From assembly GCF_032399705.1 (NCBI RefSeq), contig NZ_CP135922.1, positions 6,324,001 through 6,388,000 on the forward strand: DNA of 64,000 nt. Reading direction: 5' to 3'. How positions within the stretch are numbered: position 1 is the first letter of the stretch; every line of letters starts with the position of its first letter. This DNA comes from Paenibacillus sp. BIC5C1. Lineage in GTDB: Bacteria > Bacillota > Bacilli > Paenibacillales > Paenibacillaceae. Positions 1 through 64,000 of this stretch are shown in pieces. Position numbers and translations under genes: made by a program. Below the pieces are notes generated by a model. That model had not been told where the DNA came from and did not search any database. It saw only the letters and a program-made list of their open reading frames with translations.

Positions 1-174
1 AATCCGCAGTAAAATCTGTTGTTTTGGAAAAAAAGTTTCTTGTCCCGTATAGGACGACTTCCGAATAAACCATTCCTCCGGAATGAGATTTTTCCGCTTC
101 CAGCGGTACAACTGGCCGTAGGAGATACCCGTCAGGTCCAGCAATTCTTTTTTGGAGATCAAATCATCCGTCAT
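1..174 (-). CDS. YhbD-like MerR-type HTH regulator (DUF4004), 3' part outside the window
   Basis: Only the first 58 codons are present; the gene runs off the left edge. The visible N-terminus ([16 protein letters not shown]...) has the short MerR-type helix-turn-helix with the [16 protein letters not shown] stretch typical of YhbD/DUF4004 proteins. The ATG at 174 follows an AAGGGGG ribosome-binding site. MerR-type proteins bind dyads inside promoter spacers, and such a dyad lies just upstream (199-226), so self-regulation is a reasonable inference. The ligand is unknown. It is divergent from the esterase at 396. Confidence 0.75.
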
Positions 175-198
175 ATATGGTCCCCCTTTGTGTTGAAC

Positions 199-229
199 AC
201 AGTGTAACATAACATTGTTACGCTGTAAA
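199..229 (-). promoter_or_regulatory. Promoter with operator-like dyad in the spacer, upstream of the YhbD-like gene
   Basis: On the minus strand a -35 TTTACA (224-229) and a -10 TACACT (201-206) are 17 bases apart. The spacer and flanks form a dyad: ACAGTGTAAC (199-208) against GTTACGCTGT (217-226), nine of ten positions matching. This is the usual geometry for MerR-family or other autoregulators. Visual call only. Confidence 0.5.
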
Positions 230-395
230 GAAGGCGAATAACTAGTGGTTAATTTCTTATTATTGCAATGAAAAGACTTTGCGTTTAACCTGTTTATTAT
301 AGACACTATGGAACCATTATGGATTCAGATCCCTTCCTATAGAATCGGGTCAGAACACATCGTTAATGGACTTATGAAAGGGGTTTCTCATATAT

Positions 396-1184
396 ATGGC
401 ACTTATTAAATGTGACTTTTACTCTGACACGCTTGGTCTAAGCACCAGTATGCATGTTATTCTTCCACAACAGACCCACAATCAGATTGGCATGGAGAAC
501 GTATCCGGCCAAGGGTTACATCCCACGCTGTATCTGCTGCACGGGCTATCGGATGATGACTCCATTTGGCTGCGCCGTACATCCATCGAACGATATGTTG
601 CGGACCTTGGTATTGCCGTTGTGATGCCTCAGGTACATCGCAGCTTCTATACGGATATGGCGGAAGGCGGACGCTACTGGACATTCATCAGTGAAGAGCT
701 GCCTGCACTTGCACGTTCCTTCTTCCCACTATCACACAAACGTGAGGACAACTTTGTTGCTGGCTTGTCCATGGGTGGCTACGGAGCATTCAAGCTGGCA
801 CTTCACAAACCGGAGCAATACGCCGCTGCGGCAAGTTTGTCTGGAGCACTCGACATGGTAGCGCATATGGATAACCGAATTGTTAAGGCATTAAGTGATG
901 CTGAGTTCAAACGGATTTTCGGAGCAGAAATTAAAGGTTCGGAGAATGACTTGCTGCATCTGCTCGAAGAAAGCAAAGCAAGTCAGGGTCCAAAACCTTT
1001 GCTCTACCAATGCTGTGGGACAGAGGACTTCCTGTATGACGAGAATCAAACGTTCCGTCAAGCTTGTGCACAGACAGATTTCCAGCTGACGTACGAGGAA
1101 GAACCCGGTGGACATGACTGGGGATATTGGGACGAGAAGATTCAGAATGTGCTGAAATGGTTGCCTTTACGTGAACGTGAATAG
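396..1184 (+). CDS. Alpha/beta hydrolase, EstA / S-formylglutathione-hydrolase-like esterase
   Basis: 262-residue cytoplasmic serine esterase of the esterase D / tributyrin esterase family, which hydrolyses short-chain acyl esters. The nucleophile elbow GLSMGGYGA lies near residue 125. An oxyanion-region motif YLLHGLSDD precedes it and the C-terminal GGHDWGYWD carries the probable catalytic histidine. No signal peptide is seen. The ATG at 396 follows AAAGGGG about 12 bases upstream. It is monocistronic, convergent with argH, and separated from it by a two-way terminator. The true substrate cannot be read from sequence; S-formylglutathione hydrolase and acetyl-ester hydrolase are both possible. 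Confidence 0.85.
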
Positions 1185-1193
1185 CCGAACAGG

Positions 1194-1245
1194 AGCACTC
1201 CAATGACAGAACAACCTTCCGATCGTTGTTAACGTGTAAATGTTG
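1194..1245. repeat. Deleted copy (D) of the hairpin intergenic repeat
   Basis: ACTCCAATGACAGAACAACC and the following CTTCCGATCG.TGTT match the left end of copies A (6711) and C (14960). The sequence then jumps directly to CGTGTAAATGT, which resembles the right flank of copy C near 15132. It looks like a copy that lost its central hairpins. Confidence 0.55.
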
Positions 1246-1276
1246 AGTTGAAAATATCTAAATCGTTGTCACACAC

Positions 1277-1317
1277 AAAAAAGCAGGCCCTTGAGAAAAA
1301 TTCTCGGCCTGCTTTTG
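1277..1317. terminator. Bidirectional terminator between the esterase gene and argH
   Basis: The stem GCAGGCC (1283-1289) / GGCCTGC (1306-1312) continues inward with GAGAA/TTCTC, with A-run and T-run on opposite sides. It can therefore stop both convergent transcripts. Confidence 0.85.
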
Positions 1318-1356
1318 CGTTGTATATCTTTATTTCATTATAGTAAATGCGCGTGA

Positions 1357-2760
1357 TTAACCCCGATTGGTGATCCATTGCTCCGTAATTTCAAGCACCT
1401 TTTCACTACGTCCAATCGCCTCAGTCACCTGGTTCGAAGCTGTTCCGCCGTACACATTACGAGCATTTACAACCGCTTCTGGTTGCAGCACATCGTAAAT
1501 ACGCTCATCGAACAATGGGGAGAATTGACGGAATTCATCGATGGTCAGATCCAGCAGATACTTGCCGTTCTGGATACAGTACAATACGGTTTTCCCAATA
1601 ACCTCATGGGCCTGACGGAAAGGCAAACCTTCGCCCACGAGGAAGTCCGCAATATCCGTAGCGTTCGAGAAATCCTGATTGACCGCTTGACGCATCCGAC
1701 CCTTGTTGACCGTCATCGTCGCAATCATCGGAGCGAACAATTGAAGTGCGCCTTCCAGCGTCGCTACCGTGTCAAACATACCTTCTTTGTCTTCCTGCAT
1801 GTCCTTGTTGTACGCGAGCGGCAGAGATTTTAACACGGTCAGCAAACCGATCAGGTTGCCGTACACACGCCCTGTTTTACCACGAACAAGTTCCGGAACG
1901 TCCGGATTTTTTTTCTGTGGCATAATGCTGCTGCCTGTGCAGAATGCGTCATCCAGTTCAACAAAACCAAACTCCGTGCTGCTCCACAGGACCAACTCTT
2001 CGCTCAGACGGGACAAGTGAGTCATGATCAGCGAAGCGGCTGCCAGGAACTCCACGATAAAGTCACGGTCACTGACCGCGTCCAGACTGTTCTCGTACAC
2101 ACCATCGAAGCCCAGTTGTTCCGCCACAAAATGACGATCAATTGGGAACGTTGTGCCTGCAAGCGCACCTGCACCCAGTGGCAGCACGTTAATGCGTTTG
2201 TAGCTATCCATCAGACGCTCTGCATCCCGTTGGAACATCGATACATACGCCATCAGATGATGGGCGAACAGAATCGGTTGTGCACGTTGAAGATGCGTAT
2301 ACCCCGGTACAATCGTATCAAGATTGTCTTTGGCTTGTCCGATCAGCGCTTCCTGCAACGAATGCAGCATGCCAACAAACCCAACCACGCGCTCACGCAA
2401 GTACAAGTGCATATCCGTTGCCACTTGGTCATTCCGGCTGCGTCCTGTATGTAATTTGCCGCCCACAGGGCCGATGGTATCGATCAGGTTTTTCTCAATG
2501 TTCATGTGGATGTCTTCATCCGATACGGAGAATTCCACTTCGCCTGCACGGATTTTATGCAGAACTGTGATCAAACCTTCCTTGATCGTTTCTACATCCT
2601 CTGCTGGCAGAATGCCGCATTTGCCCAGCATTGTTACATGAGCCAGACTTCCTTGAATATCTTCCTCGGCTAAAGCTTTGTCAAAGTTGATTGACGCGGT
2701 ATATTCCTCAACCAGGTGATTGGTTTGTTTGGTAAAACGTCCTCCCCACAGCTTGCTCAC
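1357..2760 (-). CDS. argH: Argininosuccinate lyase
   Basis: Cleaves argininosuccinate to arginine and fumarate, the last step of arginine synthesis; cytoplasmic homotetramer. The 467-residue product starts SKLWGGRF and carries the lyase signature [12 protein letters not shown] near residues 276-287, which holds the catalytic serine, and the [11 protein letters not shown] histidine region near 152. I chose the GTG at 2760 because AAGGGGAG lies just upstream and ArgH proteins begin at this MSKLWGG; an in-frame ATG ten codons earlier lacks a good ribosome-binding site. It is the last gene of the arginine cluster, 105 bases after argG. Confidence 0.95.
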
Positions 2761-2865
2761 AGTGAGTACTCCCCTTTCGCTCATGGACAAAGCCGCTCCT
2801 GCCAGATGTGCAAGAACGGCCCGCCTTGTCAGTTATTATCGTGATGCTTTATATGCCTGATGCAA

Positions 2866-4101
2866 TTAGTTTTTGTTTTGTTCCACACCGGAATTTACTT
2901 TCAAACGCAATGCATTCAGGCGGATAAAGCCCGTTGCATCCCCTTGATCGTATGCTTGTGTTGGATCAGCTTCCATTGTGGCAATGTCCGGGTTGTACAG
3001 GCTGACAGGGCTTTTCACGCCTGCGCCGATGATGTTGCCTTTATACAGTTTCACTCGAACGGTACCTGTTACATTTTTCTGACTTTCGGTCACCAGCGCT
3101 TGCAGCGCCAGACGTTCCGGTGCGAACCAGAAGCCGTTGTAAACGAGTGTGCTGTAACGTGTGATCAGGCTATCACGCAGGTTCATGACTTCACGATCCA
3201 TTGTGATGGATTCCATTTTGCGGTGTGCCGTGAACAGAATCGTTCCACCTGGTGTCTCGTATACACCACGGCTCTTCATGCCGACGAAGCGGTTCTCTAC
3301 CATGTCCACACGGCCGATACCATGCTTGCCACCCAGCTCGTTCAGTTGCTCCATCACTTGCAGTGGGCTCAGGCGCTCACCGTTCAGTGCAACACAGTCG
3401 CCTTGTTCGAATTCAAGTTCAACATATTCCGCTTGATCTGGTGCATCTTCAGGTGCACTGCTCAGCAAGAACATGTCTTTGTTCTCGTCCGCACTTGGAT
3501 CGAACCAAGGATCTTCCAGCACGCCGCTCTCATAGCTGATATGCAGCAGGTTACGGTCTGTGGAGTAAGGTTTAGCCGCCGATGCGGTTACCGGAATGCC
3601 GTGTTTTTCAGCGTAAGCGATCATTTCGGCACGTCCCGGGAACTGGTTGCGGAACTCTTCGAGACGCCAAGGCGCGATGACTTGAATGTCTGGTGTCAGC
3701 GCAGCGGCGTTCAGCTCAAAACGAACCTGGTCATTTCCTTTACCCGTAGCGCCGTGAGCAATCGCTGTAGCGCCTTCTGCACGAGCGATATCCACCATAC
3801 GTTTAGCGATCAGTGGACGTGCGATACTTGTACCAAGCAGATATTGTCCTTCATAAAGGGCACCCGCTTGGAACATTGGATAGATGAAATCTTTCGCGAA
3901 CTCGTCGCGCAGATCGTCGATATACACTTTGGAAGCGCCTGTAGCGAGAGCTTTTTCCTCAAGGCCGTCCAGTTCATCCTTTTGTCCGATATCCGCCGTA
4001 AATGCAATAATCTCCGCATCATATGTTTCTTTCAACCATTTCAAAATTACAGATGTGTCCAACCCGCCAGAATAAGCGAGTACAATTTTTTCCTTAGCCA
4101 T
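2866..4101 (-). CDS. argG: Argininosuccinate synthase
   Basis: Joins citrulline and aspartate with ATP to give argininosuccinate. The 411-residue product has the N-type ATP pyrophosphatase loop AYSGGLDTS at residues 9-17, and further conserved stretches ([10 protein letters not shown] near 115 and TDRNLLHIS near 175). Length is normal for the family (about 400). A clear GGGGAGGACC ribosome-binding site precedes the ATG at 4101. It lies between argF and argH and is probably cotranscribed with them. Confidence 0.96.
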
Positions 4102-4186
4102 GTTCGATGGTCCTCCCCAAGTTCAGTTGCTTAATCTATCATCGCGAAATCTGTGCCTAAAATCAACCCATTCAGGCAAACAGCAT

Positions 4187-5155
4187 CTATTCACTCATTA
4201 ACGAAGCCATCAATGCTTTCTGCGCATGCAGTCGGTTCTCCGCCTGATCAAAGATCAGGGAGTTTGGACCGTCAATTACTCCAGCACTCACTTCTTCTCC
4301 GCGGTGAGCTGGCAGGCAGTGCAGGAACATATAATCCGGCTTCGCGCCTTTCATCAGTTCCTCATCCACCTGATACGCAGCGAATGCTTGTTCACGAATC
4401 TTCTGTTCCTCTTCAAAACCCATGCTCGCCCATACATCCGTATACACGATATCTGCATCCTTCACAGCTTCCTGTGCACTGTACGTTACTGTCACCTGTG
4501 AGCCGCTTTCCTGTGCAATGCCGCGCGCCTGCTCTACGACTGCGCTATCAGGCTCATAGCCTTTCGGAGTCGCTACTGCAACATGCATACCCATCTTCGC
4601 TGCACCAAGCATTAGGGAATGCGCCATGTTATTGCCGTCTCCGACATATGCCATTTTCAAACCTTCCAGCTTGCCTTTGTGCTCCAATACAGTTTGGAAG
4701 TCTGCGAGTACTTGGCATGGATGTGCTGCATCGCTCAGGCCGTTAATAACTGGAATATCCGCATGTTGGGCCAGTTCAGTCACATTATGGTGTCCAAAGG
4801 TACGAATCATGATGCCGTCCAGGTAACGTGACAAGACTTTGGCTGTATCATGTGTCGTTTCCCCGCGACCGAGTTGGATATCATTTTTGCTCAGGAAGAG
4901 CGCGTGTCCGCCCAATTGGAACATGCCAACTTCAAAGGATACACGGGTACGTGTAGATGATTTTTCAAAAATGAGTCCGATCGTTTTGCCTTGCAGTGGC
5001 TGATACGGTACACCGTTTTTTTGTTTGCCTTTAATCTCGATCGCAAGATCCAGCAAATAACGGATTTCCTCCGCTGTATAATCTGTAAATTCAATAAAAT
5101 CACGGCCTCTAAGATTGACCTTCTGTACCTTTTCCGTCTGTTGTGCTTGTGTCAT
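4187..5155 (-). CDS. argF: Ornithine carbamoyltransferase
   Basis: Transfers the carbamoyl group to ornithine, giving citrulline. The 322-residue protein has the carbamoyl-phosphate loop SSTRTRVSFEVGM near residue 70, the DGIMIRTFGH stretch, and the ornithine-binding HCLPAHRGEEV near residue 287. The ATG at 5155 has AAGGAGGA nine bases upstream; an in-frame start 14 codons further up lacks such a site. It sits 85 bases ahead of argG. A catabolic arcB role is unlikely because no arcA or arcC is nearby and the neighbours are biosynthetic. Confidence 0.95.
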   Translation of the reverse strand: MTQAQQTEKVQKVNLRGRDFIEFTDYTAEEIRYLLDLAIEIKGKQKNGVPYQPLQGKTIGLIFEKSSTRTRVSFEVGMFQLGGHALFLSKNDIQLGRGETTHDTAKVLSRYLDGIMIRTFGHHNVTELAQHADIPVINGLSDAAHPCQVLADFQTVLEHKGKLEGLKMAYVGDGNNMAHSLMLGAAKMGMHVAVATPKGYEPDSAVVEQARGIAQESGSQVTVTYSAQEAVKDADIVYTDVWASMGFEEEQKIREQAFAAYQVDEELMKGAKPDYMFLHCLPAHRGEEVSAGVIDGPNSLIFDQAENRLHAQKALMASLMSE

Positions 5156-5354
5156 GTTCGTATTGTCCTCCTTATTTCCGGTTCCCTGCACCCGCATGGG
5201 CAGAAGAGTATAGAAGGTTGAGATCTTGCCATCCGGCTGCTCACTTTCGTCTTCCGCTAGTTTACCGCGCGGCTACAGGGATTCATGATTCATCATTTTG
5301 GTTCCGCTCGAGGCCCGCGAAGGCCCCAAGTCAGAAAGGTGGTATAAAGTCTTA

Positions 5355-6611
5355 TTAAGCGTTCTTCGCAGCCACATGCTCTTCAATCAACGTAGCTACC
5401 AAGGATACCGCCTCATCGATCTCTTCCTTGCTCACATACAAGTTTGGAAGCAGACGAATGACATTCGGCCCTGCGGATACAAAGAGAATGCCTCGTTTCT
5501 GACCAGCAAGCACGATGTCGCCTACTGCTTCAGCACATTCGATTCCAACAAGCAGCCCCATACCCCGAACTTCTTTTACAAACGAATTACCAGCCAAACG
5601 CTCCCGCAGAGAGTTCATCAGGTATTCGCCCATTTCAGCTGCACGCTCAGGCAGGTGATCTTCGAGCATGGTTTCAATCGTTGCAATGACAACGGAGGAA
5701 GCAAGCGGTGTACCGCCAAATGTTGTTGCATGACTGCCTGCAGTAAACGCATCCTTCAGATAACCTTTACCTAGCATCGCACCTACAGGGAATCCACTAC
5801 CAATACCTTTGGCTACCGTGAAAATGTCCGGCTCAATGCCATAATGCTCATGCGCGAACAGTTTGCCTGTACGTCCCATTCCGGTCTGTACTTCGTCTAC
5901 AATCAGCAGCAATCCGTGCTCTTCACACAGTTTGCGAACGTGGTGGACAAAATCTGGTTTGACCGGATACACGCCGCCCTCAGCTTGGACCATCTCCAGC
6001 ATGATCGCTGCTGTATTGGGTCCGATTGCCGCTTCGAGAGCCGCTGTGTCATGCAATGGTACGGTTACGAATCCGGCTGGCAATGGCAAAAATCCTTCTT
6101 TCACCTTATCCTGCCCAGTTGCTGTCAAAGTTGCGAGTGTCCGTCCGTGGAAGGATTGGGCAAATGTAATGACTTCGTACCGACCTGTGCCTTTTACCTT
6201 CTGGTGATAGCGACGAGCCAGTTTGATTGCCGCTTCATTCGCTTCTGCACCACTGTTACAGAAGAATACGGCGTCTGCGCACGTATTTGCTGTCAACAAA
6301 GCTGCCGCTTTTTCCTGACCGGGAATCTGGAACAGGTTGGAGACATGCCATAGCTCATCAATCTGAGCTTTCAGCTTGGCTCCGACTTTCTCCGGTGCAT
6401 GGCCCAGACTCGTTACAGCCAACCCGCACATGAAATCAAGATAACGATTGCCCTGATCATCCCACAGCCAGCTGCCTTTACCTTTGACCAAACTAATTGG
6501 ATAACGCGCATACGTTTGGAAAAGAGAGCTTTCCGTCTGTGCCGCTGCACCCGTCGCTGCTACGCCCGCTACTGCTGTGCCAGAACCTGGCTGTTCATTG
6601 CCTTTTGCCAT
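5355..6611 (-). CDS. argD: Acetylornithine aminotransferase
   Basis: PLP-dependent class III aminotransferase converting N-acetylglutamate semialdehyde to N-acetylornithine. It has the DEVQTGMGRTG stretch, and the PLP lysine in VAKGIGSGFPVGAM. The N-terminus has about 25 alanine/glycine-rich residues before FQTYARYPI that most family members lack. The ATG at 6611 follows AGGAGTG; a GTG one codon earlier is also possible. Upstream (6612-6980) sits a copy of the intergenic hairpin repeat, which separates it from argB. Confidence 0.94.
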   Translation of the reverse strand: MAKGNEQPGSGTAVAGVAATGAAAQTESSLFQTYARYPISLVKGKGSWLWDDQGNRYLDFMCGLAVTSLGHAPEKVGAKLKAQIDELWHVSNLFQIPGQEKAAALLTANTCADAVFFCNSGAEANEAAIKLARRYHQKVKGTGRYEVITFAQSFHGRTLATLTATGQDKVKEGFLPLPAGFVTVPLHDTAALEAAIGPNTAAIMLEMVQAEGGVYPVKPDFVHHVRKLCEEHGLLLIVDEVQTGMGRTGKLFAHEHYGIEPDIFTVAKGIGSGFPVGAMLGKGYLKDAFTAGSHATTFGGTPLASSVVIATIETMLEDHLPERAAEMGEYLMNSLRERLAGNSFVKEVRGMGLLVGIECAEAVGDIVLAGQKRGILFVSAGPNVIRLLPNLYVSKEEIDEAVSLVATLIEEHVAAKNA

Positions 6612-6710
6612 CACCTATCACTCCTATTGGTTGGTGCAACGGCAATCATATAAGAGCTATAATTTACACTAGACCACTCCGATTGCAGGACCATCTTTTG
6701 AACGTACGCA

Positions 6711-6846
6711 TACTCCACTTCGATGACAGAACAACCTTTCGATCGCTGTTATCCCCGGATTTTTTTGATTGATCCTTAAAGGGGAAAATCCGGGGATAAA
6801 GGCGCACGCTTCGCTTCTTCAGGTTATTTCTGTCCTCTACGTTATG
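6711..6846. repeat. Intergenic hairpin repeat, copy A (argB-argD gap)
   Basis: It fills much of the 369-base gap between argD and argB. The core is a perfect 15-bp stem: TTATCCCCGGATTTT (6749-6763) against AAAATCCGGGGATAA (6785-6799) with a 21-base loop. The outer segments GATGACAGAACAACC and TTATTTCTGTCCTCTACGTT recur in copy C. No ORF is evident. Confidence 0.85.
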
Positions 6847-6980
6847 CATTTTTATTCTTCAGATTGGTTCTGCACCCTACGTTATTGTGTGTGTAATATT
6901 AGATTTCTTATATAAAAAAGCGATGCACATATTTTTTTATTTACTATAAGACCATGAAGACACTAGCGCACTGAGAATAA

Positions 6981-7820
6981 TTATTGCATACGGATAATTC
7001 GGGTTCCGATGGTTTCTCCGCCAAGCACACGGCTCAGAATCTGTGGTTCGCTTCCATCTACGATGATGACTTCACGCACTTTGCCGTGAATACAAGCGAT
7101 GGCTGCACGTACCTTTGGAATCATGCCGCCATAGATTTCTCCGGTTTGGATCATATCCTCGATCTCCTGTACAGAGACGGATGGCAGCACTTTTTTCTCG
7201 CCACCTACATTCTTCATAATGCCAGGGACATCAGTCACTACGATCATCCGACTCACTCCGAGATGGGAAGCTACCGCACCTGCGGCTGTATCTGCGTTGA
7301 TGTTATAACGCTGGCCAGAGGCATCCACACCAACTGGCGCGATAACTGGCATATATCCCATGTTTACGATGCCTTGAATAATCTCCGCATTAACGCCTGT
7401 TACGTCACCTACCCAACCAATCTCTGCATGGTTGCTAACCGGTTTTGCCTGGATCAAACCACCGTCCACACCCGACAATCCCAGCGCACGTCCACCAACA
7501 CGTTGGATTAGACGTACGATCTGTTTGTTAATGCTCCCCGCAAGAACCATCTCCACGACGTCCAGCACAGGTTCTGTTGTTTTGCGCAATCCGTTTACGA
7601 ATTCGGTCTCAATACCGAGCTTCGCCAAGTTATCCGAGATCGCAGGACCGCCGCCATGTACGATGACAGGCTGAGTTCCCTGGGACTGCAAATCACGCAG
7701 ATCTGCAAAAAAGGATTCAGGCAACGCCGCCAGCGTGCTGCCTCCGCATTTCATTACAAACGTCTGCTTCTCGGCACCTGCCTCTGTTCCGATACTCTCA
7801 TTTTGCAATGTTGAATTCAT
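6981..7820 (-). CDS. argB: Acetylglutamate kinase
   Basis: Phosphorylates N-acetylglutamate, the second step of the acetylated ornithine pathway. The 279-residue amino-acid-kinase-fold protein has the phosphate loop MKCGGSTL near residue 23 and VHGGGPAIS near 53, plus the C-terminal GGMIPKVRAA. About 18 extra N-terminal residues precede FVMKCGG. AGGAGTGCC lies just ahead of the ATG at 7820. In many bacteria this enzyme is the arginine feedback point; whether this one is cannot be judged by eye. Confidence 0.95.
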   Translation of the reverse strand: MNSTLQNESIGTEAGAEKQTFVMKCGGSTLAALPESFFADLRDLQSQGTQPVIVHGGGPAISDNLAKLGIETEFVNGLRKTTEPVLDVVEMVLAGSINKQIVRLIQRVGGRALGLSGVDGGLIQAKPVSNHAEIGWVGDVTGVNAEIIQGIVNMGYMPVIAPVGVDASGQRYNINADTAAGAVASHLGVSRMIVVTDVPGIMKNVGGEKKVLPSVSVQEIEDMIQTGEIYGGMIPKVRAAIACIHGKVREVIIVDGSEPQILSRVLGGETIGTRIIRMQ

Positions 7821-7879
7821 GAGGGCACTCCTTTCAATTCAAATGTTTTAACGAGATTAACACTTCATTGATGCAATAT

Positions 7880-8040
7880 TCTTCGGCTGACGTTCCGAAT
7901 CCGGATCGTTCTTTCGATCGCTGTTGTCTCCAAGTTTTTTGGCTTCCCCTTCTCTAAGGGGAAAAACTCGGAGACAGCTTATGCTTCCGATGCAGCTTTC
8001 TTTCAGAAAGCTTTTAGGCGAACGCTACGCTTCTACAGAA
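7880..8040. repeat. Intergenic hairpin repeat, copy B (argJ-argB gap)
   Basis: It occupies much of the 355-base gap between argB and argJ. The main stem TGTCTCCAAGTTTTT (7925-7939) / AAAAACTCGGAGACA (7962-7976) has one A-C mismatch, with an inner TTCCCC/GGGGAA. A second hairpin AGCTTTCT-TTC-AGAAAGCT (7994-8012) is identical to that in copy C. The stem sequence differs from A and C but pairing is kept. Confidence 0.8.
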
Positions 8041-8175
8041 TCGATTCCGACTTTTTCACTAACCCCGTCAATATCAAACTCAAAAAGTTTAATCCTTATA
8101 AATGTTCTACATATTTTTGTAAAGCAGCTTTTCAATAATGAAGCTGCTAGATTAACTAAAACTAACCACAAAATA

Positions 8176-9414
8176 TTACGTGCGGTATGCCGCGTTAATT
8201 CGTACATAGTCGTACGTCAGGTCACAGCCCCAAGCAATGGCTGTTCCGTCGCCGTGGTGCAGATCGACCACAATCCGTACAGTATCGGTCTGCAAGTAGG
8301 CCAGCGCCGCTTCTTCGTCGAATACGACCGGACGGGATTGTTCAAGTACAGTGATGTCACCCAGACGGATATCAACGGTCTCCGGGTTCACCGGCTGTCC
8401 TGCACGCCCTACAGCTGCAATGATTCGTCCCCAGTTGGCATCCGCGCCAAACATGGCGGATTTCACCAGGCTGGACCCAATGACGGTCTTAGCAATAGCT
8501 TGCGCGGATTCATCACTTACGGCACCCGTTACCTGTACTTCTACCAGCTTGGTTGCTCCTTCGCCATCACGCGCAATGGCTTTGGCAAGGACCTCACACA
8601 CATAAGTAAATCCGGCAGCAAAAGCATCCCAATCCGGATGTTCCACGGTCAGTTCTTCGTTACCTGCCAGACCGCTGGACATTGCTACCAGCATGTCGTT
8701 CGTGCTCGTATCTCCATCCACTGTAATCATGTTAAATGTATGATTGGTCGCCTGACGCAGCAGGCGCTGCAACGCTTCTGCACTAATGACCGCGTCAGAA
8801 GTCATAAAAGCCAGCATGGTCGCCATATTTGGATGAATCATCCCCGATCCTTTGGCGGCACCAGCAATCGTAATCGTTTTGCCGTTCACCTCAACGGAGA
8901 CGCAGGCTTCTTTTTTCACCAAATCGGTTGTCAGGATAGCCTGGGAGAACTGTTCAGCCTCATTCACTTCGCCACCCAAATGAGCCGGAAGTGCGGTAAT
9001 CCCCGAGTGTACAGCGTCCATCTTCAGCAATTCACCAATGACACCTGTGGAAGCGACAGCAACATCCTCTTCTGCTACTCCCAATTCACGTGCAGCCGCC
9101 GTACGCATGGCGTAGGCATCCTCTTCACCTTGTTGTCCAGTACAAGCATTGGCATTCCCGCTATTCACAATGACTGCCTGGAGGCGTCCATTGCTCAAGC
9201 TCTCACGTGTGACTTTCAGAGGTGCGGCTTGGAATACGTTCGTTGTATACACCGCAGCTGCAGTTGCCGGCACGTCACAGCGGATCGCTCCGATGTCGTT
9301 ACGAGACGTTTTTTTCAATCCGCAGTGCAGTCCACCAGCAGTGAACCCGCGCGGGGTTACAATCGTTCCGTTCTCAACTATAGTAAAAGCCTTTTGCTCC
9401 ACATTGGTTCCCAT
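8176..9414 (-). CDS. argJ: Bifunctional ornithine acetyltransferase / N-acetylglutamate synthase
   Basis: Recycles the acetyl group from N-acetylornithine to glutamate, so the pathway runs as a cycle; bifunctional forms also use acetyl-CoA. The 412-residue precursor self-cleaves before the threonine of the conserved HPNMATMLAF segment near residue 190; the alpha part begins with the TVTPRGFTAGG-like region. No argA or argE is in the window, which fits the cyclic route. Mono- or bifunctionality cannot be decided from the sequence. ATG at 9414. It lies 116 bases after argC and 355 bases before argB. Confidence 0.95.
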   Translation of the reverse strand: MGTNVEQKAFTIVENGTIVTPRGFTAGGLHCGLKKTSRNDIGAIRCDVPATAAAVYTTNVFQAAPLKVTRESLSNGRLQAVIVNSGNANACTGQQGEEDAYAMRTAAARELGVAEEDVAVASTGVIGELLKMDAVHSGITALPAHLGGEVNEAEQFSQAILTTDLVKKEACVSVEVNGKTITIAGAAKGSGMIHPNMATMLAFMTSDAVISAEALQRLLRQATNHTFNMITVDGDTSTNDMLVAMSSGLAGNEELTVEHPDWDAFAAGFTYVCEVLAKAIARDGEGATKLVEVQVTGAVSDESAQAIAKTVIGSSLVKSAMFGADANWGRIIAAVGRAGQPVNPETVDIRLGDITVLEQSRPVVFDEEAALAYLQTDTVRIVVDLHHGDGTAIAWGCDLTYDYVRINAAYRT

Positions 9415-9530
9415 ATGTTATCCCCCGTTATGCGTTCGGCCGCATGCCGATTGTCCGCTTGCTTTGCCTGATCCGTCTTCCCCACATGGTTTCGAGAGCA
9501 CGTCTAAGCGCACTCCCAATGATTCAAACC

Positions 9531-10580
9531 TTATGGATATACCGGCGTCATGTTCAGCCCGAGGTTCTCCTCCCATCCCATCATCAGGTTCATATTTTGA
9601 ATGGCTTGCCCGGATGCACCTTTTACCAGGTTGTCGATGACCGAAATAATCGTCAAACGACCTGTACGAGGATCAGCCGCAAATCCGATATCACAATAGT
9701 TCGATCCGTACACTTCCTTCGTTGAAGGCCAGATCCCCGGCTCACGTACACGCACGAACGGACGATTCTCATAATATTTACGGTACAGATCAACGATTTC
9801 ACGGTCGCTGTGCTCACCAGTTAAATTGGCATACATCGTACTCATAATTCCACGCGTCATCGGCACCAGTTGAGTTGTGAACGTTACTGTTACCGGAGTT
9901 CCAGTGATATTCCCCAACACTTGCTCAATTTCGGGAATATGCTGATGTTTGTTCAGTTTATATGCTTTGAAATTCTCATTCATTTCTGCATAATGATTCG
10001 TCAGACTTGTTCCCCGTCCCGCACCCGATACGCCGGATTTGGCATCAATGATGATACTGGAAGGATCAATCCATCCCGCTTCAACAGCTGGAATTAATCC
10101 GAGTAACGTAGCCGTTGGGTAGCAGCCTGGGTTTGAAATAAAGTTCTTGCCTTTCACTTCGTCGCCATACACCTCTGCCATGCCGTATACCGCCTGTTCC
10201 AGCAATGAAGCAGATGGTGCCGGATGTTTATACCACTCTTCATAAACCGTTCCATCCTTGAGTCTGAAATCTCCAGACAGATCAATGACCTTAAGACCTG
10301 CTTCAAGCAGGCTCGGAACGAGCTTCGCGCTTACACCAGACGGGGTTGCTGTGAACACCAGATCTGCACGACTTGCGATCTCAGCCGGGTCTACGCCGTC
10401 GAGTGGCCTCTGAATCACGTCCGTCAAATGCGGGAATCCATCTGCGATGGACTCACCACTGCTGGATGAAGAGATTACCGAAGTAATTTCAACCTGCGGA
10501 TGGTTCTGGAAAAAACGAATCAGCTCCACCCCGCCGTAGCCGGTGGAACCGACGATTGCCACTTTTAATTTGTTATTCAC
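9531..10580 (-). CDS. argC: N-acetyl-gamma-glutamyl-phosphate reductase
   Basis: NADPH-dependent reduction of acetylglutamyl phosphate to the semialdehyde. The 349-residue protein has the nucleotide-binding GSTGYGGVEL at the N-terminus and the catalytic cysteine in SNPGCYPTA near residue 150. I chose GTG at 10580 (NNKLKVAIVGS), which has GGGGGAGC four bases upstream. It is the first gene of the arg cluster; a sigma-A-like promoter lies about 100 bases upstream. Confidence 0.94.
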   Translation of the reverse strand: MNNKLKVAIVGSTGYGGVELIRFFQNHPQVEITSVISSSSSGESIADGFPHLTDVIQRPLDGVDPAEIASRADLVFTATPSGVSAKLVPSLLEAGLKVIDLSGDFRLKDGTVYEEWYKHPAPSASLLEQAVYGMAEVYGDEVKGKNFISNPGCYPTATLLGLIPAVEAGWIDPSSIIIDAKSGVSGAGRGTSLTNHYAEMNENFKAYKLNKHQHIPEIEQVLGNITGTPVTVTFTTQLVPMTRGIMSTMYANLTGEHSDREIVDLYRKYYENRPFVRVREPGIWPSTKEVYGSNYCDIGFAADPRTGRLTIISVIDNLVKGASGQAIQNMNLMMGWEENLGLNMTPVYP

Positions 10581-10683
10581 TCTCGCTCCCCCAATCTTTT
10601 CGTATGCGCTACTTATACTGTTCTCTTGCTCCCAATGAGCTTTCATACAGCAATGCCGTCGCTTCTATGCATATTTGTGTATT

Positions 10684-10712
10684 ATTATACGACTCTAGTT
10701 ATATAAATACAA
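10684..10712 (-). promoter_or_regulatory. Putative argC promoter
   Basis: Minus-strand -10 TATAAT (10684-10689) and -35 TTGTAT (10707-10712), 17 bases apart, about 100 bases before argC. The stretch TGCATATTTGTGTATTA (10668-10684) just downstream is AT-rich with partial dyad symmetry and could be an ARG box for an ArgR/AhrC repressor, but the match is weak. The rest of 10581-10910 shows nothing else clear. Confidence 0.5.
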
Positions 10713-10910
10713 CACTCTATCATCAATTTTACATGGATTCTCATCGCTTCCGAACATATCTTTCCAACATCTGCGGACGAACCCGTATACTTCTGCTAAA
10801 ATACGTATTATAGGAAACATTACAACCAGGGTCTATTTCATAATCAATCTACACGTTGAAGGGTTTATGAATGGATTCATGATGGTCATTATGAGACATG
10901 GGGGACTACA

Positions 10911-12359
10911 GTGCATATCGAATCCATTTTACTTGTTGTACTCCTGGGCCTGAATATTATTTTCGCAGCAGCGGTCGTTTTCTTCGAACGAAAGGATGCC
11001 AGTGCATCCTGGGCTTGGCTGCTCGTCTTGAACTTTATTCCGGTGTTCGGGTTTGTACTCTACTTATTAACAGGGCAAAACCTGACGCGCTACCGACTTT
11101 TCCAGTGGAAAGAGCGCAAGAAGCTCGGACTTGAAGAACGTATTGCTGCCCAGCTTGCACAGCTGCAAGACAATAGAACACCTTTCCGTAATCAAGCGAC
11201 AGAGAGTAGTCAGGACATGATTTATATGAACCTGAAGCAAAACGATGCTCTATTGACCGAAGACAATGCGGTCGAGATTATTACCGACGGAACAGACAAA
11301 TTTCAGCGGTTGCTCGATGATATCGAGGCAGCGAAAGATCATGTTCATGTGCAATACTACATTTATAGAGGCGACCGACTCGGCAAAAGAATCCGGGATG
11401 CACTTATTCGTAAAGCACGCGAAGGTGTCAAAGTTCGTCTGCTGTATGACGCGCTGGGATCACGGCGGGTATCCAAACGCTTTTTCAAAGAATTGCGCGA
11501 AGCAGGCGGTTTGGTTGAGGTCTTTTTCCCATCCAAATTCAGTCTGATCAACCTGCGTATGAACTACCGAAATCACCGTAAAATCGTCATCATTGATGGC
11601 AACCTTGGATATACAGGCGGGTTTAATGTAGGGGATGAATATCTCGGCTTGAATTCGAAGTTCGGTTACTGGCGCGATACTCATTTGCGTATTCAGGGTA
11701 ATGCTGTTCATGCTCTTCAGACCCGTTTTCTTCTCGATTGGAATGAAGCGTCCAAGCAGCACGATACCCCATATGTTCCGGCACATTTCCCGCATATTGA
11801 GGGCACAGGAACAACTGCCATGCAGATTGTATCCAGCGGACCGGATGCAGAGACAGAGCATATCAAGAACAGTTATCTGAAAATGATTAATGGAGCCAAA
11901 CATTCGATTCTGATTCAGACGCCTTACTTTATTCCAGATGCCAGTGTATTCGAAGCCATTCGTCTTGCGTGCCTGTCAGGAATTGATGTTCGCATTATGA
12001 TTCCAAATAAGCCGGATCACGCCTTTGTATATTGGGCTACGCTATCTTATATCGGTGAGTTGTTAAAGGTGGGAGCAACCGTGTTTATCTACGATAACGG
12101 CTTTATTCATGCCAAAACGCTCATTATCGACAGTATGGTCGCATCTGTGGGAACCGCTAATATTGATTACCGCAGCTTCCGATTGAACTTTGAGGTCAAT
12201 GCATTTATGTATGATGAGGCGATTGCGACTACTCTTGTACAGACGTTTGAGCATGATCTTCTTGTATCCCGTGAGATGACGCTGGAGGAATACAATAAAC
12301 GCAGTGTGAAAATCCGCTTCAAAGAAGCGATTTCTCGTCTGCTGTCTCCGATTCTGTAA
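10911..12359 (+). CDS. cls: Cardiolipin synthase (phospholipase D family)
   Basis: Membrane enzyme that condenses phosphatidylglycerol to cardiolipin. The 482-residue protein has two N-terminal membrane segments (residues about 4-24 and 33-53), then two PLD catalytic motifs: HRKIVIIDG with His near 222 and HAKTLIIDS with His near 400, each followed by the GG/N pattern (YTGGFNVGDEY, VGTANIDYRSF). The GTG start at 10911 follows GGGGGAC. It is monocistronic and convergent with the YitT-type gene. Which paralogue (ClsA or another) cannot be told. Confidence 0.92.
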   Translation: MHIESILLVVLLGLNIIFAAAVVFFERKDASASWAWLLVLNFIPVFGFVLYLLTGQNLTRYRLFQWKERKKLGLEERIAAQLAQLQDNRTPFRNQATESSQDMIYMNLKQNDALLTEDNAVEIITDGTDKFQRLLDDIEAAKDHVHVQYYIYRGDRLGKRIRDALIRKAREGVKVRLLYDALGSRRVSKRFFKELREAGGLVEVFFPSKFSLINLRMNYRNHRKIVIIDGNLGYTGGFNVGDEYLGLNSKFGYWRDTHLRIQGNAVHALQTRFLLDWNEASKQHDTPYVPAHFPHIEGTGTTAMQIVSSGPDAETEHIKNSYLKMINGAKHSILIQTPYFIPDASVFEAIRLACLSGIDVRIMIPNKPDHAFVYWATLSYIGELLKVGATVFIYDNGFIHAKTLIIDSMVASVGTANIDYRSFRLNFEVNAFMYDEAIATTLVQTFEHDLLVSREMTLEEYNKRSVKIRFKEAISRLLSPIL

Positions 12360-12420
12360 ATACAGTAGTTATAGCAGATACAGTAAGTAGTACAGTGATT
12401 TTCGTTCCAAAAGACAAAAC

Positions 12421-12475
12421 AAAAAGCAGGTGCTTCCTTTCCAGCTATGTCTGGTGGAGGAGTACCTGCTTTTTT
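12421..12475. terminator. Terminator between cls and the YitT-type gene
   Basis: AAAAAGCAGGT (12421-12431) pairs with ACCTGCTTTTT (12464-12474), with a 32-base loop containing further pairing. Poly-A and poly-T sides suit both convergent genes. Confidence 0.85.
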
Positions 12476-12587
12476 AGATTATATATTTACTTTCTTATAA
12501 GTTAAACGAATGACCACTACACCGCTCTCCGTTATCATGTGGAAATGAATGTTAAGTTCATTGTTAGAGTGTCCTACTCGCTTTAAC

Positions 12588-13493
12588 TTATAATTCCCCA
12601 CGCTTAAAGCCTTCGCCCAGTACTTCATGCGCATTGCTAATAATGACAAAAGCCCCCGGGTCGACGGACCGGATCAACGCTTTCAGTCTAGGCACCTCAT
12701 TCTGTCCGACGACGACCATCAGTACAGTTCGCTGATCGTCGGTGTAACCACCTTTTGCCTCCAGCTTCGTCAGTCCGCGATCCAGATCGTCCAGAATCAC
12801 CTTCGTAATTGGTTCGGTCTGGTTGGAAATAATATAAGCAACCTTCGAGTTACCAAGCCCCATCTCGACGGCATCAATGACTTTACCGGTAACGTATAAC
12901 CCGATCAGAGCAAAGAGTGACTGTTCCAATGACAATACAAAGGCAGCCATAATAATGACCGTAGCATCCATCATCACAACGCAAAGAGAGTAACTTAGTC
13001 CACTATATTTTTGTACGATCCTGGCCAGAATGCTCATGCCCCCTGTTGAACCTCTACCCCGGTATACGATCCCAATCCCGAGACCCACCCCAATTCCTCC
13101 ATAGAGTGAACCAAGCAACGGATTTGTTGTTGGAACGGTCCAGTCTTTCGTGAGGTATACAAACAGTGGCAGTACAATGCTGCCGAGAACAGAACGTATG
13201 CCATACTGCTTGCCAATCAGGAGAAAACCCGCAATCAGAAGCGGAATATTAATAGCCCACTGGGTATATGCCGGCTCAAGTCCCAGCCAATGTTTCCCCA
13301 ATATCGATAACCCAGATACCCCACCTGAAGCAATCTGATTCGGAAGTAAAAATAAATTAAAGGCCATGGCAATCAAAAACGAACCTAAAATAATGGATAC
13401 GGTATCTACAACGTTTCTCCATGGGCCGTTCAGGGGAATGAGCGTGGTTAGCCTCTTCTTGCGGTTATTGTGTAACTGCTGTTGCTGTTGCAT
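12588..13493 (-). CDS. YitT family membrane protein (DUF161 + DUF2179)
   Basis: 301-residue integral membrane protein of unknown function. A polar, glutamine-rich N-terminus (MQQQQQLHNNRKKR) is followed by five or six hydrophobic segments between residues about 30 and 205 (for example GSFLIAMAFNLFLLPN, INIPLLIAGFLLI, VVMMDATVIIMAAFVL), then a soluble C-terminal DUF2179 domain with DDQRTVLMVVVGQNEVPRL. The ATG at 13493 lies 11 bases after AAGGAG. A strong terminator-like hairpin ends only about 35 bases upstream of the start. No transport substrate is assigned to this family. Confidence 0.85.
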   Translation of the reverse strand: MQQQQQLHNNRKKRLTTLIPLNGPWRNVVDTVSIILGSFLIAMAFNLFLLPNQIASGGVSGLSILGKHWLGLEPAYTQWAINIPLLIAGFLLIGKQYGIRSVLGSIVLPLFVYLTKDWTVPTTNPLLGSLYGGIGVGLGIGIVYRGRGSTGGMSILARIVQKYSGLSYSLCVVMMDATVIIMAAFVLSLEQSLFALIGLYVTGKVIDAVEMGLGNSKVAYIISNQTEPITKVILDDLDRGLTKLEAKGGYTDDQRTVLMVVVGQNEVPRLKALIRSVDPGAFVIISNAHEVLGEGFKRGEL

Positions 13494-13527
13494 GTCATCT
13501 TGCTCTCCTTTTTTTGTATATATGCTC

Positions 13528-13589
13528 AAAAAAAAGCCCCTGTATACACCCAGCATACGCCTACACGTATCGGGTCTATACAGGAACTT
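13528..13589 (-). terminator. Large terminator hairpin after prfB, in the YitT-type leader
   Basis: Read on the minus strand, CCTGTATAGACCC pairs with GGGTGTATACAGG (one mismatch) and an inner ATACG/CGTAT, followed by eight T. It ends prfB transcripts, yet its T-run stops about 35 bases before the next start codon. Confidence 0.8.
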
Positions 13590-13593
13590 TTGA

Positions 13594-14707
13594 TTAATCG
13601 GTATCTACTTTAATCTGGCTGCGCAAATAACCATCGATGAATCCATCGAGGTCGCCATCCATTACTGCTCCTGTGTTTCCAGTCTCCACGCTCGTACGGT
13701 GATCCTTTACCATACTATAGGGATGGAACACATAGGACCGAATCTGGCTACCCCACGCAATATCCGACTGTTCTCCTCGGATTTCGTCCAGCTGTTGTTT
13801 TTGTTCTTCAATTTTACGTTCATACAATTTGGAACGAAGCATCGTCATCGCTCGCTCACGGTTCTTAATCTGTGACCGTTCATTCTGACAAGTTACAACT
13901 ACACCTGTTGGTAAGTGAGTAATCCGTACAGCTGAGTCGGTGGTATTGATATGCTGTCCACCCGCGCCGCTCGCACGGTACGTATCGATCTTGAGATCTT
14001 CTGTTCGAATATCCAATTCAATCGTGTCATCAATCTCAGGAACCACATCACAGGATACGAAGGAAGTATGCCTGCGTCCGGAGGAGTCAAATGGTGAGAT
14101 CCGCACCAATCGGTGGACACCCTTTTCGGCTTTCAGATACCCATAAGCATTGTGCCCCTTGATGGATAGCGTGACACTCTTGATCCCTGCTTCATCTCCT
14201 GCCAGATAATCCAATACCTCAACCTTGAAGCCACGCTTCTCGGCCCAGCGTGTATACATCCGCATCAGCATCTGTCCCCAGTCCTGTGACTCGGTACCGC
14301 CAGCACCTGGGTGAAGCTCAAGAATGGCATTCATCTTGTCATACGGCTGATTCAGGAGAAGCTGTAGCTCAAACTCTTCTACCTTGCTCACAATGGCTGT
14401 CACGCTGTTACCGATCTCCACAGCCAGATCATCATCGCCTTCTTCGTCAGCCAGTTCTGCCATCATGACCGCATCATCATAATCCTGCTGCAGCTTGGTA
14501 TATTGGTCCACAGATCCCTTCACCGCATTGAGCTCGGCGATTAAGGATTGTGCCTTATCATTATCATCCCAGAAATCCGGGGCGGACATCTTCACTTCGA
14601 AGTTCTCAATCATCTCTTGCTTAAGATCTAAGTCAAAGAGACCCCCTAAGATTTGTTAGTTTCTTGCCTATTTCACGCAGGTCCTGCTTCACGCTTGGAT
14701 CGATCAT
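13594..14707 (-). CDS. prfB: Peptide chain release factor 2, programmed +1 frameshift
   Basis: Recognises UGA and UAA and releases the finished peptide. A 24-codon first frame ([10 protein letters not shown]...) starts at the ATG at 14707 and ends at CTT-TGA (TGA at 14633-14635). The +1 shift on CTTTGAC, helped by the internal AGGGGG element just upstream, joins it to the main frame (346 residues, total about 370). The main frame has [13 protein letters not shown] and the catalytic GGQ in [14 protein letters not shown]. This is the classical RF2 autoregulatory frameshift: low RF2 lets ribosomes pause at UGA and shift. Confidence 0.96.
14633..14650 (-). promoter_or_regulatory. prfB programmed frameshift site
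   Basis: The mRNA reads AGGGGGTCTCTTTGAC: a Shine-Dalgarno-like AGGGGG three bases before CTT, then the in-frame UGA. This is the conserved RF2 +1 slippery site. Confidence 0.95.
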
Positions 14708-14959
14708 GTGCAATTCCTCTTTTCATTAAGATAAGCTCCCCGCATCCAGGGTATTCCTCCAGATCAAGTATCCGATGCTTCACCTTGGAGTCTAGGTTAC
14801 CTTTATGTCGGCAATCCTCTTCTCCATGATCTTGGTCACATAGTTATAACTATGCACCAATTACAGGTTATGCATCCTTCATTTGATCATTTGAAATACC
14901 CGGCTGCAAGGAGCCGTTCATGTCATTCTATTTAAGTTGAGCCAGCATTCGTTACACCT

Positions 14960-15145
14960 TACCACTCCGATGACAGAACAACCTTCCGATCGCTGTTATC
15001 CCCAGATTTTTTGATTTCCTTTTTCAAAGGTGAAAATCCGGGGATAAAGGCGAAGCGTATGCTTCCGATGTAGCTTTCTTTCAGAAAGCTTTTAGCTCCG
15101 CTTCTCCAGCTTATTTCTGTCCTCTACGTTCTCGTGTAAATGTAT
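14960..15145. repeat. Intergenic hairpin repeat, copy C (secA-prfB gap)
   Basis: It lies in the 469-base gap between prfB and secA. Stem TTATCCCCAGATTTT (14996-15010) / AAAATCCGGGGATAA (15033-15047) has one mismatch. A second hairpin AGCTTTCT-TTC-AGAAAGCT (15072-15090) follows. The ends GATGACAGAACAACC and TTATTTCTGTCCTCTACGTT match copy A. Nothing else is evident in 14708-14959. Confidence 0.88.
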
Positions 15146-15176
15146 AGTTCAACTTATACATAAGAGAATCCTTTAA

Positions 15177-17681
15177 CTACTCTTGACCGTGGCAATGTTT
15201 AAACTTTTTGCCGCTGCCACATGGACAAGCATCGTTGCGTCCGATTTGGTCAGACACTTTTACCGGACGTTTCTCTGTAGGTTCGCCGCTTGTCGAGATC
15301 TGGCTTTCGTCAACAACCGCTTGACGCTCCTGATTGCTCTCGATTTGTGCTCTCATCACATAAGTTGCCACTTCTTCCTGAATCGAAGCGATCATCTGAT
15401 GGAACATTTCGAAGCCTTCAAACTGGTACTCACGCAGTGGATCTGTACCGCCGTAGGCACGAAGGTGGATACCTTGACGCAATTGATCCATCGCATCAAT
15501 ATGATCCATCCATTTGCTATCTACTGCGCGAAGCACAACCACTTTCTCGAACTCACGAACCATCTCTTCACCGATTCGCTCTTCTCGTGCATTGTACTTG
15601 TTCTGTACTTTCTCAAACAGGTAGTCGATAATCTCTTCTGCTTCTTTGCCCCACAGATCATCTTTCGTTACTGAGCCTTCATCCAGCAATTTGCTGTTCA
15701 TGTAGTCTGCAACTTCCTGCAGTTCCCAGTTTTCCGGAATGTCATCACTGCAATGAGCTTCAACGATACGTTCAATGGAAGGCTTGATCATATCCATAAC
15801 AATCTGTTTGATATTCTCGGACTCAAGCACCTCTCGGCGCTGTTTATATATAATTTCACGTTGTTGGTTCATGACATCATCATATTGGAGAACGACTTTA
15901 CGTACGTCAAAGTTATTACCTTCAACCCGTTTTTGTGCCGACTCTACCGCACGGGTAATCATCCGGCTCTCAATCGGTTGGTCTTCTTCAAAACCTAGAC
16001 GCTCCATCATGTTCAATACATTGTCTGCACCGAAACGTCTCATCAGTTCATCACCAAGTGAAAGGTAGAACTGTGTAGAACCCGGGTCACCCTGACGTCC
16101 TGCACGTCCACGCAGTTGGTTATCAATCCGGCGAGATTCGTGACGCTCTGTACCGATGATATGAAGGCCGCCCACTTCAGCTACACCTTCGCCCAGGATA
16201 ATATCCGTACCCCGTCCAGCCATGTTGGTTGCAATCGTTACTGCACCCGCTTGTCCAGCTCCTGTGATGATCTCCGCTTCTTCAGCGTGATATTTGGCGT
16301 TCAATACCTGGTGACGTACACCACGGCGTTTCAGCATATCGGAAATACGCTCGGAGTTTTCGATGGAAACTGTACCCACCAGAACCGGCTGGTTCTTGCT
16401 GTGACGTGCCACGATTTCTTCCACAACCGCGTTGAACTTGCCATCGATGCTCTTGTACACCACATCAGCCATATCATCCCGTTTGTTCGGACGGTTGGTT
16501 GGAATTTGCAATACTTCGAGACCGTAGATTTTTTTGAATTCTTCTTCCTCGGTCTTCGCTGTACCCGTCATTCCCGCAAGCTTACGGTACATCCGGAAAT
16601 AGTTCTGGAATGTAATCGTAGCAAGTGTCATGCTCTCGTTCTGTACTTCAATGCCTTCTTTGGCTTCAATCGCTTGGTGCAATCCATCGCTATAACGACG
16701 TCCTGCCATCAAACGGCCTGTGAACTCATCGACGATCAGTACTTCTTCATCACTCACCACATAATCGACGTCACGACGCATGATTACGTTAGCTTTCAGT
16801 CCCTGTACGATGTGATGGTTAAGCGTAACATTGGCATGATCATACAAGTTTTCGATACCAAATGCTTTCTCAGCTTTCGCCACACCAGCTTCAGTCAAAG
16901 CTACGGATTTCACCTTGATGTCCACCGTAAAGTCTTCTTCTGGAACCAGACGTTTCACGAAACGGTCAGCTGCATAGTACAGATCCGTGGATTTCTGAGC
17001 TTGTCCGGAAATGATCAGAGGTGTACGCGCCTCATCGACCAGAATGGAGTCCACTTCATCAATGATACAGAAGAACAATGGACGTTGTACCATCTGCTCT
17101 TTGTACAACACCATGTTGTCACGCAAATAGTCAAAGCCAAATTCATTATTCGTTCCGTACGTAATATCACATGCATAAGCATGTTGTTTCAAAGCATGGT
17201 CCATACCGCTCAGGTTAACCCCTACGGTCATGCCCATGAATTCATAAATTTGTCCCATTTCCTGGCTATCCCGTTGAGCCAAATAATCATTGACCGTTAC
17301 CACGTGTACACCTTTGGACATCAATGCATTCAGGTATACCGGGAGTGTTCCTACCAGTGTCTTACCTTCACCCGTTTTCATCTCTGAAATCCGGCCTTCA
17401 TGAAGGGCAATGCCTCCGAGCATCTGTACGTCATAGTGACGTTTGCCCAGTACACGGCGAGATGCCTCACGTACGGTTGCAAAAGCCTCCGGAAGAAGTT
17501 CATCCGTGGTTTCACCCTTTTCAATGCGGGCACGGAATTCCTCCGTTTTGGATTTCAGTTGTTCATCAGACAGAGCCTGAAATTGTGGTTCCAGTTTATT
17601 GATCACATCGACTGTCTTCATCAGACGTTTAACATCACGTTCGTTCATGTCGCCGAAGATCTTTTTGACAAGTCCTAGCAT
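15177..17681 (-). CDS. secA: Preprotein translocase ATPase SecA
   Basis: Motor of the Sec export channel, cytoplasmic and at SecYEG. The 834-residue protein has Walker A in MKTGEGKT near residue 100, the DEVD box in [14 protein letters not shown] near 205, helicase motifs [10 protein letters not shown] and GRAGRQGD near 480-520, and the C-terminal zinc-binding SEC-C tail [17 protein letters not shown] chose ATG at 17681 ([11 protein letters not shown]), preceded by AAAGGGG; the frame stays open further upstream without a ribosome-binding site. It is the general export route for the surface proteins encoded further right. Confidence 0.96.
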
Positions 17682-17838
17682 GGTATACCCCTTTCGTGCA
17701 AAACAGAATAGACCCCCTGCTGCCGCCGCGCGACACCATCGGATGGATATGTATCCACTTGCCCGGGGGTGACAAACGATATAAAAATAATATAAATGAA
17801 TCAACTCCAGGCTTGCCAAGGTTCCTCATGAAGCTGAT

Positions 17839-17884
17839 TCGGTATTCAACCGGATCCGGTTATTAGAAATAAGCCGAATACCGA
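17839..17884 (-). other. Stem-loop in the secA 5' leader
   Basis: TCGGTATTC (17839-17847) pairs with GAATACCGA (17876-17884). Directly inside is the 14-base perfect palindrome AACCGGATCCGGTT (17848-17861). It lies about 160 bases before the secA start, with no T-run; function unknown. Confidence 0.6.
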
Positions 17885-17923
17885 GCCTTATGAATCATGT
17901 TCATGGTGCTGTGCCTGTCATTG

Positions 17924-17951
17924 ATTATGATTAGCGATCATTCGTTGACAA
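17924..17951 (-). promoter_or_regulatory. Putative secA promoter
   Basis: Minus-strand -35 TTGTCA (17946-17951), 16-base spacer, -10 CATAAT (17924-17929). It predicts a leader of roughly 235 bases that contains the stem-loop at 17839-17884. Nothing gene-like is seen between here and the terminator at 18341. Confidence 0.5.
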
Positions 17952-18340
17952 TTCCTCATCAGGACAATGATTCTCTTGCATAAATTGTAACAGTTTGTAA
18001 GGGTCGCCGCAACACGCCACGGCACACTTCTTTGAACTTCTGAAGCCTCTCAGATGGAGTTTAAGTGCAAAAAATCATAGTCGTTAGCGGAAGCCCTTGA
18101 TTCTATCGTTTCATTTTCCAGTTAGATAAGGCATGTTAACGAATTTTGGTGGTAAATTTGGATGAAAATCTCAATATAGAGAAAAAGAATACACCTTTAA
18201 CGACTTCTCCGCAAGCACTGAAAATTTTGCTTTCACTTTGCACGGATTTGGCCTCATTCCTACTATCTATTAGACGCAGTAACATGGGAAATAGTTTCAC
18301 AATCTTGCTTCAGCGACTTTTTCCCAGCCCATCCACGCAC

Positions 18341-18379
18341 AAAAGAGCCCCATCCCGTAAAGGATGGAGGCTCTTTTTA
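18341..18379. terminator. Terminator downstream of hpf
   Basis: AAAGAGCC...ATCC / GGAT...GGCTCTTT stem with T-runs at both ends, 84 bases after the hpf stop. Confidence 0.85.
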
Positions 18380-18462
18380 GTTTAATCCAATACAGGAATC
18401 CAAAGCATCCCTGTCTTCATTCGTTATCATTAAGGAATCATTTTTCATTTCAATTCATTGAT

Positions 18463-19026
18463 TCAACCTTGTTCAATCAGACCGTATTTACCATCGTTCC
18501 GTTTGTACACAACGCTGACTTCTTCGTTCTCAATGTTGGAGAATACGAAGAAATTGTGGCCGACCATGTTCATTTGGAGGATAGCCTCTTCCACGTCCAT
18601 TGGTTTCAACATAAACCGTTTCGTCCGCACCACTTCTAGGTCATCATCTTCGGTCTCCGTATCCAGTTCAGCGGTAGCCACTGTACCTGTTGGGTCTTCA
18701 ACGAAGAGCGTTTTCAGGCTGCCTTCCTGACGGAACTTACGGTTAATTTTCGTTTTGTGTTTACGGATCTGACGTTCAAGCTTGTCCACCACGGAGTCAA
18801 TGGAAGCGTACATATCGTCACTCTCATCCTCGGCGCGGAGCACAATGCCTTTCAAAGGGATCGTCACCTCTACTGTATGCAAGCCTCTCGTCGTGCTCAG
18901 GGTAACAGCACCGTCAGAGTTAAGGGGTGCATCGAAATACTTCTCGAGTCTACTCAACTTTTTGTCGACATAATCCTTCAAAGCATCGGTAACCTCGATT
19001 TGTTGACCTCGAATACTTAAATTCAT
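18463..19026 (-). CDS. hpf: Long-form ribosome hibernation promoting factor
   Basis: Binds the 30S subunit and dimerises 70S ribosomes into inactive 100S particles in stationary phase. The 187-residue length is that of the long form: N-terminal S30AE domain (residues about 1-100, MNLSIRGQQIEVTDALKDYV) joined by an acidic linker (ELDTETEDDDLEVVR) to the C-terminal dimerisation domain (MLKPMDVEEAILQMNMVGHNFFVF). The ATG at 19026 has AGGAGGAG upstream. It has its own promoter at 19057-19086. Confidence 0.94.
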   Translation of the reverse strand: MNLSIRGQQIEVTDALKDYVDKKLSRLEKYFDAPLNSDGAVTLSTTRGLHTVEVTIPLKGIVLRAEDESDDMYASIDSVVDKLERQIRKHKTKINRKFRQEGSLKTLFVEDPTGTVATAELDTETEDDDLEVVRTKRFMLKPMDVEEAILQMNMVGHNFFVFSNIENEEVSVVYKRNDGKYGLIEQG

Positions 19027-19056
19027 AGGGCACTCCTCCTTTTCCTTTGCCACTTC

Positions 19057-19086
19057 ATTATAACACGAATGTAAGCGCCATGTAAA
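19057..19086 (-). promoter_or_regulatory. Putative hpf promoter
   Basis: Minus strand -35 TTTACA (19081-19086), 18-base spacer, -10 TATAAT (19057-19062), about 30 bases before the start codon. The remainder of 19087-19349 shows no gene. Confidence 0.6.
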
Positions 19087-19349
19087 AACTCCCGGTGACC
19101 GAATAATGACATCTGTTCAAGCCACATCAGCCAACATAGGCTTACCGCCATATTTCGCGATATTTCACCATTTTGAGGCATAATCGTTAATTAACATGGA
19201 TTGTCTTATTAGGCGCTTGATGATGTAATTAACCGTTTCCGAGCTCCTTCAATCTATTATGTAAAATGAATACAATCTATGTCTTGAATCTATCAAATTC
19301 ATATGAATAATGTTTTATGGCTGATTCTCAAATTTCGAATCTATTAAAA

Positions 19350-19380
19350 CAAAAAAAGACCCCGGAAAAACCGGAGTCTG
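19350..19380 (-). terminator. Terminator of the cold-shock gene
   Basis: On the minus strand AGACTCCGG-TTTTT-CCGGGGTCT (one mismatch), followed by seven T. Confidence 0.8.
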
Positions 19381-19443
19381 ATGCTAGCGTTAATTCAATT
19401 GGTAACCATCTAACCATATATGTAGGTCGGATTGTCCGGATGA

Positions 19444-19641
19444 TTATAATTTGATTACGTTAGCTGCTTGCGGTCCACGCGCGCCTTCGACGATGTCGAA
19501 TTCTACGGATTGACCTTCTTCCAAAGTTTTGAATCCTTCGGATTGAATTGCGGAGAAATGTACGAATACGTCGCCGCCGTCTTCAGTTTCAATGAAACCG
19601 TAACCTTTTTCTGCGTTGAACCATTTTACTTTACCTTGCAT
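19444..19641 (-). CDS. Cold-shock domain protein
   Basis: 65-residue single-domain OB-fold RNA chaperone. It has both RNA-binding motifs, KGYGFIE (RNP1) and VFVHFSAI (RNP2), and starts [15 protein letters not shown]. These proteins melt mRNA structure during cold shock or growth changes. Family members are too alike to name as CspA, B, C or D. An AAGGGAATG site precedes the ATG. It is monocistronic, with a sigma-A promoter about 70 bases upstream. Confidence 0.95.
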
Positions 19642-19707
19642 GCACTAACATTCCCTTCGTCATCAAATGAAGTGAGGTTGTGTCAAAGACCCTTGCCCAC
19701 AACTCAG

Positions 19708-19737
19708 ATGATATCACCTAATCTTATCCATTGTCAA
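19708..19737 (-). promoter_or_regulatory. Promoter of the cold-shock gene
   Basis: Minus strand -35 TTGACA (19732-19737), 18-base spacer, -10 TATCAT (19708-19713). It gives a leader of about 60 bases. 19738-19996 is AT-rich and holds nothing else I can identify. Confidence 0.65.
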
Positions 19738-19996
19738 TTGGTAAAGTAAATGTTTTCTTGGAATTTTTTTGTAGAATTATGTTGGAATTTTAGTAAAATC
19801 AGTTTGAAGTCAGAATACTTTTGTAAAAGACAGTTTGATTCAATGTCGTAATCATTAATCTACTCTATTCAACTTCAGCTTAATAAACTAAAGAGCCGTA
19901 GAATTAGAGTCTTTTATAATTCCAATCTATTATTATATCAAAGCTCCTATTATTCAAGTAATTTGGTTGAATATCTCTAACATAATCGTCAGTGAA

Positions 19997-20740
19997 TCAT
20001 TGTAAAGATGTCCGCTCATTTCGAATAAGAAGCAAAAGATCAGGGTTACTAGTCTTCGACTCTGCAATATCCAGATACCTCAAAGCCTTAGAAAGATCTA
20101 AAATTGACATCTCTCTGGCTAAATGCAACCATAGCCTAGCGTTATTCTGGTTGCTCTGTAAACTTGCAATCAGTAAATCAATGTTACGCTTTTTTTTGGC
20201 TTTGAGATCAATAATATTAATATCGTACCCATCATGCAGTAAATGAATATCACTTGCTAAACGTGGGATATCTCCGCAGGAAATTTGTTCGTGAATTCTA
20301 TCTGTGTACCTCAGGTGAGATGGAAACAACCTCACATATCCCACAGGAATCACTTCCACGATTTCTCCAGCCACAGTGTTATCATAAATGATGTCAAACA
20401 CTGCTTCTTGGCCTATCTCTTTTTGCTTCTGAACATATGAACGTACTTTAGTTTGCTCTGTAGCGGGCAATACATCATCAGAATCAACTACGAATACCCA
20501 ATCATGAGTTACTTGCTGTAAAGAATAGTTCCGTGCTGCCGCAAAATCATCAATCCATTCATAATGATAAAGTTTAATATAAGGATGTTTCTGTATATAT
20601 TCTTTAATAATTGCGATTGTCGCATCTTCCGATCCTGTATCAACAATTACAATCTCATCTACAGCATCCACAATACTATCAAGGCAGCGTGCGATACATC
20701 GCTCAGAATCTTTCACAATCATAGCAGCTGATACGCTCAT
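19997..20740 (-). CDS. Family 2 glycosyltransferase, SunS-like type
   Basis: 247-residue GT-A fold glycosyltransferase. Features: N-terminal AAMIVKDSERCIARCLDS, nucleotide-sugar motif VDTGSEDAT near residue 40, the DDFAAARNYSL stretch near 68, and the metal-binding VVDSDD near 88 in the DXD position. The C-terminal part is shorter than in its neighbours and keeps only one or two TPR-like helices. I chose ATG at 20740 because GGAGGG lies 11 bases upstream; a GTG 28 codons earlier lacks one. Last gene of the minus-strand island. Acceptor and sugar are unknown; a flagellin or surface-polymer acceptor is inferred from context. Confidence 0.8.
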   Translation of the reverse strand: MSVSAAMIVKDSERCIARCLDSIVDAVDEIVIVDTGSEDATIAIIKEYIQKHPYIKLYHYEWIDDFAAARNYSLQQVTHDWVFVVDSDDVLPATEQTKVRSYVQKQKEIGQEAVFDIIYDNTVAGEIVEVIPVGYVRLFPSHLRYTDRIHEQISCGDIPRLASDIHLLHDGYDINIIDLKAKKKRNIDLLIASLQSNQNNARLWLHLAREMSILDLSKALRYLDIAESKTSNPDLLLLIRNERTSLQ

Positions 20741-20828
20741 TGGAATACATCCCTCCTTTTCAATTTCATTGTTTTTGAAAGCAGAAATATTTGTTTGGGC
20801 TGAAGGAAGTTTCCTTTCTCTCACAATA

Positions 20829-21899
20829 TTATGCCTCTCTCAAATTTGCTAATCTATTTAAAGAAGGAGCATAGTTATACTCCGCTGCAAAACTATATTG
20901 CTGCTTGGCCAGATCTTGCTGACCAGTGACTTCGTAATAGACACCCAAATTATGATGCGCTGCATAACTGCCCGTTCCATCAACCTTACCTTCAACTTCA
21001 ACTTCTCCAATGGTTAGTGCTCGTTGATAAAATTGCTCTATTAAAAAAAGATTGTTGCTGTAATTACCTGGATTACTCAAGATAAGTTCAAGCATAAATA
21101 GGGCAGCAACAAAGAAAAAATCAGCACTTTCCTCTAGATATTCATAGTTATCCTCGATAACCGAAATACCTTCTTCCAGAGTACCTGCAGCTATCGTTGC
21201 ATAAAGATAGTTTATGATAACTTGAGGTGCAAAAACTTTCCTGCGGTCTATAAACTGGTATGCAAATCTCAAATGAGTAACAGCTTGATTATGTTGCTGT
21301 AATCCTCGGTATTCTTTCGCTATCTGGTAATGGTAGTAGGCATCTTGTGGCTGTTCTTTGATGCAATCAAGTAGTATAGGAATGTTGCGGTCACTTTTAG
21401 TTTTATTCAGATAACCATCATGAGTGATCTCTACGGCAAGAATAACTCTCTTCATATCCGATTGTATTTGCTCATGTATCTTGCCAATGTACCGGCATTG
21501 TTTAGGAAAAATCCTTGAAATATAGCTTATTTCAGTATTTATTTGTCCCTGACTTTCAAATTGATTCTTCACCTTAACTTTACCAATTTCCGGAGCTGAA
21601 TGAATAAATTCTTGGATTGTTGCTAAACAATCATTGGATATGAATTCATCTGCATCAAGTACAAGATTCCAGTCACTTGTAGATTGTTCTAAAGCGTAAT
21701 TTCGAGCAGCAGCAAAATCATTGTTCCACTGGTAGTTATAAATCTTTGCATTGTATTCTCTGGCTATTTGTAAAGTATTGTCAGTCGAACCTGTATCAAC
21801 AACTACAACCTCATCAACTAACTTAACAACACTCTCTAAGCATCTACTCAATACTGCCGATTCATTTTTAACAATCATTACTAATGATAAAGTATTCAT
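20829..21899 (-). CDS. Family 2 glycosyltransferase with C-terminal TPR region
   Basis: 356 residues: GT2 domain (residues about 1-190) with SLVMIVKNESAVLSRCLES, VDTGSTDNT, NNDFAAARNYAL and the DXD-type VLDADEF, then helical TPR-like repeats (about 195-350; for example AYYHYQIAKEYRGL and AAHHNLGVYYEVTGQ). The architecture resembles the SunS/protein-glycosyltransferase type. The start codon overlaps the stop of the upstream hydrolase gene as ATGA, which implies translational coupling. Substrates unknown. Confidence 0.82.
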   Translation of the reverse strand: MNTLSLVMIVKNESAVLSRCLESVVKLVDEVVVVDTGSTDNTLQIAREYNAKIYNYQWNNDFAAARNYALEQSTSDWNLVLDADEFISNDCLATIQEFIHSAPEIGKVKVKNQFESQGQINTEISYISRIFPKQCRYIGKIHEQIQSDMKRVILAVEITHDGYLNKTKSDRNIPILLDCIKEQPQDAYYHYQIAKEYRGLQQHNQAVTHLRFAYQFIDRRKVFAPQVIINYLYATIAAGTLEEGISVIEDNYEYLEESADFFFVAALFMLELILSNPGNYSNNLFLIEQFYQRALTIGEVEVEGKVDGTGSYAAHHNLGVYYEVTGQQDLAKQQYSFAAEYNYAPSLNRLANLREA

Positions 21900-22561
21900 A
21901 GTGTATTTAATCCTTTTTTCAATATATCAAGCAACTGATTCTCATTTTTTAATATCTTAACGAGCTCATGATCGTCTATAGTACTATCAAGTTTGTATTC
22001 TATTAATTTGACCTCAGGTATATCTTTCATAACTTCAGCATGCTTTTTATCAGAATTAGAGTAATGGATCTCATACTCTCCTCCATTACTCTTATTTTTT
22101 TCAAAAAAACTATTTAGGTTTAACAAAGTTGAATCATCTATATTTTGCAAATTACTCATCTCTTTATTCCATCGAGTCTCTTTAAACTCACTAAAATTAT
22201 CCACTCCTATAACAGTTTGCGGATTAAAAGTGATTACTTTTACATCTTTACAATTAAGCATTCTTCCAATTAATAAACTTGCATATCCTCCCATAGAATT
22301 TCCTACTAGAACGACTTTGTTGGATTTTGAAATTTGTATTAGTTTCTCTACATACTCTTTTAATTCCAAAATATTACTTATTGAAGATGTGCCTAGTCCT
22401 CGATGATACCAAGATTGATAAATATCTCTTATAAACACTTTCTTAGCATCTAATTTTAGAGTTATATTATAAAATTCGAACATAGGAATTCCCACACCAT
22501 TTCTAATTCCGCCAAAAAAAATGTAAATGACATGAGAACTAGATGAAAAATCTACGAACAC
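21896..22561 (-). CDS. Small alpha/beta hydrolase in the glycosylation island
   Basis: About 221 residues. The nucleophile elbow VLVGNSMGGYASLL lies near residue 90. The N-terminal part (HVIYIFFGGI, then VFIRDIYQSWYHRG) resembles hydrolases found beside surface-glycan transferases. A candidate catalytic histidine is in DSTIDDHELV near 200. No ATG is available: the frame is open back to about 22650 but contains only GTG at 22561 (no good ribosome-binding site) or rarer codons such as ATT near 22640, next to GGGAG and overlapping the previous stop. The N-terminus is therefore uncertain. Possible roles: deacylase or acyltransferase on a glycan, or a non-catalytic fold. It is coupled by ATGA overlap to the downstream glycosyltransferase gene. 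Confidence 0.7.
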   Translation of the reverse strand: MFVDFSSSSHVIYIFFGGIRNGVGIPMFEFYNITLKLDAKKVFIRDIYQSWYHRGLGTSSISNILELKEYVEKLIQISKSNKVVLVGNSMGGYASLLIGRMLNCKDVKVITFNPQTVIGVDNFSEFKETRWNKEMSNLQNIDDSTLLNLNSFFEKNKSNGGEYEIHYSNSDKKHAEVMKDIPEVKLIEYKLDSTIDDHELVKILKNENQLLDILKKGLNTL

Positions 22562-22637
22562 TTTTTTAGACTTATTTTTTAGATATTGTCCAACATGATC
22601 TCTATTTAAAGTATTTATAAAGAATTCAAATTCTATT

Positions 22638-24182
22638 CTAATCAGCTCCCAACAGCATATTTATTTCTCTCAGATGAATATTAGCATTCTCCTTTATTTG
22701 ATTGTAATAATTCTGGAAATTGCTTTCCTGCTCCTGAATTGTGCAGTTCAGTAATTTTTCGAAATAATATAATGATTTTCTTAGGTCACCGTCCAACTTA
22801 TACATAAATGCAAGATTAAATAAAATCTCAATATTATTAGCAAAACGTATATTAGCTTCTCTTAATATCCATATAGCCGATTGAAAATCTTGTCTTAGAT
22901 AAGCTATTGAAGCTTTCATAACTTGAATATCCACGTCGATTCCTACTTGGTTCTCAAGTTTTTTTATTAATCCTTCTGCTTCATCTAGTTTGAATTCCCC
23001 ACATAAGTTGTTTATTTGGCTTTTTATTGAGTTCTTCAATAAAACAATTTCTGCAGATTCCTCATTTACCTCCTGGCTTCTGTTATGGTTATCACCTTCC
23101 CACAAATCATCAATCATATTCCACACTCGTTCCGAAGAAGATGCATCTGTGTAATAGTGGATTAAATTGGTTACATCTTTTCTTTGACTATAATAATAAT
23201 CATTTTCCTTCAAACTCCGAAGCATTTGAACTTCAAGATCTAATTGAGTATAAGTTTTAGGACCGGGTGCCCAAAAATCAAAAGGAGTTAACCAAAGCCC
23301 TCTAGAATCGTCATAATCCTTTAAATCCAAAGGAATAAAAACAACAGGTTTATTCAATAAAAGATAATCAATATAAATAGAAGAGTAATCCGTCATCAAC
23401 ATATCCGTGCTACCTAACAACTCATACAATTGAACATCCTTTTCTTCTAACACTTTATTAGTTAGCAAATACATATTATCACTAAGTAATTCAGTTACTT
23501 TTGAAGAGAACAATTCCTCTTCAAAAGGATGTAATTTTATAATTAAAACAATATTGTTGTCAGTTAAGAATTTACCAAAACCTACTTTGTCAAAATCAGA
23601 GAAACCAAAAACATTACTCCAGTCCTTAGATCCGTCGGACTTCTCTAAGTTAAATATTTGATCTCTCCACGTTGGAGCATAAAACACAACCTTTTTAGAA
23701 CTGAAGTCTTGATCAAGAATACAATCAAACTTTTTCTTCCCCTGTAAAAGCATATCGTTTCTTGGCATACCAGTTACATGATATACATGTCCTGATGCTA
23801 AAAATGCACCATTAAGCATATAGGAGCAAAAAGGTGAGAAAGATATCATGGCATTCAATTCCTTAAAATGGAAATATTGATGTTCCAACGAATTTCGGAT
23901 AGTTCGATTTTTTTGTTCCATTACTCTCAAAGTTTTTGGCCCAAACCCATGCCATAACTCTACGTTAATTTGCCCCTGTTTTGGAGTGTATGAGCAGTGG
24001 GTTGTAACAACAATCTCACTATCGTCAACCTCTTCGTTAAATTCGGTGTATATCTCATGTTCTATAAGTTTCACTTCATATTTTTTAGTAATATAATCAG
24101 GCATATCATAAAACAGAGCTCTATTATTACATCCCGATTGTGAATGAGTTATGAGTTTAATGCGTGGCTTAAATTTTTTCAT
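22638..24182 (-). CDS. CDP-glycerol glycerophosphotransferase (TagB/TagF-type) with TPR tail
   Basis: 514 residues. The GT-B-like transferase domain (about 1-370) carries the family motifs: ELWHGFGPK near 78, TGMPRND near 138, FYAPTWRD near 168, IIKLHPFEE near 217 and MTDYSSIYIDYLLLNKPVVF near 262. Such enzymes add glycerol phosphate from CDP-glycerol. The C-terminal 130 residues are TPR-like helices (ASIAYLRQDFQSAIWIL...), unusual for wall-teichoic-acid enzymes. No signal peptide or membrane segment is seen. It lies 16 bases after the degenerate paralogue. Its acceptor is not known. Confidence 0.85.
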   Translation of the reverse strand: MKKFKPRIKLITHSQSGCNNRALFYDMPDYITKKYEVKLIEHEIYTEFNEEVDDSEIVVTTHCSYTPKQGQINVELWHGFGPKTLRVMEQKNRTIRNSLEHQYFHFKELNAMISFSPFCSYMLNGAFLASGHVYHVTGMPRNDMLLQGKKKFDCILDQDFSSKKVVFYAPTWRDQIFNLEKSDGSKDWSNVFGFSDFDKVGFGKFLTDNNIVLIIKLHPFEEELFSSKVTELLSDNMYLLTNKVLEEKDVQLYELLGSTDMLMTDYSSIYIDYLLLNKPVVFIPLDLKDYDDSRGLWLTPFDFWAPGPKTYTQLDLEVQMLRSLKENDYYYSQRKDVTNLIHYYTDASSSERVWNMIDDLWEGDNHNRSQEVNEESAEIVLLKNSIKSQINNLCGEFKLDEAEGLIKKLENQVGIDVDIQVMKASIAYLRQDFQSAIWILREANIRFANNIEILFNLAFMYKLDGDLRKSLYYFEKLLNCTIQEQESNFQNYYNQIKENANIHLREINMLLGAD

Positions 24183-24198
24183 GTTTAATCATCCTTTA

Positions 24199-25653
24199 TT
24201 AAATTTCAGTCCCTGTTTGGTTTTGTCGTGCCATGTCAAAATAATATTTTGACATTTCTTTTTGCCCTAACTCTTGCGAAATATATCCTAGGTTAAACAA
24301 AATGTCATAATTGTTAGGGAATTTAAGTCGACCTTCTTTAAGAATCTGAAGTGCTTTTTTTGACTCCCCTAACTTAAAATATAAAAAAGACTGCATAGTT
24401 ATATATTCTTCATCGATTTCAAAATGTTCTTTATAAGCTTCTATTGCATTCTGCGCATCCTCTAAACTATTATTTTCTATTAAAAATCCAATTCTATCTG
24501 TTATGGCTATTTTAATATCATTTTGTTCTGCGCTGAGCTCAAGCTTCTCAATAGAGGTATTTCCACATTCCCAGAAATGATCTATTATATGCCAGGCTCT
24601 TTCTGAGGAGCCTGCTGTTTGATGATGATGTACAATATCGACAATTTTCTTGCGCTCAGCAGCGAATGAATCATTTTTTTCGAATATTGCTAATATCATA
24701 GATTCCATTTCGGTATACAACTTGAACCTAGATCCAGGTGACCAAAATTGATATGGATGAATAGGACCACCCTCTAAATGTGAAAGTCGATTATCGTTAA
24801 ATAATACTGGTTTATTCAACAAAAAGTAATTCAAACAGCTTGGATTTACGTCTGAGATTAAAAGATCTATCGCATTTAAAATTTGGCTCAAATATAAATG
24901 CCGCTTTACAAGATCATTTTCTTTCAGCAAGAATATGTTATTTTCTAATAACATATTCTTATTATATTCACTAATGTAAATATTATTTTTGGTCATATCA
25001 ATGAAGAAAAATAATTTATTTTTCTTCAGAAAATTGAATAACTCATTTATTTCAAATTTTTCAAAATTAAAAATGGCTTGAAAGAGTTCATTCAACCCTT
25101 TCATTCCCTTATAATTTAAATTTTGTGTTGTATAATCATAAGAATACATTATCACTTTGAAATCCCTATCTTTTACAACTCCAAAAGTCTCTAGTATATT
25201 ATTCTTGTTTACAACTTCGTCAAATAGGAAGTCATTAGATGGTATACCTGTAATTTGATATTGTTCAGCAGTAGCACCATTACAAGCATTAAACAGAACA
25301 GAATTAACAGCAGAATTTGAGAGAATTATGTCTACATGCCTCCAACTAACATATAAATCTTCAAATTTAGTATATTCAATCGACGGAGAGATATTTCTAT
25401 CCATTCTTTTTGATGGACCAAACGGAATTTTTGAAAATTCCACATTAATTTGATACTTAGTAGGAAGAAAAACATCGTTAGAATTAATAACAATATCGAA
25501 ATTTTCTACGTTTATGTCATCAACTTCATTCTTAAGCTTGAATACAATTTCAAATTTCTCTGTAATATATTTTGGAGCTTTGGCAAGAAGCGCTGTGGAA
25601 TTACATTCGATAAGGTCATCTGCAATTAGTAACACCTTGGGTCTATATAACAT
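24199..25653 (-). CDS. Degenerate CDP-glycerol transferase paralogue with TPR tail (probable pseudoenzyme)
   Basis: 484 residues, same length and layout as its two neighbours, with an intact reading frame. The catalytic motifs are lost: WHGF becomes VEFSKIPFGPSK, PTWRD becomes SYDYTTQN, KLHPFEE is replaced by FIDMTKNN, and TDYSSIYIDYLLL becomes ISDVNPSCLNYFLL. The framing parts LLNKPVLF, YQFWSPGSRF, AGSSERAWHIIDHFWE and the C-terminal TPR-like tail (LFNLGYISQELGQKEMSKYY) are kept. The retained frame argues for a structural or regulatory role rather than a dead gene. First gene of the minus-strand operon. Base use is very AT-rich (24961-25020 is about 15 percent GC by count). Confidence 0.75.
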   Translation of the reverse strand: MLYRPKVLLIADDLIECNSTALLAKAPKYITEKFEIVFKLKNEVDDINVENFDIVINSNDVFLPTKYQINVEFSKIPFGPSKRMDRNISPSIEYTKFEDLYVSWRHVDIILSNSAVNSVLFNACNGATAEQYQITGIPSNDFLFDEVVNKNNILETFGVVKDRDFKVIMYSYDYTTQNLNYKGMKGLNELFQAIFNFEKFEINELFNFLKKNKLFFFIDMTKNNIYISEYNKNMLLENNIFLLKENDLVKRHLYLSQILNAIDLLISDVNPSCLNYFLLNKPVLFNDNRLSHLEGGPIHPYQFWSPGSRFKLYTEMESMILAIFEKNDSFAAERKKIVDIVHHHQTAGSSERAWHIIDHFWECGNTSIEKLELSAEQNDIKIAITDRIGFLIENNSLEDAQNAIEAYKEHFEIDEEYITMQSFLYFKLGESKKALQILKEGRLKFPNNYDILFNLGYISQELGQKEMSKYYFDMARQNQTGTEI

Positions 25654-25705
25654 GATAATATCCTTTCTTATTTAGAAGATAATATTTTTTTAACTTCTAC
25701 TATAA

Positions 25706-25810
25706 TATCGGTTTATGGAATCGAAAAAGAAAGGATTTCATCAAAATATGATTGCTTTGAGGTGTTCCACATTTATCCTCCTATTTATTATAAAGACTTA
25801 TAAACCGATA
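25706..25810. promoter_or_regulatory. Divergent intergenic region with a shared ATAAACCGATA element
   Basis: Each divergent gene has ATAAACCGATA in its own sense orientation: minus copy at 25706-25716, plus copy at 25800-25810, forming an 11-bp inverted repeat 83 bases apart. They lie 53 and 41 bases before the respective starts. CCGATA matches the core of a sigma-D -10 (GCCGATAT), but no good TAAA -35 is seen. Confidence 0.45.
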
Positions 25811-25851
25811 AACTTTATAGAAACAACTTTACAATGAGGAGGGTTAAAGGT

Positions 25852-27345
25852 ATGGATAATAAAATAAAAATTGTACTGTTTCATTTATCTTCTTCAGGGT
25901 CAAATAACTTTCACCTCTTCCAAAATGCTGACAGTAAACTTCTTGAGAAATACGATATCGAGCTACTTACTCGTAAACAAGTTCTTTACAATCGTCATCT
26001 AGATAATTGCGATGTTTACATTACAACTCATGGGGAGTACTTTTCTAATTATGAAAAAATTAATATTGATCTCTGGCATGGTTTTCCACTAAAGGGTATG
26101 GCCAAAATGGATAAAAATGAAGCTATTTCTGATAATAGTATCCATAATCATTGGTCCAAAGTAGATATGATCATGTCTTATTCAGCACTATATAATACAG
26201 CTATGAATGCTTGTAATGGGGCGAATATTGCTAAATATCGCATCACAGGGGCACCTAGAAACGATGCATTACTATCATGTGTAGACAAAGATATCCTTAT
26301 AAAGCTGTTTCCAAATATCAGTAAGCAAGATAAAATAATCTTTTTTATGCCGACGTTCCGAAAATCAATTATCAACCCAGACAAATCAGAAGGTTCCAAG
26401 AATACCCAAAATTTATTTGGTTTATCTGAATATAACAAAGATCAATTGCAGTCTTTCTTAAAAGAAAATAATCTAAAATTAATAATTAAGCTGCATCCTT
26501 TTGAAGAACAATATTTCCAAAAAGAATTGTCTGATATCCGATCGAAAAACATTTTAACTTTAAATGATCAGGACCTAACTTATCACAATCTCGATCTATA
26601 TAATATTCTTGGAGCAGGAGATATGTTAATTACTGATTATTCTTCAGTATATATTGACTATCTGCTGTTAAATCGTCCTATAATTTTTACGCCTGTCGAT
26701 CTTAAAGAGTATAGAGATAACCGTGGATTGTTGTTTGAACCATATGACTTTTGGACACCTGGACCTAAGGTCTATAATCAATCCGCCTTACAGGACGCTA
26801 TCCGACACTACATTAGTAAAAAAGATTACTATGCAGCGGAACGAAACACTCTACTTAATCTGTTCCATTTTCATAAAGATGATCAATCCTCTAGTAGGGT
26901 ATGGGCAGAAATCGATCATTATATTGAAGAGAATTTAGATAATATTCATAGTAGAAGAACAAAACTTAGAGAACACAGAGAGCTACAGGGCAAAATAAAA
27001 CATACTATTCAAAATATGATTGAAAGTGGATATCTGGCACAAGCTAATGAATCTATTCAAGAATATTTAGTGGACAACCCCGCTGATCCTGATATTTTTG
27101 CTATGAACGGCATGTTGCATTTAATGAACGGTGATAGCTCTGAGGCTATTCAATCATTCCTAAAGGGACACCAACATTATCCATGGGACGAGGATCTGCT
27201 CTATAACTTGGGATATGTATATGAAAGCATAGGAGATATAAAATTAGCTCACTCATATTATCATCAAGCTTTAAAACAATGCCAAAAACCAGAATTAAAT
27301 AAAATTATTAATGATAAATTGAAAACACTTAATAATTTGAACTAA
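25852..27345 (+). CDS. CDP-glycerol glycerophosphotransferase with TPR tail
   Basis: 497 residues, paralogue of the gene at 22638. It has all family motifs: DLWHGFPLKGM near 70, TGAPRND near 133, FFMPTFRKS near 160, IIKLHPFEE near 210 and ITDYSSVYIDYLLLNRPIIF near 258. The C-terminal part (about 370-497) holds TPR-like helices (DLLYNLGYVYESIGDIKLAHSYYHQAL). Start ATG at 25852, nine bases after AGGAGG; an ATG at 25834 overlaps that site and is less likely. It forms an operon with the cytidylyltransferase 15 bases downstream, which would make its CDP-glycerol. Acceptor unknown. Confidence 0.86.
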   Translation: MDNKIKIVLFHLSSSGSNNFHLFQNADSKLLEKYDIELLTRKQVLYNRHLDNCDVYITTHGEYFSNYEKINIDLWHGFPLKGMAKMDKNEAISDNSIHNHWSKVDMIMSYSALYNTAMNACNGANIAKYRITGAPRNDALLSCVDKDILIKLFPNISKQDKIIFFMPTFRKSIINPDKSEGSKNTQNLFGLSEYNKDQLQSFLKENNLKLIIKLHPFEEQYFQKELSDIRSKNILTLNDQDLTYHNLDLYNILGAGDMLITDYSSVYIDYLLLNRPIIFTPVDLKEYRDNRGLLFEPYDFWTPGPKVYNQSALQDAIRHYISKKDYYAAERNTLLNLFHFHKDDQSSSRVWAEIDHYIEENLDNIHSRRTKLREHRELQGKIKHTIQNMIESGYLAQANESIQEYLVDNPADPDIFAMNGMLHLMNGDSSEAIQSFLKGHQHYPWDEDLLYNLGYVYESIGDIKLAHSYYHQALKQCQKPELNKIINDKLKTLNNLN

Positions 27346-27360
27346 GGAGTTCTCAAAATT

Positions 27361-27756
27361 ATGAAAACAGTCATTACTTACGGAACATTTGATTTGCTCC
27401 ACTATGGTCACATTCTTTTACTTCAGCGAGCCAAAGCACTTGGAGATTACCTCATAGTAGTCTTATCTACTGATGAGTTTAATTATTTAAAAGGTAAAAG
27501 TGCATACTTCACGTATGAACAACGAAAAATGATGTTAGAAGCAATCAAATATGTAGACTTAGTTCTACCTGAAGATAGTTGGGAACAAAAAACAAATGAT
27601 ATATTACATTGGAATGTAGATACATTTGTGATGGGGGACGATTGGAGAGGTAAGTTTGACGAATTATCCTCGTTATGCACCATAATTTATTTATCAAGAA
27701 CCCCGGACATCTCCACTACATCAATTAAGAGTTCTTTAAAGTCCACATCGTATTAG
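27361..27756 (+). CDS. tagD: Glycerol-3-phosphate cytidylyltransferase
   Basis: Makes CDP-glycerol from CTP and glycerol-3-phosphate. The 131-residue protein has the nucleotidyltransferase HxGH motif in GTFDLLHYGHILLL near residue 10, WEQKTNDI near 77 and the signature RTPDISTTSIK near the C-terminus. Length is that of TagD/TarD. It follows the transferase gene in the same operon with a ribosome-binding site AAGGAG. It is the clearest sign that this island uses glycerol phosphate. Whether it also serves wall teichoic acid cannot be told from the window. Confidence 0.93.
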   Translation: MKTVITYGTFDLLHYGHILLLQRAKALGDYLIVVLSTDEFNYLKGKSAYFTYEQRKMMLEAIKYVDLVLPEDSWEQKTNDILHWNVDTFVMGDDWRGKFDELSSLCTIIYLSRTPDISTTSIKSSLKSTSY

Positions 27757-27817
27757 ATTTGCCCCACGACAAAAAACGAATGGTATCTAGCTCTTATCAT
27801 GCTATTATCCCCTCAAG

Positions 27818-28569
27818 GTAGACAGTGAAAAAAGAGATCATGTTAAAATGAACTCAACACTGAAAAACCGGAGGGGATTTTTGTTATGCCAGTCAAGAAA
27901 GGTCAGACCTTTAATCGATAAAGCGAAGAAACAAAGAAAGAGGCTGTTCGTTTGCGAGTGGAAGAAAGTTGGCGTACAGTCGAATCATGGATAAGTTTAG
28001 GATTAAAAGTGAGAGCCCGATTATCACCTAGATACGGAAAGCCAAAATAGAGAAAGTTTTGAGGATCACCAGGGAAGTTGGACGAAGAAGCATTTTAGCA
28101 GTGTAGATTTACGTATGTCCGGATTGGCCATGATTTTGCTTATCTCTCGGTGATGATGGATCTGTACACAACGAAATATAGCCTGGGAACTCTCCGAGTG
28201 AAATGACTTAAAACTCGTTTATGGACAAGGTAAAGAAACTAAAATTTGACCCTAGCTTGTTCCATTTGAACCAGGGGGTTCAGTATACAACAAAAAGCCT
28301 GAAGAGAAGAAGCTAATAGGAAGTCATTCTTGACGCGGGAACTCCTATGACAATGCATGTATTGAGTCGTTGTTTCCCCACTTAAAGACGCAGAAGTTGT
28401 ATTTGAAAAAGCCTTAAAATCTGGAGCAAGTAAAGAACCAAATTACGGAGTATATTTTGTTTTACAACAAGGAACCTTTCCAAAACAAATTCGGCGACCT
28501 CTTCCAGACTGGATTCCGGGAAAAAGTCGCCGCTTAATGAAATTCCTTTTTTTATTATCTTCTTGACGG
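27818..28569 (+). mobile_element. Remnant of an IS3-family insertion sequence
   Basis: About 750 bases, shorter than an intact IS3-family element. The left end starts near GTAGACAGTGAAAAAAGAG and the right end near CCTTTTTTATTATCTTCTTGAC, whose reverse complement partly resembles the left end. Boundaries are approximate and no target duplication was identified. Confidence 0.65.
27886..28545 (+). pseudogene. Decayed IS3-family transposase (orfA and orfB remnants)
   Basis: An orfA-like start MPVKKGQTFNR at 27886 follows GGAGGGG but hits a stop after 11 codons; EETKKEAVRLRVEESW continues in the same style. Near 28334 the frame reads RGNSYDNACIESLFPHLKTQ, the DDE-region signature of IS3/IS150-type OrfB, and near 28450 another frame reads FYNKEPFQNKFGDL...FREKVAA, the usual OrfB C-terminus. 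Stops, frameshifts and missing internal DNA make it inactive. Confidence 0.75.
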
Positions 28570-28610
28570 AGCTATGACTATATTAAAACTTGTTACCATT
28601 CGTTTTTTTG

Positions 28611-30587
28611 TTAAACTGTATACTTTAACATCTTTAATTCATTGGCAAAAAACTCTTTAACAAATGATATCTCATTGAAATCAGGGAAATTACGTTCAAA
28701 ATCAGCGATTATTTTCTTTTTAAATTGATTCGATGCCATATCAATCAATGATTTATAAATATGCCTTTTTCCAGGTTCATCTTGAAGAGCACCATTAAGG
28801 AATTCAAAAGCATCATCTCTGTAATCTTGATTCGCATGATAGTAGCCAAGGTTTTCCAAGCTCGTCCCATTCAATTCATTTCGACTTAGCAGCGCTGAAT
28901 AATAATTCATCGCCAGTTCTACTCGATTCACATCATAAAAGTAATTTGCTAATCTGTTAATTAAATCACTATTATTCAATCCATTAACCACTTGGTCATA
29001 AATTTCAAACTCTTGCATCAGATAAAGTTGCCTAGCTATAGCAAAAAACAAGTCTGTCTCAATTACCATGTCGTCACTGATCTCATTCTGTTCAATGACC
29101 CTAATGATCACCTTAAAAACGGATATTATTTTTTCATTTTCAATTTTTTCCGAAAGCTTATCCAGTAATGAGCAGTCATTTGATAAAAGCGTCGCAATGA
29201 TCACCTGAAGCACTACTAATTGCTCATCTCCTGTTATCGTAGTGATATTGTCTAGCAATACATGCATTGCCGCAAAATCCTCATTCACTGCCGATAACTT
29301 TAATTGATCCGGGAGACTTAGTTTCGTATATGTGGGTACTAAATTCTTATAGTGACTTACCAGTTTCCTATTACCTATAACCAACGAAACTTTAAATAAC
29401 AGGAGATACTCTTTATCAGTTGGAGAAGTGTATAATTGCTCAAAGAAACGGATGACCGATTCTTCGTCTTCATTCTGTGTTAACCATTCCATCATTTTGA
29501 CCAAATGTCCTGGATTTTTATTATTCTTATTTAGCTGTTTAGACATCCAGTATATTGCATTTTGATTGTCATTAAGACGAAAATATAACCCAATCAGTTG
29601 CTGAACTGGAGAATCAAAACTGTACATTGGATCAATCAACCAGATCTCCCGATTTTCTTGCGCCCTTTTTTCAGCTATACCGATGGCTCTCAGGTATTGT
29701 TGCTCTGCTTCTTGAAAGAAACCCAGAGTTTCATAATGAATTCCTTTAACGGTGTAATACTCGGGATATTCATTATACTTGATTAAATACTTCTCAATTA
29801 ATTCCCATGAGCGTTTAAGTTGATTCTGACTGTAATCCAAGCTTACGAGTCCCATCAAGCAATGTGGGTACCATGCTTCATTCTGTTGTGTATCAATCAG
29901 AGCTTTTTCATAGCATTCTATGGCCATTAGTTCATCTTTTGCATAACGGTGCTGGTTGCCTAATGTATACCAATCATAGGAGGAAAGTTCCTGATCCGCT
30001 ATCATTTGATTAAAAATCCCCATATTCCGCTCATGTTTGTTTTTTTCTACAATCCGACTCACTTGATAGCCTGTATGATAAATATGAAGACTTATTGACT
30101 TATGATACAATTCACCTTGCAGCCCTCTGGTCAACTGTTCATGGATTGGACGTTCGAACGTAATACCCACGTTGTTCGGAAATAGTCTCGTAACAGGTGC
30201 AGTGGTAATCTCATCGTCGTACTCTTTCTCACCCGTAAAATTTATCACTGGAAGAGTATAAGCCAGATGTGGAAACAGTTCCTCTGTTTGCAGGAAATTT
30301 CTCCAATCCTGATGTTCTTCTTCTGATATATATTCGTCAGCATCCATCACAAGAATCCACTTTCCTGTAGCATGGAGAAGCGATTTATTGCGCGCTTTTG
30401 AAAAATCATTACACCACTTAAAATCATATATTTTATCCGTATACTTCTTGGCAATTTCCTTTGTCTTATCTGTCGATCCTGTATCCACAATGATAATCTC
30501 ATCGGCGAGATCTTGTACACTACTTAGACAACGTTCAAGTACCCTTTCCTCATCCTTGACAATCATGCAAATACTCAACAGCTTCAT
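28611..30587 (-). CDS. Large family 2 glycosyltransferase with TPR repeats
   Basis: 658 residues. The GT2 domain (about 1-190) has SICMIVKDEERVLERCLSS, VDTGSTDKT, CNDFSKARNKSLL and VMDADEY at the DXD position. The rest is helical TPR-like repeats (YTLGNQHRYAKDELMAIECYEKAL, ELAMNYYSALLSRNELNG). ATG at 30587. It lies 17 bases downstream of fliT in the same direction, so it may be cotranscribed with flaG-fliD-fliS-fliT. TPR-bearing GT2 enzymes of this kind act on proteins in some systems, so flagellin is a natural candidate acceptor; this is inference from position. Confidence 0.83.
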   Translation of the reverse strand: MKLLSICMIVKDEERVLERCLSSVQDLADEIIIVDTGSTDKTKEIAKKYTDKIYDFKWCNDFSKARNKSLLHATGKWILVMDADEYISEEEHQDWRNFLQTEELFPHLAYTLPVINFTGEKEYDDEITTAPVTRLFPNNVGITFERPIHEQLTRGLQGELYHKSISLHIYHTGYQVSRIVEKNKHERNMGIFNQMIADQELSSYDWYTLGNQHRYAKDELMAIECYEKALIDTQQNEAWYPHCLMGLVSLDYSQNQLKRSWELIEKYLIKYNEYPEYYTVKGIHYETLGFFQEAEQQYLRAIGIAEKRAQENREIWLIDPMYSFDSPVQQLIGLYFRLNDNQNAIYWMSKQLNKNNKNPGHLVKMMEWLTQNEDEESVIRFFEQLYTSPTDKEYLLLFKVSLVIGNRKLVSHYKNLVPTYTKLSLPDQLKLSAVNEDFAAMHVLLDNITTITGDEQLVVLQVIIATLLSNDCSLLDKLSEKIENEKIISVFKVIIRVIEQNEISDDMVIETDLFFAIARQLYLMQEFEIYDQVVNGLNNSDLINRLANYFYDVNRVELAMNYYSALLSRNELNGTSLENLGYYHANQDYRDDAFEFLNGALQDEPGKRHIYKSLIDMASNQFKKKIIADFERNFPDFNEISFVKEFFANELKMLKYTV

Positions 30588-30604
30588 TGTTTCCCAACCT
30601 TCAT

Positions 30605-30943
30605 TCAGTTTTTCCTATCAAAAAACAAACTATCGGACGCATAATTGGAGCTGTAAGCATTCTTCTGCACCCGAATAGAACCTTGTTTGTTCAACCAACT
30701 AGCTGCCTCATTTTTAAGACTCAGCATTTTATTCAAGAAAACATCGTCATATTTCATGAGCTGCTTGACTTTATTTTTATCGAATTCATCAAGTTTTGAA
30801 TTATTCGACATAATTAACCCAACTAGGGATTCTCTTTGATCTACAAAAGAAGTTAATTCTTCGTATTCGATATCATCAATCTGATCAACTATACGTATTG
30901 TCATATCAAATAACTGATTAATATATTCTCCTGACGACTGCAT
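30605..30943 (-). CDS. fliT: FliT-like flagellar chaperone
   Basis: 112-residue helical protein. FliT proteins hold the cap protein FliD before export. Support is mostly position: the gene follows fliS and its start overlaps the fliS stop (TGATG). Low sequence conservation is normal for FliT. Visible features are a charged helical pattern (TIRIVDQIDDIEYEELTSFV) and an internal KLDEFDKNKVKQLMKYDD. No signal peptide. Confidence 0.7.
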   Translation of the reverse strand: MQSSGEYINQLFDMTIRIVDQIDDIEYEELTSFVDQRESLVGLIMSNNSKLDEFDKNKVKQLMKYDDVFLNKMLSLKNEAASWLNKQGSIRVQKNAYSSNYASDSLFFDRKN

Positions 30944-31320
30944 CAGTTAGCTGTCCCATTGATACTTTTACTAGCAATCTCCCAAGCTTCCCGGAGTTCA
31001 GTTAGATGGGAAAGTGCCTCTTGTGCTGGTTTAACATCTTTTTTGAGATTAGCTTGAATTAGACAGTGAATCATGTACTCATACACTGAATACAACGTTT
31101 TGGCAACAGGATAGTCATAGTTTAACGCAGCTATCAATTCATGAATAACTGCTTGAGCTTTACATAGATTAGTGTTTGTTTTCTCAAAATTAGATTCTTC
31201 TATAGCAGAAACCCCTAATTTCACAAAACGAATTGCGCCATCGTATAACATTAATAAAAGTTGTGCTGGTGAAGTTTGAAATTGATTTTGTTGATATTTT
31301 TGAAGAGGGGAATTAATCAA
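30943..31320 (-). CDS. fliS: Flagellin export chaperone FliS
   Basis: 125-residue helical-bundle chaperone that keeps flagellin unfolded for export; in Bacillus it also antagonises FliW. Conserved parts are the N-terminal YQQNQFQTSPAQLLLMLYDGAI and VYEYMIHCLIQANLKKD near residue 80. It lies between fliD and fliT in the usual order. Confidence 0.93.
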   Translation of the reverse strand: MINSPLQKYQQNQFQTSPAQLLLMLYDGAIRFVKLGVSAIEESNFEKTNTNLCKAQAVIHELIAALNYDYPVAKTLYSVYEYMIHCLIQANLKKDVKPAQEALSHLTELREAWEIASKSINGTAN

Positions 31321-31346
31321 TTGGTTTCACTCCTTAATACTTAAAA

Positions 31347-32798
31347 TTAGCCTAACATACTAGAGAGGCTTGAAGAAGTACTGTTATACTTATTCATTGC
31401 TGTCTCCATGGCAGTAAATTGTTTATAATATTGATTCTCTTTACGAGTTAAGCGAGCCTGCAACTCAGTAATTCTACGCTCATAAGCTGTCAATTGATTA
31501 CCCATTTGGCTTTGTGGTAAGAATGCTGTTGTTAAATCACTACTAATCTTAGATGTACCGGCTTTTTCAGATAAACTTTCAAGAGCTGTTGCGTTTATTT
31601 TTTTTATCCTATTGAATAATCCATCATTATTGGTTACCCCTTTGGTAGAACTGTCCACTTGGCTAAACAAGGCAGTAACTTGTTCAGGGTTGGATTCTAA
31701 CGCTGTCCGCAACTTATCTTCATCAAGAACGAGTTTACCCTTTTCACTATAACTGCCCGTAGTTATACCAAACTGAGTAATGTTTAACTTGGTTCCCCCA
31801 AAGTTAAATTCAGAAATCATAGCGGTACGCATATCACTTAACGACTTATTAAGAATTGAGTCATTTTTTAACAATCCACTTTTCGCTTTGCTTTCCCACA
31901 ATTCAATTTCGCTATCCTTCATATCTGCTTTTTGTTCTGTGCTTAAAGGCAGATATGTTCTATATCGCTCTTCATTTGTTTTTTGGTTCATTAATGCGAT
32001 TGTTTCATTATAAAAATCAACAAAAGATTTTATTGTATCGATTATCGCATCAGTGTTTTGTGTAACTTCAATTTGATTAGTCTGTCCAGTAGGAGTGACT
32101 CCTGTCAACGAGATTTCTACACCATTTACAGTAAAGCGATTAGAAGTTTGCTTTGTTTCCAGTCCGTTGATAACTACTGTGGCATCAACACCTTTATTAA
32201 CCCCAGCAGTTGTAAAATTAGTATTACTCGTGAACAACTCACCACTTAACTCTATATCTTTATTACCTGTATCTCTGTTAGTTAGAGACATCCCTCCTGT
32301 TGCGGAGTTATATACTGCCGTTACACCAGAGTCTTTATTACTGTTAATTTTCTTAACAAATGATTCAATGGTATCGTCTCCTCTAAAGCTTATCGTTGCT
32401 TTTCCAATTGTAACGCTTGTCTCTGCTCCAGAATACAAATCAGACATTTTTGTAGCGCCTGCCGTACCTTGGTATATAACATTTGAGGATGAAGCCAGAT
32501 TTTTGACACTCACATTTAATACAGAGTTGGCAGCAGCACCCGTTGCAGTAGCGGTAAGTACACCGGTTGCTCCAGTAACCACAGCTTGTTTAGAATCTAT
32601 ATTTTTACTTAAATTTAAATTAGATAGCTTTTCATTAAAGCTCACCAATTTCGTACTAATTGTACGGTAATTATCCCGTTTCCACTCAGCCTGTGTTTTC
32701 TGTTGATTGATTTTATCCAAAGGTGCTTTTTCTGCAGTCATTAACTGTTTAACCATTGCATCAATATCGAGACCCGAAGCTAAGCCGCTAATTCTCAT
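31347..32798 (-). CDS. fliD: Flagellar hook-associated protein 2 (filament cap)
   Basis: 483 residues; forms the cap at the filament tip under which flagellin folds. The FliD N-domain begins RISGLASGLDIDAMVKQLM. The C-domain ends with a helical ERRITELQARLTRKENQYYKQFTAMETAMNKYNSTSSSLSSML. Exported by the flagellar type III route, so no Sec signal. It lies 13 bases after flaG. Confidence 0.95.
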   Translation of the reverse strand: MRISGLASGLDIDAMVKQLMTAEKAPLDKINQQKTQAEWKRDNYRTISTKLVSFNEKLSNLNLSKNIDSKQAVVTGATGVLTATATGAAANSVLNVSVKNLASSSNVIYQGTAGATKMSDLYSGAETSVTIGKATISFRGDDTIESFVKKINSNKDSGVTAVYNSATGGMSLTNRDTGNKDIELSGELFTSNTNFTTAGVNKGVDATVVINGLETKQTSNRFTVNGVEISLTGVTPTGQTNQIEVTQNTDAIIDTIKSFVDFYNETIALMNQKTNEERYRTYLPLSTEQKADMKDSEIELWESKAKSGLLKNDSILNKSLSDMRTAMISEFNFGGTKLNITQFGITTGSYSEKGKLVLDEDKLRTALESNPEQVTALFSQVDSSTKGVTNNDGLFNRIKKINATALESLSEKAGTSKISSDLTTAFLPQSQMGNQLTAYERRITELQARLTRKENQYYKQFTAMETAMNKYNSTSSSLSSMLG

Positions 32799-32811
32799 TT
32801 AATCCCCTCCA

Positions 32812-33174
32812 TTATGCCTTCTTATCGATAATCAAACCACTAAGTTCCATGAGACTGGCCGCGACGTCAAGTAGTTTTTCTTTGGGTATTTCCCTAATAA
32901 GTTCCCCTGTTGCTTTGTTTTTAATTTTAACCATGATTGAGTTAGTCTCTTCATGCACTGAAATTTCATAGGTCTTTTCAGGCCCTTGAAGAGCTCTTGT
33001 TGCTACTTCCAGCTGATCAATCGCTTTCTCTTCCTCACTAGATAAACTCAATCTTTCCTTAGCTATTGTATTGTTCTGAATAAGTAATTCGGCTGTTTCC
33101 TCTGGTGATGTTCTTGTTGATAGTGATCTGAGAGCACCCAGCGTTCCTGAAGTTCCTTGGACTCTATGTTCCAC
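32812..33174 (-). CDS. flaG: FlaG family protein
   Basis: 120 residues. The C-terminal FlaG domain has YEISVHEETNSIMVKIKNKATGELIREIP followed by LLDVAASLMELSGLIIDKK. FlaG influences filament length in other bacteria. The GTG start at 33174 is chosen because GGGAGGG lies six bases upstream. First gene of flaG-fliD-fliS-fliT, with a sigma-D-like -10 about 55 bases upstream. Confidence 0.85.
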   Translation of the reverse strand: MEHRVQGTSGTLGALRSLSTRTSPEETAELLIQNNTIAKERLSLSSEEEKAIDQLEVATRALQGPEKTYEISVHEETNSIMVKIKNKATGELIREIPKEKLLDVAASLMELSGLIIDKKA

Positions 33175-33225
33175 GCAATTCCCTCCCGAACTTTTTTGAC
33201 GATTCAAATGAAGATCTTACTATGT

Positions 33226-33233
33226 ATATCGGA
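33226..33233 (-). promoter_or_regulatory. Sigma-D-like -10 for the flaG-fliD operon
   Basis: Minus strand TCCGATAT matches seven of eight positions of the sigma-D -10 GCCGATAT. The -35 region at the proper distance (TCAT) is poor. Confidence 0.45.
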
Positions 33234-33251
33234 TAGATTTCTTCTGAAATG

Positions 33252-33291
33252 AAGAGATAAAAAAAAGAAGCCTTGAAAACAAGGCCTCTCT
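33252..33291 (-). terminator. Terminator of hag
   Basis: Minus strand GAGGCCTTG-TTTT-CAAGGCTTC followed by seven T, just after the hag stop. Confidence 0.88.
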
Positions 33292-33310
33292 AATTTGAAA
33301 TTTTTTAATA

Positions 33311-34081
33311 TTAACGAAGGACAGACAGAACACCTTGTGGAGCGGAGTTTGCTTGTGCCAGCATCGATTGGGAAGCTTGCAGCAAGATGTTGTTTTTGGA
33401 CAACTGAACCATTTCCTTAGCCATATCTGTATCACGAACGCGAGACTCAGCAGCAGTCAGGTTTTCAACAGTTGTACCCAAGTTGTTGGACGTATACTCC
33501 AAACGGTTTTGAACAGCACCCAGTTTCGCACGTTCTGTGGAAACACTGTTAATTGCTGTTTCAACGGAAGAGAGACTAGTGTTTGAACCCAAACCTTTGA
33601 AACTTGTAGTAGAGATAGTACCAATTGTGATAGAACCTGTTGCTTTATCGTTAACAGTAATTGTTGCACCTTTAGTGATGCTGATTCCGTTAAACGTTGT
33701 TTTAGTCATGATGTTATCAATTTGCGCACCCAGCTCTTTCAACTCTTGGTTGATGTTGTTTTTATCGTTAGAGCTGTAAGTTCCGCTTGATTTTTGTACG
33801 TTCAATTCTTTCATACGAGTTAGCATGGAGGATACTTCGTTCATTGCGCCCTCAGCCGTTTGTACAAACGAGATTCCGTCTTGAGCATTACGTTGTGCTT
33901 GCTCCAGACCACGAATTTGTCCACGCATGGACTCGGAGATGGAGAGACCCGCTGCATCGTCAGCCGCGCGGTTGATACGCAGACCGGAAGACAACTTCTC
34001 CATGTTTTTGCTTGCAGCACTTGTGTTAAGCGTCATGTTACGGTGCGTGTTCAACGCTGGTACGTTATGGTTGATAATCAT
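33311..34081 (-). CDS. hag: Flagellin
   Basis: 256-residue filament subunit. It has the conserved D0/D1 ends: N-terminal MIINHNVPALNTHRN, SSGLRINRAADDAAGLSISE near residue 35 and IRGLEQAQRNAQDGISFVQT, and C-terminal ILLQASQSMLAQANSAPQGVLSVLR. The central variable part is short (about residues 140-190), so the filament surface domain is minimal. ATG at 34081 follows AGGGAGGAAAT. It is read from its own sigma-D promoter and its leader carries a CsrA site. It may be the substrate of the nearby glycosylation island. Confidence 0.96.
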   Translation of the reverse strand: MIINHNVPALNTHRNMTLNTSAASKNMEKLSSGLRINRAADDAAGLSISESMRGQIRGLEQAQRNAQDGISFVQTAEGAMNEVSSMLTRMKELNVQKSSGTYSSNDKNNINQELKELGAQIDNIMTKTTFNGISITKGATITVNDKATGSITIGTISTTSFKGLGSNTSLSSVETAINSVSTERAKLGAVQNRLEYTSNNLGTTVENLTAAESRVRDTDMAKEMVQLSKNNILLQASQSMLAQANSAPQGVLSVLR

Positions 34082-34089
34082 TTGATATT

Positions 34090-34126
34090 TCCTCCCTGAA
34101 ATGGTTTGATTCCCACATCCTTGTGG
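34090..34126 (-). promoter_or_regulatory. CsrA-binding sites in the hag leader
   Basis: Site 1: the RNA CCACAAGGATGTGG (34113-34126) forms a 5-bp stem presenting AGGA in the loop and contains ACAAGGAUGU, the core of the CsrA consensus. Site 2: the Shine-Dalgarno AGGGAGGA (34090-34097) includes a GGA. csrA and fliW lie immediately upstream of hag. Confidence 0.8.
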
Positions 34127-34178
34127 TATTAGCGTCTTCACAGGTCGGCCGCCCTGAAGAATTACCGCTCTATAATAT

Positions 34179-34205
34179 ATATCGACTACTGTCCAAGAAT
34201 TGTTA
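34179..34205 (-). promoter_or_regulatory. Sigma-D promoter of hag
   Basis: Minus strand -35 TAAC (34202-34205), exactly 15-base spacer, -10 GTCGATAT (34179-34186). The consensus is TAAA-N15-GCCGATAT; one mismatch in each box. About 98 bases before the start codon. Confidence 0.78.
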
Positions 34206-34226
34206 ATAGTATTTCAAACTTTTTTT

Positions 34227-34463
34227 TCACTTCTGACTATTATTATTTAACTGTTCCAATGCTGCCCGGACAGTGGCTAAGTCCATTACCGCGTTTTTAT
34301 TATTTTGACCAATCGAGTCGAATACTTCTTTACGGTATATATCAATCTCTTTGGGAGCAGAGATACCTATTTTCACATTGTCTCCTTCTACCGATAAGAC
34401 AGTGACAACAATATTGTTATCAATGATAACGGATTCTCCTTTTTTCCTAGCTAGTACAAGCAT
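34227..34463 (-). CDS. csrA: Carbon storage regulator CsrA
   Basis: 78-residue RNA-binding dimer that blocks hag translation in Bacillus until FliW removes it. Starts MLVLARKKGESVIIDNNI, with GISAPKEIDIYRKEV; the C-terminal extension (to NNNSQK) holds the region that contacts FliW in Firmicutes. Its start overlaps the fliW stop (TGATG), so the two partners are translationally coupled. Confidence 0.95.
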   Translation of the reverse strand: MLVLARKKGESVIIDNNIVVTVLSVEGDNVKIGISAPKEIDIYRKEVFDSIGQNNKNAVMDLATVRAALEQLNNNSQK

Positions 34464-34903
34464 CAGAGATCTCCATCCTTTCTATCCAGATCGTCTTCTG
34501 CCCAAGGGGCATGTTTAGTGGAATATTGGGTATTCTGCAATATGACTTGCTTCCCAGTATGATTAAATGAATTAAATATAATCGGCGCAAGCAGATTAAC
34601 TGTAACATTCTTAAGATTGCTATGCCATGTCACGATACATTGAACAAACAACTGCTCTCTAGTTGTCACATCAATATCTTCTTTGGCTTCTTGTGAGAGT
34701 TCGAATTCATAACCGGGGTATAGATCAAATGGATTAATTGTAATAAAAGCCACATCAGGCTGACTCGCTGATTGAAATAAATTAAATATGTCATTCTGAC
34801 GCTTCAAAAAAAAATTCTGATGCTTTTCAAATCCAGGTATCCCCTTTGGAAATACGTAACTCTTTTCTTCACTTTTCATCTGGTTAGTTTGATCTGTTTC
34901 CAC
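34463..34903 (-). CDS. fliW: Flagellar assembly factor FliW
   Basis: 146 residues. Binds either flagellin or CsrA, coupling flagellin export to its synthesis. Conserved features are FPKGIPGFEKHQNF near residue 20, ITINPFDLYPGYEFEL near 55 and VNLLAPIIFN near 105. Upstream of csrA in the usual order. Confidence 0.93.
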   Translation of the reverse strand: METDQTNQMKSEEKSYVFPKGIPGFEKHQNFFLKRQNDIFNLFQSASQPDVAFITINPFDLYPGYEFELSQEAKEDIDVTTREQLFVQCIVTWHSNLKNVTVNLLAPIIFNSFNHTGKQVILQNTQYSTKHAPWAEDDLDRKDGDL

Positions 34904-34931
34904 TTTAGAAATCCTCCCTATATAATTAATA

Positions 34932-34960
34932 AAGCTACGGACTGCTAATGTCCATAGCTT
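34932..34960 (-). other. Stem-loop between flgL and fliW
   Basis: AAGCTACGGAC (34932-34942) pairs with GTCCATAGCTT (34950-34960), one mismatch. Only a weak T-rich tail follows on the minus strand, so it is a leaky terminator or processing site at best. Confidence 0.5.
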
Positions 34961-34981
34961 ATCATAGTATTCAAGTTATGT

Positions 34982-35890
34982 TTATCTCATAAAGTCCATT
35001 AATGAAGGCTGCATAATCTGAGCCGAAGATTTAAGAGCAGCTTCATAGATTGTTTGAGCAGACGTTGCTTGAATCATCAAACTTGCTATATCTGCATCCT
35101 CTGTTTTTGATTGCAATGATGTTAAGTTCAGATTGTAGTCGGTTAATCTCGCTTGAACTAATTCAACCCGATTAGTTCGAGCTCCCACCTCTGAAATACA
35201 AGACTGCATCTTTATCGATCGTGACTCTATTTTATCTGATTGGCTACCAACAGCTTCATAATCTCCAGAATTCAGAGCATTGACTAAATCGTCCATAATC
35301 TTAAATACATTGTCATCTTCAGTAGAACTACCAAAATAATCAGAACCTGGCGTGTTAATCTGAAAAATAGACTGATCTCCAATAGAATAATTTACAGGTT
35401 TATCATCGGTGTTAATCTGAGAGTATTGTGTAATGGAACCAGATAACTCATAGGGAGCCTTATCATAATTTTGTCCGTTAAAAATATATTTGCCCCGTAT
35501 TTGGCTATTCCCGATATTAATCATTTGTTTTTGCAACTCTTCAACCTCAAGTTTAATTGCATCAAGCCCTGATTGGGGTACCGTCCCACTTGAACCTTGA
35601 ACAGTTAGCTCTTTGAGTCTTTGCATGACATTCCCTGATTGTTGCATCGTGGTATCTGTTGCATCCAGCCAGCTAACAGCCGCATCCGTGTTGGATTGGT
35701 ACTGTTCGTTAGATGCTAACTCAGCACGATATCTAAGCGCATAAGTCACACCAACAGGATCATCAGAAGGTTTATTAATTTTGCGACCGCTGGAAATTTG
35801 GTTGGACATCGTATCCATACGATTCAGGTTTCGGTTCAGGTTGCTGAGCATTTGAGTGCTCATCATGCCTGAGGTTACGCGAATAGCCAT
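34982..35890 (-). CDS. flgL: Flagellar hook-associated protein 3
   Basis: 302 residues; second junction protein between hook and filament. Flagellin-like N-terminus (MAIRVTSGMMSTQMLSNLNRNLNRM..SSGRKINKPSDDPVG) and C-terminus with the LMIQATSAQTIYEAALKSSAQIMQPSLMDFMR pattern. It lies 22 bases after flgK. Confidence 0.94.
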   Translation of the reverse strand: MAIRVTSGMMSTQMLSNLNRNLNRMDTMSNQISSGRKINKPSDDPVGVTYALRYRAELASNEQYQSNTDAAVSWLDATDTTMQQSGNVMQRLKELTVQGSSGTVPQSGLDAIKLEVEELQKQMINIGNSQIRGKYIFNGQNYDKAPYELSGSITQYSQINTDDKPVNYSIGDQSIFQINTPGSDYFGSSTEDDNVFKIMDDLVNALNSGDYEAVGSQSDKIESRSIKMQSCISEVGARTNRVELVQARLTDYNLNLTSLQSKTEDADIASLMIQATSAQTIYEAALKSSAQIMQPSLMDFMR

Positions 35891-35912
35891 ATTGGTTACC
35901 CCTTCCTATGTC

Positions 35913-37475
35913 TTAGCGACCGACTACACCGGTGCTGTTAATTAGTTTGTTTAGCAGTTCATCGTATGCAGTCATGAAGCGGGCAGCGGCACTGTAAGCA
36001 TGCTGAAACTTAATCAAATTGCTCATTTCTTCATCAAGGGATACTCCACTAACCGATTGACGATTCAGGTCAACCTGTTCTGTGAGAAGCTGGGCATTCT
36101 GCGCTTGACGGTTAGCCTCTTGAGTTTGAACACCTAACTGGCCTACAATTGCGCCAAAAAAGTCATCTACTGTAGTCGGTTTGGACAGCCCTGAACCAAA
36201 ATCAAACTTAACATCTTTTAAACCAGCCAAAGCTAGCGCCAAGCTGTTATTTCCTAGTACTACACTCTCACTTGTACCTGTTCCGGTCGTACGCATCGAC
36301 GTCGCGATGTTATTCGGATCATTTTGGATATCTTTACTTAATGTAATATTTCCAGCCGTGATCGTTCCTGAACCGTCTTTGGTTGTAAAAAAGTCCCCGC
36401 CCGCAGTTGGTGTACTCCCACTAAGCGTATAACCCAGTTTATGAAGCCCATTAATCCCTTGAACCGTCACTTTCAAATCTGACGTCAACGTTCTATTGTT
36501 ATTGGCATCTGAATAGGTCACATTGTTGAAAACCGTGCCGCTAGGCAGTACGGATCCAGCAGGAATGGTAATCTCAATATCCCCGGTTGCGAGCGTATTC
36601 GCCAGTTGATTGATTTGATTACGATAGTCTGCTACATATTGATCACGAGAATGAATCATTCCGTAGACTTCGCCGCCAGTTAAAGTCCCCGCTTGATAGG
36701 CATTCTCTAGAATATCAGCCGTGACAGGAACCACCGCAGCTCCAGTGACTGCTACTTGGCCTGCAATCGTTACCTGGTAGCCACTATCCAGTTCTGTTAT
36801 CTGAACGCCTGCAATCTTGGAGAGCTGGTCAACGGCATAATCACGTTGGTCCCGCAAATCATTGGCATTGTCGCCCAGTTGCTCCACTTTTACAATGTTG
36901 TTGTTCAGATCCGCTATGGACTGCAGATATGAGTTGATCTCAGTGGTTTTTAACGAAACGTTATTGGTCAAATCACTAGTCAGTGCATCCAATTGAAGAC
37001 TGATTTGATTTAAACCATCTGTTAACGCCAAAGTTGTCTCTTTCACAATTTTGCGGTTTGTAACATCCTGTGGATCTTGACTAAGATCGGACCAAGAGTT
37101 CCAGAAGTTATTCAGCACTGTGCGAATACCCGTATCCGAAGGCTCATTCATGATGGTTTCAAGCTTTTCAAGTGTACTATTACGAATGGTCCATCCTCCA
37201 AGTGAGGTGTTCTCATTACGGAATTGCCCGTCCAAAAAAGATTCACGAACACGCATAATTGAGTTGAACTCCACACCCGTTCCAAGCTGACCTGGTGCTG
37301 TTGTACGGTAAAATGCCACTGCATCAATTGGATCTGCTGCCGTCATGTTGACAACTTGTCGTGAATAACCTGGTGTATTCGCATTGGCAACGTTATGTCC
37401 TGTTGTGTTCAAAGCGGCCGTTTGTGTGATCAGACTGCGTTTGGCCGTTTCAATTGAATGAAATGTTGAAGCCAT
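35913..37475 (-). CDS. flgK: Flagellar hook-associated protein 1
   Basis: 520 residues; first hook-filament junction protein. The N-terminal rod/hook signature is LNTTGHNVANANTPGYSRQVV near residue 22. The C-terminus carries VSLDEEMSNLIKFQHAYSAAARFMTAYDELLNKLINSTG. It sits between flgN and flgL. Confidence 0.95.
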   Translation of the reverse strand: MASTFHSIETAKRSLITQTAALNTTGHNVANANTPGYSRQVVNMTAADPIDAVAFYRTTAPGQLGTGVEFNSIMRVRESFLDGQFRNENTSLGGWTIRNSTLEKLETIMNEPSDTGIRTVLNNFWNSWSDLSQDPQDVTNRKIVKETTLALTDGLNQISLQLDALTSDLTNNVSLKTTEINSYLQSIADLNNNIVKVEQLGDNANDLRDQRDYAVDQLSKIAGVQITELDSGYQVTIAGQVAVTGAAVVPVTADILENAYQAGTLTGGEVYGMIHSRDQYVADYRNQINQLANTLATGDIEITIPAGSVLPSGTVFNNVTYSDANNNRTLTSDLKVTVQGINGLHKLGYTLSGSTPTAGGDFFTTKDGSGTITAGNITLSKDIQNDPNNIATSMRTTGTGTSESVVLGNNSLALALAGLKDVKFDFGSGLSKPTTVDDFFGAIVGQLGVQTQEANRQAQNAQLLTEQVDLNRQSVSGVSLDEEMSNLIKFQHAYSAAARFMTAYDELLNKLINSTGVVGR

Positions 37476-37493
37476 ATTATTTTTCCCCCATTG

Positions 37494-37994
37494 TTAACCA
37501 CGAGTATCAAAAAGACCAGAGCGAGCTACACCATAAGATTTCTCTAAAGGATTCTGATACGTGGCTTCTGATTCAGCATGAAATGACATTGTCTCAATAA
37601 AAAAGTCGATGTACGAGAGCGACTGCTTGATAAGCTGTTGATTGGATTCATTAAGATATTTCACCTTTTCTAGCACATCTGTTAATGAAGTTTGAGCTTG
37701 AAGAAGCCTCTTTTTCTCTGCGGTATCAAAGACCAGTCTTGTCAACTCACTAATGGTCAGATTTAACTTGGACTTAATACCACGTTCCTCCAGAAACTGG
37801 TGGACTGCCAGAATTCTTTGCTGCTCGATCAACTCAATCCTTTTCAGCAGTTTAGATTCCTGGTTAATTAGAGAAATCAGGATATCAACTTTGTTGGCAA
37901 CAACAGCTTCCTTCTTCCGTTCCCCCAGCTCAAGCATCTCCACATGTGCGGCTTCCAACTGTTCAAGTACATCAATTATCGATTCAATTGCCAT
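37494..37994 (-). CDS. flgN: FlgN-type export chaperone for FlgK/FlgL
   Basis: 166-residue coiled-coil protein with the FlgN pattern: IIDVLEQLEAAHVEMLELGERKKEAVVANKVD then LISLINQESKLLKRIELIEQQR. Order flgM-flgN-flgK is conserved in Bacillaceae. It is eight bases after flgM. Confidence 0.88.
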   Translation of the reverse strand: MAIESIIDVLEQLEAAHVEMLELGERKKEAVVANKVDILISLINQESKLLKRIELIEQQRILAVHQFLEERGIKSKLNLTISELTRLVFDTAEKKRLLQAQTSLTDVLEKVKYLNESNQQLIKQSLSYIDFFIETMSFHAESEATYQNPLEKSYGVARSGLFDTRG

Positions 37995-38002
37995 GTGTCC
38001 TC

Positions 38003-38287
38003 CTATTGATTAGGGAAGTTCTTAAAGTATGGAGCGAGCTTCTCTGCAAGCTTCTGGCTGTCTACTTGATAAGTTCCCGAATTCACCTGTTCCTTTAATT
38101 CCTGAATACGTTGTGTGCGGCCTGCGTCCTGTGTACGACCTTGTTCCTCAAGCATCTTCATCGCCTCCGGAGAAATGGATACTTCGTCCTTACGGCGGCT
38201 CTTTTTGGCATCAGCCTGCTGATTGGATTCAACGTTTCTCTGATAGGAATTGATAGCACCAATTCGATTTGGTTCATTGATTTTCAT
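38003..38287 (-). CDS. flgM: Anti-sigma-D factor FlgM
   Basis: 94 residues; holds sigma-D until the hook is complete and FlgM is exported. N-terminus MKINEPNRIGAINSYQRN; the sigma-binding part has KDEVSISPEAMKMLEE and a C-terminal RIQELKEQVNSGTYQVDSQKLAEKL. A terminator after yvyF ends only 67 bases upstream, so a promoter must lie in that gap; I could not identify a convincing one. Confidence 0.93.
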   Translation of the reverse strand: MKINEPNRIGAINSYQRNVESNQQADAKKSRRKDEVSISPEAMKMLEEQGRTQDAGRTQRIQELKEQVNSGTYQVDSQKLAEKLAPYFKNFPNQ

Positions 38288-38354
38288 ACAAACTACACTT
38301 CCTTTACCCTAGGATTTTTTACATTATCTTTATGTTATTGAATGATTGAGATAA

Positions 38355-38391
38355 TAAAAAAAACCGATAATCTTTAATAAGTTTATCGGTA
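38355..38391 (-). terminator. Terminator between yvyF and flgM
   Basis: Minus strand ACCGATAA...TTATCGGT stem followed by eight T. Confidence 0.82.
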
Positions 38392-38439
38392 CGTTCCAAA
38401 ACATTTGTTATAGCAAAAACTGTATTTAAGCCCTCGCTC

Positions 38440-38847
38440 CTATGAATCTCGCAGTTTGTCGACAGCATTGTAGGCTCGCCCGCCTATATTATTGTTATCC
38501 TTCTGACCTACTTCACGGGCTGCTCCTGCCAAATCTTTGGTCAAGCGGCTTCGACATGAATCACACATATGTCCTTCACGAATCAGCGTTCCACATACTT
38601 CACAAGGATACATCATGTTAGGGGCGTTTTCGATGGAAATCCGACCCTCCCGAATAAAGCGGGTGATTTGCTTAATCGAAATCTCCGTTGCATCAGATAA
38701 TTCCTGTATATTGGTACCCTTATTCTCACGTAGGTAGTCTACGCATGTCTGGTATTCCTGCTCAATTTCTTTGATACAGTTCGAACATACATCCCGAAAA
38801 TTCAACGCATATAATCTGCCGCAGCGAGGACAATTACCCAGATTCAT
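38440..38847 (-). CDS. yvyF: YvyF-type flagellar operon protein (TIGR03826)
   Basis: 135 residues. Two zinc-finger-like knuckles: CPRCGRLYALNFRDVCSNC at the N-terminus and CEVCGTLIREGHMCDSC near residue 83. Between them is a helix-turn-helix-like segment (IQELSDATEISIKQITRFIREGRI). In Bacillus it lies between comF and flgM, as here. Exact function unsettled; a regulatory role is plausible from the HTH and zinc motifs. Confidence 0.88.
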   Translation of the reverse strand: MNLGNCPRCGRLYALNFRDVCSNCIKEIEQEYQTCVDYLRENKGTNIQELSDATEISIKQITRFIREGRISIENAPNMMYPCEVCGTLIREGHMCDSCRSRLTKDLAGAAREVGQKDNNNIGGRAYNAVDKLRDS

Positions 38848-38891
38848 TGCTAAAACGCCCCTCTCATACTTCCTTTTCCGAATGGATAATA

Positions 38892-38921
38892 ATTATACAT
38901 TACCTTATTTTCACACATCAA
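38892..38921 (-). promoter_or_regulatory. Putative yvyF promoter
   Basis: Minus strand -35 TTGATG (38916-38921), 18-base spacer, -10 TATAAT (38892-38897), 45 bases before yvyF. The remaining 38922-39160 shows nothing identifiable, and no terminator is evident after comFC. Confidence 0.45.
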
Positions 38922-39160
38922 GCCATAGTCTATTGCAAACATAGCAATGGGTTAAAATGCATGTATGCGCAATCTTATGGATATTGAACAAGTTGTATTT
39001 GCAGAATTACACATTAATCTTTCTCAATTGAAGAACTGATGAACATAAGCCCAGATATGATATTATTTCAAAAATCAGTAAAATAATCACCTGTAATGGA
39101 GACAGGCATCACGTTAAATATAATATTCATTTTTCATAACCACTTATGGATTCTTTAAAC

Positions 39161-40351
39161 TTAGGATCTGGCCAAAGTCAGCGTGTAAATCTCTATTGGA
39201 AGGTTAATAGAAGATCCAGCGTTCAAGATTACCAGCCCGCAGGCATCCAGTGTACTACCCGTTGTGTAGATATCATCAACTATCAGCAATCGCAAGGGAG
39301 GAATTGGCCAGCTTTGTGGTGTTGGTTTGAAATTCGAAGAGGCTCCTTCTCCAATCGTATATGAATTAACCGGCTGTGAATGCATATACTTTTGCGCGAA
39401 TTGAGAGTTGGCTTGATAGAGGTCAAGCATCAACTCCAGTCCATCCGGCTGCATGGCAAAAGCATCCTGCATCGTCTGGATGCGCTCGCCACGTGTTTTG
39501 AAGCTTTGTTTGGTGGTGTTGATTCGACGCTGCAGCAGATCAACCACAGGCAGGCGGACGGCTGCGGCAAGTCCTGCTGCGAGCCGCTCGGCCTGGTTGA
39601 AGCCGCGCTCGGCAAGGCGTTCGTTGCTGACGGGGACATAGGTCACGGCGTCTGGCCGCCATCGCGGCTTATTGTTTTGGAGCAGCGACTGGCGGCTGCG
39701 GGTCGCTGCTCCGGGATGAGCATGCGTGTAGTACGCGTCTGAGCTGTGGCTGTTGTGTTGCGCGTGTATATGCACGGGCACTAACGCGGCAGGTAAGTGA
39801 ATGGGCGTGGGCGCTGTTACGCGCCCGTCAGGTCGGTGAACGAGAGCGTTTGTTGACGCACTCGAGCCAGGTGGATGTGAATTGGCAGCCACCTGGTATT
39901 GAGCAGGCGTGGCGGGATGAGCCACGGGGGCCAGGGTTTCTTTTGCCAAAACAGGGTTGAGTTCTTCACTCATTGCTTGAAATGCTTGAATAATAAGAGC
40001 CGTTAACAGTGGCGCGTAGCGCTCGTGGCCTCTGAATTTGTACATCCCAATCCATTCCTTCATTAGAGCGTTATACTGGACGGCGCTGCGGTTGCAAATG
40101 AAAGAACGGTTTTGCATGTGTGGGCGGACGCAGTCCGGGCAGCCGATCCCTCGACCACAACGCAGACAGCGGATGGAACGAATCCATGGAATTTGCTGCA
40201 CACAACGCGGACAGATGCCGGGGTATATCGGAGACAATATGGCTCGTGTACCACAGGTTAGACAAGTCGCTCCGGGTGGGGCGAGTAATCCATGCAGGCG
40301 ATGGGTGAGTTGGTGCAGGTGGTCAGTGATGCTGCTTAGCCAGTTCGACAT
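39161..40351 (-). CDS. comFC: ComFC-type competence phosphoribosyltransferase, with large insertions
   Basis: 396 residues, about 150 more than usual. Zinc knuckles CLTCG (30), CPRC (47) and CLRCGRGIGCPDC (62-74) are followed by YKFRGHERYAPLL, TYVPVSNERLAERGFNQAERLA near 237 and the PRPP loop LLIVDDIYTTGST near 355. Two insertions split the domain: about residues 133-230 (proline-, alanine- and histidine-rich) and about 303-350. ComFC acts with ComFA in uptake of single-stranded DNA. It lies 22 bases after comFA. Confidence 0.88.
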   Translation of the reverse strand: MSNWLSSITDHLHQLTHRLHGLLAPPGATCLTCGTRAILSPIYPGICPRCVQQIPWIRSIRCLRCGRGIGCPDCVRPHMQNRSFICNRSAVQYNALMKEWIGMYKFRGHERYAPLLTALIIQAFQAMSEELNPVLAKETLAPVAHPATPAQYQVAANSHPPGSSASTNALVHRPDGRVTAPTPIHLPAALVPVHIHAQHNSHSSDAYYTHAHPGAATRSRQSLLQNNKPRWRPDAVTYVPVSNERLAERGFNQAERLAAGLAAAVRLPVVDLLQRRINTTKQSFKTRGERIQTMQDAFAMQPDGLELMLDLYQANSQFAQKYMHSQPVNSYTIGEGASSNFKPTPQSWPIPPLRLLIVDDIYTTGSTLDACGLVILNAGSSINLPIEIYTLTLARS

Positions 40352-40373
40352 TGGATGATGCCTCCCTAAGTAT

Positions 40374-42266
40374 CTATTGGTGAGTTGGCGGGTGAAGGTA
40401 GCCTTTTCGTTTTGCGATGTTGTTCATCTTTTGGATCTGGGCCACCGCTTTCACTTGGGAACGCGTACGGCGGGATGATGCGAAGACGACTCTTCCTGCC
40501 GGATCATCCATGGAGCGACCTGCTCTGCCCGCCATCTGTACCAGAGAAGCTTCGTCAAAGAGGCCATTGTCCGCATCCAAAATAAATACATCGCTACGTG
40601 GAATGGTGACGCCTCGCTCCAAGATAGTAGTGGTCACGAGCAAGCGTATGGTCCGTTCACGAAAAGCAATAACCTTGCTCGCACGATCCGGATCTTGGGA
40701 TGATGTTCCTTCGATATGAATGTGTGGAAACATGCGACGCATGAGATTTACAAATGCCTCAATCTGAGCGATCCGTGTCACAAAAACAAATACCTGAGCT
40801 TCCCGTAGCAAGGAGGATTGAATGCTCTTTTTTAGTGTGGCGGGCAGCTCTCGCTTACGAATACACTCGGCGACGGTGGGCATTTTCAATAGACGTGGTA
40901 CGGGTAAAGGAAAGCGATGGAAGCGGACTGGAACTTTGGCGTGAGTGAGTTTTCCTTGCGCTGCCTCCCGCTGTAGTCTAGCTGGTGGCGTAGCGGACAG
41001 GTACACAAAATGGCCATCAGGCTTGCACGAAGACGCCGCCGCATGAGCGAGCATGGGATCATTATGGTAGGGAAATGCATCGAGTTCGTCGATAATGACT
41101 AGATCGAATGCCTGGTAAAAACGCATCAGTTGGTGCGTGGTCGCGAGTGTGAGATGTGCGTCTTTCCAGCGCTCGGTGCTGCCTCCGTATAGCGTAGCGA
41201 GCGAGATGTCAGGGAATGCCTTTGCCAAACGAGGAGCAAGCTCCAGCACGACATCCCGGCGCGGCGTAGCAACAAGCGCTCGTCCACCGTGCTCTAATAT
41301 GTATTGGAGCAGTGGGAAAATCATTTCCGTCTTGCCGGCCCCGGTTACGGCCCACAGCAAAAACCGCCCCGGCCCATCCCCTGCGGATGGCCGGGCCAAA
41401 AACGCCAGCGCCGCGGCAGCCGCCGCGCTCTGCGCAGGGCTAAGCCCCCACCGGGCAAGTTCGCCCTCGGTGGGGATAACGGCCGTGCCACGCTGCGATG
41501 CACCGCGTGGCATGGCCCCTGGCGCTGCGCTGCGCAGCAGCAGCGCACAGGCACGGCTGCGCCCCAGCGCGAGGCAAGCCTCGCAGTATGCGCACGCCGC
41601 CAGGCCGCAGGCAGCGCAGGGCACGCGCTGCCCGGCAAAGCTGCCGCATCGGCGGCAGCGGGGCGCGCTATGCGCGCGACCAAGCCACGCGAGGCGTTGC
41701 CGCCGCGTGGCAGGCCCTTCCAGGGCGGCTGTTATGCTCAGCCGCCCACGCAGGTGCGCGAGCTGCGCAGCCGCGCGCCAAACCGAGGCAAGCTGCGGCG
41801 CCGTGTCCGCCAGCAGCGCCTCTGCCTCGGCCGCCAGCAATTGGCGGCCGCGAAGCCGCTCAGCCAGCAGGGCCGCGCCCCACTCCAGCTGAGCCCACTC
41901 CCCGGCGGGATACGACTCTGGCATCCCGCCCACCTCCGCACCTCTTTCCGCAGTAATCCCCGCTTTGCCCGCCATCTCTCCCCTAGCCTCCAGTTCCCCG
42001 GAAGCCCGCTCATACTCTCCCAGTTTGCGTCGCATATACACCTGCCAATGCTCCCCTCCCCACTGATCCATTCCTCGCTCCACCTCAAAATTCTCTACCA
42101 TCCATGAGGCCTGACTTAAAGGCACCTCCCTGCGTAACAGCAACCATCGCAGCACCCGCTGTCCGCTCACCCCCTCAAGCCACCATGCCACATCCACTCC
42201 GATATCCAGTGACAACACCATCTTCCACTCTTCTCTAACTCTGCACACATACAAACCACCCTTCAT
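40374..42266 (-). CDS. comFA: ComFA-type competence DNA translocase ATPase
   Basis: 630 residues, DEAD-box-like ATPase thought to drive DNA import. The N-terminal region (about 1-190) is unassigned and rich in Ala, Arg and Glu. Then come zinc knuckles CRRCGSFAGQRVPCAACGLAACAYCEAC near 205-235, Walker A AVTGAGKTEM near 305, DELD in VIIDELDAF near 390 and the QMAGRAGR motif near 590. ATG at 42266 follows GGGAGGAG; an ATG eight codons earlier is weaker. Codons in 41340-41950 are very GC-rich (41401-41460 is about 77 percent GC by count). Confidence 0.9.
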   Translation of the reverse strand: MKGGLYVCRVREEWKMVLSLDIGVDVAWWLEGVSGQRVLRWLLLRREVPLSQASWMVENFEVERGMDQWGGEHWQVYMRRKLGEYERASGELEARGEMAGKAGITAERGAEVGGMPESYPAGEWAQLEWGAALLAERLRGRQLLAAEAEALLADTAPQLASVWRAAAQLAHLRGRLSITAALEGPATRRQRLAWLGRAHSAPRCRRCGSFAGQRVPCAACGLAACAYCEACLALGRSRACALLLRSAAPGAMPRGASQRGTAVIPTEGELARWGLSPAQSAAAAAALAFLARPSAGDGPGRFLLWAVTGAGKTEMIFPLLQYILEHGGRALVATPRRDVVLELAPRLAKAFPDISLATLYGGSTERWKDAHLTLATTHQLMRFYQAFDLVIIDELDAFPYHNDPMLAHAAASSCKPDGHFVYLSATPPARLQREAAQGKLTHAKVPVRFHRFPLPVPRLLKMPTVAECIRKRELPATLKKSIQSSLLREAQVFVFVTRIAQIEAFVNLMRRMFPHIHIEGTSSQDPDRASKVIAFRERTIRLLVTTTILERGVTIPRSDVFILDADNGLFDEASLVQMAGRAGRSMDDPAGRVVFASSRRTRSQVKAVAQIQKMNNIAKRKGYLHPPTHQ

Positions 42267-42301
42267 CCGCTCTCCTCCCTCATCCTCCATGTCCCGAAAC
42301 A

Positions 42302-42346
42302 CAAAAAAAGCACATGCCCACCGACTATTCGTCGGAGCATGTGCCT
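42302..42346 (-). terminator. Terminator-like hairpin in the comFA leader
   Basis: GCACATGC (42310-42317) pairs with GCATGTGC (42337-42344), with inner CCGAC/GTCGG. On the minus strand it is followed by seven T and ends about 36 bases before the comFA start. No other feature is evident in 42347-42650. Confidence 0.72.
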
Positions 42347-42650
42347 CATGTCCATATCTCATACATTCAATATCCATTTGTATTATCACTATATCAATTA
42401 TGCAGTTCTCCCACAAGTCGTGTAGTTTCCAAAAGCAATCGTTACGATCATTTTACCCATTCAATGAGTAGCGATAATCTTTCTTTGATCATGCGAAACT
42501 TTTTCCAATCTGCATCGTCTATACTTTTAACTTAAGAGTTCTGATTTCAAAAAGGTTCGTCCTGCGATCCCCACAAGTCTCCAACAGGGACAATAACCAT
42601 AGATTGCATAAAAACCCATATTTAATTTAACAGCAAGCTTGGCTACAATG

Positions 42651-42685
42651 ACAAAAAAAGACTACAGCATAAGCTGTAATCTTTA
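42651..42685 (-). terminator. Terminator after the small membrane protein gene
   Basis: Minus strand AAGATTACAGC-TTAT-GCTGTAGTCTT (one G-T pair), then seven T. Confidence 0.8.
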
Positions 42686-42828
42686 ACCTCAAACATGATG
42701 AAATTCACGCTTATTTGGGCAAGCTGGCATAACTTCATTGAAAGTGCATTCTGACTGATGACACGCTTTAGCCAGTCTGTCTCAGCAGCTTGCACGATTA
42801 ATGGACCCAACTGTTGCAAAAAAAGCAT

Positions 42829-43209
42829 CTACTGCTTTGGCTCACGCAAATCGATAAGGCGAATAGAACGCTTCCCGGTCTGATTGCCCTGTTCCATATC
42901 GGAAGGGACAGCGGACAAGTAGGATAGCTCCATTCCTTGCCTAAGCATAAGCTTCTCAATAATACGAACCGTTTCGGCTTCCGTACGATCAGCGACAACC
43001 GTCAATGTGAAGCTCTTTCCACGGTAAAATAATTCCCGGCAAAGCGCTCTTACAATGCCTTCAATCCGCTGCTCCTGATTGGAAGGAATGAGCATAATCT
43101 GCTCGTAGCCTTCGGGGTCCGGACGGGAAAGATGGCGCTGGTGCATGGCATGAACGGCCATTGCCGCCAGGAAGTATATGAGCAGAATCATAGTCAGATG
43201 AGCAACCAT
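42829..43209 (-). CDS. Small single-pass membrane protein of unknown function
   Basis: 126 residues. One N-terminal hydrophobic segment (LTMILLIYFLAAMAV, residues about 5-20), then a basic and polar cytoplasmic or outer domain (IEGIVRALCRELFYRGKSFTLTVVADRT; TVRIIEKLMLRQGMELSYL). ATG at 43209 chosen because GGAGG lies about ten bases upstream; an in-frame earlier ATG at 43236 is possible. I do not recognise the family. It lies downstream of degU and is followed by its own terminator. 43210-43535 shows no gene. Confidence 0.65.
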   Translation of the reverse strand: MVAHLTMILLIYFLAAMAVHAMHQRHLSRPDPEGYEQIMLIPSNQEQRIEGIVRALCRELFYRGKSFTLTVVADRTEAETVRIIEKLMLRQGMELSYLSAVPSDMEQGNQTGKRSIRLIDLREPKQ

Positions 43210-43535
43210 GGCAACTGCACCTCCTCGGAAGGTCATGCTCACCCATGGCGAACATCCCTGTATACAGCAGTATATGCTGCATCCCCCGAAGGGTTACACT
43301 TGCAAATCCAAAACGCGCATATTCCATTCTGATCGACACCGGATGAAGAAGACAGGCCAGGTCGTTCACTCATTCATGCCGAAGCTTGAACATAAGTTCG
43401 CCTAACTTCACACTTTGCTCATTTGCAGTAATAAAGTCCATTAACCCGCTAACCAGTCCAACATTCTGGAATGGGCGCGAGTAAACAGAATCCTATAATT
43501 GCTATAATCAAACTGCATCTAAATACAATCGTATA

Positions 43536-44258
43536 TTAAAGGGTAACCCAACCATATTTGATCGAGTTGATAACCGCTTGTGTACGATCGTCCACTTCCA
43601 TCTTCTGCAGAATACTGCTGACATGGTTTTTTACTGTTTTCTCACTGATGAACAGGAACTCACCAATCATTTTATTGCTCTTACCTTCAGCCATCAGACG
43701 CAGAACTTCAGCCTCACGACGAGTAAGCGGATTATTGTCGCCAGCGACAAATTTAACGCCTGCTTCCTTGGAAGCTCCTTCGCTCATTGCCCCTGTCTCA
43801 TTAAGGTACGTCATCCGACGCAACTGCATGATCAGTTTGCCAGTTACTTTAGGGTGGATGAATGCATGCCCTTCATGAACGGAACGAATCGCATTGATCA
43901 GGGACTCGGCCTCCATATCTTTCAGCAGGTAGCCATTAGCACCTTTACGCAGCGTCTCGAACACATAACTCTCATCATCATGAATAGACAAGATAATGAC
44001 TTTGACATCCGGGAACAGCTCACGCAATTTCTCCGTCGCTTCAACCCCGTTTTCCACAGGCATGTTGATGTCCATCAAGACGATGTCCGGTTTATCCTGA
44101 TTACAGAATTCGAGCACCTGAATCCCATCGCCGCATTCGCCGATGACCTCAATGTCGTCCTCCATATTTAAAATGCGTTTCAGACCTTCACGGAACAGCT
44201 GATGATCATCAGCCAAAAGAACTTTAATCGATGTCTTGCCAGTATCACGGTTTTCCAT
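43536..44258 (-). CDS. degU: Response regulator DegU
   Basis: 240 residues. Receiver domain (about 10-130) with the acidic pocket DDH near 17-19, phospho-acceptor aspartate in VLMDINMP near 63 and the KxxA lysine in KGANGYLLKD. C-terminal LuxR-type HTH (TRREAEVLRLMAEGKSNKMIGEFLFISEKTVKNHV). In Bacillus DegU controls exoenzymes, motility, competence and biofilm; all three target types are encoded in this window. It lies four bases after degS. Confidence 0.94.
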   Translation of the reverse strand: MENRDTGKTSIKVLLADDHQLFREGLKRILNMEDDIEVIGECGDGIQVLEFCNQDKPDIVLMDINMPVENGVEATEKLRELFPDVKVIILSIHDDESYVFETLRKGANGYLLKDMEAESLINAIRSVHEGHAFIHPKVTGKLIMQLRRMTYLNETGAMSEGASKEAGVKFVAGDNNPLTRREAEVLRLMAEGKSNKMIGEFLFISEKTVKNHVSSILQKMEVDDRTQAVINSIKYGWVTL

Positions 44259-44262
44259 CCTG

Positions 44263-45423
44263 CTACTCCTTTCCCTTATCCACGTTTGTCGGGATATGAA
44301 TCACTATTTTGGTTCCTTGATTTTCCGCGGATTCGATCTCTATTCTTCCTTCTAACAGTTCAACCCGCTCTCTCATCCCAATCAGACCGAAGTGGGTATG
44401 ATCCTTGCTCTTCTTCGCAAGAAGCTCCGGTTTGAACCCAAGCCCATTGTCCTGCACGACAATCTTAACGAGCTGAGCCTGGTATGTAATTTCCACTACA
44501 ACATAAGTGGGATAAGCATGCTTCGCAGCATTGGACAGACCTTCCTGCACGAGGCGGTAGATCGCAGCCTCCATTGCCGAAGACAAACGGTGTTCCTTGC
44601 CTCTCGTTTCAAAAAGCGAGCGGATTTTTGTTTTTTCTTCAAAATCCTGCACGTACTTCCGAAGCGTTGGAATCAATCCCAGGTCATCCAGTGCCATAGG
44701 ACGCAAATTGAAAATAACTTTTCTCATTTCTCCAAGACTCGAACGAACCTGGCCTTTCAAATCTACTATTTCGGCCTGGACCATCTTAAAATCCTGCTTT
44801 ATGAGCATTCTTTCTACAATTTCCGTCCTAAGTACTAGATTTGCGAGCATCTGCGCAGGTCCGTCATGGATCTCACGGGCAATACGTTTCCGCTCTTCTT
44901 CCTGGGCCAAAATTATTTTCAAACCAATCATTTGTCGATTTTTGGCGGATTCAATGATGCGGGTCACTTGACCCAACTCACCCGACAGATACTCCAGTAC
45001 AACCCCCATCTGGGAACCGATCGTCTCGGCGCGCTCCACGGAAGCTTCCACATTTTTGGCACGCTTCTGCAGATCATCCCGACGGGCTTTCAGATACATT
45101 TCCTTCTCACGGTAAATCATCAGATCCAGCTGTAACTGCGTCGCTTTCTCATACGCCTGCTTGATATCATGCTCGGAATAACGGACGAAGTCGCGGCTAA
45201 CCTCAGTTAGCCGGATTCTGGAGCGGCGGTAGTTGAGCTCCAATTGATCTACTTTCTCGATCGTTTCCGCCGTCTCCTTCAGAACCGACTTCAATTCCTC
45301 GTTCAGCGTTTTCAGCTCATTCCGAGTCGAGTCCATAATCTCAAACATTTGATATTTACTGTTTTCCATGACTTGTATGGCGTTTTTTATGACGCGGTCT
45401 ATGGCATCGGCTTGTAAATCCAC
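44263..45423 (-). CDS. degS: Sensor histidine kinase DegS
   Basis: 386 residues, cytoplasmic: no membrane segment. The long N-terminal coiled coil (about 1-180, typical DegS sensor domain) is followed by HisKA_3 with the phospho-acceptor in RIAREIHDGPAQMLANLV near 190 and an HATPase domain with VQEGLSNAAKHA near 290 and VQDNGLGF near 325. The GTG start at 45423 has AAATGGAG upstream. It forms an operon with degU. Confidence 0.94.
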   Translation of the reverse strand: MDLQADAIDRVIKNAIQVMENSKYQMFEIMDSTRNELKTLNEELKSVLKETAETIEKVDQLELNYRRSRIRLTEVSRDFVRYSEHDIKQAYEKATQLQLDLMIYREKEMYLKARRDDLQKRAKNVEASVERAETIGSQMGVVLEYLSGELGQVTRIIESAKNRQMIGLKIILAQEEERKRIAREIHDGPAQMLANLVLRTEIVERMLIKQDFKMVQAEIVDLKGQVRSSLGEMRKVIFNLRPMALDDLGLIPTLRKYVQDFEEKTKIRSLFETRGKEHRLSSAMEAAIYRLVQEGLSNAAKHAYPTYVVVEITYQAQLVKIVVQDNGLGFKPELLAKKSKDHTHFGLIGMRERVELLEGRIEIESAENQGTKIVIHIPTNVDKGKE

Positions 45424-45470
45424 GTTTGTTCGACTCCATTTCTATCGTTTCCGGTATATATCATACCATA

Positions 45471-48194
45471 TCACGATGAGATGGTAACGGTCTTCGTGTT
45501 CTGTTCCCATTTTACAGTCAGTCCAAGCTGCTCTGAAACGAGTCTGAGAGGGACTAAAGTCCTACCACCAGATACGTAAGGTGCTACTGTTGCACTTTGT
45601 CTTTTGCCATTGATGATGAATTCTTTCTGGCCAACAACCAGATCAATCAGCTTGCCGCCACGCACAACGGTAATCCGTTGATTTTTGCTATCCCAGCTTG
45701 CCTGCCCACCAAAAGCATCCAATACATGCTTGATTGGGACATATGTTGTACCATTTTTCAGTACTGGCGCAGCATCAATTGCCTTTTTCGTTCCGTTTAC
45801 GGTCATGGATTTCTGTCCAAGCACTAGTGAAGCAGTTCCTGTAGGCAAGCCCACTTCACTGGATTTGGATGGCATGGTGAAAGCAATGTTGTCAAAAGCA
45901 ACCGTGCCTGTCTTCGCACGCTCATCCTGACCTTCTTCCACATTCACCACATAAACCCGTTTCAGCTTCGCCGGATAAGATATATTCAGCCCATTCAGGT
46001 CCACATTCAGCTTTTTCCAACCGTCCCAATCAATCGCCTTGGCGAGATCAGCATATACCGTTTTGCCACTGGCATCCGTAAATTCGGCACGCAGCCAGTT
46101 CAGACTCTTATCTCCCATAACATCCATCGACATGGATGTCGCAGTTGCAGATACTTCTTTGCCAGTGGAACCGTTCAATTGGGCATATGCATACATTTTC
46201 CCTATTCCTGCGGTCATGTCATAGCTCAGCTGCAGCACCTTGGAGCCGGCTTTTTCACCTGTTCCCGCTGTCACGGACGCCGATCCAGTTACACCTGATG
46301 CGTTGGTCGTGAAGTTGATCGGGTAGCTTACATTCTCGAAGTTCTCCCACATTGTTTCACTTGCCGCAGCGGAAAGCACAACCACCGTGCTGTAGCCGTC
46401 ATAACGACCGATCGCATAGCCAACTTGAGCGCCGGAGTTCACAGAGGATACGGTTAATTGGTCTGCAACCACTTTACCTTTGAATCCAATAAATTCCCAA
46501 GTCAGCGAGTCCGCTGGCACCGTGACACTTTGTCCGTCTTTGGTCTTCGCCGTTACTGGAATGGAAATCGTTGTGCCCGCTTGGAGCGATCCCAAGCCAG
46601 ATCCGGCTGTCAGCGAAGCCAGTTCACTTCCGCCCAGCACGGTAACTTTAATGGAAGATGAAGCACCATTACTAGTTGCAGTCAGCGTAGCTGTGCCTGG
46701 TTTTACACCTTTGATCGTTCCATTGCTTACACTCACAATGCCGTTGTTGCTCGATTTCCATGTCATCTTAATATCGCCTGTCGCAATCGGGTTATAGTAG
46801 GTGTCATATCCTTTGGCTGTATACTTGCCCTCTTGCCCTACCAGCAATGTTTGGCTACCACTCACGGCAAAACCCTTCAGCTTACCTTCTGGAGCCGTAG
46901 AGAACACGCCCAGCGTGTTTACGACCTGACGCTGCTCTGTACCGTACTCCGTGTTGAACGTAAGTCCTGCTGTCTCCTCGCCAAGCGGACGAGTTACCAT
47001 CGTTGTGGAGCCGCCTCCGTCCAAGTTCATGCCTTTCCATACACCAATACTGGTCATGAAGGATTGCAGTTCGGTCAGCGACAAACCGCTGCTGTTACTG
47101 TTTTTCTCCGCTGCAATAATGTAGACATACCGACCATCTTGAGAGTAGCCGACTGCTGTTCTCGCACGAATGCCACCGATACCGGAAGCAGCGATATCAC
47201 GGGAAAAAGTAGCCGCCTTGCCACCATTCACCAGAATGGTATGACCTCCGATCATCATCTGCAGGTTGCTAGGATCAACGGTCTCCCCCGTCGTTTTGGC
47301 TTTCAACTTGTAATCCGCACTCAACGTCTGGCCTACCGCCAAGTGAGTCATAATCCATGTCGCTGCCGTTCCATGCGCACGCAAAATGTACCCATCTGCC
47401 GGCACCGTCATGTTTAACGCCTTTTTATCCGAAATTTGGGTGATTACACCGTTCTGTACAAGTACCTCGGTTGGTGTTGTGGAAGGATCATTCGGCCGCT
47501 TCGTTGATGTCCAAGCCGGTGTATAAATATACATCGAATTGGCGTGACTGTACTTCACCGAGCTCGATTCGACCGTGTAGTCCTCTTTATTTATCCCACG
47601 CAAAGCAAACGTTGAACCATCATCTGCCTTCACGGTGCCATCGAATGAATATTCATCAATCATTGGCTTGCCGTCTTTGGTTACGGTGAGGGCATACATC
47701 CCTGACAGTTCGGATGGAGTAGATACGAGGACCCCATCCGAGACCTGTCCACCGATTGGGGCAAGTTCCCCGGATACATTGAAATAATCGCCGTTCACGG
47801 CGGCTACTGCACCATTTTCCTTAGCCATGCCACCCGTGCTTTGTTTACTATTCAGATTGCCGCCCTTGCCTGTCATGACATCCAGCTTCACATAGGGATT
47901 TTGCAAATCCACTTGAATGACATCTGCCAGTACGTTCACCTTCGAGCCGGAACGTGTCGTTGTATAATTGTATTTCATCAACTTCGCACCCGAAGTCAGA
48001 ATTTCTTCGCTCAATTTGCTTGTTGTTGTAGAAGCTGCTGCAGCCACCGACTGCCATGAACTTCCCGACCACACCTGTTGTCCCGCTCCCAGAACCGGTG
48101 CAATCCAGATCACGCCTGCCAGCGTCACAATCGCCCATTTCTTCGCCTTGCTACCCTTAACGTCGTTCAGCCGTTTCTCTTGTTTCCCCAGCAT
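45471..48194 (-). CDS. Exported phosphodiester glycosidase (NAGPA) family protein with copper-amine-oxidase-N-type repeats
   Basis: About 907 residues. A signal-like hydrophobic segment (WAIVTLAGVIWIAPVLGAG, residues about 20-38) is followed by the NAGPA domain (about 110-370) with GVRARTAVGYSQDGRYV-like and NLDGGGSTTMV motifs. A Big_2-type Ig repeat follows (about 400-480, WKSSNNGIVSVSNGTIKGVKPGTATLT), then an unassigned beta domain, then two C-terminal stalk repeats (KNGTTYVPIKHVLDAFG; SGGRTLVPLRLVSEQLG). NAGPA enzymes hydrolyse phosphodiester-linked sugars; a cell-wall or teichoic-acid target is possible. Start at ATG 48194 is the best of several; its ribosome-binding site GGGAGAG is 12 bases away. 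Confidence 0.85.
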   Translation of the reverse strand: MLGKQEKRLNDVKGSKAKKWAIVTLAGVIWIAPVLGAGQQVWSGSSWQSVAAAASTTTSKLSEEILTSGAKLMKYNYTTTRSGSKVNVLADVIQVDLQNPYVKLDVMTGKGGNLNSKQSTGGMAKENGAVAAVNGDYFNVSGELAPIGGQVSDGVLVSTPSELSGMYALTVTKDGKPMIDEYSFDGTVKADDGSTFALRGINKEDYTVESSSVKYSHANSMYIYTPAWTSTKRPNDPSTTPTEVLVQNGVITQISDKKALNMTVPADGYILRAHGTAATWIMTHLAVGQTLSADYKLKAKTTGETVDPSNLQMMIGGHTILVNGGKAATFSRDIAASGIGGIRARTAVGYSQDGRYVYIIAAEKNSNSSGLSLTELQSFMTSIGVWKGMNLDGGGSTTMVTRPLGEETAGLTFNTEYGTEQRQVVNTLGVFSTAPEGKLKGFAVSGSQTLLVGQEGKYTAKGYDTYYNPIATGDIKMTWKSSNNGIVSVSNGTIKGVKPGTATLTATSNGASSSIKVTVLGGSELASLTAGSGLGSLQAGTTISIPVTAKTKDGQSVTVPADSLTWEFIGFKGKVVADQLTVSSVNSGAQVGYAIGRYDGYSTVVVLSAAASETMWENFENVSYPINFTTNASGVTGSASVTAGTGEKAGSKVLQLSYDMTAGIGKMYAYAQLNGSTGKEVSATATSMSMDVMGDKSLNWLRAEFTDASGKTVYADLAKAIDWDGWKKLNVDLNGLNISYPAKLKRVYVVNVEEGQDERAKTGTVAFDNIAFTMPSKSSEVGLPTGTASLVLGQKSMTVNGTKKAIDAAPVLKNGTTYVPIKHVLDAFGGQASWDSKNQRITVVRGGKLIDLVVGQKEFIINGKRQSATVAPYVSGGRTLVPLRLVSEQLGLTVKWEQNTKTVTISS

Positions 48195-48375
48195 GTTTGA
48201 AACGTCTCTCCCATCTTGTATATCAATCTTAGATATCACGATCTCTGCCATGTGGCAGCAGATAGCGAGATTTCTAGTATACTCTTCTATTAATAGACTA
48301 CTTTTTGTGGAAAAAGTTACGCCCCGAGCCAACATTGAGGTTATAACCCCCATCTTATAAGCTGCTTTTAATAAA

Positions 48376-48415
48376 AAAACTTCGAATGTACATAATTGTA
48401 TGTACATTCGAAGTT
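48376..48415 (-). terminator. Terminator of the giant SLH gene
   Basis: Perfect 16-bp stem AACTTCGAATGTACAT (48378-48393) / ATGTACATTCGAAGTT (48400-48415), followed on the minus strand by seven T. Confidence 0.9.
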
Positions 48416-48486
48416 CACTTAACAAATAATCATTGCTATTGCTCTAGGAAGATTGAATTGAATAGATTGGATTTATTGCATCGAAG

Positions 48487-51400
48487 TTATAAATACCCTA
48501 ATTTATTTAATACTCTCTTCAGCATCACTGCTGCCTGTGCACGAGTTGCATTACCTGTTGGTTGGAAGCTTGTTGATGTCATCCCTTGGATGACCCCTTC
48601 CTGAACTGCCTTAGCCACCTGTTCCTTCGATTGGATCTTTTTGTTATCCTTGAATTTGGTTAATGTTGAGGCGGCAGACGTCTTGAGTGTAACAGACTTC
48701 CCACCATAATCCAGCGCACGCACCATCATAATTGCCATTTGTTCACGAGTAATCAGATTGTTAGGTTTAAATGTACCATCTGTATTCCCTGTAATAATTC
48801 CCGCTTTGGCAGCAGCACCGATGTATGCACTGGTTGTTGATCCATAAGAGACATCACCGAAACGCTGAGCTGTTTCCTGGCTCCCTGTAAGCCCTAGTCC
48901 TTTGGCAACCATGACCGCGAACTCTGCACGAGTAATATTCATGTCAGGCTGATAATTCGTGCCGGTTTGACCATCAATGATCCATTTTGCAGCAAGTTCT
49001 TCTAGAACCGTGCCTGCCCAATGAGATGTGGTATCAGAGAATCGCACAATATGTTGGGCGGCAACAACCGTCTGATTACCAGTAAGTTTCCCTTTTAATA
49101 CCAGGGCTCCATTCAACTGCACTGGAGTATGAGGAACATTCGATAATCGAGCTATCGTTTTGTCAAATTGAACATAACCTGTAGTTCCACTTGTAACCGT
49201 ACCTGTCAGACGTATCCACAGTTCGCTGTTTACTTGCTGCTCTACAGATGTCTTGTAAGGACTGGAAGCTGCAATATAGACGTCCGTCAAAGCTGACAAT
49301 TTCTGAGCATTGGCTCCAACAAGCGCCCCATCCATTGTGCCAGAAACTGTAGAGGGAACTGGTTCGAGTTGAACGATAAGTTTCGCTTCAGTCGTTGTAC
49401 TGCCTACACTGTTGGCAATTGAAGTGAAGTTTAGTTTGGACAAAGGAATCATCCATAGCTCATCTGCAAGACGTATGCCTATAGCAGCACTTTTGTCACG
49501 TGTATAGCTATCTTCAAGACCCTTCAGTGGGAGCGCCACATAAGCTACGGTGTCAGTGGTTGGGACATCAAAAGTCAGCATATGTGATTCCCCGCCTAGA
49601 CTCGCTGCATATTGGAATCCTTGCGTTAATTTGTCTGCATCAACAGAATACTGATGTATAGAACGACTGTATCTGGATTGCACGGAACTAGTGGTAGCGG
49701 CTTCTGGGCTTAACACATACATGGATTGACCGAATAATACGGCATCTCTCGCACTCAGCCATGCTGGTAATGTTGTGGAACCCGTTGTTGAACCGCTAGC
49801 ATTGTTGGTTAACGTAATGGGTCCAAATGCTGCCACAACTTGGTTTTGGCTATCTCTAAGGGGGACATACTCTGGAGCATAGGATAGAGTAACCGTTTGC
49901 CCAGCAGCAACCGATGTGGACAGTTTCAACACTACTGACGAACCTGACGAAGATGCTGTAAGTACGTTAACGGATGTTCCATTTGCCTTTACTACGAATT
50001 GTGAATTCGTCAAGCCGGACTGTGTCAACAGATTCGAAGTAAACGTTAGCGTAACCGTATCCCCTTGAATTACCGCAGATTTCACATTTCCAGTCCCTGA
50101 TGTTTGCGTAATCGGAACCAGGTTAATATAACCAGCCGGGTTTCCGTTCAGGTCTGTTACTCGTAGCGCTCCCGGTACGTAGGATAAAGTGGCATTTTGA
50201 TTCGATGTAATAGCTGAAGCCAATGTCAGCGTAATCGTATCATCCTGAATATCTACAGCAGTCACATAGAGCGGTGCACCGTTAACTAGAACAGAAAATT
50301 GACTCTTTAGCGGTACATTTGTTGTACTCAGAGCCTCGTTATACTTAATCATCAGCTTCGAACCGTTCACTTCTGCACTCTGAAATTCAGGAGCTACTGT
50401 ATCGAGACTGTTACGTACATAAAAATCGCTGAAGCTTGCTAGCGCCTGGCTGCGTGAGTCTTTTAGCGGGTAAGAGCCCGGTGTATAGGAAACTTTCACA
50501 ACTTCTGTGTTAGTGATACTACGATCAAGGTACAATACCACTGCAGAACTGCTACTTAATGAAATGGAACTTATCCCTACATTTGATCCACTTGCCGTTA
50601 CGGTAAATTGATTTTTAGCATCTATATTTGTGATGTAGATACTTTCAGGAAAATACAAAGTAAGTGTACTTCCGCTTACATACCCGCTTTTGGGTTTAGA
50701 CATGACTGAGTCCAAACTGTTCACGACTTCACGTCCTGACAGCGATGCTGCAGAATTCGATGATGAATCCTGTACAGGTCGAATACCTGGCGTATAGGAA
50801 AGACGTACAATCTGGCCCACAGCCACGCCCGTGTCTAACACAACATATACGCTATCGCCAGAAATATAGGCAGAGCTTACCGTTCTGGCTTCGCCGTTAA
50901 CCGTTACCGTGTAGCTCGAAGTTAACGGATAAACGGAACTGTTCAACGTCTCATTATATGTAAGCTTAATGATGGTATTGGTATACATTTTTGCTGTCTG
51001 AAGAACTGGAGCCGTCGTGTCCTTCGTATACGTTTTGAAACTCCAAGATGCCGTTCCAGTCAAACCGGAAAATACATTCCCTGCCTTATCCCTGAATCCC
51101 CCTGCTGCAACATCTACATAGTAAATCGTATTGTTTTCCAGCGCCATTTGTGGCACGATTCTTACCTGACGCAAATTTGAGGTATTGATAATGGGTGTAA
51201 CAGCCACTGTGCTGCCACTTGCTTTGCGCAGTGTAACTGTCCCCATATAAGCGGTATCCAGCTCTTTATTAAACGTAATGGTCAATTCACTATTGATTGG
51301 AGCGCTCGTTGCTCCATCTGCAGGATAGAGGGATGATACCGTAAGTGCGGTAGTATCCGTTGAAACGGTAAACGCCCAGCTTCCTTTGGCAATTGCAGAT

Positions 51401-52173
51401 AATTCATTTTGTTGTGCATCCCGAAAAGCACCTGCTGTCAAAACAACATAATATTTAGTGTTGTTCACCATATTATTCGCAGGATCGACAGTTATAATTG
51501 AAGTTCCTCCACCCGTAACTTGAGAAGAAGTCACCGGAATCGATTCAACCAATGTGTCGTCACTGTTTTTGTAAATATTAAAAGTTCCACTTGCAGGATA
51601 TACATCTTTACTGAAAGTTAATTTCAAATTTGCCGCAGGCAATACGCCTGTTGCTGAATTAAGAGGTGATAACTGAGTGACTGTCGGTGCTCCAACCCCT
51701 GCTGTCCAGAAGGTCCATCGACTCGCATCTGAAATACCCGGGAAGGCAGTCTCGTCTGCATACATAAACGCGCCTTGATCAATAAGTACATAATATCCGC
51801 CTCCAGCAAGGTTTACACCGCTGATCGTCACGGTTGTTCCAAATGGCGAAGAAGGATCTTCACTGTTATCAACAGCGACCGTACTATTGGATACAGAAAC
51901 AGGCGTGACAGCTTCCTTATTATCCGTTATCCGCTTAATCGTGATATTTCCCGTTCCTTTTTTGACGGGTTGACTAAATTCAATCGTAATAGGCTGTGCA
52001 CCATTCACACCCACCGCACCTGCTGCTGGGATCGTATTGGTTATACCTAGATCGGACAATCCCGATGCAGCCCGGATATGACTCATTCCTCCCATAGGCC
52101 ATGCAGTAATTACAAGCAGTACAGTCAGTGCCCATACTACACTCTTCTTCATTAAACTTTGTATTTTATTCAA
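48487..52173 (-). CDS. Giant SLH surface protein with Ig-like and SwmB-like repeats
   Basis: 1228 residues, exported and probably wall-anchored. Signal peptide near residues 8-36 (KSVVWALTVLLVITAWPMGG). Three N-terminal SbsA/Big_5-type Ig repeats (TIPAAGAVGVNGAQPITIEF; LSPLNSATGVLPAANLKLTF; LYPADGATSAPINSELTITF). Then four repeats of about 100 residues, each ending in the pattern SYxPGxxPLxDS (SwmB-like). A further beta domain follows, and three C-terminal SLH domains (NITRAEFAVMVAKGLGL; LITREQMAIMMVRAL; NATRAQAAVMLKRVL). SLH domains bind pyruvylated secondary wall polymer. TTG start at 52173 is chosen because AAAGGGG lies nine bases upstream. Confidence 0.88.
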   Translation of the reverse strand: MNKIQSLMKKSVVWALTVLLVITAWPMGGMSHIRAASGLSDLGITNTIPAAGAVGVNGAQPITIEFSQPVKKGTGNITIKRITDNKEAVTPVSVSNSTVAVDNSEDPSSPFGTTVTISGVNLAGGGYYVLIDQGAFMYADETAFPGISDASRWTFWTAGVGAPTVTQLSPLNSATGVLPAANLKLTFSKDVYPASGTFNIYKNSDDTLVESIPVTSSQVTGGGTSIITVDPANNMVNNTKYYVVLTAGAFRDAQQNELSAIAKGSWAFTVSTDTTALTVSSLYPADGATSAPINSELTITFNKELDTAYMGTVTLRKASGSTVAVTPIINTSNLRQVRIVPQMALENNTIYYVDVAAGGFRDKAGNVFSGLTGTASWSFKTYTKDTTAPVLQTAKMYTNTIIKLTYNETLNSSVYPLTSSYTVTVNGEARTVSSAYISGDSVYVVLDTGVAVGQIVRLSYTPGIRPVQDSSSNSAASLSGREVVNSLDSVMSKPKSGYVSGSTLTLYFPESIYITNIDAKNQFTVTASGSNVGISSISLSSSSAVVLYLDRSITNTEVVKVSYTPGSYPLKDSRSQALASFSDFYVRNSLDTVAPEFQSAEVNGSKLMIKYNEALSTTNVPLKSQFSVLVNGAPLYVTAVDIQDDTITLTLASAITSNQNATLSYVPGALRVTDLNGNPAGYINLVPITQTSGTGNVKSAVIQGDTVTLTFTSNLLTQSGLTNSQFVVKANGTSVNVLTASSSGSSVVLKLSTSVAAGQTVTLSYAPEYVPLRDSQNQVVAAFGPITLTNNASGSTTGSTTLPAWLSARDAVLFGQSMYVLSPEAATTSSVQSRYSRSIHQYSVDADKLTQGFQYAASLGGESHMLTFDVPTTDTVAYVALPLKGLEDSYTRDKSAAIGIRLADELWMIPLSKLNFTSIANSVGSTTTEAKLIVQLEPVPSTVSGTMDGALVGANAQKLSALTDVYIAASSPYKTSVEQQVNSELWIRLTGTVTSGTTGYVQFDKTIARLSNVPHTPVQLNGALVLKGKLTGNQTVVAAQHIVRFSDTTSHWAGTVLEELAAKWIIDGQTGTNYQPDMNITRAEFAVMVAKGLGLTGSQETAQRFGDVSYGSTTSAYIGAAAKAGIITGNTDGTFKPNNLITREQMAIMMVRALDYGGKSVTLKTSAASTLTKFKDNKKIQSKEQVAKAVQEGVIQGMTSTSFQPTGNATRAQAAVMLKRVLNKLGYL

Positions 52174-52367
52174 AACAATGTCCCCTTTCACCTCTATTTC
52201 CCTAATCATCTGACAGGCAGACCTCTTTATGTATGTCGGTCAAATGCCCAGTTTTTTTTAGAAATAACTGCATATTAATGATAGGCTAGAGGTCGGTAAT
52301 CCAACTTCACTAACTTCCAGCTCTTGATGTCCAAAAACTTGGTATATTTTATAGCGCTCTATAACAA

Positions 52368-52402
52368 GAAAGACCCCCAATTCATAAGAATCAGGGGTCT
52401 TA
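52368..52402 (-). terminator. Terminator of metK
   Basis: AAGACCCC (52370-52377) / GGGGTCTT (52394-52401) stem; the T-rich tail (TCTTTCTTG) is weak. Confidence 0.65.
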
Positions 52403-52429
52403 GAGTCTCTATCTATTTACAGAATCAAT

Positions 52430-53632
52430 TTACAGACCTGCTTGCTCTTTCAAAACGTCTGCTTTGTCCACTTGTTCCCAAGGTACATCGAGGTCTGTAC
52501 GGCCGAAGTGACCGTAAGCAGCTGTTTGTCTGTAAATTGGGCGACGCAGATCCAGCATACGGATAATACCAGCCGGACGAAGATCGAAGTTGTTACGCAC
52601 AAGCTCAACCAATTTCTCTTCGCTGACTTTGCCTGTTCCGTATGTATCCACGTTGATCGATACCGGGTTGGCAACTCCAATCGCATAAGCGAGCTGGATT
52701 TCCACTTTGTCGGCAAGACCTGCAGCAATAAGGTTTTTCGCTACATAACGAGCTGCATATGCTGCGGAACGGTCTACTTTTGTTGGATCTTTACCGGAGA
52801 ATGCGCCACCGCCGTGACGTGCATAACCGCCATAGGTATCAACGATGATTTTACGTCCAGTCAGTCCTGCATCTCCTTGAGGTCCGCCAATAACGAAACG
52901 TCCTGTTGGGTTGATGAAATATTTAGTCTGCTCATCCAGCAATTCAGCTGGAACGACAGGCAGAATTACATGTTCTTTGATGTCTTTTTGGATCTGCGCA
53001 AGTAGAGTCTCTTCAGCATGCTGAGTAGACACAACGATTGTATCAACACGTACCGGTTTGTCACCGTCGTATTCAATCGTTACTTGAGTTTTACCATCTG
53101 GACGAAGATATTCCAATGTACCGTTTTTACGCACTTCAGCCAAACGGCGAGCGATACGGTGCGATAATGCGATTGGCAAAGGCATAAGTTCAGGTGTTTC
53201 GTTCGTTGCAAAACCAAACATCAGACCTTGGTCACCAGCACCAATGTTCTCTGTCTCGCGAGCCATTTGTTCCGGGTCACGGTTCTCCAGAGCTGCGTTA
53301 ACGCCTTGGGCGATGTCAGCAGACTGCTCGTTCAGAGAAGTCAGGACTGCACAAGTATTATAGTCGAAACCGAACTTGGCACGAGTGTACCCGATTTCCT
53401 TAATCGTATTACGAACGATGGACGGAATGTCCACATATTCAGACGCGGAGCTGATCTCACCGATGACAAGCACAAGGCCTGTAGCTACGGAAACTTCGCA
53501 CGCTACACGAGCATTTGGATCATTCGCTAGAAACGCATCCAATACGGCGTCCGAGATCTGGTCGCAAATTTTATCCGGATGTCCTTCAGTTACAGACTCC
53601 GATGTGAATAGATGTCGGCCTTTAATAGACAT
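52430..53632 (-). CDS. metK: S-adenosylmethionine synthase
   Basis: Makes S-adenosylmethionine from methionine and ATP. 400 residues with the family motifs [16 protein letters not shown] near residue 13, [10 protein letters not shown] near 118 and [16 protein letters not shown] near 262. ATG at 53632 ([13 protein letters not shown]), with GGGAGG upstream. It has its own promoter and a hairpin in the leader. No SAM riboswitch is visible. It stands alone among surface genes. Confidence 0.96.
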
Positions 53633-53788
53633 TGAAGTTTCAACCTCCCATAACGAGTAGTATGGCGATTGCCCGAACAAAACATTTACGTTGATTCGTT
53701 CACTGTACCCTCGAAAGCTTTCCGGGCGGAATAAGGACGCAGGGTCCGCAGTTACGAAGATAAGGATTTTTCAGGTAATGGCCTCAAC

Positions 53789-53822
53789 AAAAAATCAACC
53801 TTTCCCTAGCGGAAAAGGTTGC
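53789..53822 (-). terminator. Terminator hairpin between the spore-protein gene and metK
   Basis: Minus strand CAACCTTTTCC-GCTAG-GGAAAGGTTG followed by ATTTTTTG. It ends the spore-protein transcript but also lies just downstream of the likely metK promoter. Confidence 0.75.
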
Positions 53823-53836
53823 GTACCTCAACTGCC

Positions 53837-53865
53837 ATCTTAACGTATTTGTCAAGACGTGTCAA
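53837..53865 (-). promoter_or_regulatory. Probable metK promoter
   Basis: Minus strand consensus -35 TTGACA (53860-53865), 17-base spacer, -10 TAAGAT (53837-53842). The start point would be near 53830, with a leader of about 200 bases. Confidence 0.6.
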
Positions 53866-53889
53866 ACGGATTGGGATAAGGAAAACACC

Positions 53890-54162
53890 CTATAAGTGCT
53901 GCTGTGCCTGGCGAATCAGCCTTTTTGTAATCTCTCCGCCGACCGATCCATTCTCACGGGAAGTCAGATGGCCCCAGCCTTTATACTGACCATAGGAGTG
54001 ATCACTTACCTCACCCAGTTCAGAACCAAATTCAGTATCTGCACCAGCAAGACCTCGACCGCCATATCCCACATTCAGACCAAATTCAGCGGCAATTTCA
54101 TACTTCATTTGATCCAGCATCTGACGACTTTCGGGTACCACTTTGCGATTGCTTCTAGCCAT
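53890..54162 (-). CDS. Alpha/beta-type small acid-soluble spore protein
   Basis: 90 residues; coats and protects DNA in dormant spores. Conserved parts are [18 protein letters not shown] near residue 13, the GPR protease region (the [13 protein letters not shown] portion is unusual), and [22 protein letters not shown] at the C-terminus. The central [15 protein letters not shown] insert is longer than in Bacillus SASPs. Sporulation expression by sigma-G is expected from the family; I did not find a clear promoter. Confidence 0.92.
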
Positions 54163-54299
54163 GATTCCTGCACCTCCGGTTATTGGTTGTGTACAGTTAT
54201 AGAGTGAGCAGGAACAGGGCTGGCTAGCCGTATTAATGATTGTTAGAACTGGTTAATCTGAACAAATGAAATGAATAAAAAGTCTGATAAGTGCTCATC

Positions 54300-54857
54300 C
54301 TATTTCAGAGAATATCCACCACGTACCATGACAGTCAAGCTGTACTTGTTACCATCCAATACCGTTATACCCCGTCCATCTCTTGGAAAAGAGAGCAAGT
54401 GATTGGTCGGTGCTGTCTGACCATTCGTCAAATCAACCCCGTCCGTCAGATCAGCTACACCATTCGTACCTTCACTGACGATCACAGCTTTACCGCTACG
54501 CACGATGAACTCCGCGCCAGATGTACCGATAAGCTGTTGACCAGGCTTCACAGTCACAATCTCAACGGCATCAGAGGCTCCAGAGACCAATGGAGGAAGC
54601 GTTGTGTCTCCACCCGTGCTGCCAGTTCCTGTAGATCCACTGTTACTACCTGATGTACTTCCAGACCCCGTGTTCGCGCTTCCCCCCATAGCCTTTTGTA
54701 TTTGCTGATCCACATAACTCTTCGTCACTACCGGATCATCTGCTGTTCCCGGTTGGCTTGTACCTGCACCAATTGCCGTATTGCTGTATACAGACCCAAC
54801 CCACACGCCAACACCAATGGCCAACGCAGCCAGGGATACTTTCATATAAGGTTTCAT
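54300..54857 (-). CDS. Exported small protein with Ser/Gly-rich linker, function unknown
   Basis: 185 residues. Signal-like N-terminus (MKPYMKVSLAALAIGVGVWVGSVYS), a short helical segment TKSYVDQQIQKAMGG near 45, a Gly/Ser/Thr-rich linker (about 60-85), then a compact beta-rich C-terminal domain (VEIVTVKPGQQLIGTSGAEF; GNKYSLTVMVRGGYSLK). I do not recognise the family. Codirectional with the adjacent exported protein genes; 105 bases after the 54963 gene, so they may be cotranscribed. Confidence 0.75.
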   Translation of the reverse strand: MKPYMKVSLAALAIGVGVWVGSVYSNTAIGAGTSQPGTADDPVVTKSYVDQQIQKAMGGSANTGSGSTSGSNSGSTGTGSTGGDTTLPPLVSGASDAVEIVTVKPGQQLIGTSGAEFIVRSGKAVIVSEGTNGVADLTDGVDLTNGQTAPTNHLLSFPRDGRGITVLDGNKYSLTVMVRGGYSLK

Positions 54858-54962
54858 TAATTAGTATACCTTCCTTTCTATAAAGATAATCTAAATATAA
54901 TTGTCGTCATTCTCTATCATATCTTTAATAGAAAGATTTCACAACGATGCTTAATCTATGAC

Positions 54963-57515
54963 TCATTCTGCACCTGGTAGATTGCCGACAGCTGGAACAA
55001 AACCCATTGCCTGTGTTGCCAGCTTGATCCGTTGACCCTGGAACTCATCATATATAGCAATGCTATAAGCACCACTACGTCGATCTTCAAAAACAACATC
55101 TTGAATCGCCCAATTCAAAAATTGGTTGTTACCTTCTTTCAAATCTTTGTCCAATACAATCTCTTTATCGAATACCTTTCCAGTAGGTTCAATCACTTGC
55201 ACAATAAGTTTGTGCTCACTTTCTGGCAAGTTCAACTCATTATTTCGTGCAGCATCATAATTCCATGAGAGGTTCACCGTTGATCCACCACTAAGAGAAG
55301 CTTTAAAGTCTCTCGTTTGAAGCGAGTAAGGATAGATTGCAAGATTTTTAATTGTGCTTAATGTGGACTCCTGATCAGGTTTAAGCTCGAATGAAGCTGC
55401 ATCTACATATCCGGCACCAGTACCAGTAGCCTCTTTCCCTGTGTTCTCCCCACTCACGGTCTCACCAATCAATAACCTCATATCGGAGACAACCGTTTTC
55501 CTCGGAATCTTGGACCACATAGTTACTAATGCAGAATCACTAGGCCCTGCTGGATAATCAATCTGTTTAACTGTTGTTTTGTAATACTCACCATTTTTGG
55601 ATTCGTAATATCCTGTTAATTTGGCTAGATCAATTTGCCGATCCTCAATATTTTTCACCTGAAGCTCCGTGTATACAATATCGGAAGACGTTCCTGGATA
55701 GATCAGTGTTCTTTTCACTTGAAGTTCAGATTTCTTTCCAGGTGTATTCAATGCATATTTAGTTCCCAACACTACTTGAGGAACCTGCGGGAGCTGTCCA
55801 ATGTGTGTAAGTCTAATCAATTCAGATGAATTTTCACCTACTACTTCAGACAATGCCACTTGTAATTGAGCTACATCCAAATTGGTAGGAAGTGAAGTTA
55901 ATAAATGTATATCGACCGACATCCCTGGTCCCAATAAAGCAGAATTTTGACTTACGAGCAGCTGAGTATTTGGTATATCTGCTGAATCTATTGATAACAT
56001 CCCTTTTAGCTCAGGAAGCTTAATTGTATTCGTAGATATATTACGTAAAGTTACTCTTGCTGACAGGACATCAGCGTTATCCCAAGGAAGACGCTGAACA
56101 GAATTCCATGTTACACCCAATGTTCCATTCTCAATCTGAAGTGTGCTCTCTGTACCAATGGACTGCTGCATGGAGTTGGCTTTGGGCAGGATGTATGTTC
56201 CAGCAGGATAGGAGAATTTAATCTCTTTGCTTTCCGTACCCTCTGCACCCTCAGCTTTTGGTGTATTCATAACCAATTTCAGTGTTCCATCTGCTTCATC
56301 GTAAGGCAAACTAAATGTCAGACGAACTAACCGCTCTTCATCCGGTTTCAACTTTAAATTATCCAGTGCCTTGGTAGACAACGGATAATCATTCCCTTTT
56401 TTGTTTTGAACGGAGAATTCATATTTAGGTACTAAAACTTCCCGTGAGCCTGTGTTTTTAAATTTGAAGTTAACGGTATAGTAATTATTGCCATGAGTCT
56501 GACTTACACTGACGTCTCCCACACTCGTAGCCATCTTGCCTTTATTGTCATCGAGCGTTATTGTATGGACCTTGCCAACCTTAATTTCTGTATTTTGCAG
56601 CGAATTTGATTTTGGCGTTTGCATGGTCGCGAGTGGAATAACCGATTTCTCAGCTTCATTTTCTTGAACCATAATAAGCTCAGCCCCATCCAGCTTTACC
56701 TTCTTGGGAACAGTTGTTATATAGTTTATGCTTTTGGACTCTTGAGGCTGTAAGCTGTACGTTGTATCGTTCGAATTCAGAGTAAGTGGGTAGCTGCTAC
56801 CACCTTTTGTTCTCAGAACCCACTTCACGTTCGGATTTTCCAATCCCTTATAGCCAACGTTATGCAGATTAATTTTCACACTTGCATAATTGGATGTGTC
56901 TGAGGCAGAGAATGTCTGTAAACCCTGAACTTTTATTTTTATTGGAATATCATTAATCCGTACCTTTTTGACTGTATTCACTGGGGTAGCCACCGTGTAC
57001 GAGGCAGGAATATTGATTTTTCCCAGAATGCTTTCATAATTTGGCTTGCTGAAGTCCCATTTTACAATTTCGAAATTCAGATTGCTGAGCTGTACGTTTT
57101 TTCCGACAGTCGTCACATATGTAACGGATAAGGTAGAGCCAGCAGCAACACTCTTTTTCTCTGCATCTTGCGTCAGCAATTTGGAAGTATAGATCGTTCC
57201 TCCCTTACTTCGCACCTTTGTCCAGTAATCAACTAACTGCAAACTTTTTTTCTCATTGTTAGTGTATGTGAGGGTATACGTAATAAGCTTGCCTTCGTCT
57301 TGTGTTAACACGTTTACATCAGTAATTTTGACATTAATTTTGGTTGATAGTTTAACAGCCGGAAGATTAGCCAACGTTTTAACAGCTTTTTGAGCTTGAG
57401 CTGTCTTATTAGAAGAAGCTGCAGCTCTAACAATCTGAAGATCGTCAATCCATAAAGTATGAGTCATACCCAATACAGCACCTACGACTATGAATTTCTT
57501 CAATTTTTTATTCAC
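54963..57515 (-). CDS. Large exported protein with five divergent Ig-like repeats
   Basis: 850 residues. Signal-like N-terminus (KKLKKFIVVGAVLGMTHTLW). By eye it contains five repeats of roughly 100-140 residues sharing the pattern hydrophobic-strand, Asn-x-Gly/Glu turn, a YxL or YPL strand, a P/G-rich turn and a ...TxxP... strand; examples begin YTLTYTNNEKKSLQL, VKINLHNVGYKGLEN, VNFKFKNTGSREVLV, ARVTLRNISTNTIKL and TELQVKNIEDRQIDL. A C-terminal FN3-like domain (NLSWNYDAARNNEL) follows. No SLH domain. The GTG at 57515 follows GGAGG by five bases. No function can be assigned; an exported structural or adhesive role is inferred. Confidence 0.8.
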   Translation of the reverse strand: MNKKLKKFIVVGAVLGMTHTLWIDDLQIVRAAASSNKTAQAQKAVKTLANLPAVKLSTKINVKITDVNVLTQDEGKLITYTLTYTNNEKKSLQLVDYWTKVRSKGGTIYTSKLLTQDAEKKSVAAGSTLSVTYVTTVGKNVQLSNLNFEIVKWDFSKPNYESILGKINIPASYTVATPVNTVKKVRINDIPIKIKVQGLQTFSASDTSNYASVKINLHNVGYKGLENPNVKWVLRTKGGSSYPLTLNSNDTTYSLQPQESKSINYITTVPKKVKLDGAELIMVQENEAEKSVIPLATMQTPKSNSLQNTEIKVGKVHTITLDDNKGKMATSVGDVSVSQTHGNNYYTVNFKFKNTGSREVLVPKYEFSVQNKKGNDYPLSTKALDNLKLKPDEERLVRLTFSLPYDEADGTLKLVMNTPKAEGAEGTESKEIKFSYPAGTYILPKANSMQQSIGTESTLQIENGTLGVTWNSVQRLPWDNADVLSARVTLRNISTNTIKLPELKGMLSIDSADIPNTQLLVSQNSALLGPGMSVDIHLLTSLPTNLDVAQLQVALSEVVGENSSELIRLTHIGQLPQVPQVVLGTKYALNTPGKKSELQVKRTLIYPGTSSDIVYTELQVKNIEDRQIDLAKLTGYYESKNGEYYKTTVKQIDYPAGPSDSALVTMWSKIPRKTVVSDMRLLIGETVSGENTGKEATGTGAGYVDAASFELKPDQESTLSTIKNLAIYPYSLQTRDFKASLSGGSTVNLSWNYDAARNNELNLPESEHKLIVQVIEPTGKVFDKEIVLDKDLKEGNNQFLNWAIQDVVFEDRRSGAYSIAIYDEFQGQRIKLATQAMGFVPAVGNLPGAE

Positions 57516-57660
57516 AAGAACCTCCAATATAAAAAATAGACAGTAAATTTGAAATCACTTTACTCATTAAACGTTAAAATGAACATCTTAGTTGCATCGT
57601 TATCTTTATTTTATAGCATAATTCCAGAATATGTATAACAATAATGATACTATTTTGAAT

Positions 57661-57692
57661 GAATAAAAAAGACCTCCCAAGGGAGGTCTTTA
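57661..57692 (-). terminator. Terminator of the S-layer gene
   Basis: Minus strand AAAGACCTCCC-TT-GGGAGGTCTTT followed by TTTTTATT. Confidence 0.9.
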
Positions 57693-57708
57693 GGTTGAAA
57701 TAATAATA

Positions 57709-60591
57709 TTATTTCAGGTTAGAAACGAGATCAGATACATCGAAAGTAGTCAAAGCGTTTTTATCAGCAGATTTATCTGTGATTGCTTTGGAACCAGCAT
57801 TGTTAGATCCGTTGAAAGATACGGAAACATAATCAGTAGCTGCTGGTGCAACATCAAATTTGATGTACAGTTTATTAGGGTTAACAGTATCAACACCTAC
57901 AGTAAAGTCTGTAGTTTTAGTGTCATTAACTGTTACAGTGAACAATCTCTTAACAGCTGCTTGAGTTACCAAGTCACTGTTAATTTGCAGATCTTCACTT
58001 GCTGTAACATAAAGATAAGTTGCTTGTGTTGCTGAGAATGCAGCAGAAGCTTCATCAACCTCAGGTTTAATTTGGTCTTTAACTGTTACTCCAACAGTTA
58101 CATTGTTACCAAATGTATCCTGTGCTGCACCTGCTTCTACATTGATTGCTCCAGTGAAATCAGCAGCAAGTTTGTTGGCATCGGAGAACGTAAGTGTCAA
58201 CGTTTTACGATCGTTGCTCAAGCTGTAGTTGCTTGGTTTTTTGCCATCTACAGTGAATCCAGTAGGATTTACAAAGGAGATCGCAGCGTTAAATTCAATT
58301 GTTACAGAAGTTCTGCTAGTTGCATAAGCGGAAGTTGCTGCTACAGAAGAAGTACCAATTGTCGATCTCAACTGGTAAGATCCACCTTCAGTAATATATT
58401 CTCCATCAGCATTAGCAATGTAGCTTGCTGTCAGAATTGAACCATTATTTACAGTAAGACTGGATGGTTTGTTGTCAAGAGAAATACGAACAGTATTAGC
58501 AGAAACCAACTCTACATCAGAAGCGTAGGTAGTGATTGCTGTGCCACCAACTGTGTATTTTTCAGGCTCCAAAGCGCTTCCTGTACCACTAGTTGCAACG
58601 TTAGTGTTGTACTCTACATACACATATCCATTAGCAATCCAAGAGCGATCAATTTTACCAACTCTTGCTTCAGCGCCATTTACTACAAGAGCGTACGGCA
58701 ACAGTGTGTTTGCAATTGTTGAAGTATCTTGAATACCAGATACAGTCAGAGTGTACGTATCATCACCAATGGATTTACCAAGGTTCACACTAACTGTTTT
58801 ATTAGTGCTGTTGTACTCAATAGCACCAGTAGGATATCCGTAAGTGTTGATTCCAGTAATGCTAGCAATCTTACCATCTTTATCAGTTAGAACGTAGTTA
58901 GAACGTGTTTCGGCAGAAGTTCTGGATACGTCTTTGCTGAATTTCAATGTTGCAATGTAGTTACCATTAGCATCTTGAGCAAAGCCTGTGGATACAACTG
59001 TTGGACGAGTAGTATCCAAAGTTGGTGTTACTGTAGTTGTACGATCAGCAGAATTATCGCTGTAATCTCTTACACCTTTAAGTGTAATTGCATTCTCAGA
59101 CAAGTTCAGGTTGTTAGCGAACGTCAGAGTCACTTTGTTGTCAGAAACAGAGATGCTTGCAGAGTTGGAAGTAGTATTAGCATAAGCGCTAGTTACATTT
59201 TTAACTGGCTCATTGAATGTCACTACTACTTTTTTCAGATCCGTAGAAGTTACAGATGTTACTTCTGGAGCTGCAGTATCAACAGTTGCTGTGAATTTGT
59301 TATCAACAGGAACGATTGTCAGACCAGAGAAATCTTGAACTTTACTTACTGTCAACGTGTGTTCGCCTTCAGTCAGGTTAGTTGTCAAGATTACTGTATC
59401 TGGATAGCTGTAGCTTACAGAAGCTGCAACAACATTGCCATCTACACGGTAGTTACCAGAAACAGCAGCTTGACTTCTATCAACTGGCTCACTGAATTTA
59501 ATTTTAATTGCTTTAGTTCCCAGGGCAGTTACAGATTCAACAGTTGGAATTGTAACATCAGCTGGAGTAAAGCTTACTGTTTGTGAGAAAGTTTTAGTAG
59601 CGTCAGCATTTTTAACGTTAGCAATTTTGAGGTCAGTTGCTCTTTGAGAATTCAAAGCACTACCGTCCGCCAAAAGCAAAGTTACAGAAGTTTTGTCATC
59701 AGACAATGTAGCACTATCAATTGTTTTGTTAGCAATCGTGTAGTTACTTACTTCAGTAGCTGTAGTTTCATCAACAGTACCGTCAAATGTTACAACAACT
59801 TGTTTCAGGTTTCCAGCTTTAACAGATTGAACTGCTTGAGCTACAGTTGTTTTGTAAGTTACTTTTTCAGTGAAAGATTTATCTTTGTAAGTAAATTTCA
59901 CTTCAGTTTCTTTGTTGGCTTCGAGAGCTTTATCCAAAGTCACTTTAACGGATTCGCCGTCACTCATTTTGAAAGTAACAACTTTACCAGCTTCAGTTAC
60001 ATCGTAAGAAGCAACTTTCAAGCTTTGCTCTTGATCAATTGCGTAAGCAGCGCCTACAAGCAATTGACGGGAAGCATTGGATTGGAAGTTCAAGCTGGAA
60101 TCAAGCAGACCAGCGTTGATAGCTGCTTGAACATAACCTTTAGCCCAAGCTGTTGCTGAGTTGTTAGTTTCAGTTGGAACTTCGAGATCCAAAGCGATTG
60201 TCAGAACTTTCGCCATTTCTTCGATAGTTACTTTACCGTTGAAGTCGAAGATTTTCTTCTCAACGTTTTTACCTTCCATAATGCCTGCAGCTGTTACTGC
60301 TTCAATGTAAGGAGCAGCCCAGTTTTTAGCATTGTAGTTTTTATCGTTGTAAGAATAAACACCAGTAATTTCTTTCAGACCAAGCAATTTAGTGATAACT
60401 TTTGCGAACTCAGCGCGAGTCATCTCTTTGTCCAAACCAGCTGTTCCATCTGGGTAACCAGTGAAAACACCTTTTGCTTTCAATGCATCAAACTGTTGTT
60501 GTGGTGAAACTGCTGTATCACCGAATGCTACAGATGCAAACATCGAGAATGCCATTGCTGTAGACAATGCTACGGATAAAATTTTCTTCAT
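57709..60591 (-). CDS. Probable main S-layer protein (SLH + repeats)
   Basis: 960 residues from ATG 60591. Signal peptide MKKILSVALSTAMAFSMFASVAFG. Three N-terminal SLH domains (residues about 28-205: GYPDGTAGLDKEMTRAEFAK; WAAPYIEAVTAAGIMEG; WAKGYVQAAINAGLLD), then Ig-like repeats of the SbsA type over the rest (VKIKFSEPVDRS, VVVTFNEPVKN, TLKFSKDVSR). Low Cys/Trp and high Thr/Ser/Val content fits an S-layer. An in-frame upstream ATG at 60663 with its own ribosome-binding site would add 24 residues. A strong terminator and promoter region frame it. Confidence 0.9.
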   Translation of the reverse strand: MKKILSVALSTAMAFSMFASVAFGDTAVSPQQQFDALKAKGVFTGYPDGTAGLDKEMTRAEFAKVITKLLGLKEITGVYSYNDKNYNAKNWAAPYIEAVTAAGIMEGKNVEKKIFDFNGKVTIEEMAKVLTIALDLEVPTETNNSATAWAKGYVQAAINAGLLDSSLNFQSNASRQLLVGAAYAIDQEQSLKVASYDVTEAGKVVTFKMSDGESVKVTLDKALEANKETEVKFTYKDKSFTEKVTYKTTVAQAVQSVKAGNLKQVVVTFDGTVDETTATEVSNYTIANKTIDSATLSDDKTSVTLLLADGSALNSQRATDLKIANVKNADATKTFSQTVSFTPADVTIPTVESVTALGTKAIKIKFSEPVDRSQAAVSGNYRVDGNVVAASVSYSYPDTVILTTNLTEGEHTLTVSKVQDFSGLTIVPVDNKFTATVDTAAPEVTSVTSTDLKKVVVTFNEPVKNVTSAYANTTSNSASISVSDNKVTLTFANNLNLSENAITLKGVRDYSDNSADRTTTVTPTLDTTRPTVVSTGFAQDANGNYIATLKFSKDVSRTSAETRSNYVLTDKDGKIASITGINTYGYPTGAIEYNSTNKTVSVNLGKSIGDDTYTLTVSGIQDTSTIANTLLPYALVVNGAEARVGKIDRSWIANGYVYVEYNTNVATSGTGSALEPEKYTVGGTAITTYASDVELVSANTVRISLDNKPSSLTVNNGSILTASYIANADGEYITEGGSYQLRSTIGTSSVAATSAYATSRTSVTIEFNAAISFVNPTGFTVDGKKPSNYSLSNDRKTLTLTFSDANKLAADFTGAINVEAGAAQDTFGNNVTVGVTVKDQIKPEVDEASAAFSATQATYLYVTASEDLQINSDLVTQAAVKRLFTVTVNDTKTTDFTVGVDTVNPNKLYIKFDVAPAATDYVSVSFNGSNNAGSKAITDKSADKNALTTFDVSDLVSNLK

Positions 60592-60602
60592 AACCTTTTT
60601 TT

Positions 60603-60684
60603 CTCCTCCTTGGGCGTTCATAACATGGGAATTTTCTTTAATAGTTTCGCTCGTGTTCCTCATATATTGTTGCACCCCCTTTCC
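60603..60684 (-). promoter_or_regulatory. Tandem ribosome-binding sites of the S-layer gene
   Basis: GGAGGAG (60603-60609) serves ATG 60591 and GGGGG (60675-60679) serves the in-frame ATG 60663; both spacings are about 11 bases. The peptide between the two starts (MRNTSETIKENSHVMNAQGG...) has no signal-peptide character. Confidence 0.65.
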
Positions 60685-60800
60685 AGAGTCCTGAGCAAGT
60701 TAATATAAATGATGTCTGTGAGCATATCACAGAAACTTGTAAACAATCATAATAATAGAACCATACGAAAATAGAGTAGTTTCCTAATCCTACCTAACGT

Positions 60801-60829
60801 ATTATACAATGGGTTACTCTCGCCGTAAA
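60801..60829 (-). promoter_or_regulatory. Putative S-layer gene promoter
   Basis: Minus strand -35 TTTACG (60824-60829), 17-base spacer, -10 TATAAT (60801-60806). It gives a leader of about 200 bases. No gene is seen in 60830-61133. Confidence 0.5.
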
Positions 60830-61133
60830 GCAATTTTTTCTAATAAATAGACAAGATTCTTCACGAGGTCATTCTTGGTAAGAGGCCCAATGTTTTTGAC
60901 TCTACATCTTAAACGCAGCAGATTTCAAAAAGTTGCGGATTCCTCAAAAAAAGTTTTGAACTTATTTATGTATTGATACAGTGCGGGTAATTTGATGTTC
61001 AAAACCATAAATTCAATAGAGATAAAGCAAGCTGCGTGAAATTATATGGTGTATGAATGAAAGGGGACGTTTATTTATACCCGCAAACCCGCTCCATGAA
61101 GCGACAAATTCTTCTAAATGTAAAATATAAATA

Positions 61134-61159
61134 AAAGGCATTCCATATGGAATGCCTTT
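61134..61159. terminator. Terminator after the small helical protein gene
   Basis: Perfect 26-base palindrome AAAGGCATTCC-ATAT-GGAATGCCTTT; T-rich tail on the minus strand. Confidence 0.82.
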
Positions 61160-61181
61160 CGTAAAGTTTCGTTTCTATGCC

Positions 61182-61523
61182 TTAGCGAATTTTCATCGCA
61201 AGATCAATAATTTGAGAACGCATATTCGGATCACTGTTCAATCTTAGATACATGTCATCAATAGGTTGTCTATTTTCCCGGTACGTCTTTTCATGCTTCA
61301 TCGTGGTGTGAGACCATTCAATCAAGTCATTCTCAGCCAAAACCAAATTGTTATACGCATCATGGAAGCCAGTCGCCTGTACAAGCCCTTCCATCACTTC
61401 TTGGGAAACTTCCTGTGTTTTACGTGTATCTTCTATTTTCTTCTCCAGAATGACTGCTTGTTTCTCGAACTGTGTCTTTGCTTTCATGTAGCCCAGCTGG
61501 GCTTTCGAATAAATCGGTTTCAT
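61182..61523 (-). CDS. Small helical protein of unknown function
   Basis: 113 residues, predicted almost entirely helical and probably coiled-coil (KAKTQFEKQAVILEKKIEDTRKTQEVSQEVMEG; ENDLIEWSHTTMKHEKTYRE). No signal peptide, membrane segment or known motif. ATG at 61523 follows GAGGGTG. Monocistronic between two SLH-protein genes. Not recognised. Confidence 0.7.
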   Translation of the reverse strand: MKPIYSKAQLGYMKAKTQFEKQAVILEKKIEDTRKTQEVSQEVMEGLVQATGFHDAYNNLVLAENDLIEWSHTTMKHEKTYRENRQPIDDMYLRLNSDPNMRSQIIDLAMKIR

Positions 61524-61661
61524 TAGCTAACTTCACCCTCTAGATCATTGTGTATTTACCGCTATTGTATCTTAAACTCTAGTGAATTACAAAAATAGTT
61601 ATTGGTAAAATAAATATTTCTTCTATTATAAATGTGATTTATACAGCTGATTTACAGTTAC

Positions 61662-61698
61662 AAAAAGACCCGACCCTTTATCACAAGGGACAGGTCCT
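61662..61698 (-). terminator. Terminator of the right-edge SLH gene
   Basis: Minus strand GGACCTGTCCCTTGTG...AAAGGGTCGGGTC stem (two small mismatches) followed by five T. Confidence 0.7.
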
Positions 61699-61728
61699 TC
61701 CAATAATGCTCAGTTGTTCTTACATTAA

Positions 61729-64000
61729 TTAACTCAAGTTTTTAGGAAATAGCTTAGTACTCTTTTTCAATAACTCTACAGCAATTTTTGCCGCTTCAGC
61801 GCGGGTCAAGTTTCCTTTGGGGTTAAACTGATAAAGTTGCTTGCTGGAGCCTGCAACAGTTACTGGATTCCCCTCCATGATCTTCTGCTTGCTTACTGCC
61901 TCAATGGCAGGACGAGCATAATAGTCAATTACCGTAGAATCCGTAAATGATTTAGCCAAGCTAGCTGACAGTTTACTATTATTGGCTGAGAGCTTCAGAC
62001 TCATAGCTCGGGCGATCATAACTGCTGCCTGCTCCCGAGTTACGCGTTGATCAGCTCCAAAGAAGCCATCACTAAGACCCTGGACAATACCTGCACGAGC
62101 AGCCGTCTCAATGGAAGCATAATCCCATGTTGTCGACACTGATGATGGCACAATGTCATAGAACGTTTGATTGTTATCGTAGTTCAACGGCAGACTAAGA
62201 CCTTTAACGAGTAAAGTAGCGAACTCTCCACGTGTTGTTTGATCATCTGAACCAAACTCATTGTAACGAAGATTATTCATAATCCCTTTAGAGTAAAGTG
62301 CATTCAACAAATTACGTCCCCATGGATGGTTTGTAATATCGGTGTAGCTCTTGCTCAATTTCATAACTTTATAATATCCGAACTCGTCGAAAGGTACAGT
62401 GATGGTATGTTTTTTCGTATCCACTTCACCACCAATATTTTGCCAAACACCTTTGTCAGTGTATTTAAATACGGATATTGTAGACCCAACTTCATCTACA
62501 ATCGTTGAATCATAATTCAATTTAAGCGTTCCGCGGTTGGATGGGACCAATTTGCGTTCTGCTGGAATCTGGGTGAAATACAACTGATCCAAATAATATG
62601 GTGGCAATCCATTAGTACCAGCTTTGTAGCCATTGTCTCCCTTATTTCCTTGCTCACCTATTCCACCATTAATCCAATAAATATCAGATACGAGCGTAAA
62701 GTTGCTGGTATTTAACGTCGAGTTGAAATATAAAACCAGATTGTCCGGGATAATAATTGTACTTTCCCCGTTCTCACTTCGTCCATCGGTGTTAACGTTA
62801 ATGATGTTACCATAATCATTTCTGCGCTCAACAACGCCATCTTTGGGATCAGCGATTCCAAACAGCAGCTTGTTGTCTGGATAAAACTTGGTTACCCCGT
62901 TACCCACTTGTGTAGCAGACTGTAGCAATGTCCCTTTTGGGAAGGACAATTCCAGTTCTTTATTAAACACGCTATATTTTGTGCTCACAGTTGGTGCCAT
63001 GTACTGACTATCAATGGTCACTGTACCCGTATAATAGACATTGATTGTGTCATTAATTGTCCCACCATCACGAATAACCTGAATCTTTATGGCGTTTGTT
63101 TTGTTTGCTTTAAGACCTACATAGTCGTATACGAAACGATCTTCGATATCTGAACGACGAGTTGCTGGTTGCTTATCAATGAGAACTTGCGTAGCTCCTT
63201 CCGCCTCGATATCGAAACGAATAAAGTTTTTATTTACAACGATTTGGTCGCCTACAGTTGGCTGTGGAGCCAAAATTCGATAGGACGATGCCTCTCTCAG
63301 AATTTCCAGTCGTTGTGTTGATCTGGCTCCTGTACTGTTAATTAGTTCAACCGTGTATACATGGCTTCCAGGGGCATCAAATTCAATATCTTTAATCCGG
63401 AGAATGAACTCATCCTGGTCACCGGCATAGTCAAAATTATAACTTTTCCCATTAAAGGTAAATGTATTCGAGTATCTTACAGCCGTGTCGCTCTTATGCA
63501 TATCAGGGAAATTACTACTGGTAAACATCACGTCAGACCCGAATTTCAAATTAATTGTCTGGGCTCCACCACCGCGAAGGACCAAATCGTACTTTTCTTC
63601 ACTGGTTACATATTTATCCGTTCGATATGCAAATTCTGGTGTAACTGAGAAAATATTAGACAGTTCCGTTTTGGTATACTCTGATACCTCATCGTGGGTA
63701 AAGAGCTGGCGCGCATCATTCGGAATCAGCACCGGCATAAAGGCATCGATATTGGAAACATTAGAGTCAATAATATATATCCGCAGTTCTTTACGAATCT
63801 CAATCAGATTGCCTCCCGCATCGGAGGAAGTACCTGTCAATACGATTGTATTTTCACCATATACTACCGGACCTTTACGATCAATATCAAATTTGAGTTT
63901 AAACACACCTACTTTCTTCTTGTCACTGTTTGTTTCAACTTCCATCCACGTGGACCAATCTGCTCCAGGATGCTGATCAACTCCATTGACGAAAACTTGT
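61729..64000 (-). CDS. SLH-anchored surface protein, N-terminus outside the window
   Basis: At least 757 residues are visible; the frame stays open to the right edge (QVFVNGVDQHPGADWSTWMEVE), so the start lies beyond 64000. The visible part is beta-rich with Ig-like repeats (GKSYNFDYAGDQDEFILRI; GARSTQRLEILREASSYRI), a Gly/Asn-rich segment (WINGGIGEQGNKGDNGYK), then three C-terminal SLH domains (QTTRGEFATLLVKGL; VTREQAAVMIARAM; LTRAEAAKIAVELLKK) that would bind the secondary wall polymer. Role unknown. Confidence 0.85.
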   Translation of the reverse strand, partial: QVFVNGVDQHPGADWSTWMEVETNSDKKKVGVFKLKFDIDRKGPVVYGENTIVLTGTSSDAGGNLIEIRKELRIYIIDSNVSNIDAFMPVLIPNDARQLFTHDEVSEYTKTELSNIFSVTPEFAYRTDKYVTSEEKYDLVLRGGGAQTINLKFGSDVMFTSSNFPDMHKSDTAVRYSNTFTFNGKSYNFDYAGDQDEFILRIKDIEFDAPGSHVYTVELINSTGARSTQRLEILREASSYRILAPQPTVGDQIVVNKNFIRFDIEAEGATQVLIDKQPATRRSDIEDRFVYDYVGLKANKTNAIKIQVIRDGGTINDTINVYYTGTVTIDSQYMAPTVSTKYSVFNKELELSFPKGTLLQSATQVGNGVTKFYPDNKLLFGIADPKDGVVERRNDYGNIINVNTDGRSENGESTIIIPDNLVLYFNSTLNTSNFTLVSDIYWINGGIGEQGNKGDNGYKAGTNGLPPYYLDQLYFTQIPAERKLVPSNRGTLKLNYDSTIVDEVGSTISVFKYTDKGVWQNIGGEVDTKKHTITVPFDEFGYYKVMKLSKSYTDITNHPWGRNLLNALYSKGIMNNLRYNEFGSDDQTTRGEFATLLVKGLSLPLNYDNNQTFYDIVPSSVSTTWDYASIETAARAGIVQGLSDGFFGADQRVTREQAAVMIARAMSLKLSANNSKLSASLAKSFTDSTVIDYYARPAIEAVSKQKIMEGNPVTVAGSSKQLYQFNPKGNLTRAEAAKIAVELLKKSTKLFPKNLS

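Follow-up and report, generated by a model that had tools for sequence, protein, structure and literature searches.

Gene Content of the Locus

The window analyzed here is a 64,000-nt stretch of Paenibacillus sp. BIC5C1 (contig NZ_CP135922.1). As originally predicted, its segment 19997–30587 contains genes for three GT2 glycosyltransferases, an α/β-hydrolase, three PF04464 proteins, and TagD, and each of these eight genes is an open frame at the position given. The block adjoins the fliT-fliS-fliD-flaG-hag genes, also as predicted, with a gap of only 17 bp to fliT; adjacency of transferases to the flagellin, fliD, and fliS genes is a feature of flagellin glycosylation islands. The names fliT, fliD, flaG, and hag were taken from the reading frames, whose order is matched by counterparts in relatives. 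The cut-off for the three PF04464 scores is 22.1 bits. The features of the locus are as follows.

19776–36839, no strand: exchanged cassette (the block, the genes from fliT through flgL, and the 3' portion of flgK), delimited by breaks in nucleotide similarity
19997–20824, minus strand: GT_C1, short GT2 glycosyltransferase, no TPR tail detected (PF00535, 68.4 bits)
20829–21899, minus strand: GT_C2, GT2 glycosyltransferase with a weak TPR-like tail (PF00535, 89.7 bits; TPR_17, E = 0.0023, below the cut-off)
21896–22561, minus strand: small α/β-hydrolase (UPF0227, a weak match of 23.9 bits, cut-off 21)
22638–24182, minus strand: CGP1, TagF-like CDP-polyol phosphotransferase with intact active-site motifs (PF04464, 160.5 bits)
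22695–23039, minus strand: C-terminal TPR module of CGP1 (A2 profile, E = 1.2e-37; the sequence is itself a row of A2)
24199–25653, minus strand: CGPdeg, member of the CGP1/CGP2 family that has lost all three active-site motifs (PF04464, 56.3 bits)
24202–24516, minus strand: C-terminal TPR module of CGPdeg (A2 profile, E = 3.6e-34; the sequence is itself a row of A2)
25654–25833, no strand: divergent intergenic region with two outward-facing, sigma-D −10-like CCGATA elements (minus strand, 25706–25711; plus strand, 25805–25810)
25834–27345, plus strand: CGP2, TagF-like phosphotransferase with a TPR module (PF04464, 174.8 bits; TPR_2, 30.8 bits, cut-off 27)
26980–27333, plus strand: C-terminal TPR module of CGP2 (A2 profile, E = 2.4e-44)
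27361–27756, plus strand: tagD, glycerol-3-phosphate cytidylyltransferase (TIGR01518, 185.7 bits, cut-off 165.4)
28611–30587, minus strand: GT_L, GmaR-like GT2 glycosyltransferase with a long TPR tail (GmaR 22ao, E = 1.2e-38; TPR_2, 29.8 bits, cut-off 27)
30605–34141, minus strand: fliT, fliS, fliD, flaG, hag (FliS, PF02561, 120 bits)

The block was described as AT-rich, and its G+C content is indeed 29–39% in 1-kb windows, compared with 43.1% for the whole window. The low G+C content is not confined to the block; it runs on through fliT-fliS-fliD (33–37%) and therefore marks a larger unit. The segment 27760–28540 lacks an annotated gene and, judged by eye, looks like a candidate decayed transposase. 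No clear membrane segment was observed in any block protein (largest KD19 value, 1.89), and no transporter domain is present among their Pfam matches.

Glycosyltransferases and Phosphotransferases

All three glycosyltransferases have the GT2 domain (PF00535). The label "SunS-like" initially given to them is loose, since TIGR04195 scores only 90.2, 72.2, and 89.6 bits against a cut-off of 350. The closest solved relative of GT_L is Listeria GmaR (22ao; 136 bits over residues 3–194), and in both proteins TPR helices come after a homologous GT2 domain. GT_C1 has an orthologue in locus L009 (strain PAMC 26794) that is 93% identical, and module-like pieces are present in the GT_C2 homologues of two other loci (L026 and L030). 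TPR tails, originally ascribed to the transferases in general, exceed the Pfam cut-offs on GT_L and CGP2 and are clear on CGP1 and CGPdeg by the A2 profile only, whereas the GT_C2 tail stays below the cut-off and none was detected on GT_C1.

The AlphaFold model of CGP2 (pLDDT 86.5) has the TagF/TarL fold, with TagF (3l7j) as the best PDB match, and the histidine of the WHG motif aligns with TagF H444. The tagD gene lies directly downstream of CGP2. The count of two complete phosphotransferases and a degenerate one is correct for the motifs, which are intact in CGP1 and CGP2 and gone in CGPdeg, but the CGPdeg frame is unbroken over 484 codons. One of the motif checks relied on simple regular expressions, which miss variants of the KxHP motif. 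Two stops in the genome-search match to CGPdeg accompany an overrun of the end of this frame by 18 bp. CGPdeg evolves under purifying selection (dN/dS of 0.19 at dS of 1.31), and all four members found, namely CGPdeg and three relatives (E ≤ 1e-30, sought among proteins sharing short exact words), lack all three motifs. A decaying pseudogene is ruled out by the open frame, the dN/dS ratio, and the motif loss common to the four members.

The C-terminal TPR module of CGP2 comprises three predicted helical hairpins behind a long helix (helices 362–391 and 395–496 of the 497-residue model). This module of approximately 110 aa recurs on GT2, GT4, and PF00884 enzymes in a set of 388 genomes.

Linkage to Flagellar Genes

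The original prediction was exposed to the possibility that homologues lie mostly away from flagellar genes; a survey of 394 family genomes did not refute it. Among the candidates scored, all 19 full-length TPR-tailed phosphotransferases are located within 10 kb of fliS (14/14 genomes), and each of these 14 genomes also has a TagD within that distance. Overall, 17 of 24 TagD matches, in 17 of the 21 genomes with such matches, are within 10 kb of fliS, and in 14 of these 17 genomes the fliS-linked TagD is the only one found. At the genus level, 4 of 75 genomes contain a TagD that scores above the cut-off, and of the five matches in these genomes, four are beside fliS. Three genomes (G016, G202, and G389) have a GT2 glycosyltransferase, a PF04464 enzyme, and tagD at a second location, which lies between hag and flaG. 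Over one-half of the tail-less matches to the A1 profile (10/19) do not fall within 20 kb of fliS, seven of them being on another contig, where the distance is undefined; thus, the PF04464 domain as such is not flagellar.

Among the matches to the module (A2 profile) scored in the 388 genomes, 41 of 44 are within 20 kb of fliS, the remainder being one match 3.25 Mb away and two on other contigs. Since A2 includes four module-only rows (L043–L046) from loci chosen for their nearness to fliS, while module-only matches on other contigs (G219, G350, and G030) were not used as rows, the count was also made without the seed genomes and G033, and the module is near fliS in 26 of 29 genomes. That the tail might be just any TPR is rejected by the same search: although a first look gave 13–44 candidates per genome with a match, only these 44 stretches passed at E ≤ 1e-12, 41 of them near fliS. 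Outside the family, two of five genomes with the module carry it away from flagellar genes. All linkage counts are lower bounds (three candidates per genome were scored in the first search and at most 11 in the A2 search), and some genomes are apparent duplicates (G033 is L009, i.e., PAMC 26794; L010 is L027, P. rubinfantis). The binomial value for the linkage (2.7e-54) takes no account of relatedness and is given no weight here.

Cassette Exchange and Promoter-Like Elements

Nucleotide similarity to two close relatives, G016 and G058, ends at 19775 and returns at 36840, with only short pieces of 67–76% in between. Judged from these breaks, the block is part of an exchanged cassette of approximately 17 kb that includes hag. 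In comparison with PAMC 26794, dS is 0.07 for fliS, 0.10 for flgL, 0.14 for fliD, and 0.23 for GT_L, vs. 0.53 for secA and 0.37 for hpf. Gene content varies among close relatives in the same interval, as is characteristic of islands: G058, from the same species, has NeuC/NeuB-type nonulosonate genes between hag and flaG, and G016 has another gene set.

In B. subtilis, sigma-D prefers TAAA-N15-CCGATAT. Both outward-facing CCGATA elements between CGPdeg and CGP2 are invariant in all 11 aligned rows (10 distinct genomes). With the apparent duplicates L009, L010, and L012 left out, CCGATA was found upstream of 21 of 50 hag genes (3.3 expected) and 15 of 42 CGP2-like genes (2.1 expected; this set takes in ORFs that are merely best matches to CGP2, not orthologues), compared with 1 of 17 secA and 1 of 18 hpf genes. 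The hag gene of the window itself has TCGATA where CCGATA is expected, and matches to the strict sigma-D pattern are no more frequent in the window than expected (2 vs. 2.85).

Comparison with Known Systems

Precedents for the idea are C. difficile CD0244, tagD of Geobacillus, and TagD/TagB of the enterobacterial Flag-2 locus. The C. difficile type A locus (CD0240–CD0244), like the block, combines a glycosyltransferase, a CTP-dependent nucleotidyltransferase, and a PF04464-type transferase beside the flagellin gene fliC. The precedent is disputed in detail: the full 398-Da modification was still found in a cd0244 mutant in 2014 (PMC4441256), whereas a paper from 2023 reports that CD0244 is essential for the modification and proposes that it acts as a CDP-threonine:GlcNAc phosphotransferase (PMC10714395). 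The block differs in that its cytidylyltransferase is TagD (CDP-glycerol) and that it has three TPR-tailed proteins of the phosphotransferase family, one without active-site motifs; no Pfam or NCBIfam match in its proteins corresponds to the CD0241-type phosphatase or the CD0243-type methyltransferase. In Geobacillus (G. thermoglucosidans DSM 2542), tagD also lies within a hag-linked island and was taken by the authors as a hint on the flagellin modification route; it is paired with pgs, no PF04464 transferase is named in the part drawn on, and neither "TPR" nor "tetratricopeptide" occurs in the main text (PMC5109656). Variable region 1 of Flag-2 encodes TagD (235 strains) and TagB (65 strains), through which a glycopolymer of the teichoic type is proposed to be incorporated into the flagellin glycan; this is a different locus in Gram-negative bacteria, and TPR tails are not mentioned in the portion used (PMC6993521). 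A glycerol-phosphate-containing flagellin glycan was initially considered unusual, which is fair as chemistry, but such modifications have already been predicted in print (PMC5109656, PMC6993521).

With respect to the tails, Listeria GmaR, which adds GlcNAc to flagellin, resembles GT_L in having a GT2 domain and a TPR tail, although GmaR is also the MogR antirepressor (PMC9638930). The TPR region of Caulobacter FlmG binds flagellin, an experimental precedent for an acceptor device (PMC7591256), and that of Maf-1 gives acceptor and site specificity (PMC13317340); both enzymes differ in having other catalytic folds and nonulosonic acid donors, and the TPR region of FlmG is N-terminal. Judged by titles and the beginnings of abstracts, no publication on TPR-tailed PF04464 enzymes in flagellar islands was found.

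A Probable Flagellin Glycosylation Island

The predicted modification of flagellin, or of the flagellar surface, is strongly supported by the linkage to fliS, the co-exchange with hag, the conserved sigma-D-like −10 elements, and the lack of membrane segments and transporter domains. We consider it probable, on the strength of these sequence features, that the block is a cytoplasmic flagellin O-glycosylation island, in which a GmaR-type O-glycan is capped with glycerol-phosphate and the module docks flagellin. We infer the acceptor, the order of steps, the donor, and the roles of the module and CGPdeg as follows. GT_L would add the first sugar to Ser/Thr residues of Hag, and GT_C1 and GT_C2 would lengthen it or use further sites. 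TagD would produce CDP-glycerol, from which CGP2, and probably CGP1, would move glycerol-phosphate to the flagellin-bound sugar, the phosphotransferase module docking flagellin or the flagellin-FliS complex. CGPdeg, without catalysis of its own, would most likely be an acceptor-presenting or assembly partner of CGP1 and CGP2. The decorated flagellin would leave via the flagellar secretion apparatus.

Glycerol is assigned here because tagD is adjacent, and PF04464 enzymes take other CDP donors. The phospho-group might thus come from another CDP-activated compound, as proposed for CD0244, or CGP1 and CGP2 might use two polyols. In one genome (G132, locus L030), the CGP1 orthologue is next to genes for a short-chain dehydrogenase and an IspD-like cytidylyltransferase, and the CGP2 orthologue is next to tagD, as expected if CGP1 used a ribitol-type donor. 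We regard this alternative as rather unlikely, since the partner gene directly behind CGP2 is TagD by the equivalog cut-off and the IspD-like protein scores 146.8 against a cut-off of 166 for ribitol-5-phosphate cytidylyltransferase.

Still less probable is that the phosphotransferases and TagD build or decorate a teichoic acid-type wall or surface polymer and lie beside hag by chance or co-regulation. TagD and PF04464 proteins are teichoic-acid enzymes, CGP2 has their predicted fold, and the genome has, at 6.28 Mb, a second TagD with TagH/ABC2-type export genes, with which donor and enzymes could be shared. The block itself lacks the TagGH-type exporter present in that cluster, and in G033, G017, and G016 TagD occurs only beside fliS, and on these grounds an ordinary wall teichoic acid cluster is rejected; the position of the tailed enzyme near fliS in every genome that has it also argues against a wall polymer. 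CGP1 falls far below the TarF, TarL, and TarB cut-offs (64.5, 64.2, and 39.9 bits vs. 550, 1000, and 500), a feature that separates poorly, as the PF04464 proteins of the second cluster are below them as well.

An acceptor other than flagellin (the FliD cap, FlgL/FlgK, or an S-layer protein) would fit a TPR module, which suits protein acceptors in general, and the presence of fliD and flgL in the cassette, but is very improbable given that flagellin is the substrate of the comparable TPR-linked enzymes already known (GmaR, FlmG) and that Hag is 89–95% identical to that of the window in most loci with tagD and a phosphotransferase beyond fliS/fliT, a tie to one flagellin type that is not strict (79% in G132 and G381, 56% in G287).

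Implications

Beyond the glycosylation island of this genome, there is an even chance, in our view, that Bacilli own a dedicated TPR docking module that makes unrelated catalytic domains flagellin-modifying. It would be shuffled among TagF-type phosphotransferases, GT2, GT4, GT4 plus methyltransferase, and PF00884 alkaline phosphatase superfamily enzymes, attached at either terminus and in some cases more than once. A teichoic-acid-like flagellin capped with glycerol-phosphate would be one outcome, phosphonate-bearing flagellin probably another (L079); inactive members such as CGPdeg would serve as adaptors, and most TagD proteins of the family would serve flagella rather than the cell wall.

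If so, CDP-glycerol chemistry, textbook cell-wall biochemistry, would mainly decorate a motility protein in one bacterial family, and annotation of TagD or TagF would not be safe proof of teichoic-acid capacity. The module would be a sequence signature of flagellin-modifying enzymes whatever their chemistry, so that the choice of acceptor could be probed by swapping domains. Flagellin glycans influence motility, phage adsorption, and the recognition of flagellin by plants or animals, and a swappable charged decoration would therefore have practical relevance for Paenibacillus living in soil or associated with plants.

Content of the Block

The genes that the original prediction had described at positions 19997–30587 of the window are all present, as judged from open frames and from Pfam and NCBIfam domains. 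The genome carrying them is a single contig of 7.08 Mb.

Genes of the block and the adjoining flagellar genes
Minus strand: short GT2, 275 aa
Minus strand: second GT2, 356 aa
Minus strand: alpha/beta-hydrolase, 221 aa
Minus strand: CGP1, TagF-like phosphotransferase (PF04464), 514 aa
Minus strand: CGPdeg, same family without active-site motifs, 484 aa
Plus strand, divergent from the CGP1/CGPdeg side: CGP2, TagF-like phosphotransferase (PF04464 and TPR), 503 aa
Plus strand: tagD, 131 aa, passing the equivalog cut-off
Minus strand, 28611–30587, 17 bp from fliT: GT_L, long GmaR-like GT2 with TPR, 658 aa
Adjoining GT_L: fliT, then fliS, fliD, flaG, and hag

The block phosphotransferases match PF04464, with CGP1 and CGP2 scoring far below the TarF, TarL, and TarB cut-offs and CGPdeg giving no match to these models. 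CGP2 has its closest named relatives in Paenibacillus. Clear membrane segments are absent from the block proteins, and Pfam shows no transporter domain in any of the eight. The gap between tagD and GT_L (27760–28540) holds no annotated gene; by eye it resembles a decayed IS3-type transposase gene.

The predicted structure of CGP2 (mean pLDDT 86.5) has as its best PDB matches TagF (3l7j, E = 3.4e-14) and TarL with CDP-ribitol. The motifs WHG, KLHPFEE, and TDYSS are all retained in CGP1 and CGP2, and in a profile alignment the WHG corresponds to W443-H444-G445 of TagF, H444 being the histidine altered in the H444N structures among the matches of the CGP2 model. In CGP2, the C-terminal ~135 residues are predicted to fold into a long helix followed by three helical hairpins; the pLDDT is at least 90 in every ten-residue block except the last. 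CGPdeg has lost all three motifs, as have its three relatives from the protein search; since its frame is nevertheless open, with a dN/dS of 0.19 against the relative PAMC 26794, it appears to be retained for a role other than PF04464 catalysis. For the glycosyltransferase domain of GT_L, the nearest solved structure is Listeria GmaR (E = 1.2e-38), followed by SunS. Elsewhere, a 1162-aa fusion of an N-terminal TPR module, GT4, and PF04464 (L042:12506–15994, genome G216) fails simple WHG and DYS motif patterns in its PF04464 part, which may represent another, independently inactivated phosphotransferase domain.

Linkage to Flagellar Genes

Among 75 genomes of the genus, PF04464 was found in 11, FliS in 74, and TagD over the cut-off in 4, with ten further genomes having solely TagD-like matches below it. 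Four of the five over-cut-off TagD matches adjoin fliS; the fifth is a second TagD of the studied genome, at 6.28 Mb, in a cluster that includes a TagH-like ATPase and an ABC-2 permease.

The profile of tailed phosphotransferases gave at least 45 matches, in at least 33 of the 394 family genomes. Homologues do not occur mostly away from flagellar genes, which supports the original prediction of a flagellar association: all 19 matches covering both the catalytic domain and the tail (14 genomes) are located within 10 kb of fliS. Another nineteen matches are confined to the catalytic domain (9 of them no more than 20 kb from fliS, 3 at 53–68 kb, and 7 on a different contig), and seven are confined to the tail (4 within 20 kb, 3 on another contig). 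TagD was detected 24 times in 21 genomes; 17 matches, in 17 genomes, are within 10 kb of fliS, four lie on the same contig at least 51 kb away, and three are on another contig. Each of the 14 genomes with a tailed phosphotransferase also has a TagD no more than 10 kb from fliS. In 14 of the 17 genomes, this flagellar TagD is the sole one found (E ≤ 1e-40). Three genomes (G016, G202, and G389) carry tagD together with a GT2 and a PF04464 enzyme between hag and flaG rather than beyond fliT, and this second location argues against a merely inherited neighborhood.

The TPR Module

The TPR tail constitutes a module of ~110 aa, spanning roughly residues 383–500 in CGP2, which, according to gene maps, is also N-terminal on quite different enzymes in flagellar islands; one protein (in L035) contains three copies. 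Its Pfam partner domains are PF04464, GT2, GT4, GT4 with a methyltransferase, and PF00884, and one carrier (in L070) has no Pfam match. The module profile A2 gave at least 44 matches in at least 38 of 388 genomes (E ≤ 1e-12), 41 of the 44 (35 genomes) being within 20 kb of fliS. Without G033 and the genomes that supplied rows of A2, 26 of 29 genomes have the module within this distance; the matches not near fliS are those in G013 (3.25 Mb from it) and in G030 and G350 (both on other contigs). At the class level, 8 of 156 genomes have the module, 5 of them outside the family: in G403, G420, and G534 it adjoins flagellin genes, and in G401 and G480 no flagellar gene was found within the stretch fetched.

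The TPR region of FlmG binds flagellins in two-hybrid tests (PMC7591256), flagellin binding was proposed for that of GmaR (PMC9638930), and the C-terminal TPR of Maf-1 confers acceptor specificity (as cited in PMC13317340). Because of these precedents and its fliS-linked distribution, we infer that the module is a flagellin-docking device.

Fusions of the module to PF00884 (sulfatase/phosphodiesterase superfamily) were observed in a flagellin island (L079:4705–6753, G383) and away from fliS (L068:9944–11992, G013). Both adjoin genes for a PEP mutase-nucleotidyltransferase, a TPP decarboxylase, and a nucleotidyltransferase-aminotransferase, which read as a CMP-phosphonate pathway, so that a phosphonate-bearing flagellin is predicted for the former locus. 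Three other such fusions lie 11–15 kb from fliS (L078:16485–18569, L083:16372–18384, and L084:3772–5811), with no phosphonate gene among the one or two neighbors scanned for each. Stand-alone module proteins of 223–224 aa (L066:9349–10852, G350; L067:9254–10703, G030), on contigs other than the fliS-bearing one, adjoin a gene 29–30% related to the alpha/beta-hydrolase of the block.

Candidate Regulatory Elements

Two CCGATA elements, facing outward, lie in the 180-bp divergent region and do not vary across an alignment of 11 rows, which represent 10 distinct genomes. The element occurs upstream of hag in 21 of 50 regions (3.3 expected), of CGP2-like genes in 15 of 42 (2.1 expected), and of GT_L-like genes in 12 of 35 (1.8 expected), with fliS intermediate (6/49, 3.0 expected). 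No enrichment was observed upstream of hpf (1/18), secA (1/17), fliD (1/48), fliW (1/29), flgL (2/21), or tagD (2/27). CCGATA matches the consensus of the sigma-D −10 element, and the pattern fits such elements. A strict sigma-D consensus scan of the window gave no excess, and the hag gene of the window has TCGATA at this position.

Proposed Pathway and Known Systems

In the best-supported scheme, GT_L would begin a glycan on flagellin, the other GT2s would lengthen it, TagD would supply CDP-glycerol, and CGP2 (and CGP1) would attach glycerol-phosphate, every step being cytoplasmic and ahead of flagellin export. Glycerol is named as the added group because of TagD alone. In the flagellin island of G132, genes encoding an IspD-like cytidylyltransferase and a short-chain dehydrogenase separate the CGP1 orthologue from that of CGP2 (L030:6079–7474); their position next to the CGP1 orthologue hints at a second polyol, possibly through CDP-ribitol supply.

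The closest tested analogue is the type A flagellin modification of C. difficile. CD0244 is described as essential for the phosphodiester-linked decoration of GlcNAc on FliC (PMC10714395), although in an earlier study a cd0244 mutant still carried the full modification (PMC4441256). Other studies had already proposed TagD-type chemistry in flagellin modification for tagD of a Geobacillus island (PMC5109656) and for TagD/TagB of Flag-2 loci (PMC6993521), and had picked out flagellin glycosyltransferases by their TPR tails (PMC13317340). The open-licence literature searched, mostly at the level of titles and abstracts, showed no tailed phosphotransferase, no module common to several catalytic folds, no retained dead phosphotransferase paralogue, and no predominantly flagellar TagD linkage in a bacterial family.

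Exchange of the Cassette

Synonymous divergence from PAMC 26794 is low for most of the flagellar genes (dS of 0 for fliT, 0.07 for fliS, 0.10 for flgL, 0.14 for fliD, and 0.22 for hag and flaG) and for GT_L (0.23), compared with secA (0.53) and hpf (0.37); fliW (0.45) is an exception. Much greater divergence (1.3–1.8) is seen for CGP1, CGPdeg, CGP2, and tagD, and the two short GT2s (0.33 and 0.36) and the hydrolase (0.85) are intermediate. The simplest reading of these sequence comparisons is that the cassette was recently shared with PAMC 26794 and that its center was swapped in from another donor.

Relative to G016 and to G058, a genome of the same species, nucleotide similarity ends at 19775 and returns at 36840 inside flgK, with only short pieces of 67–76% similarity in between. 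The replaced 17 kb contains the block and fliT to flgL, with hag among them, so that the cassette travels together with its flagellin gene. The flanks match those of G016 at 95.9% (left) and 91% (right), with SecA 100% identical over the 747 residues compared, and those of G058 at 97.9% over 429 bp (left) and 74% (right). The hag–flaG interval of G058 (L018:7229–18000) carries genes for NeuC (387.8 bits, over the cut-off) and for NeuB-like proteins, which at 373.4 bits do not reach the NeuB cut-off of 399.65; from these genes a nonulosonate is predicted as the flagellar glycan of G058. The flagellar decoration is thus predicted to differ among genomes of one species.
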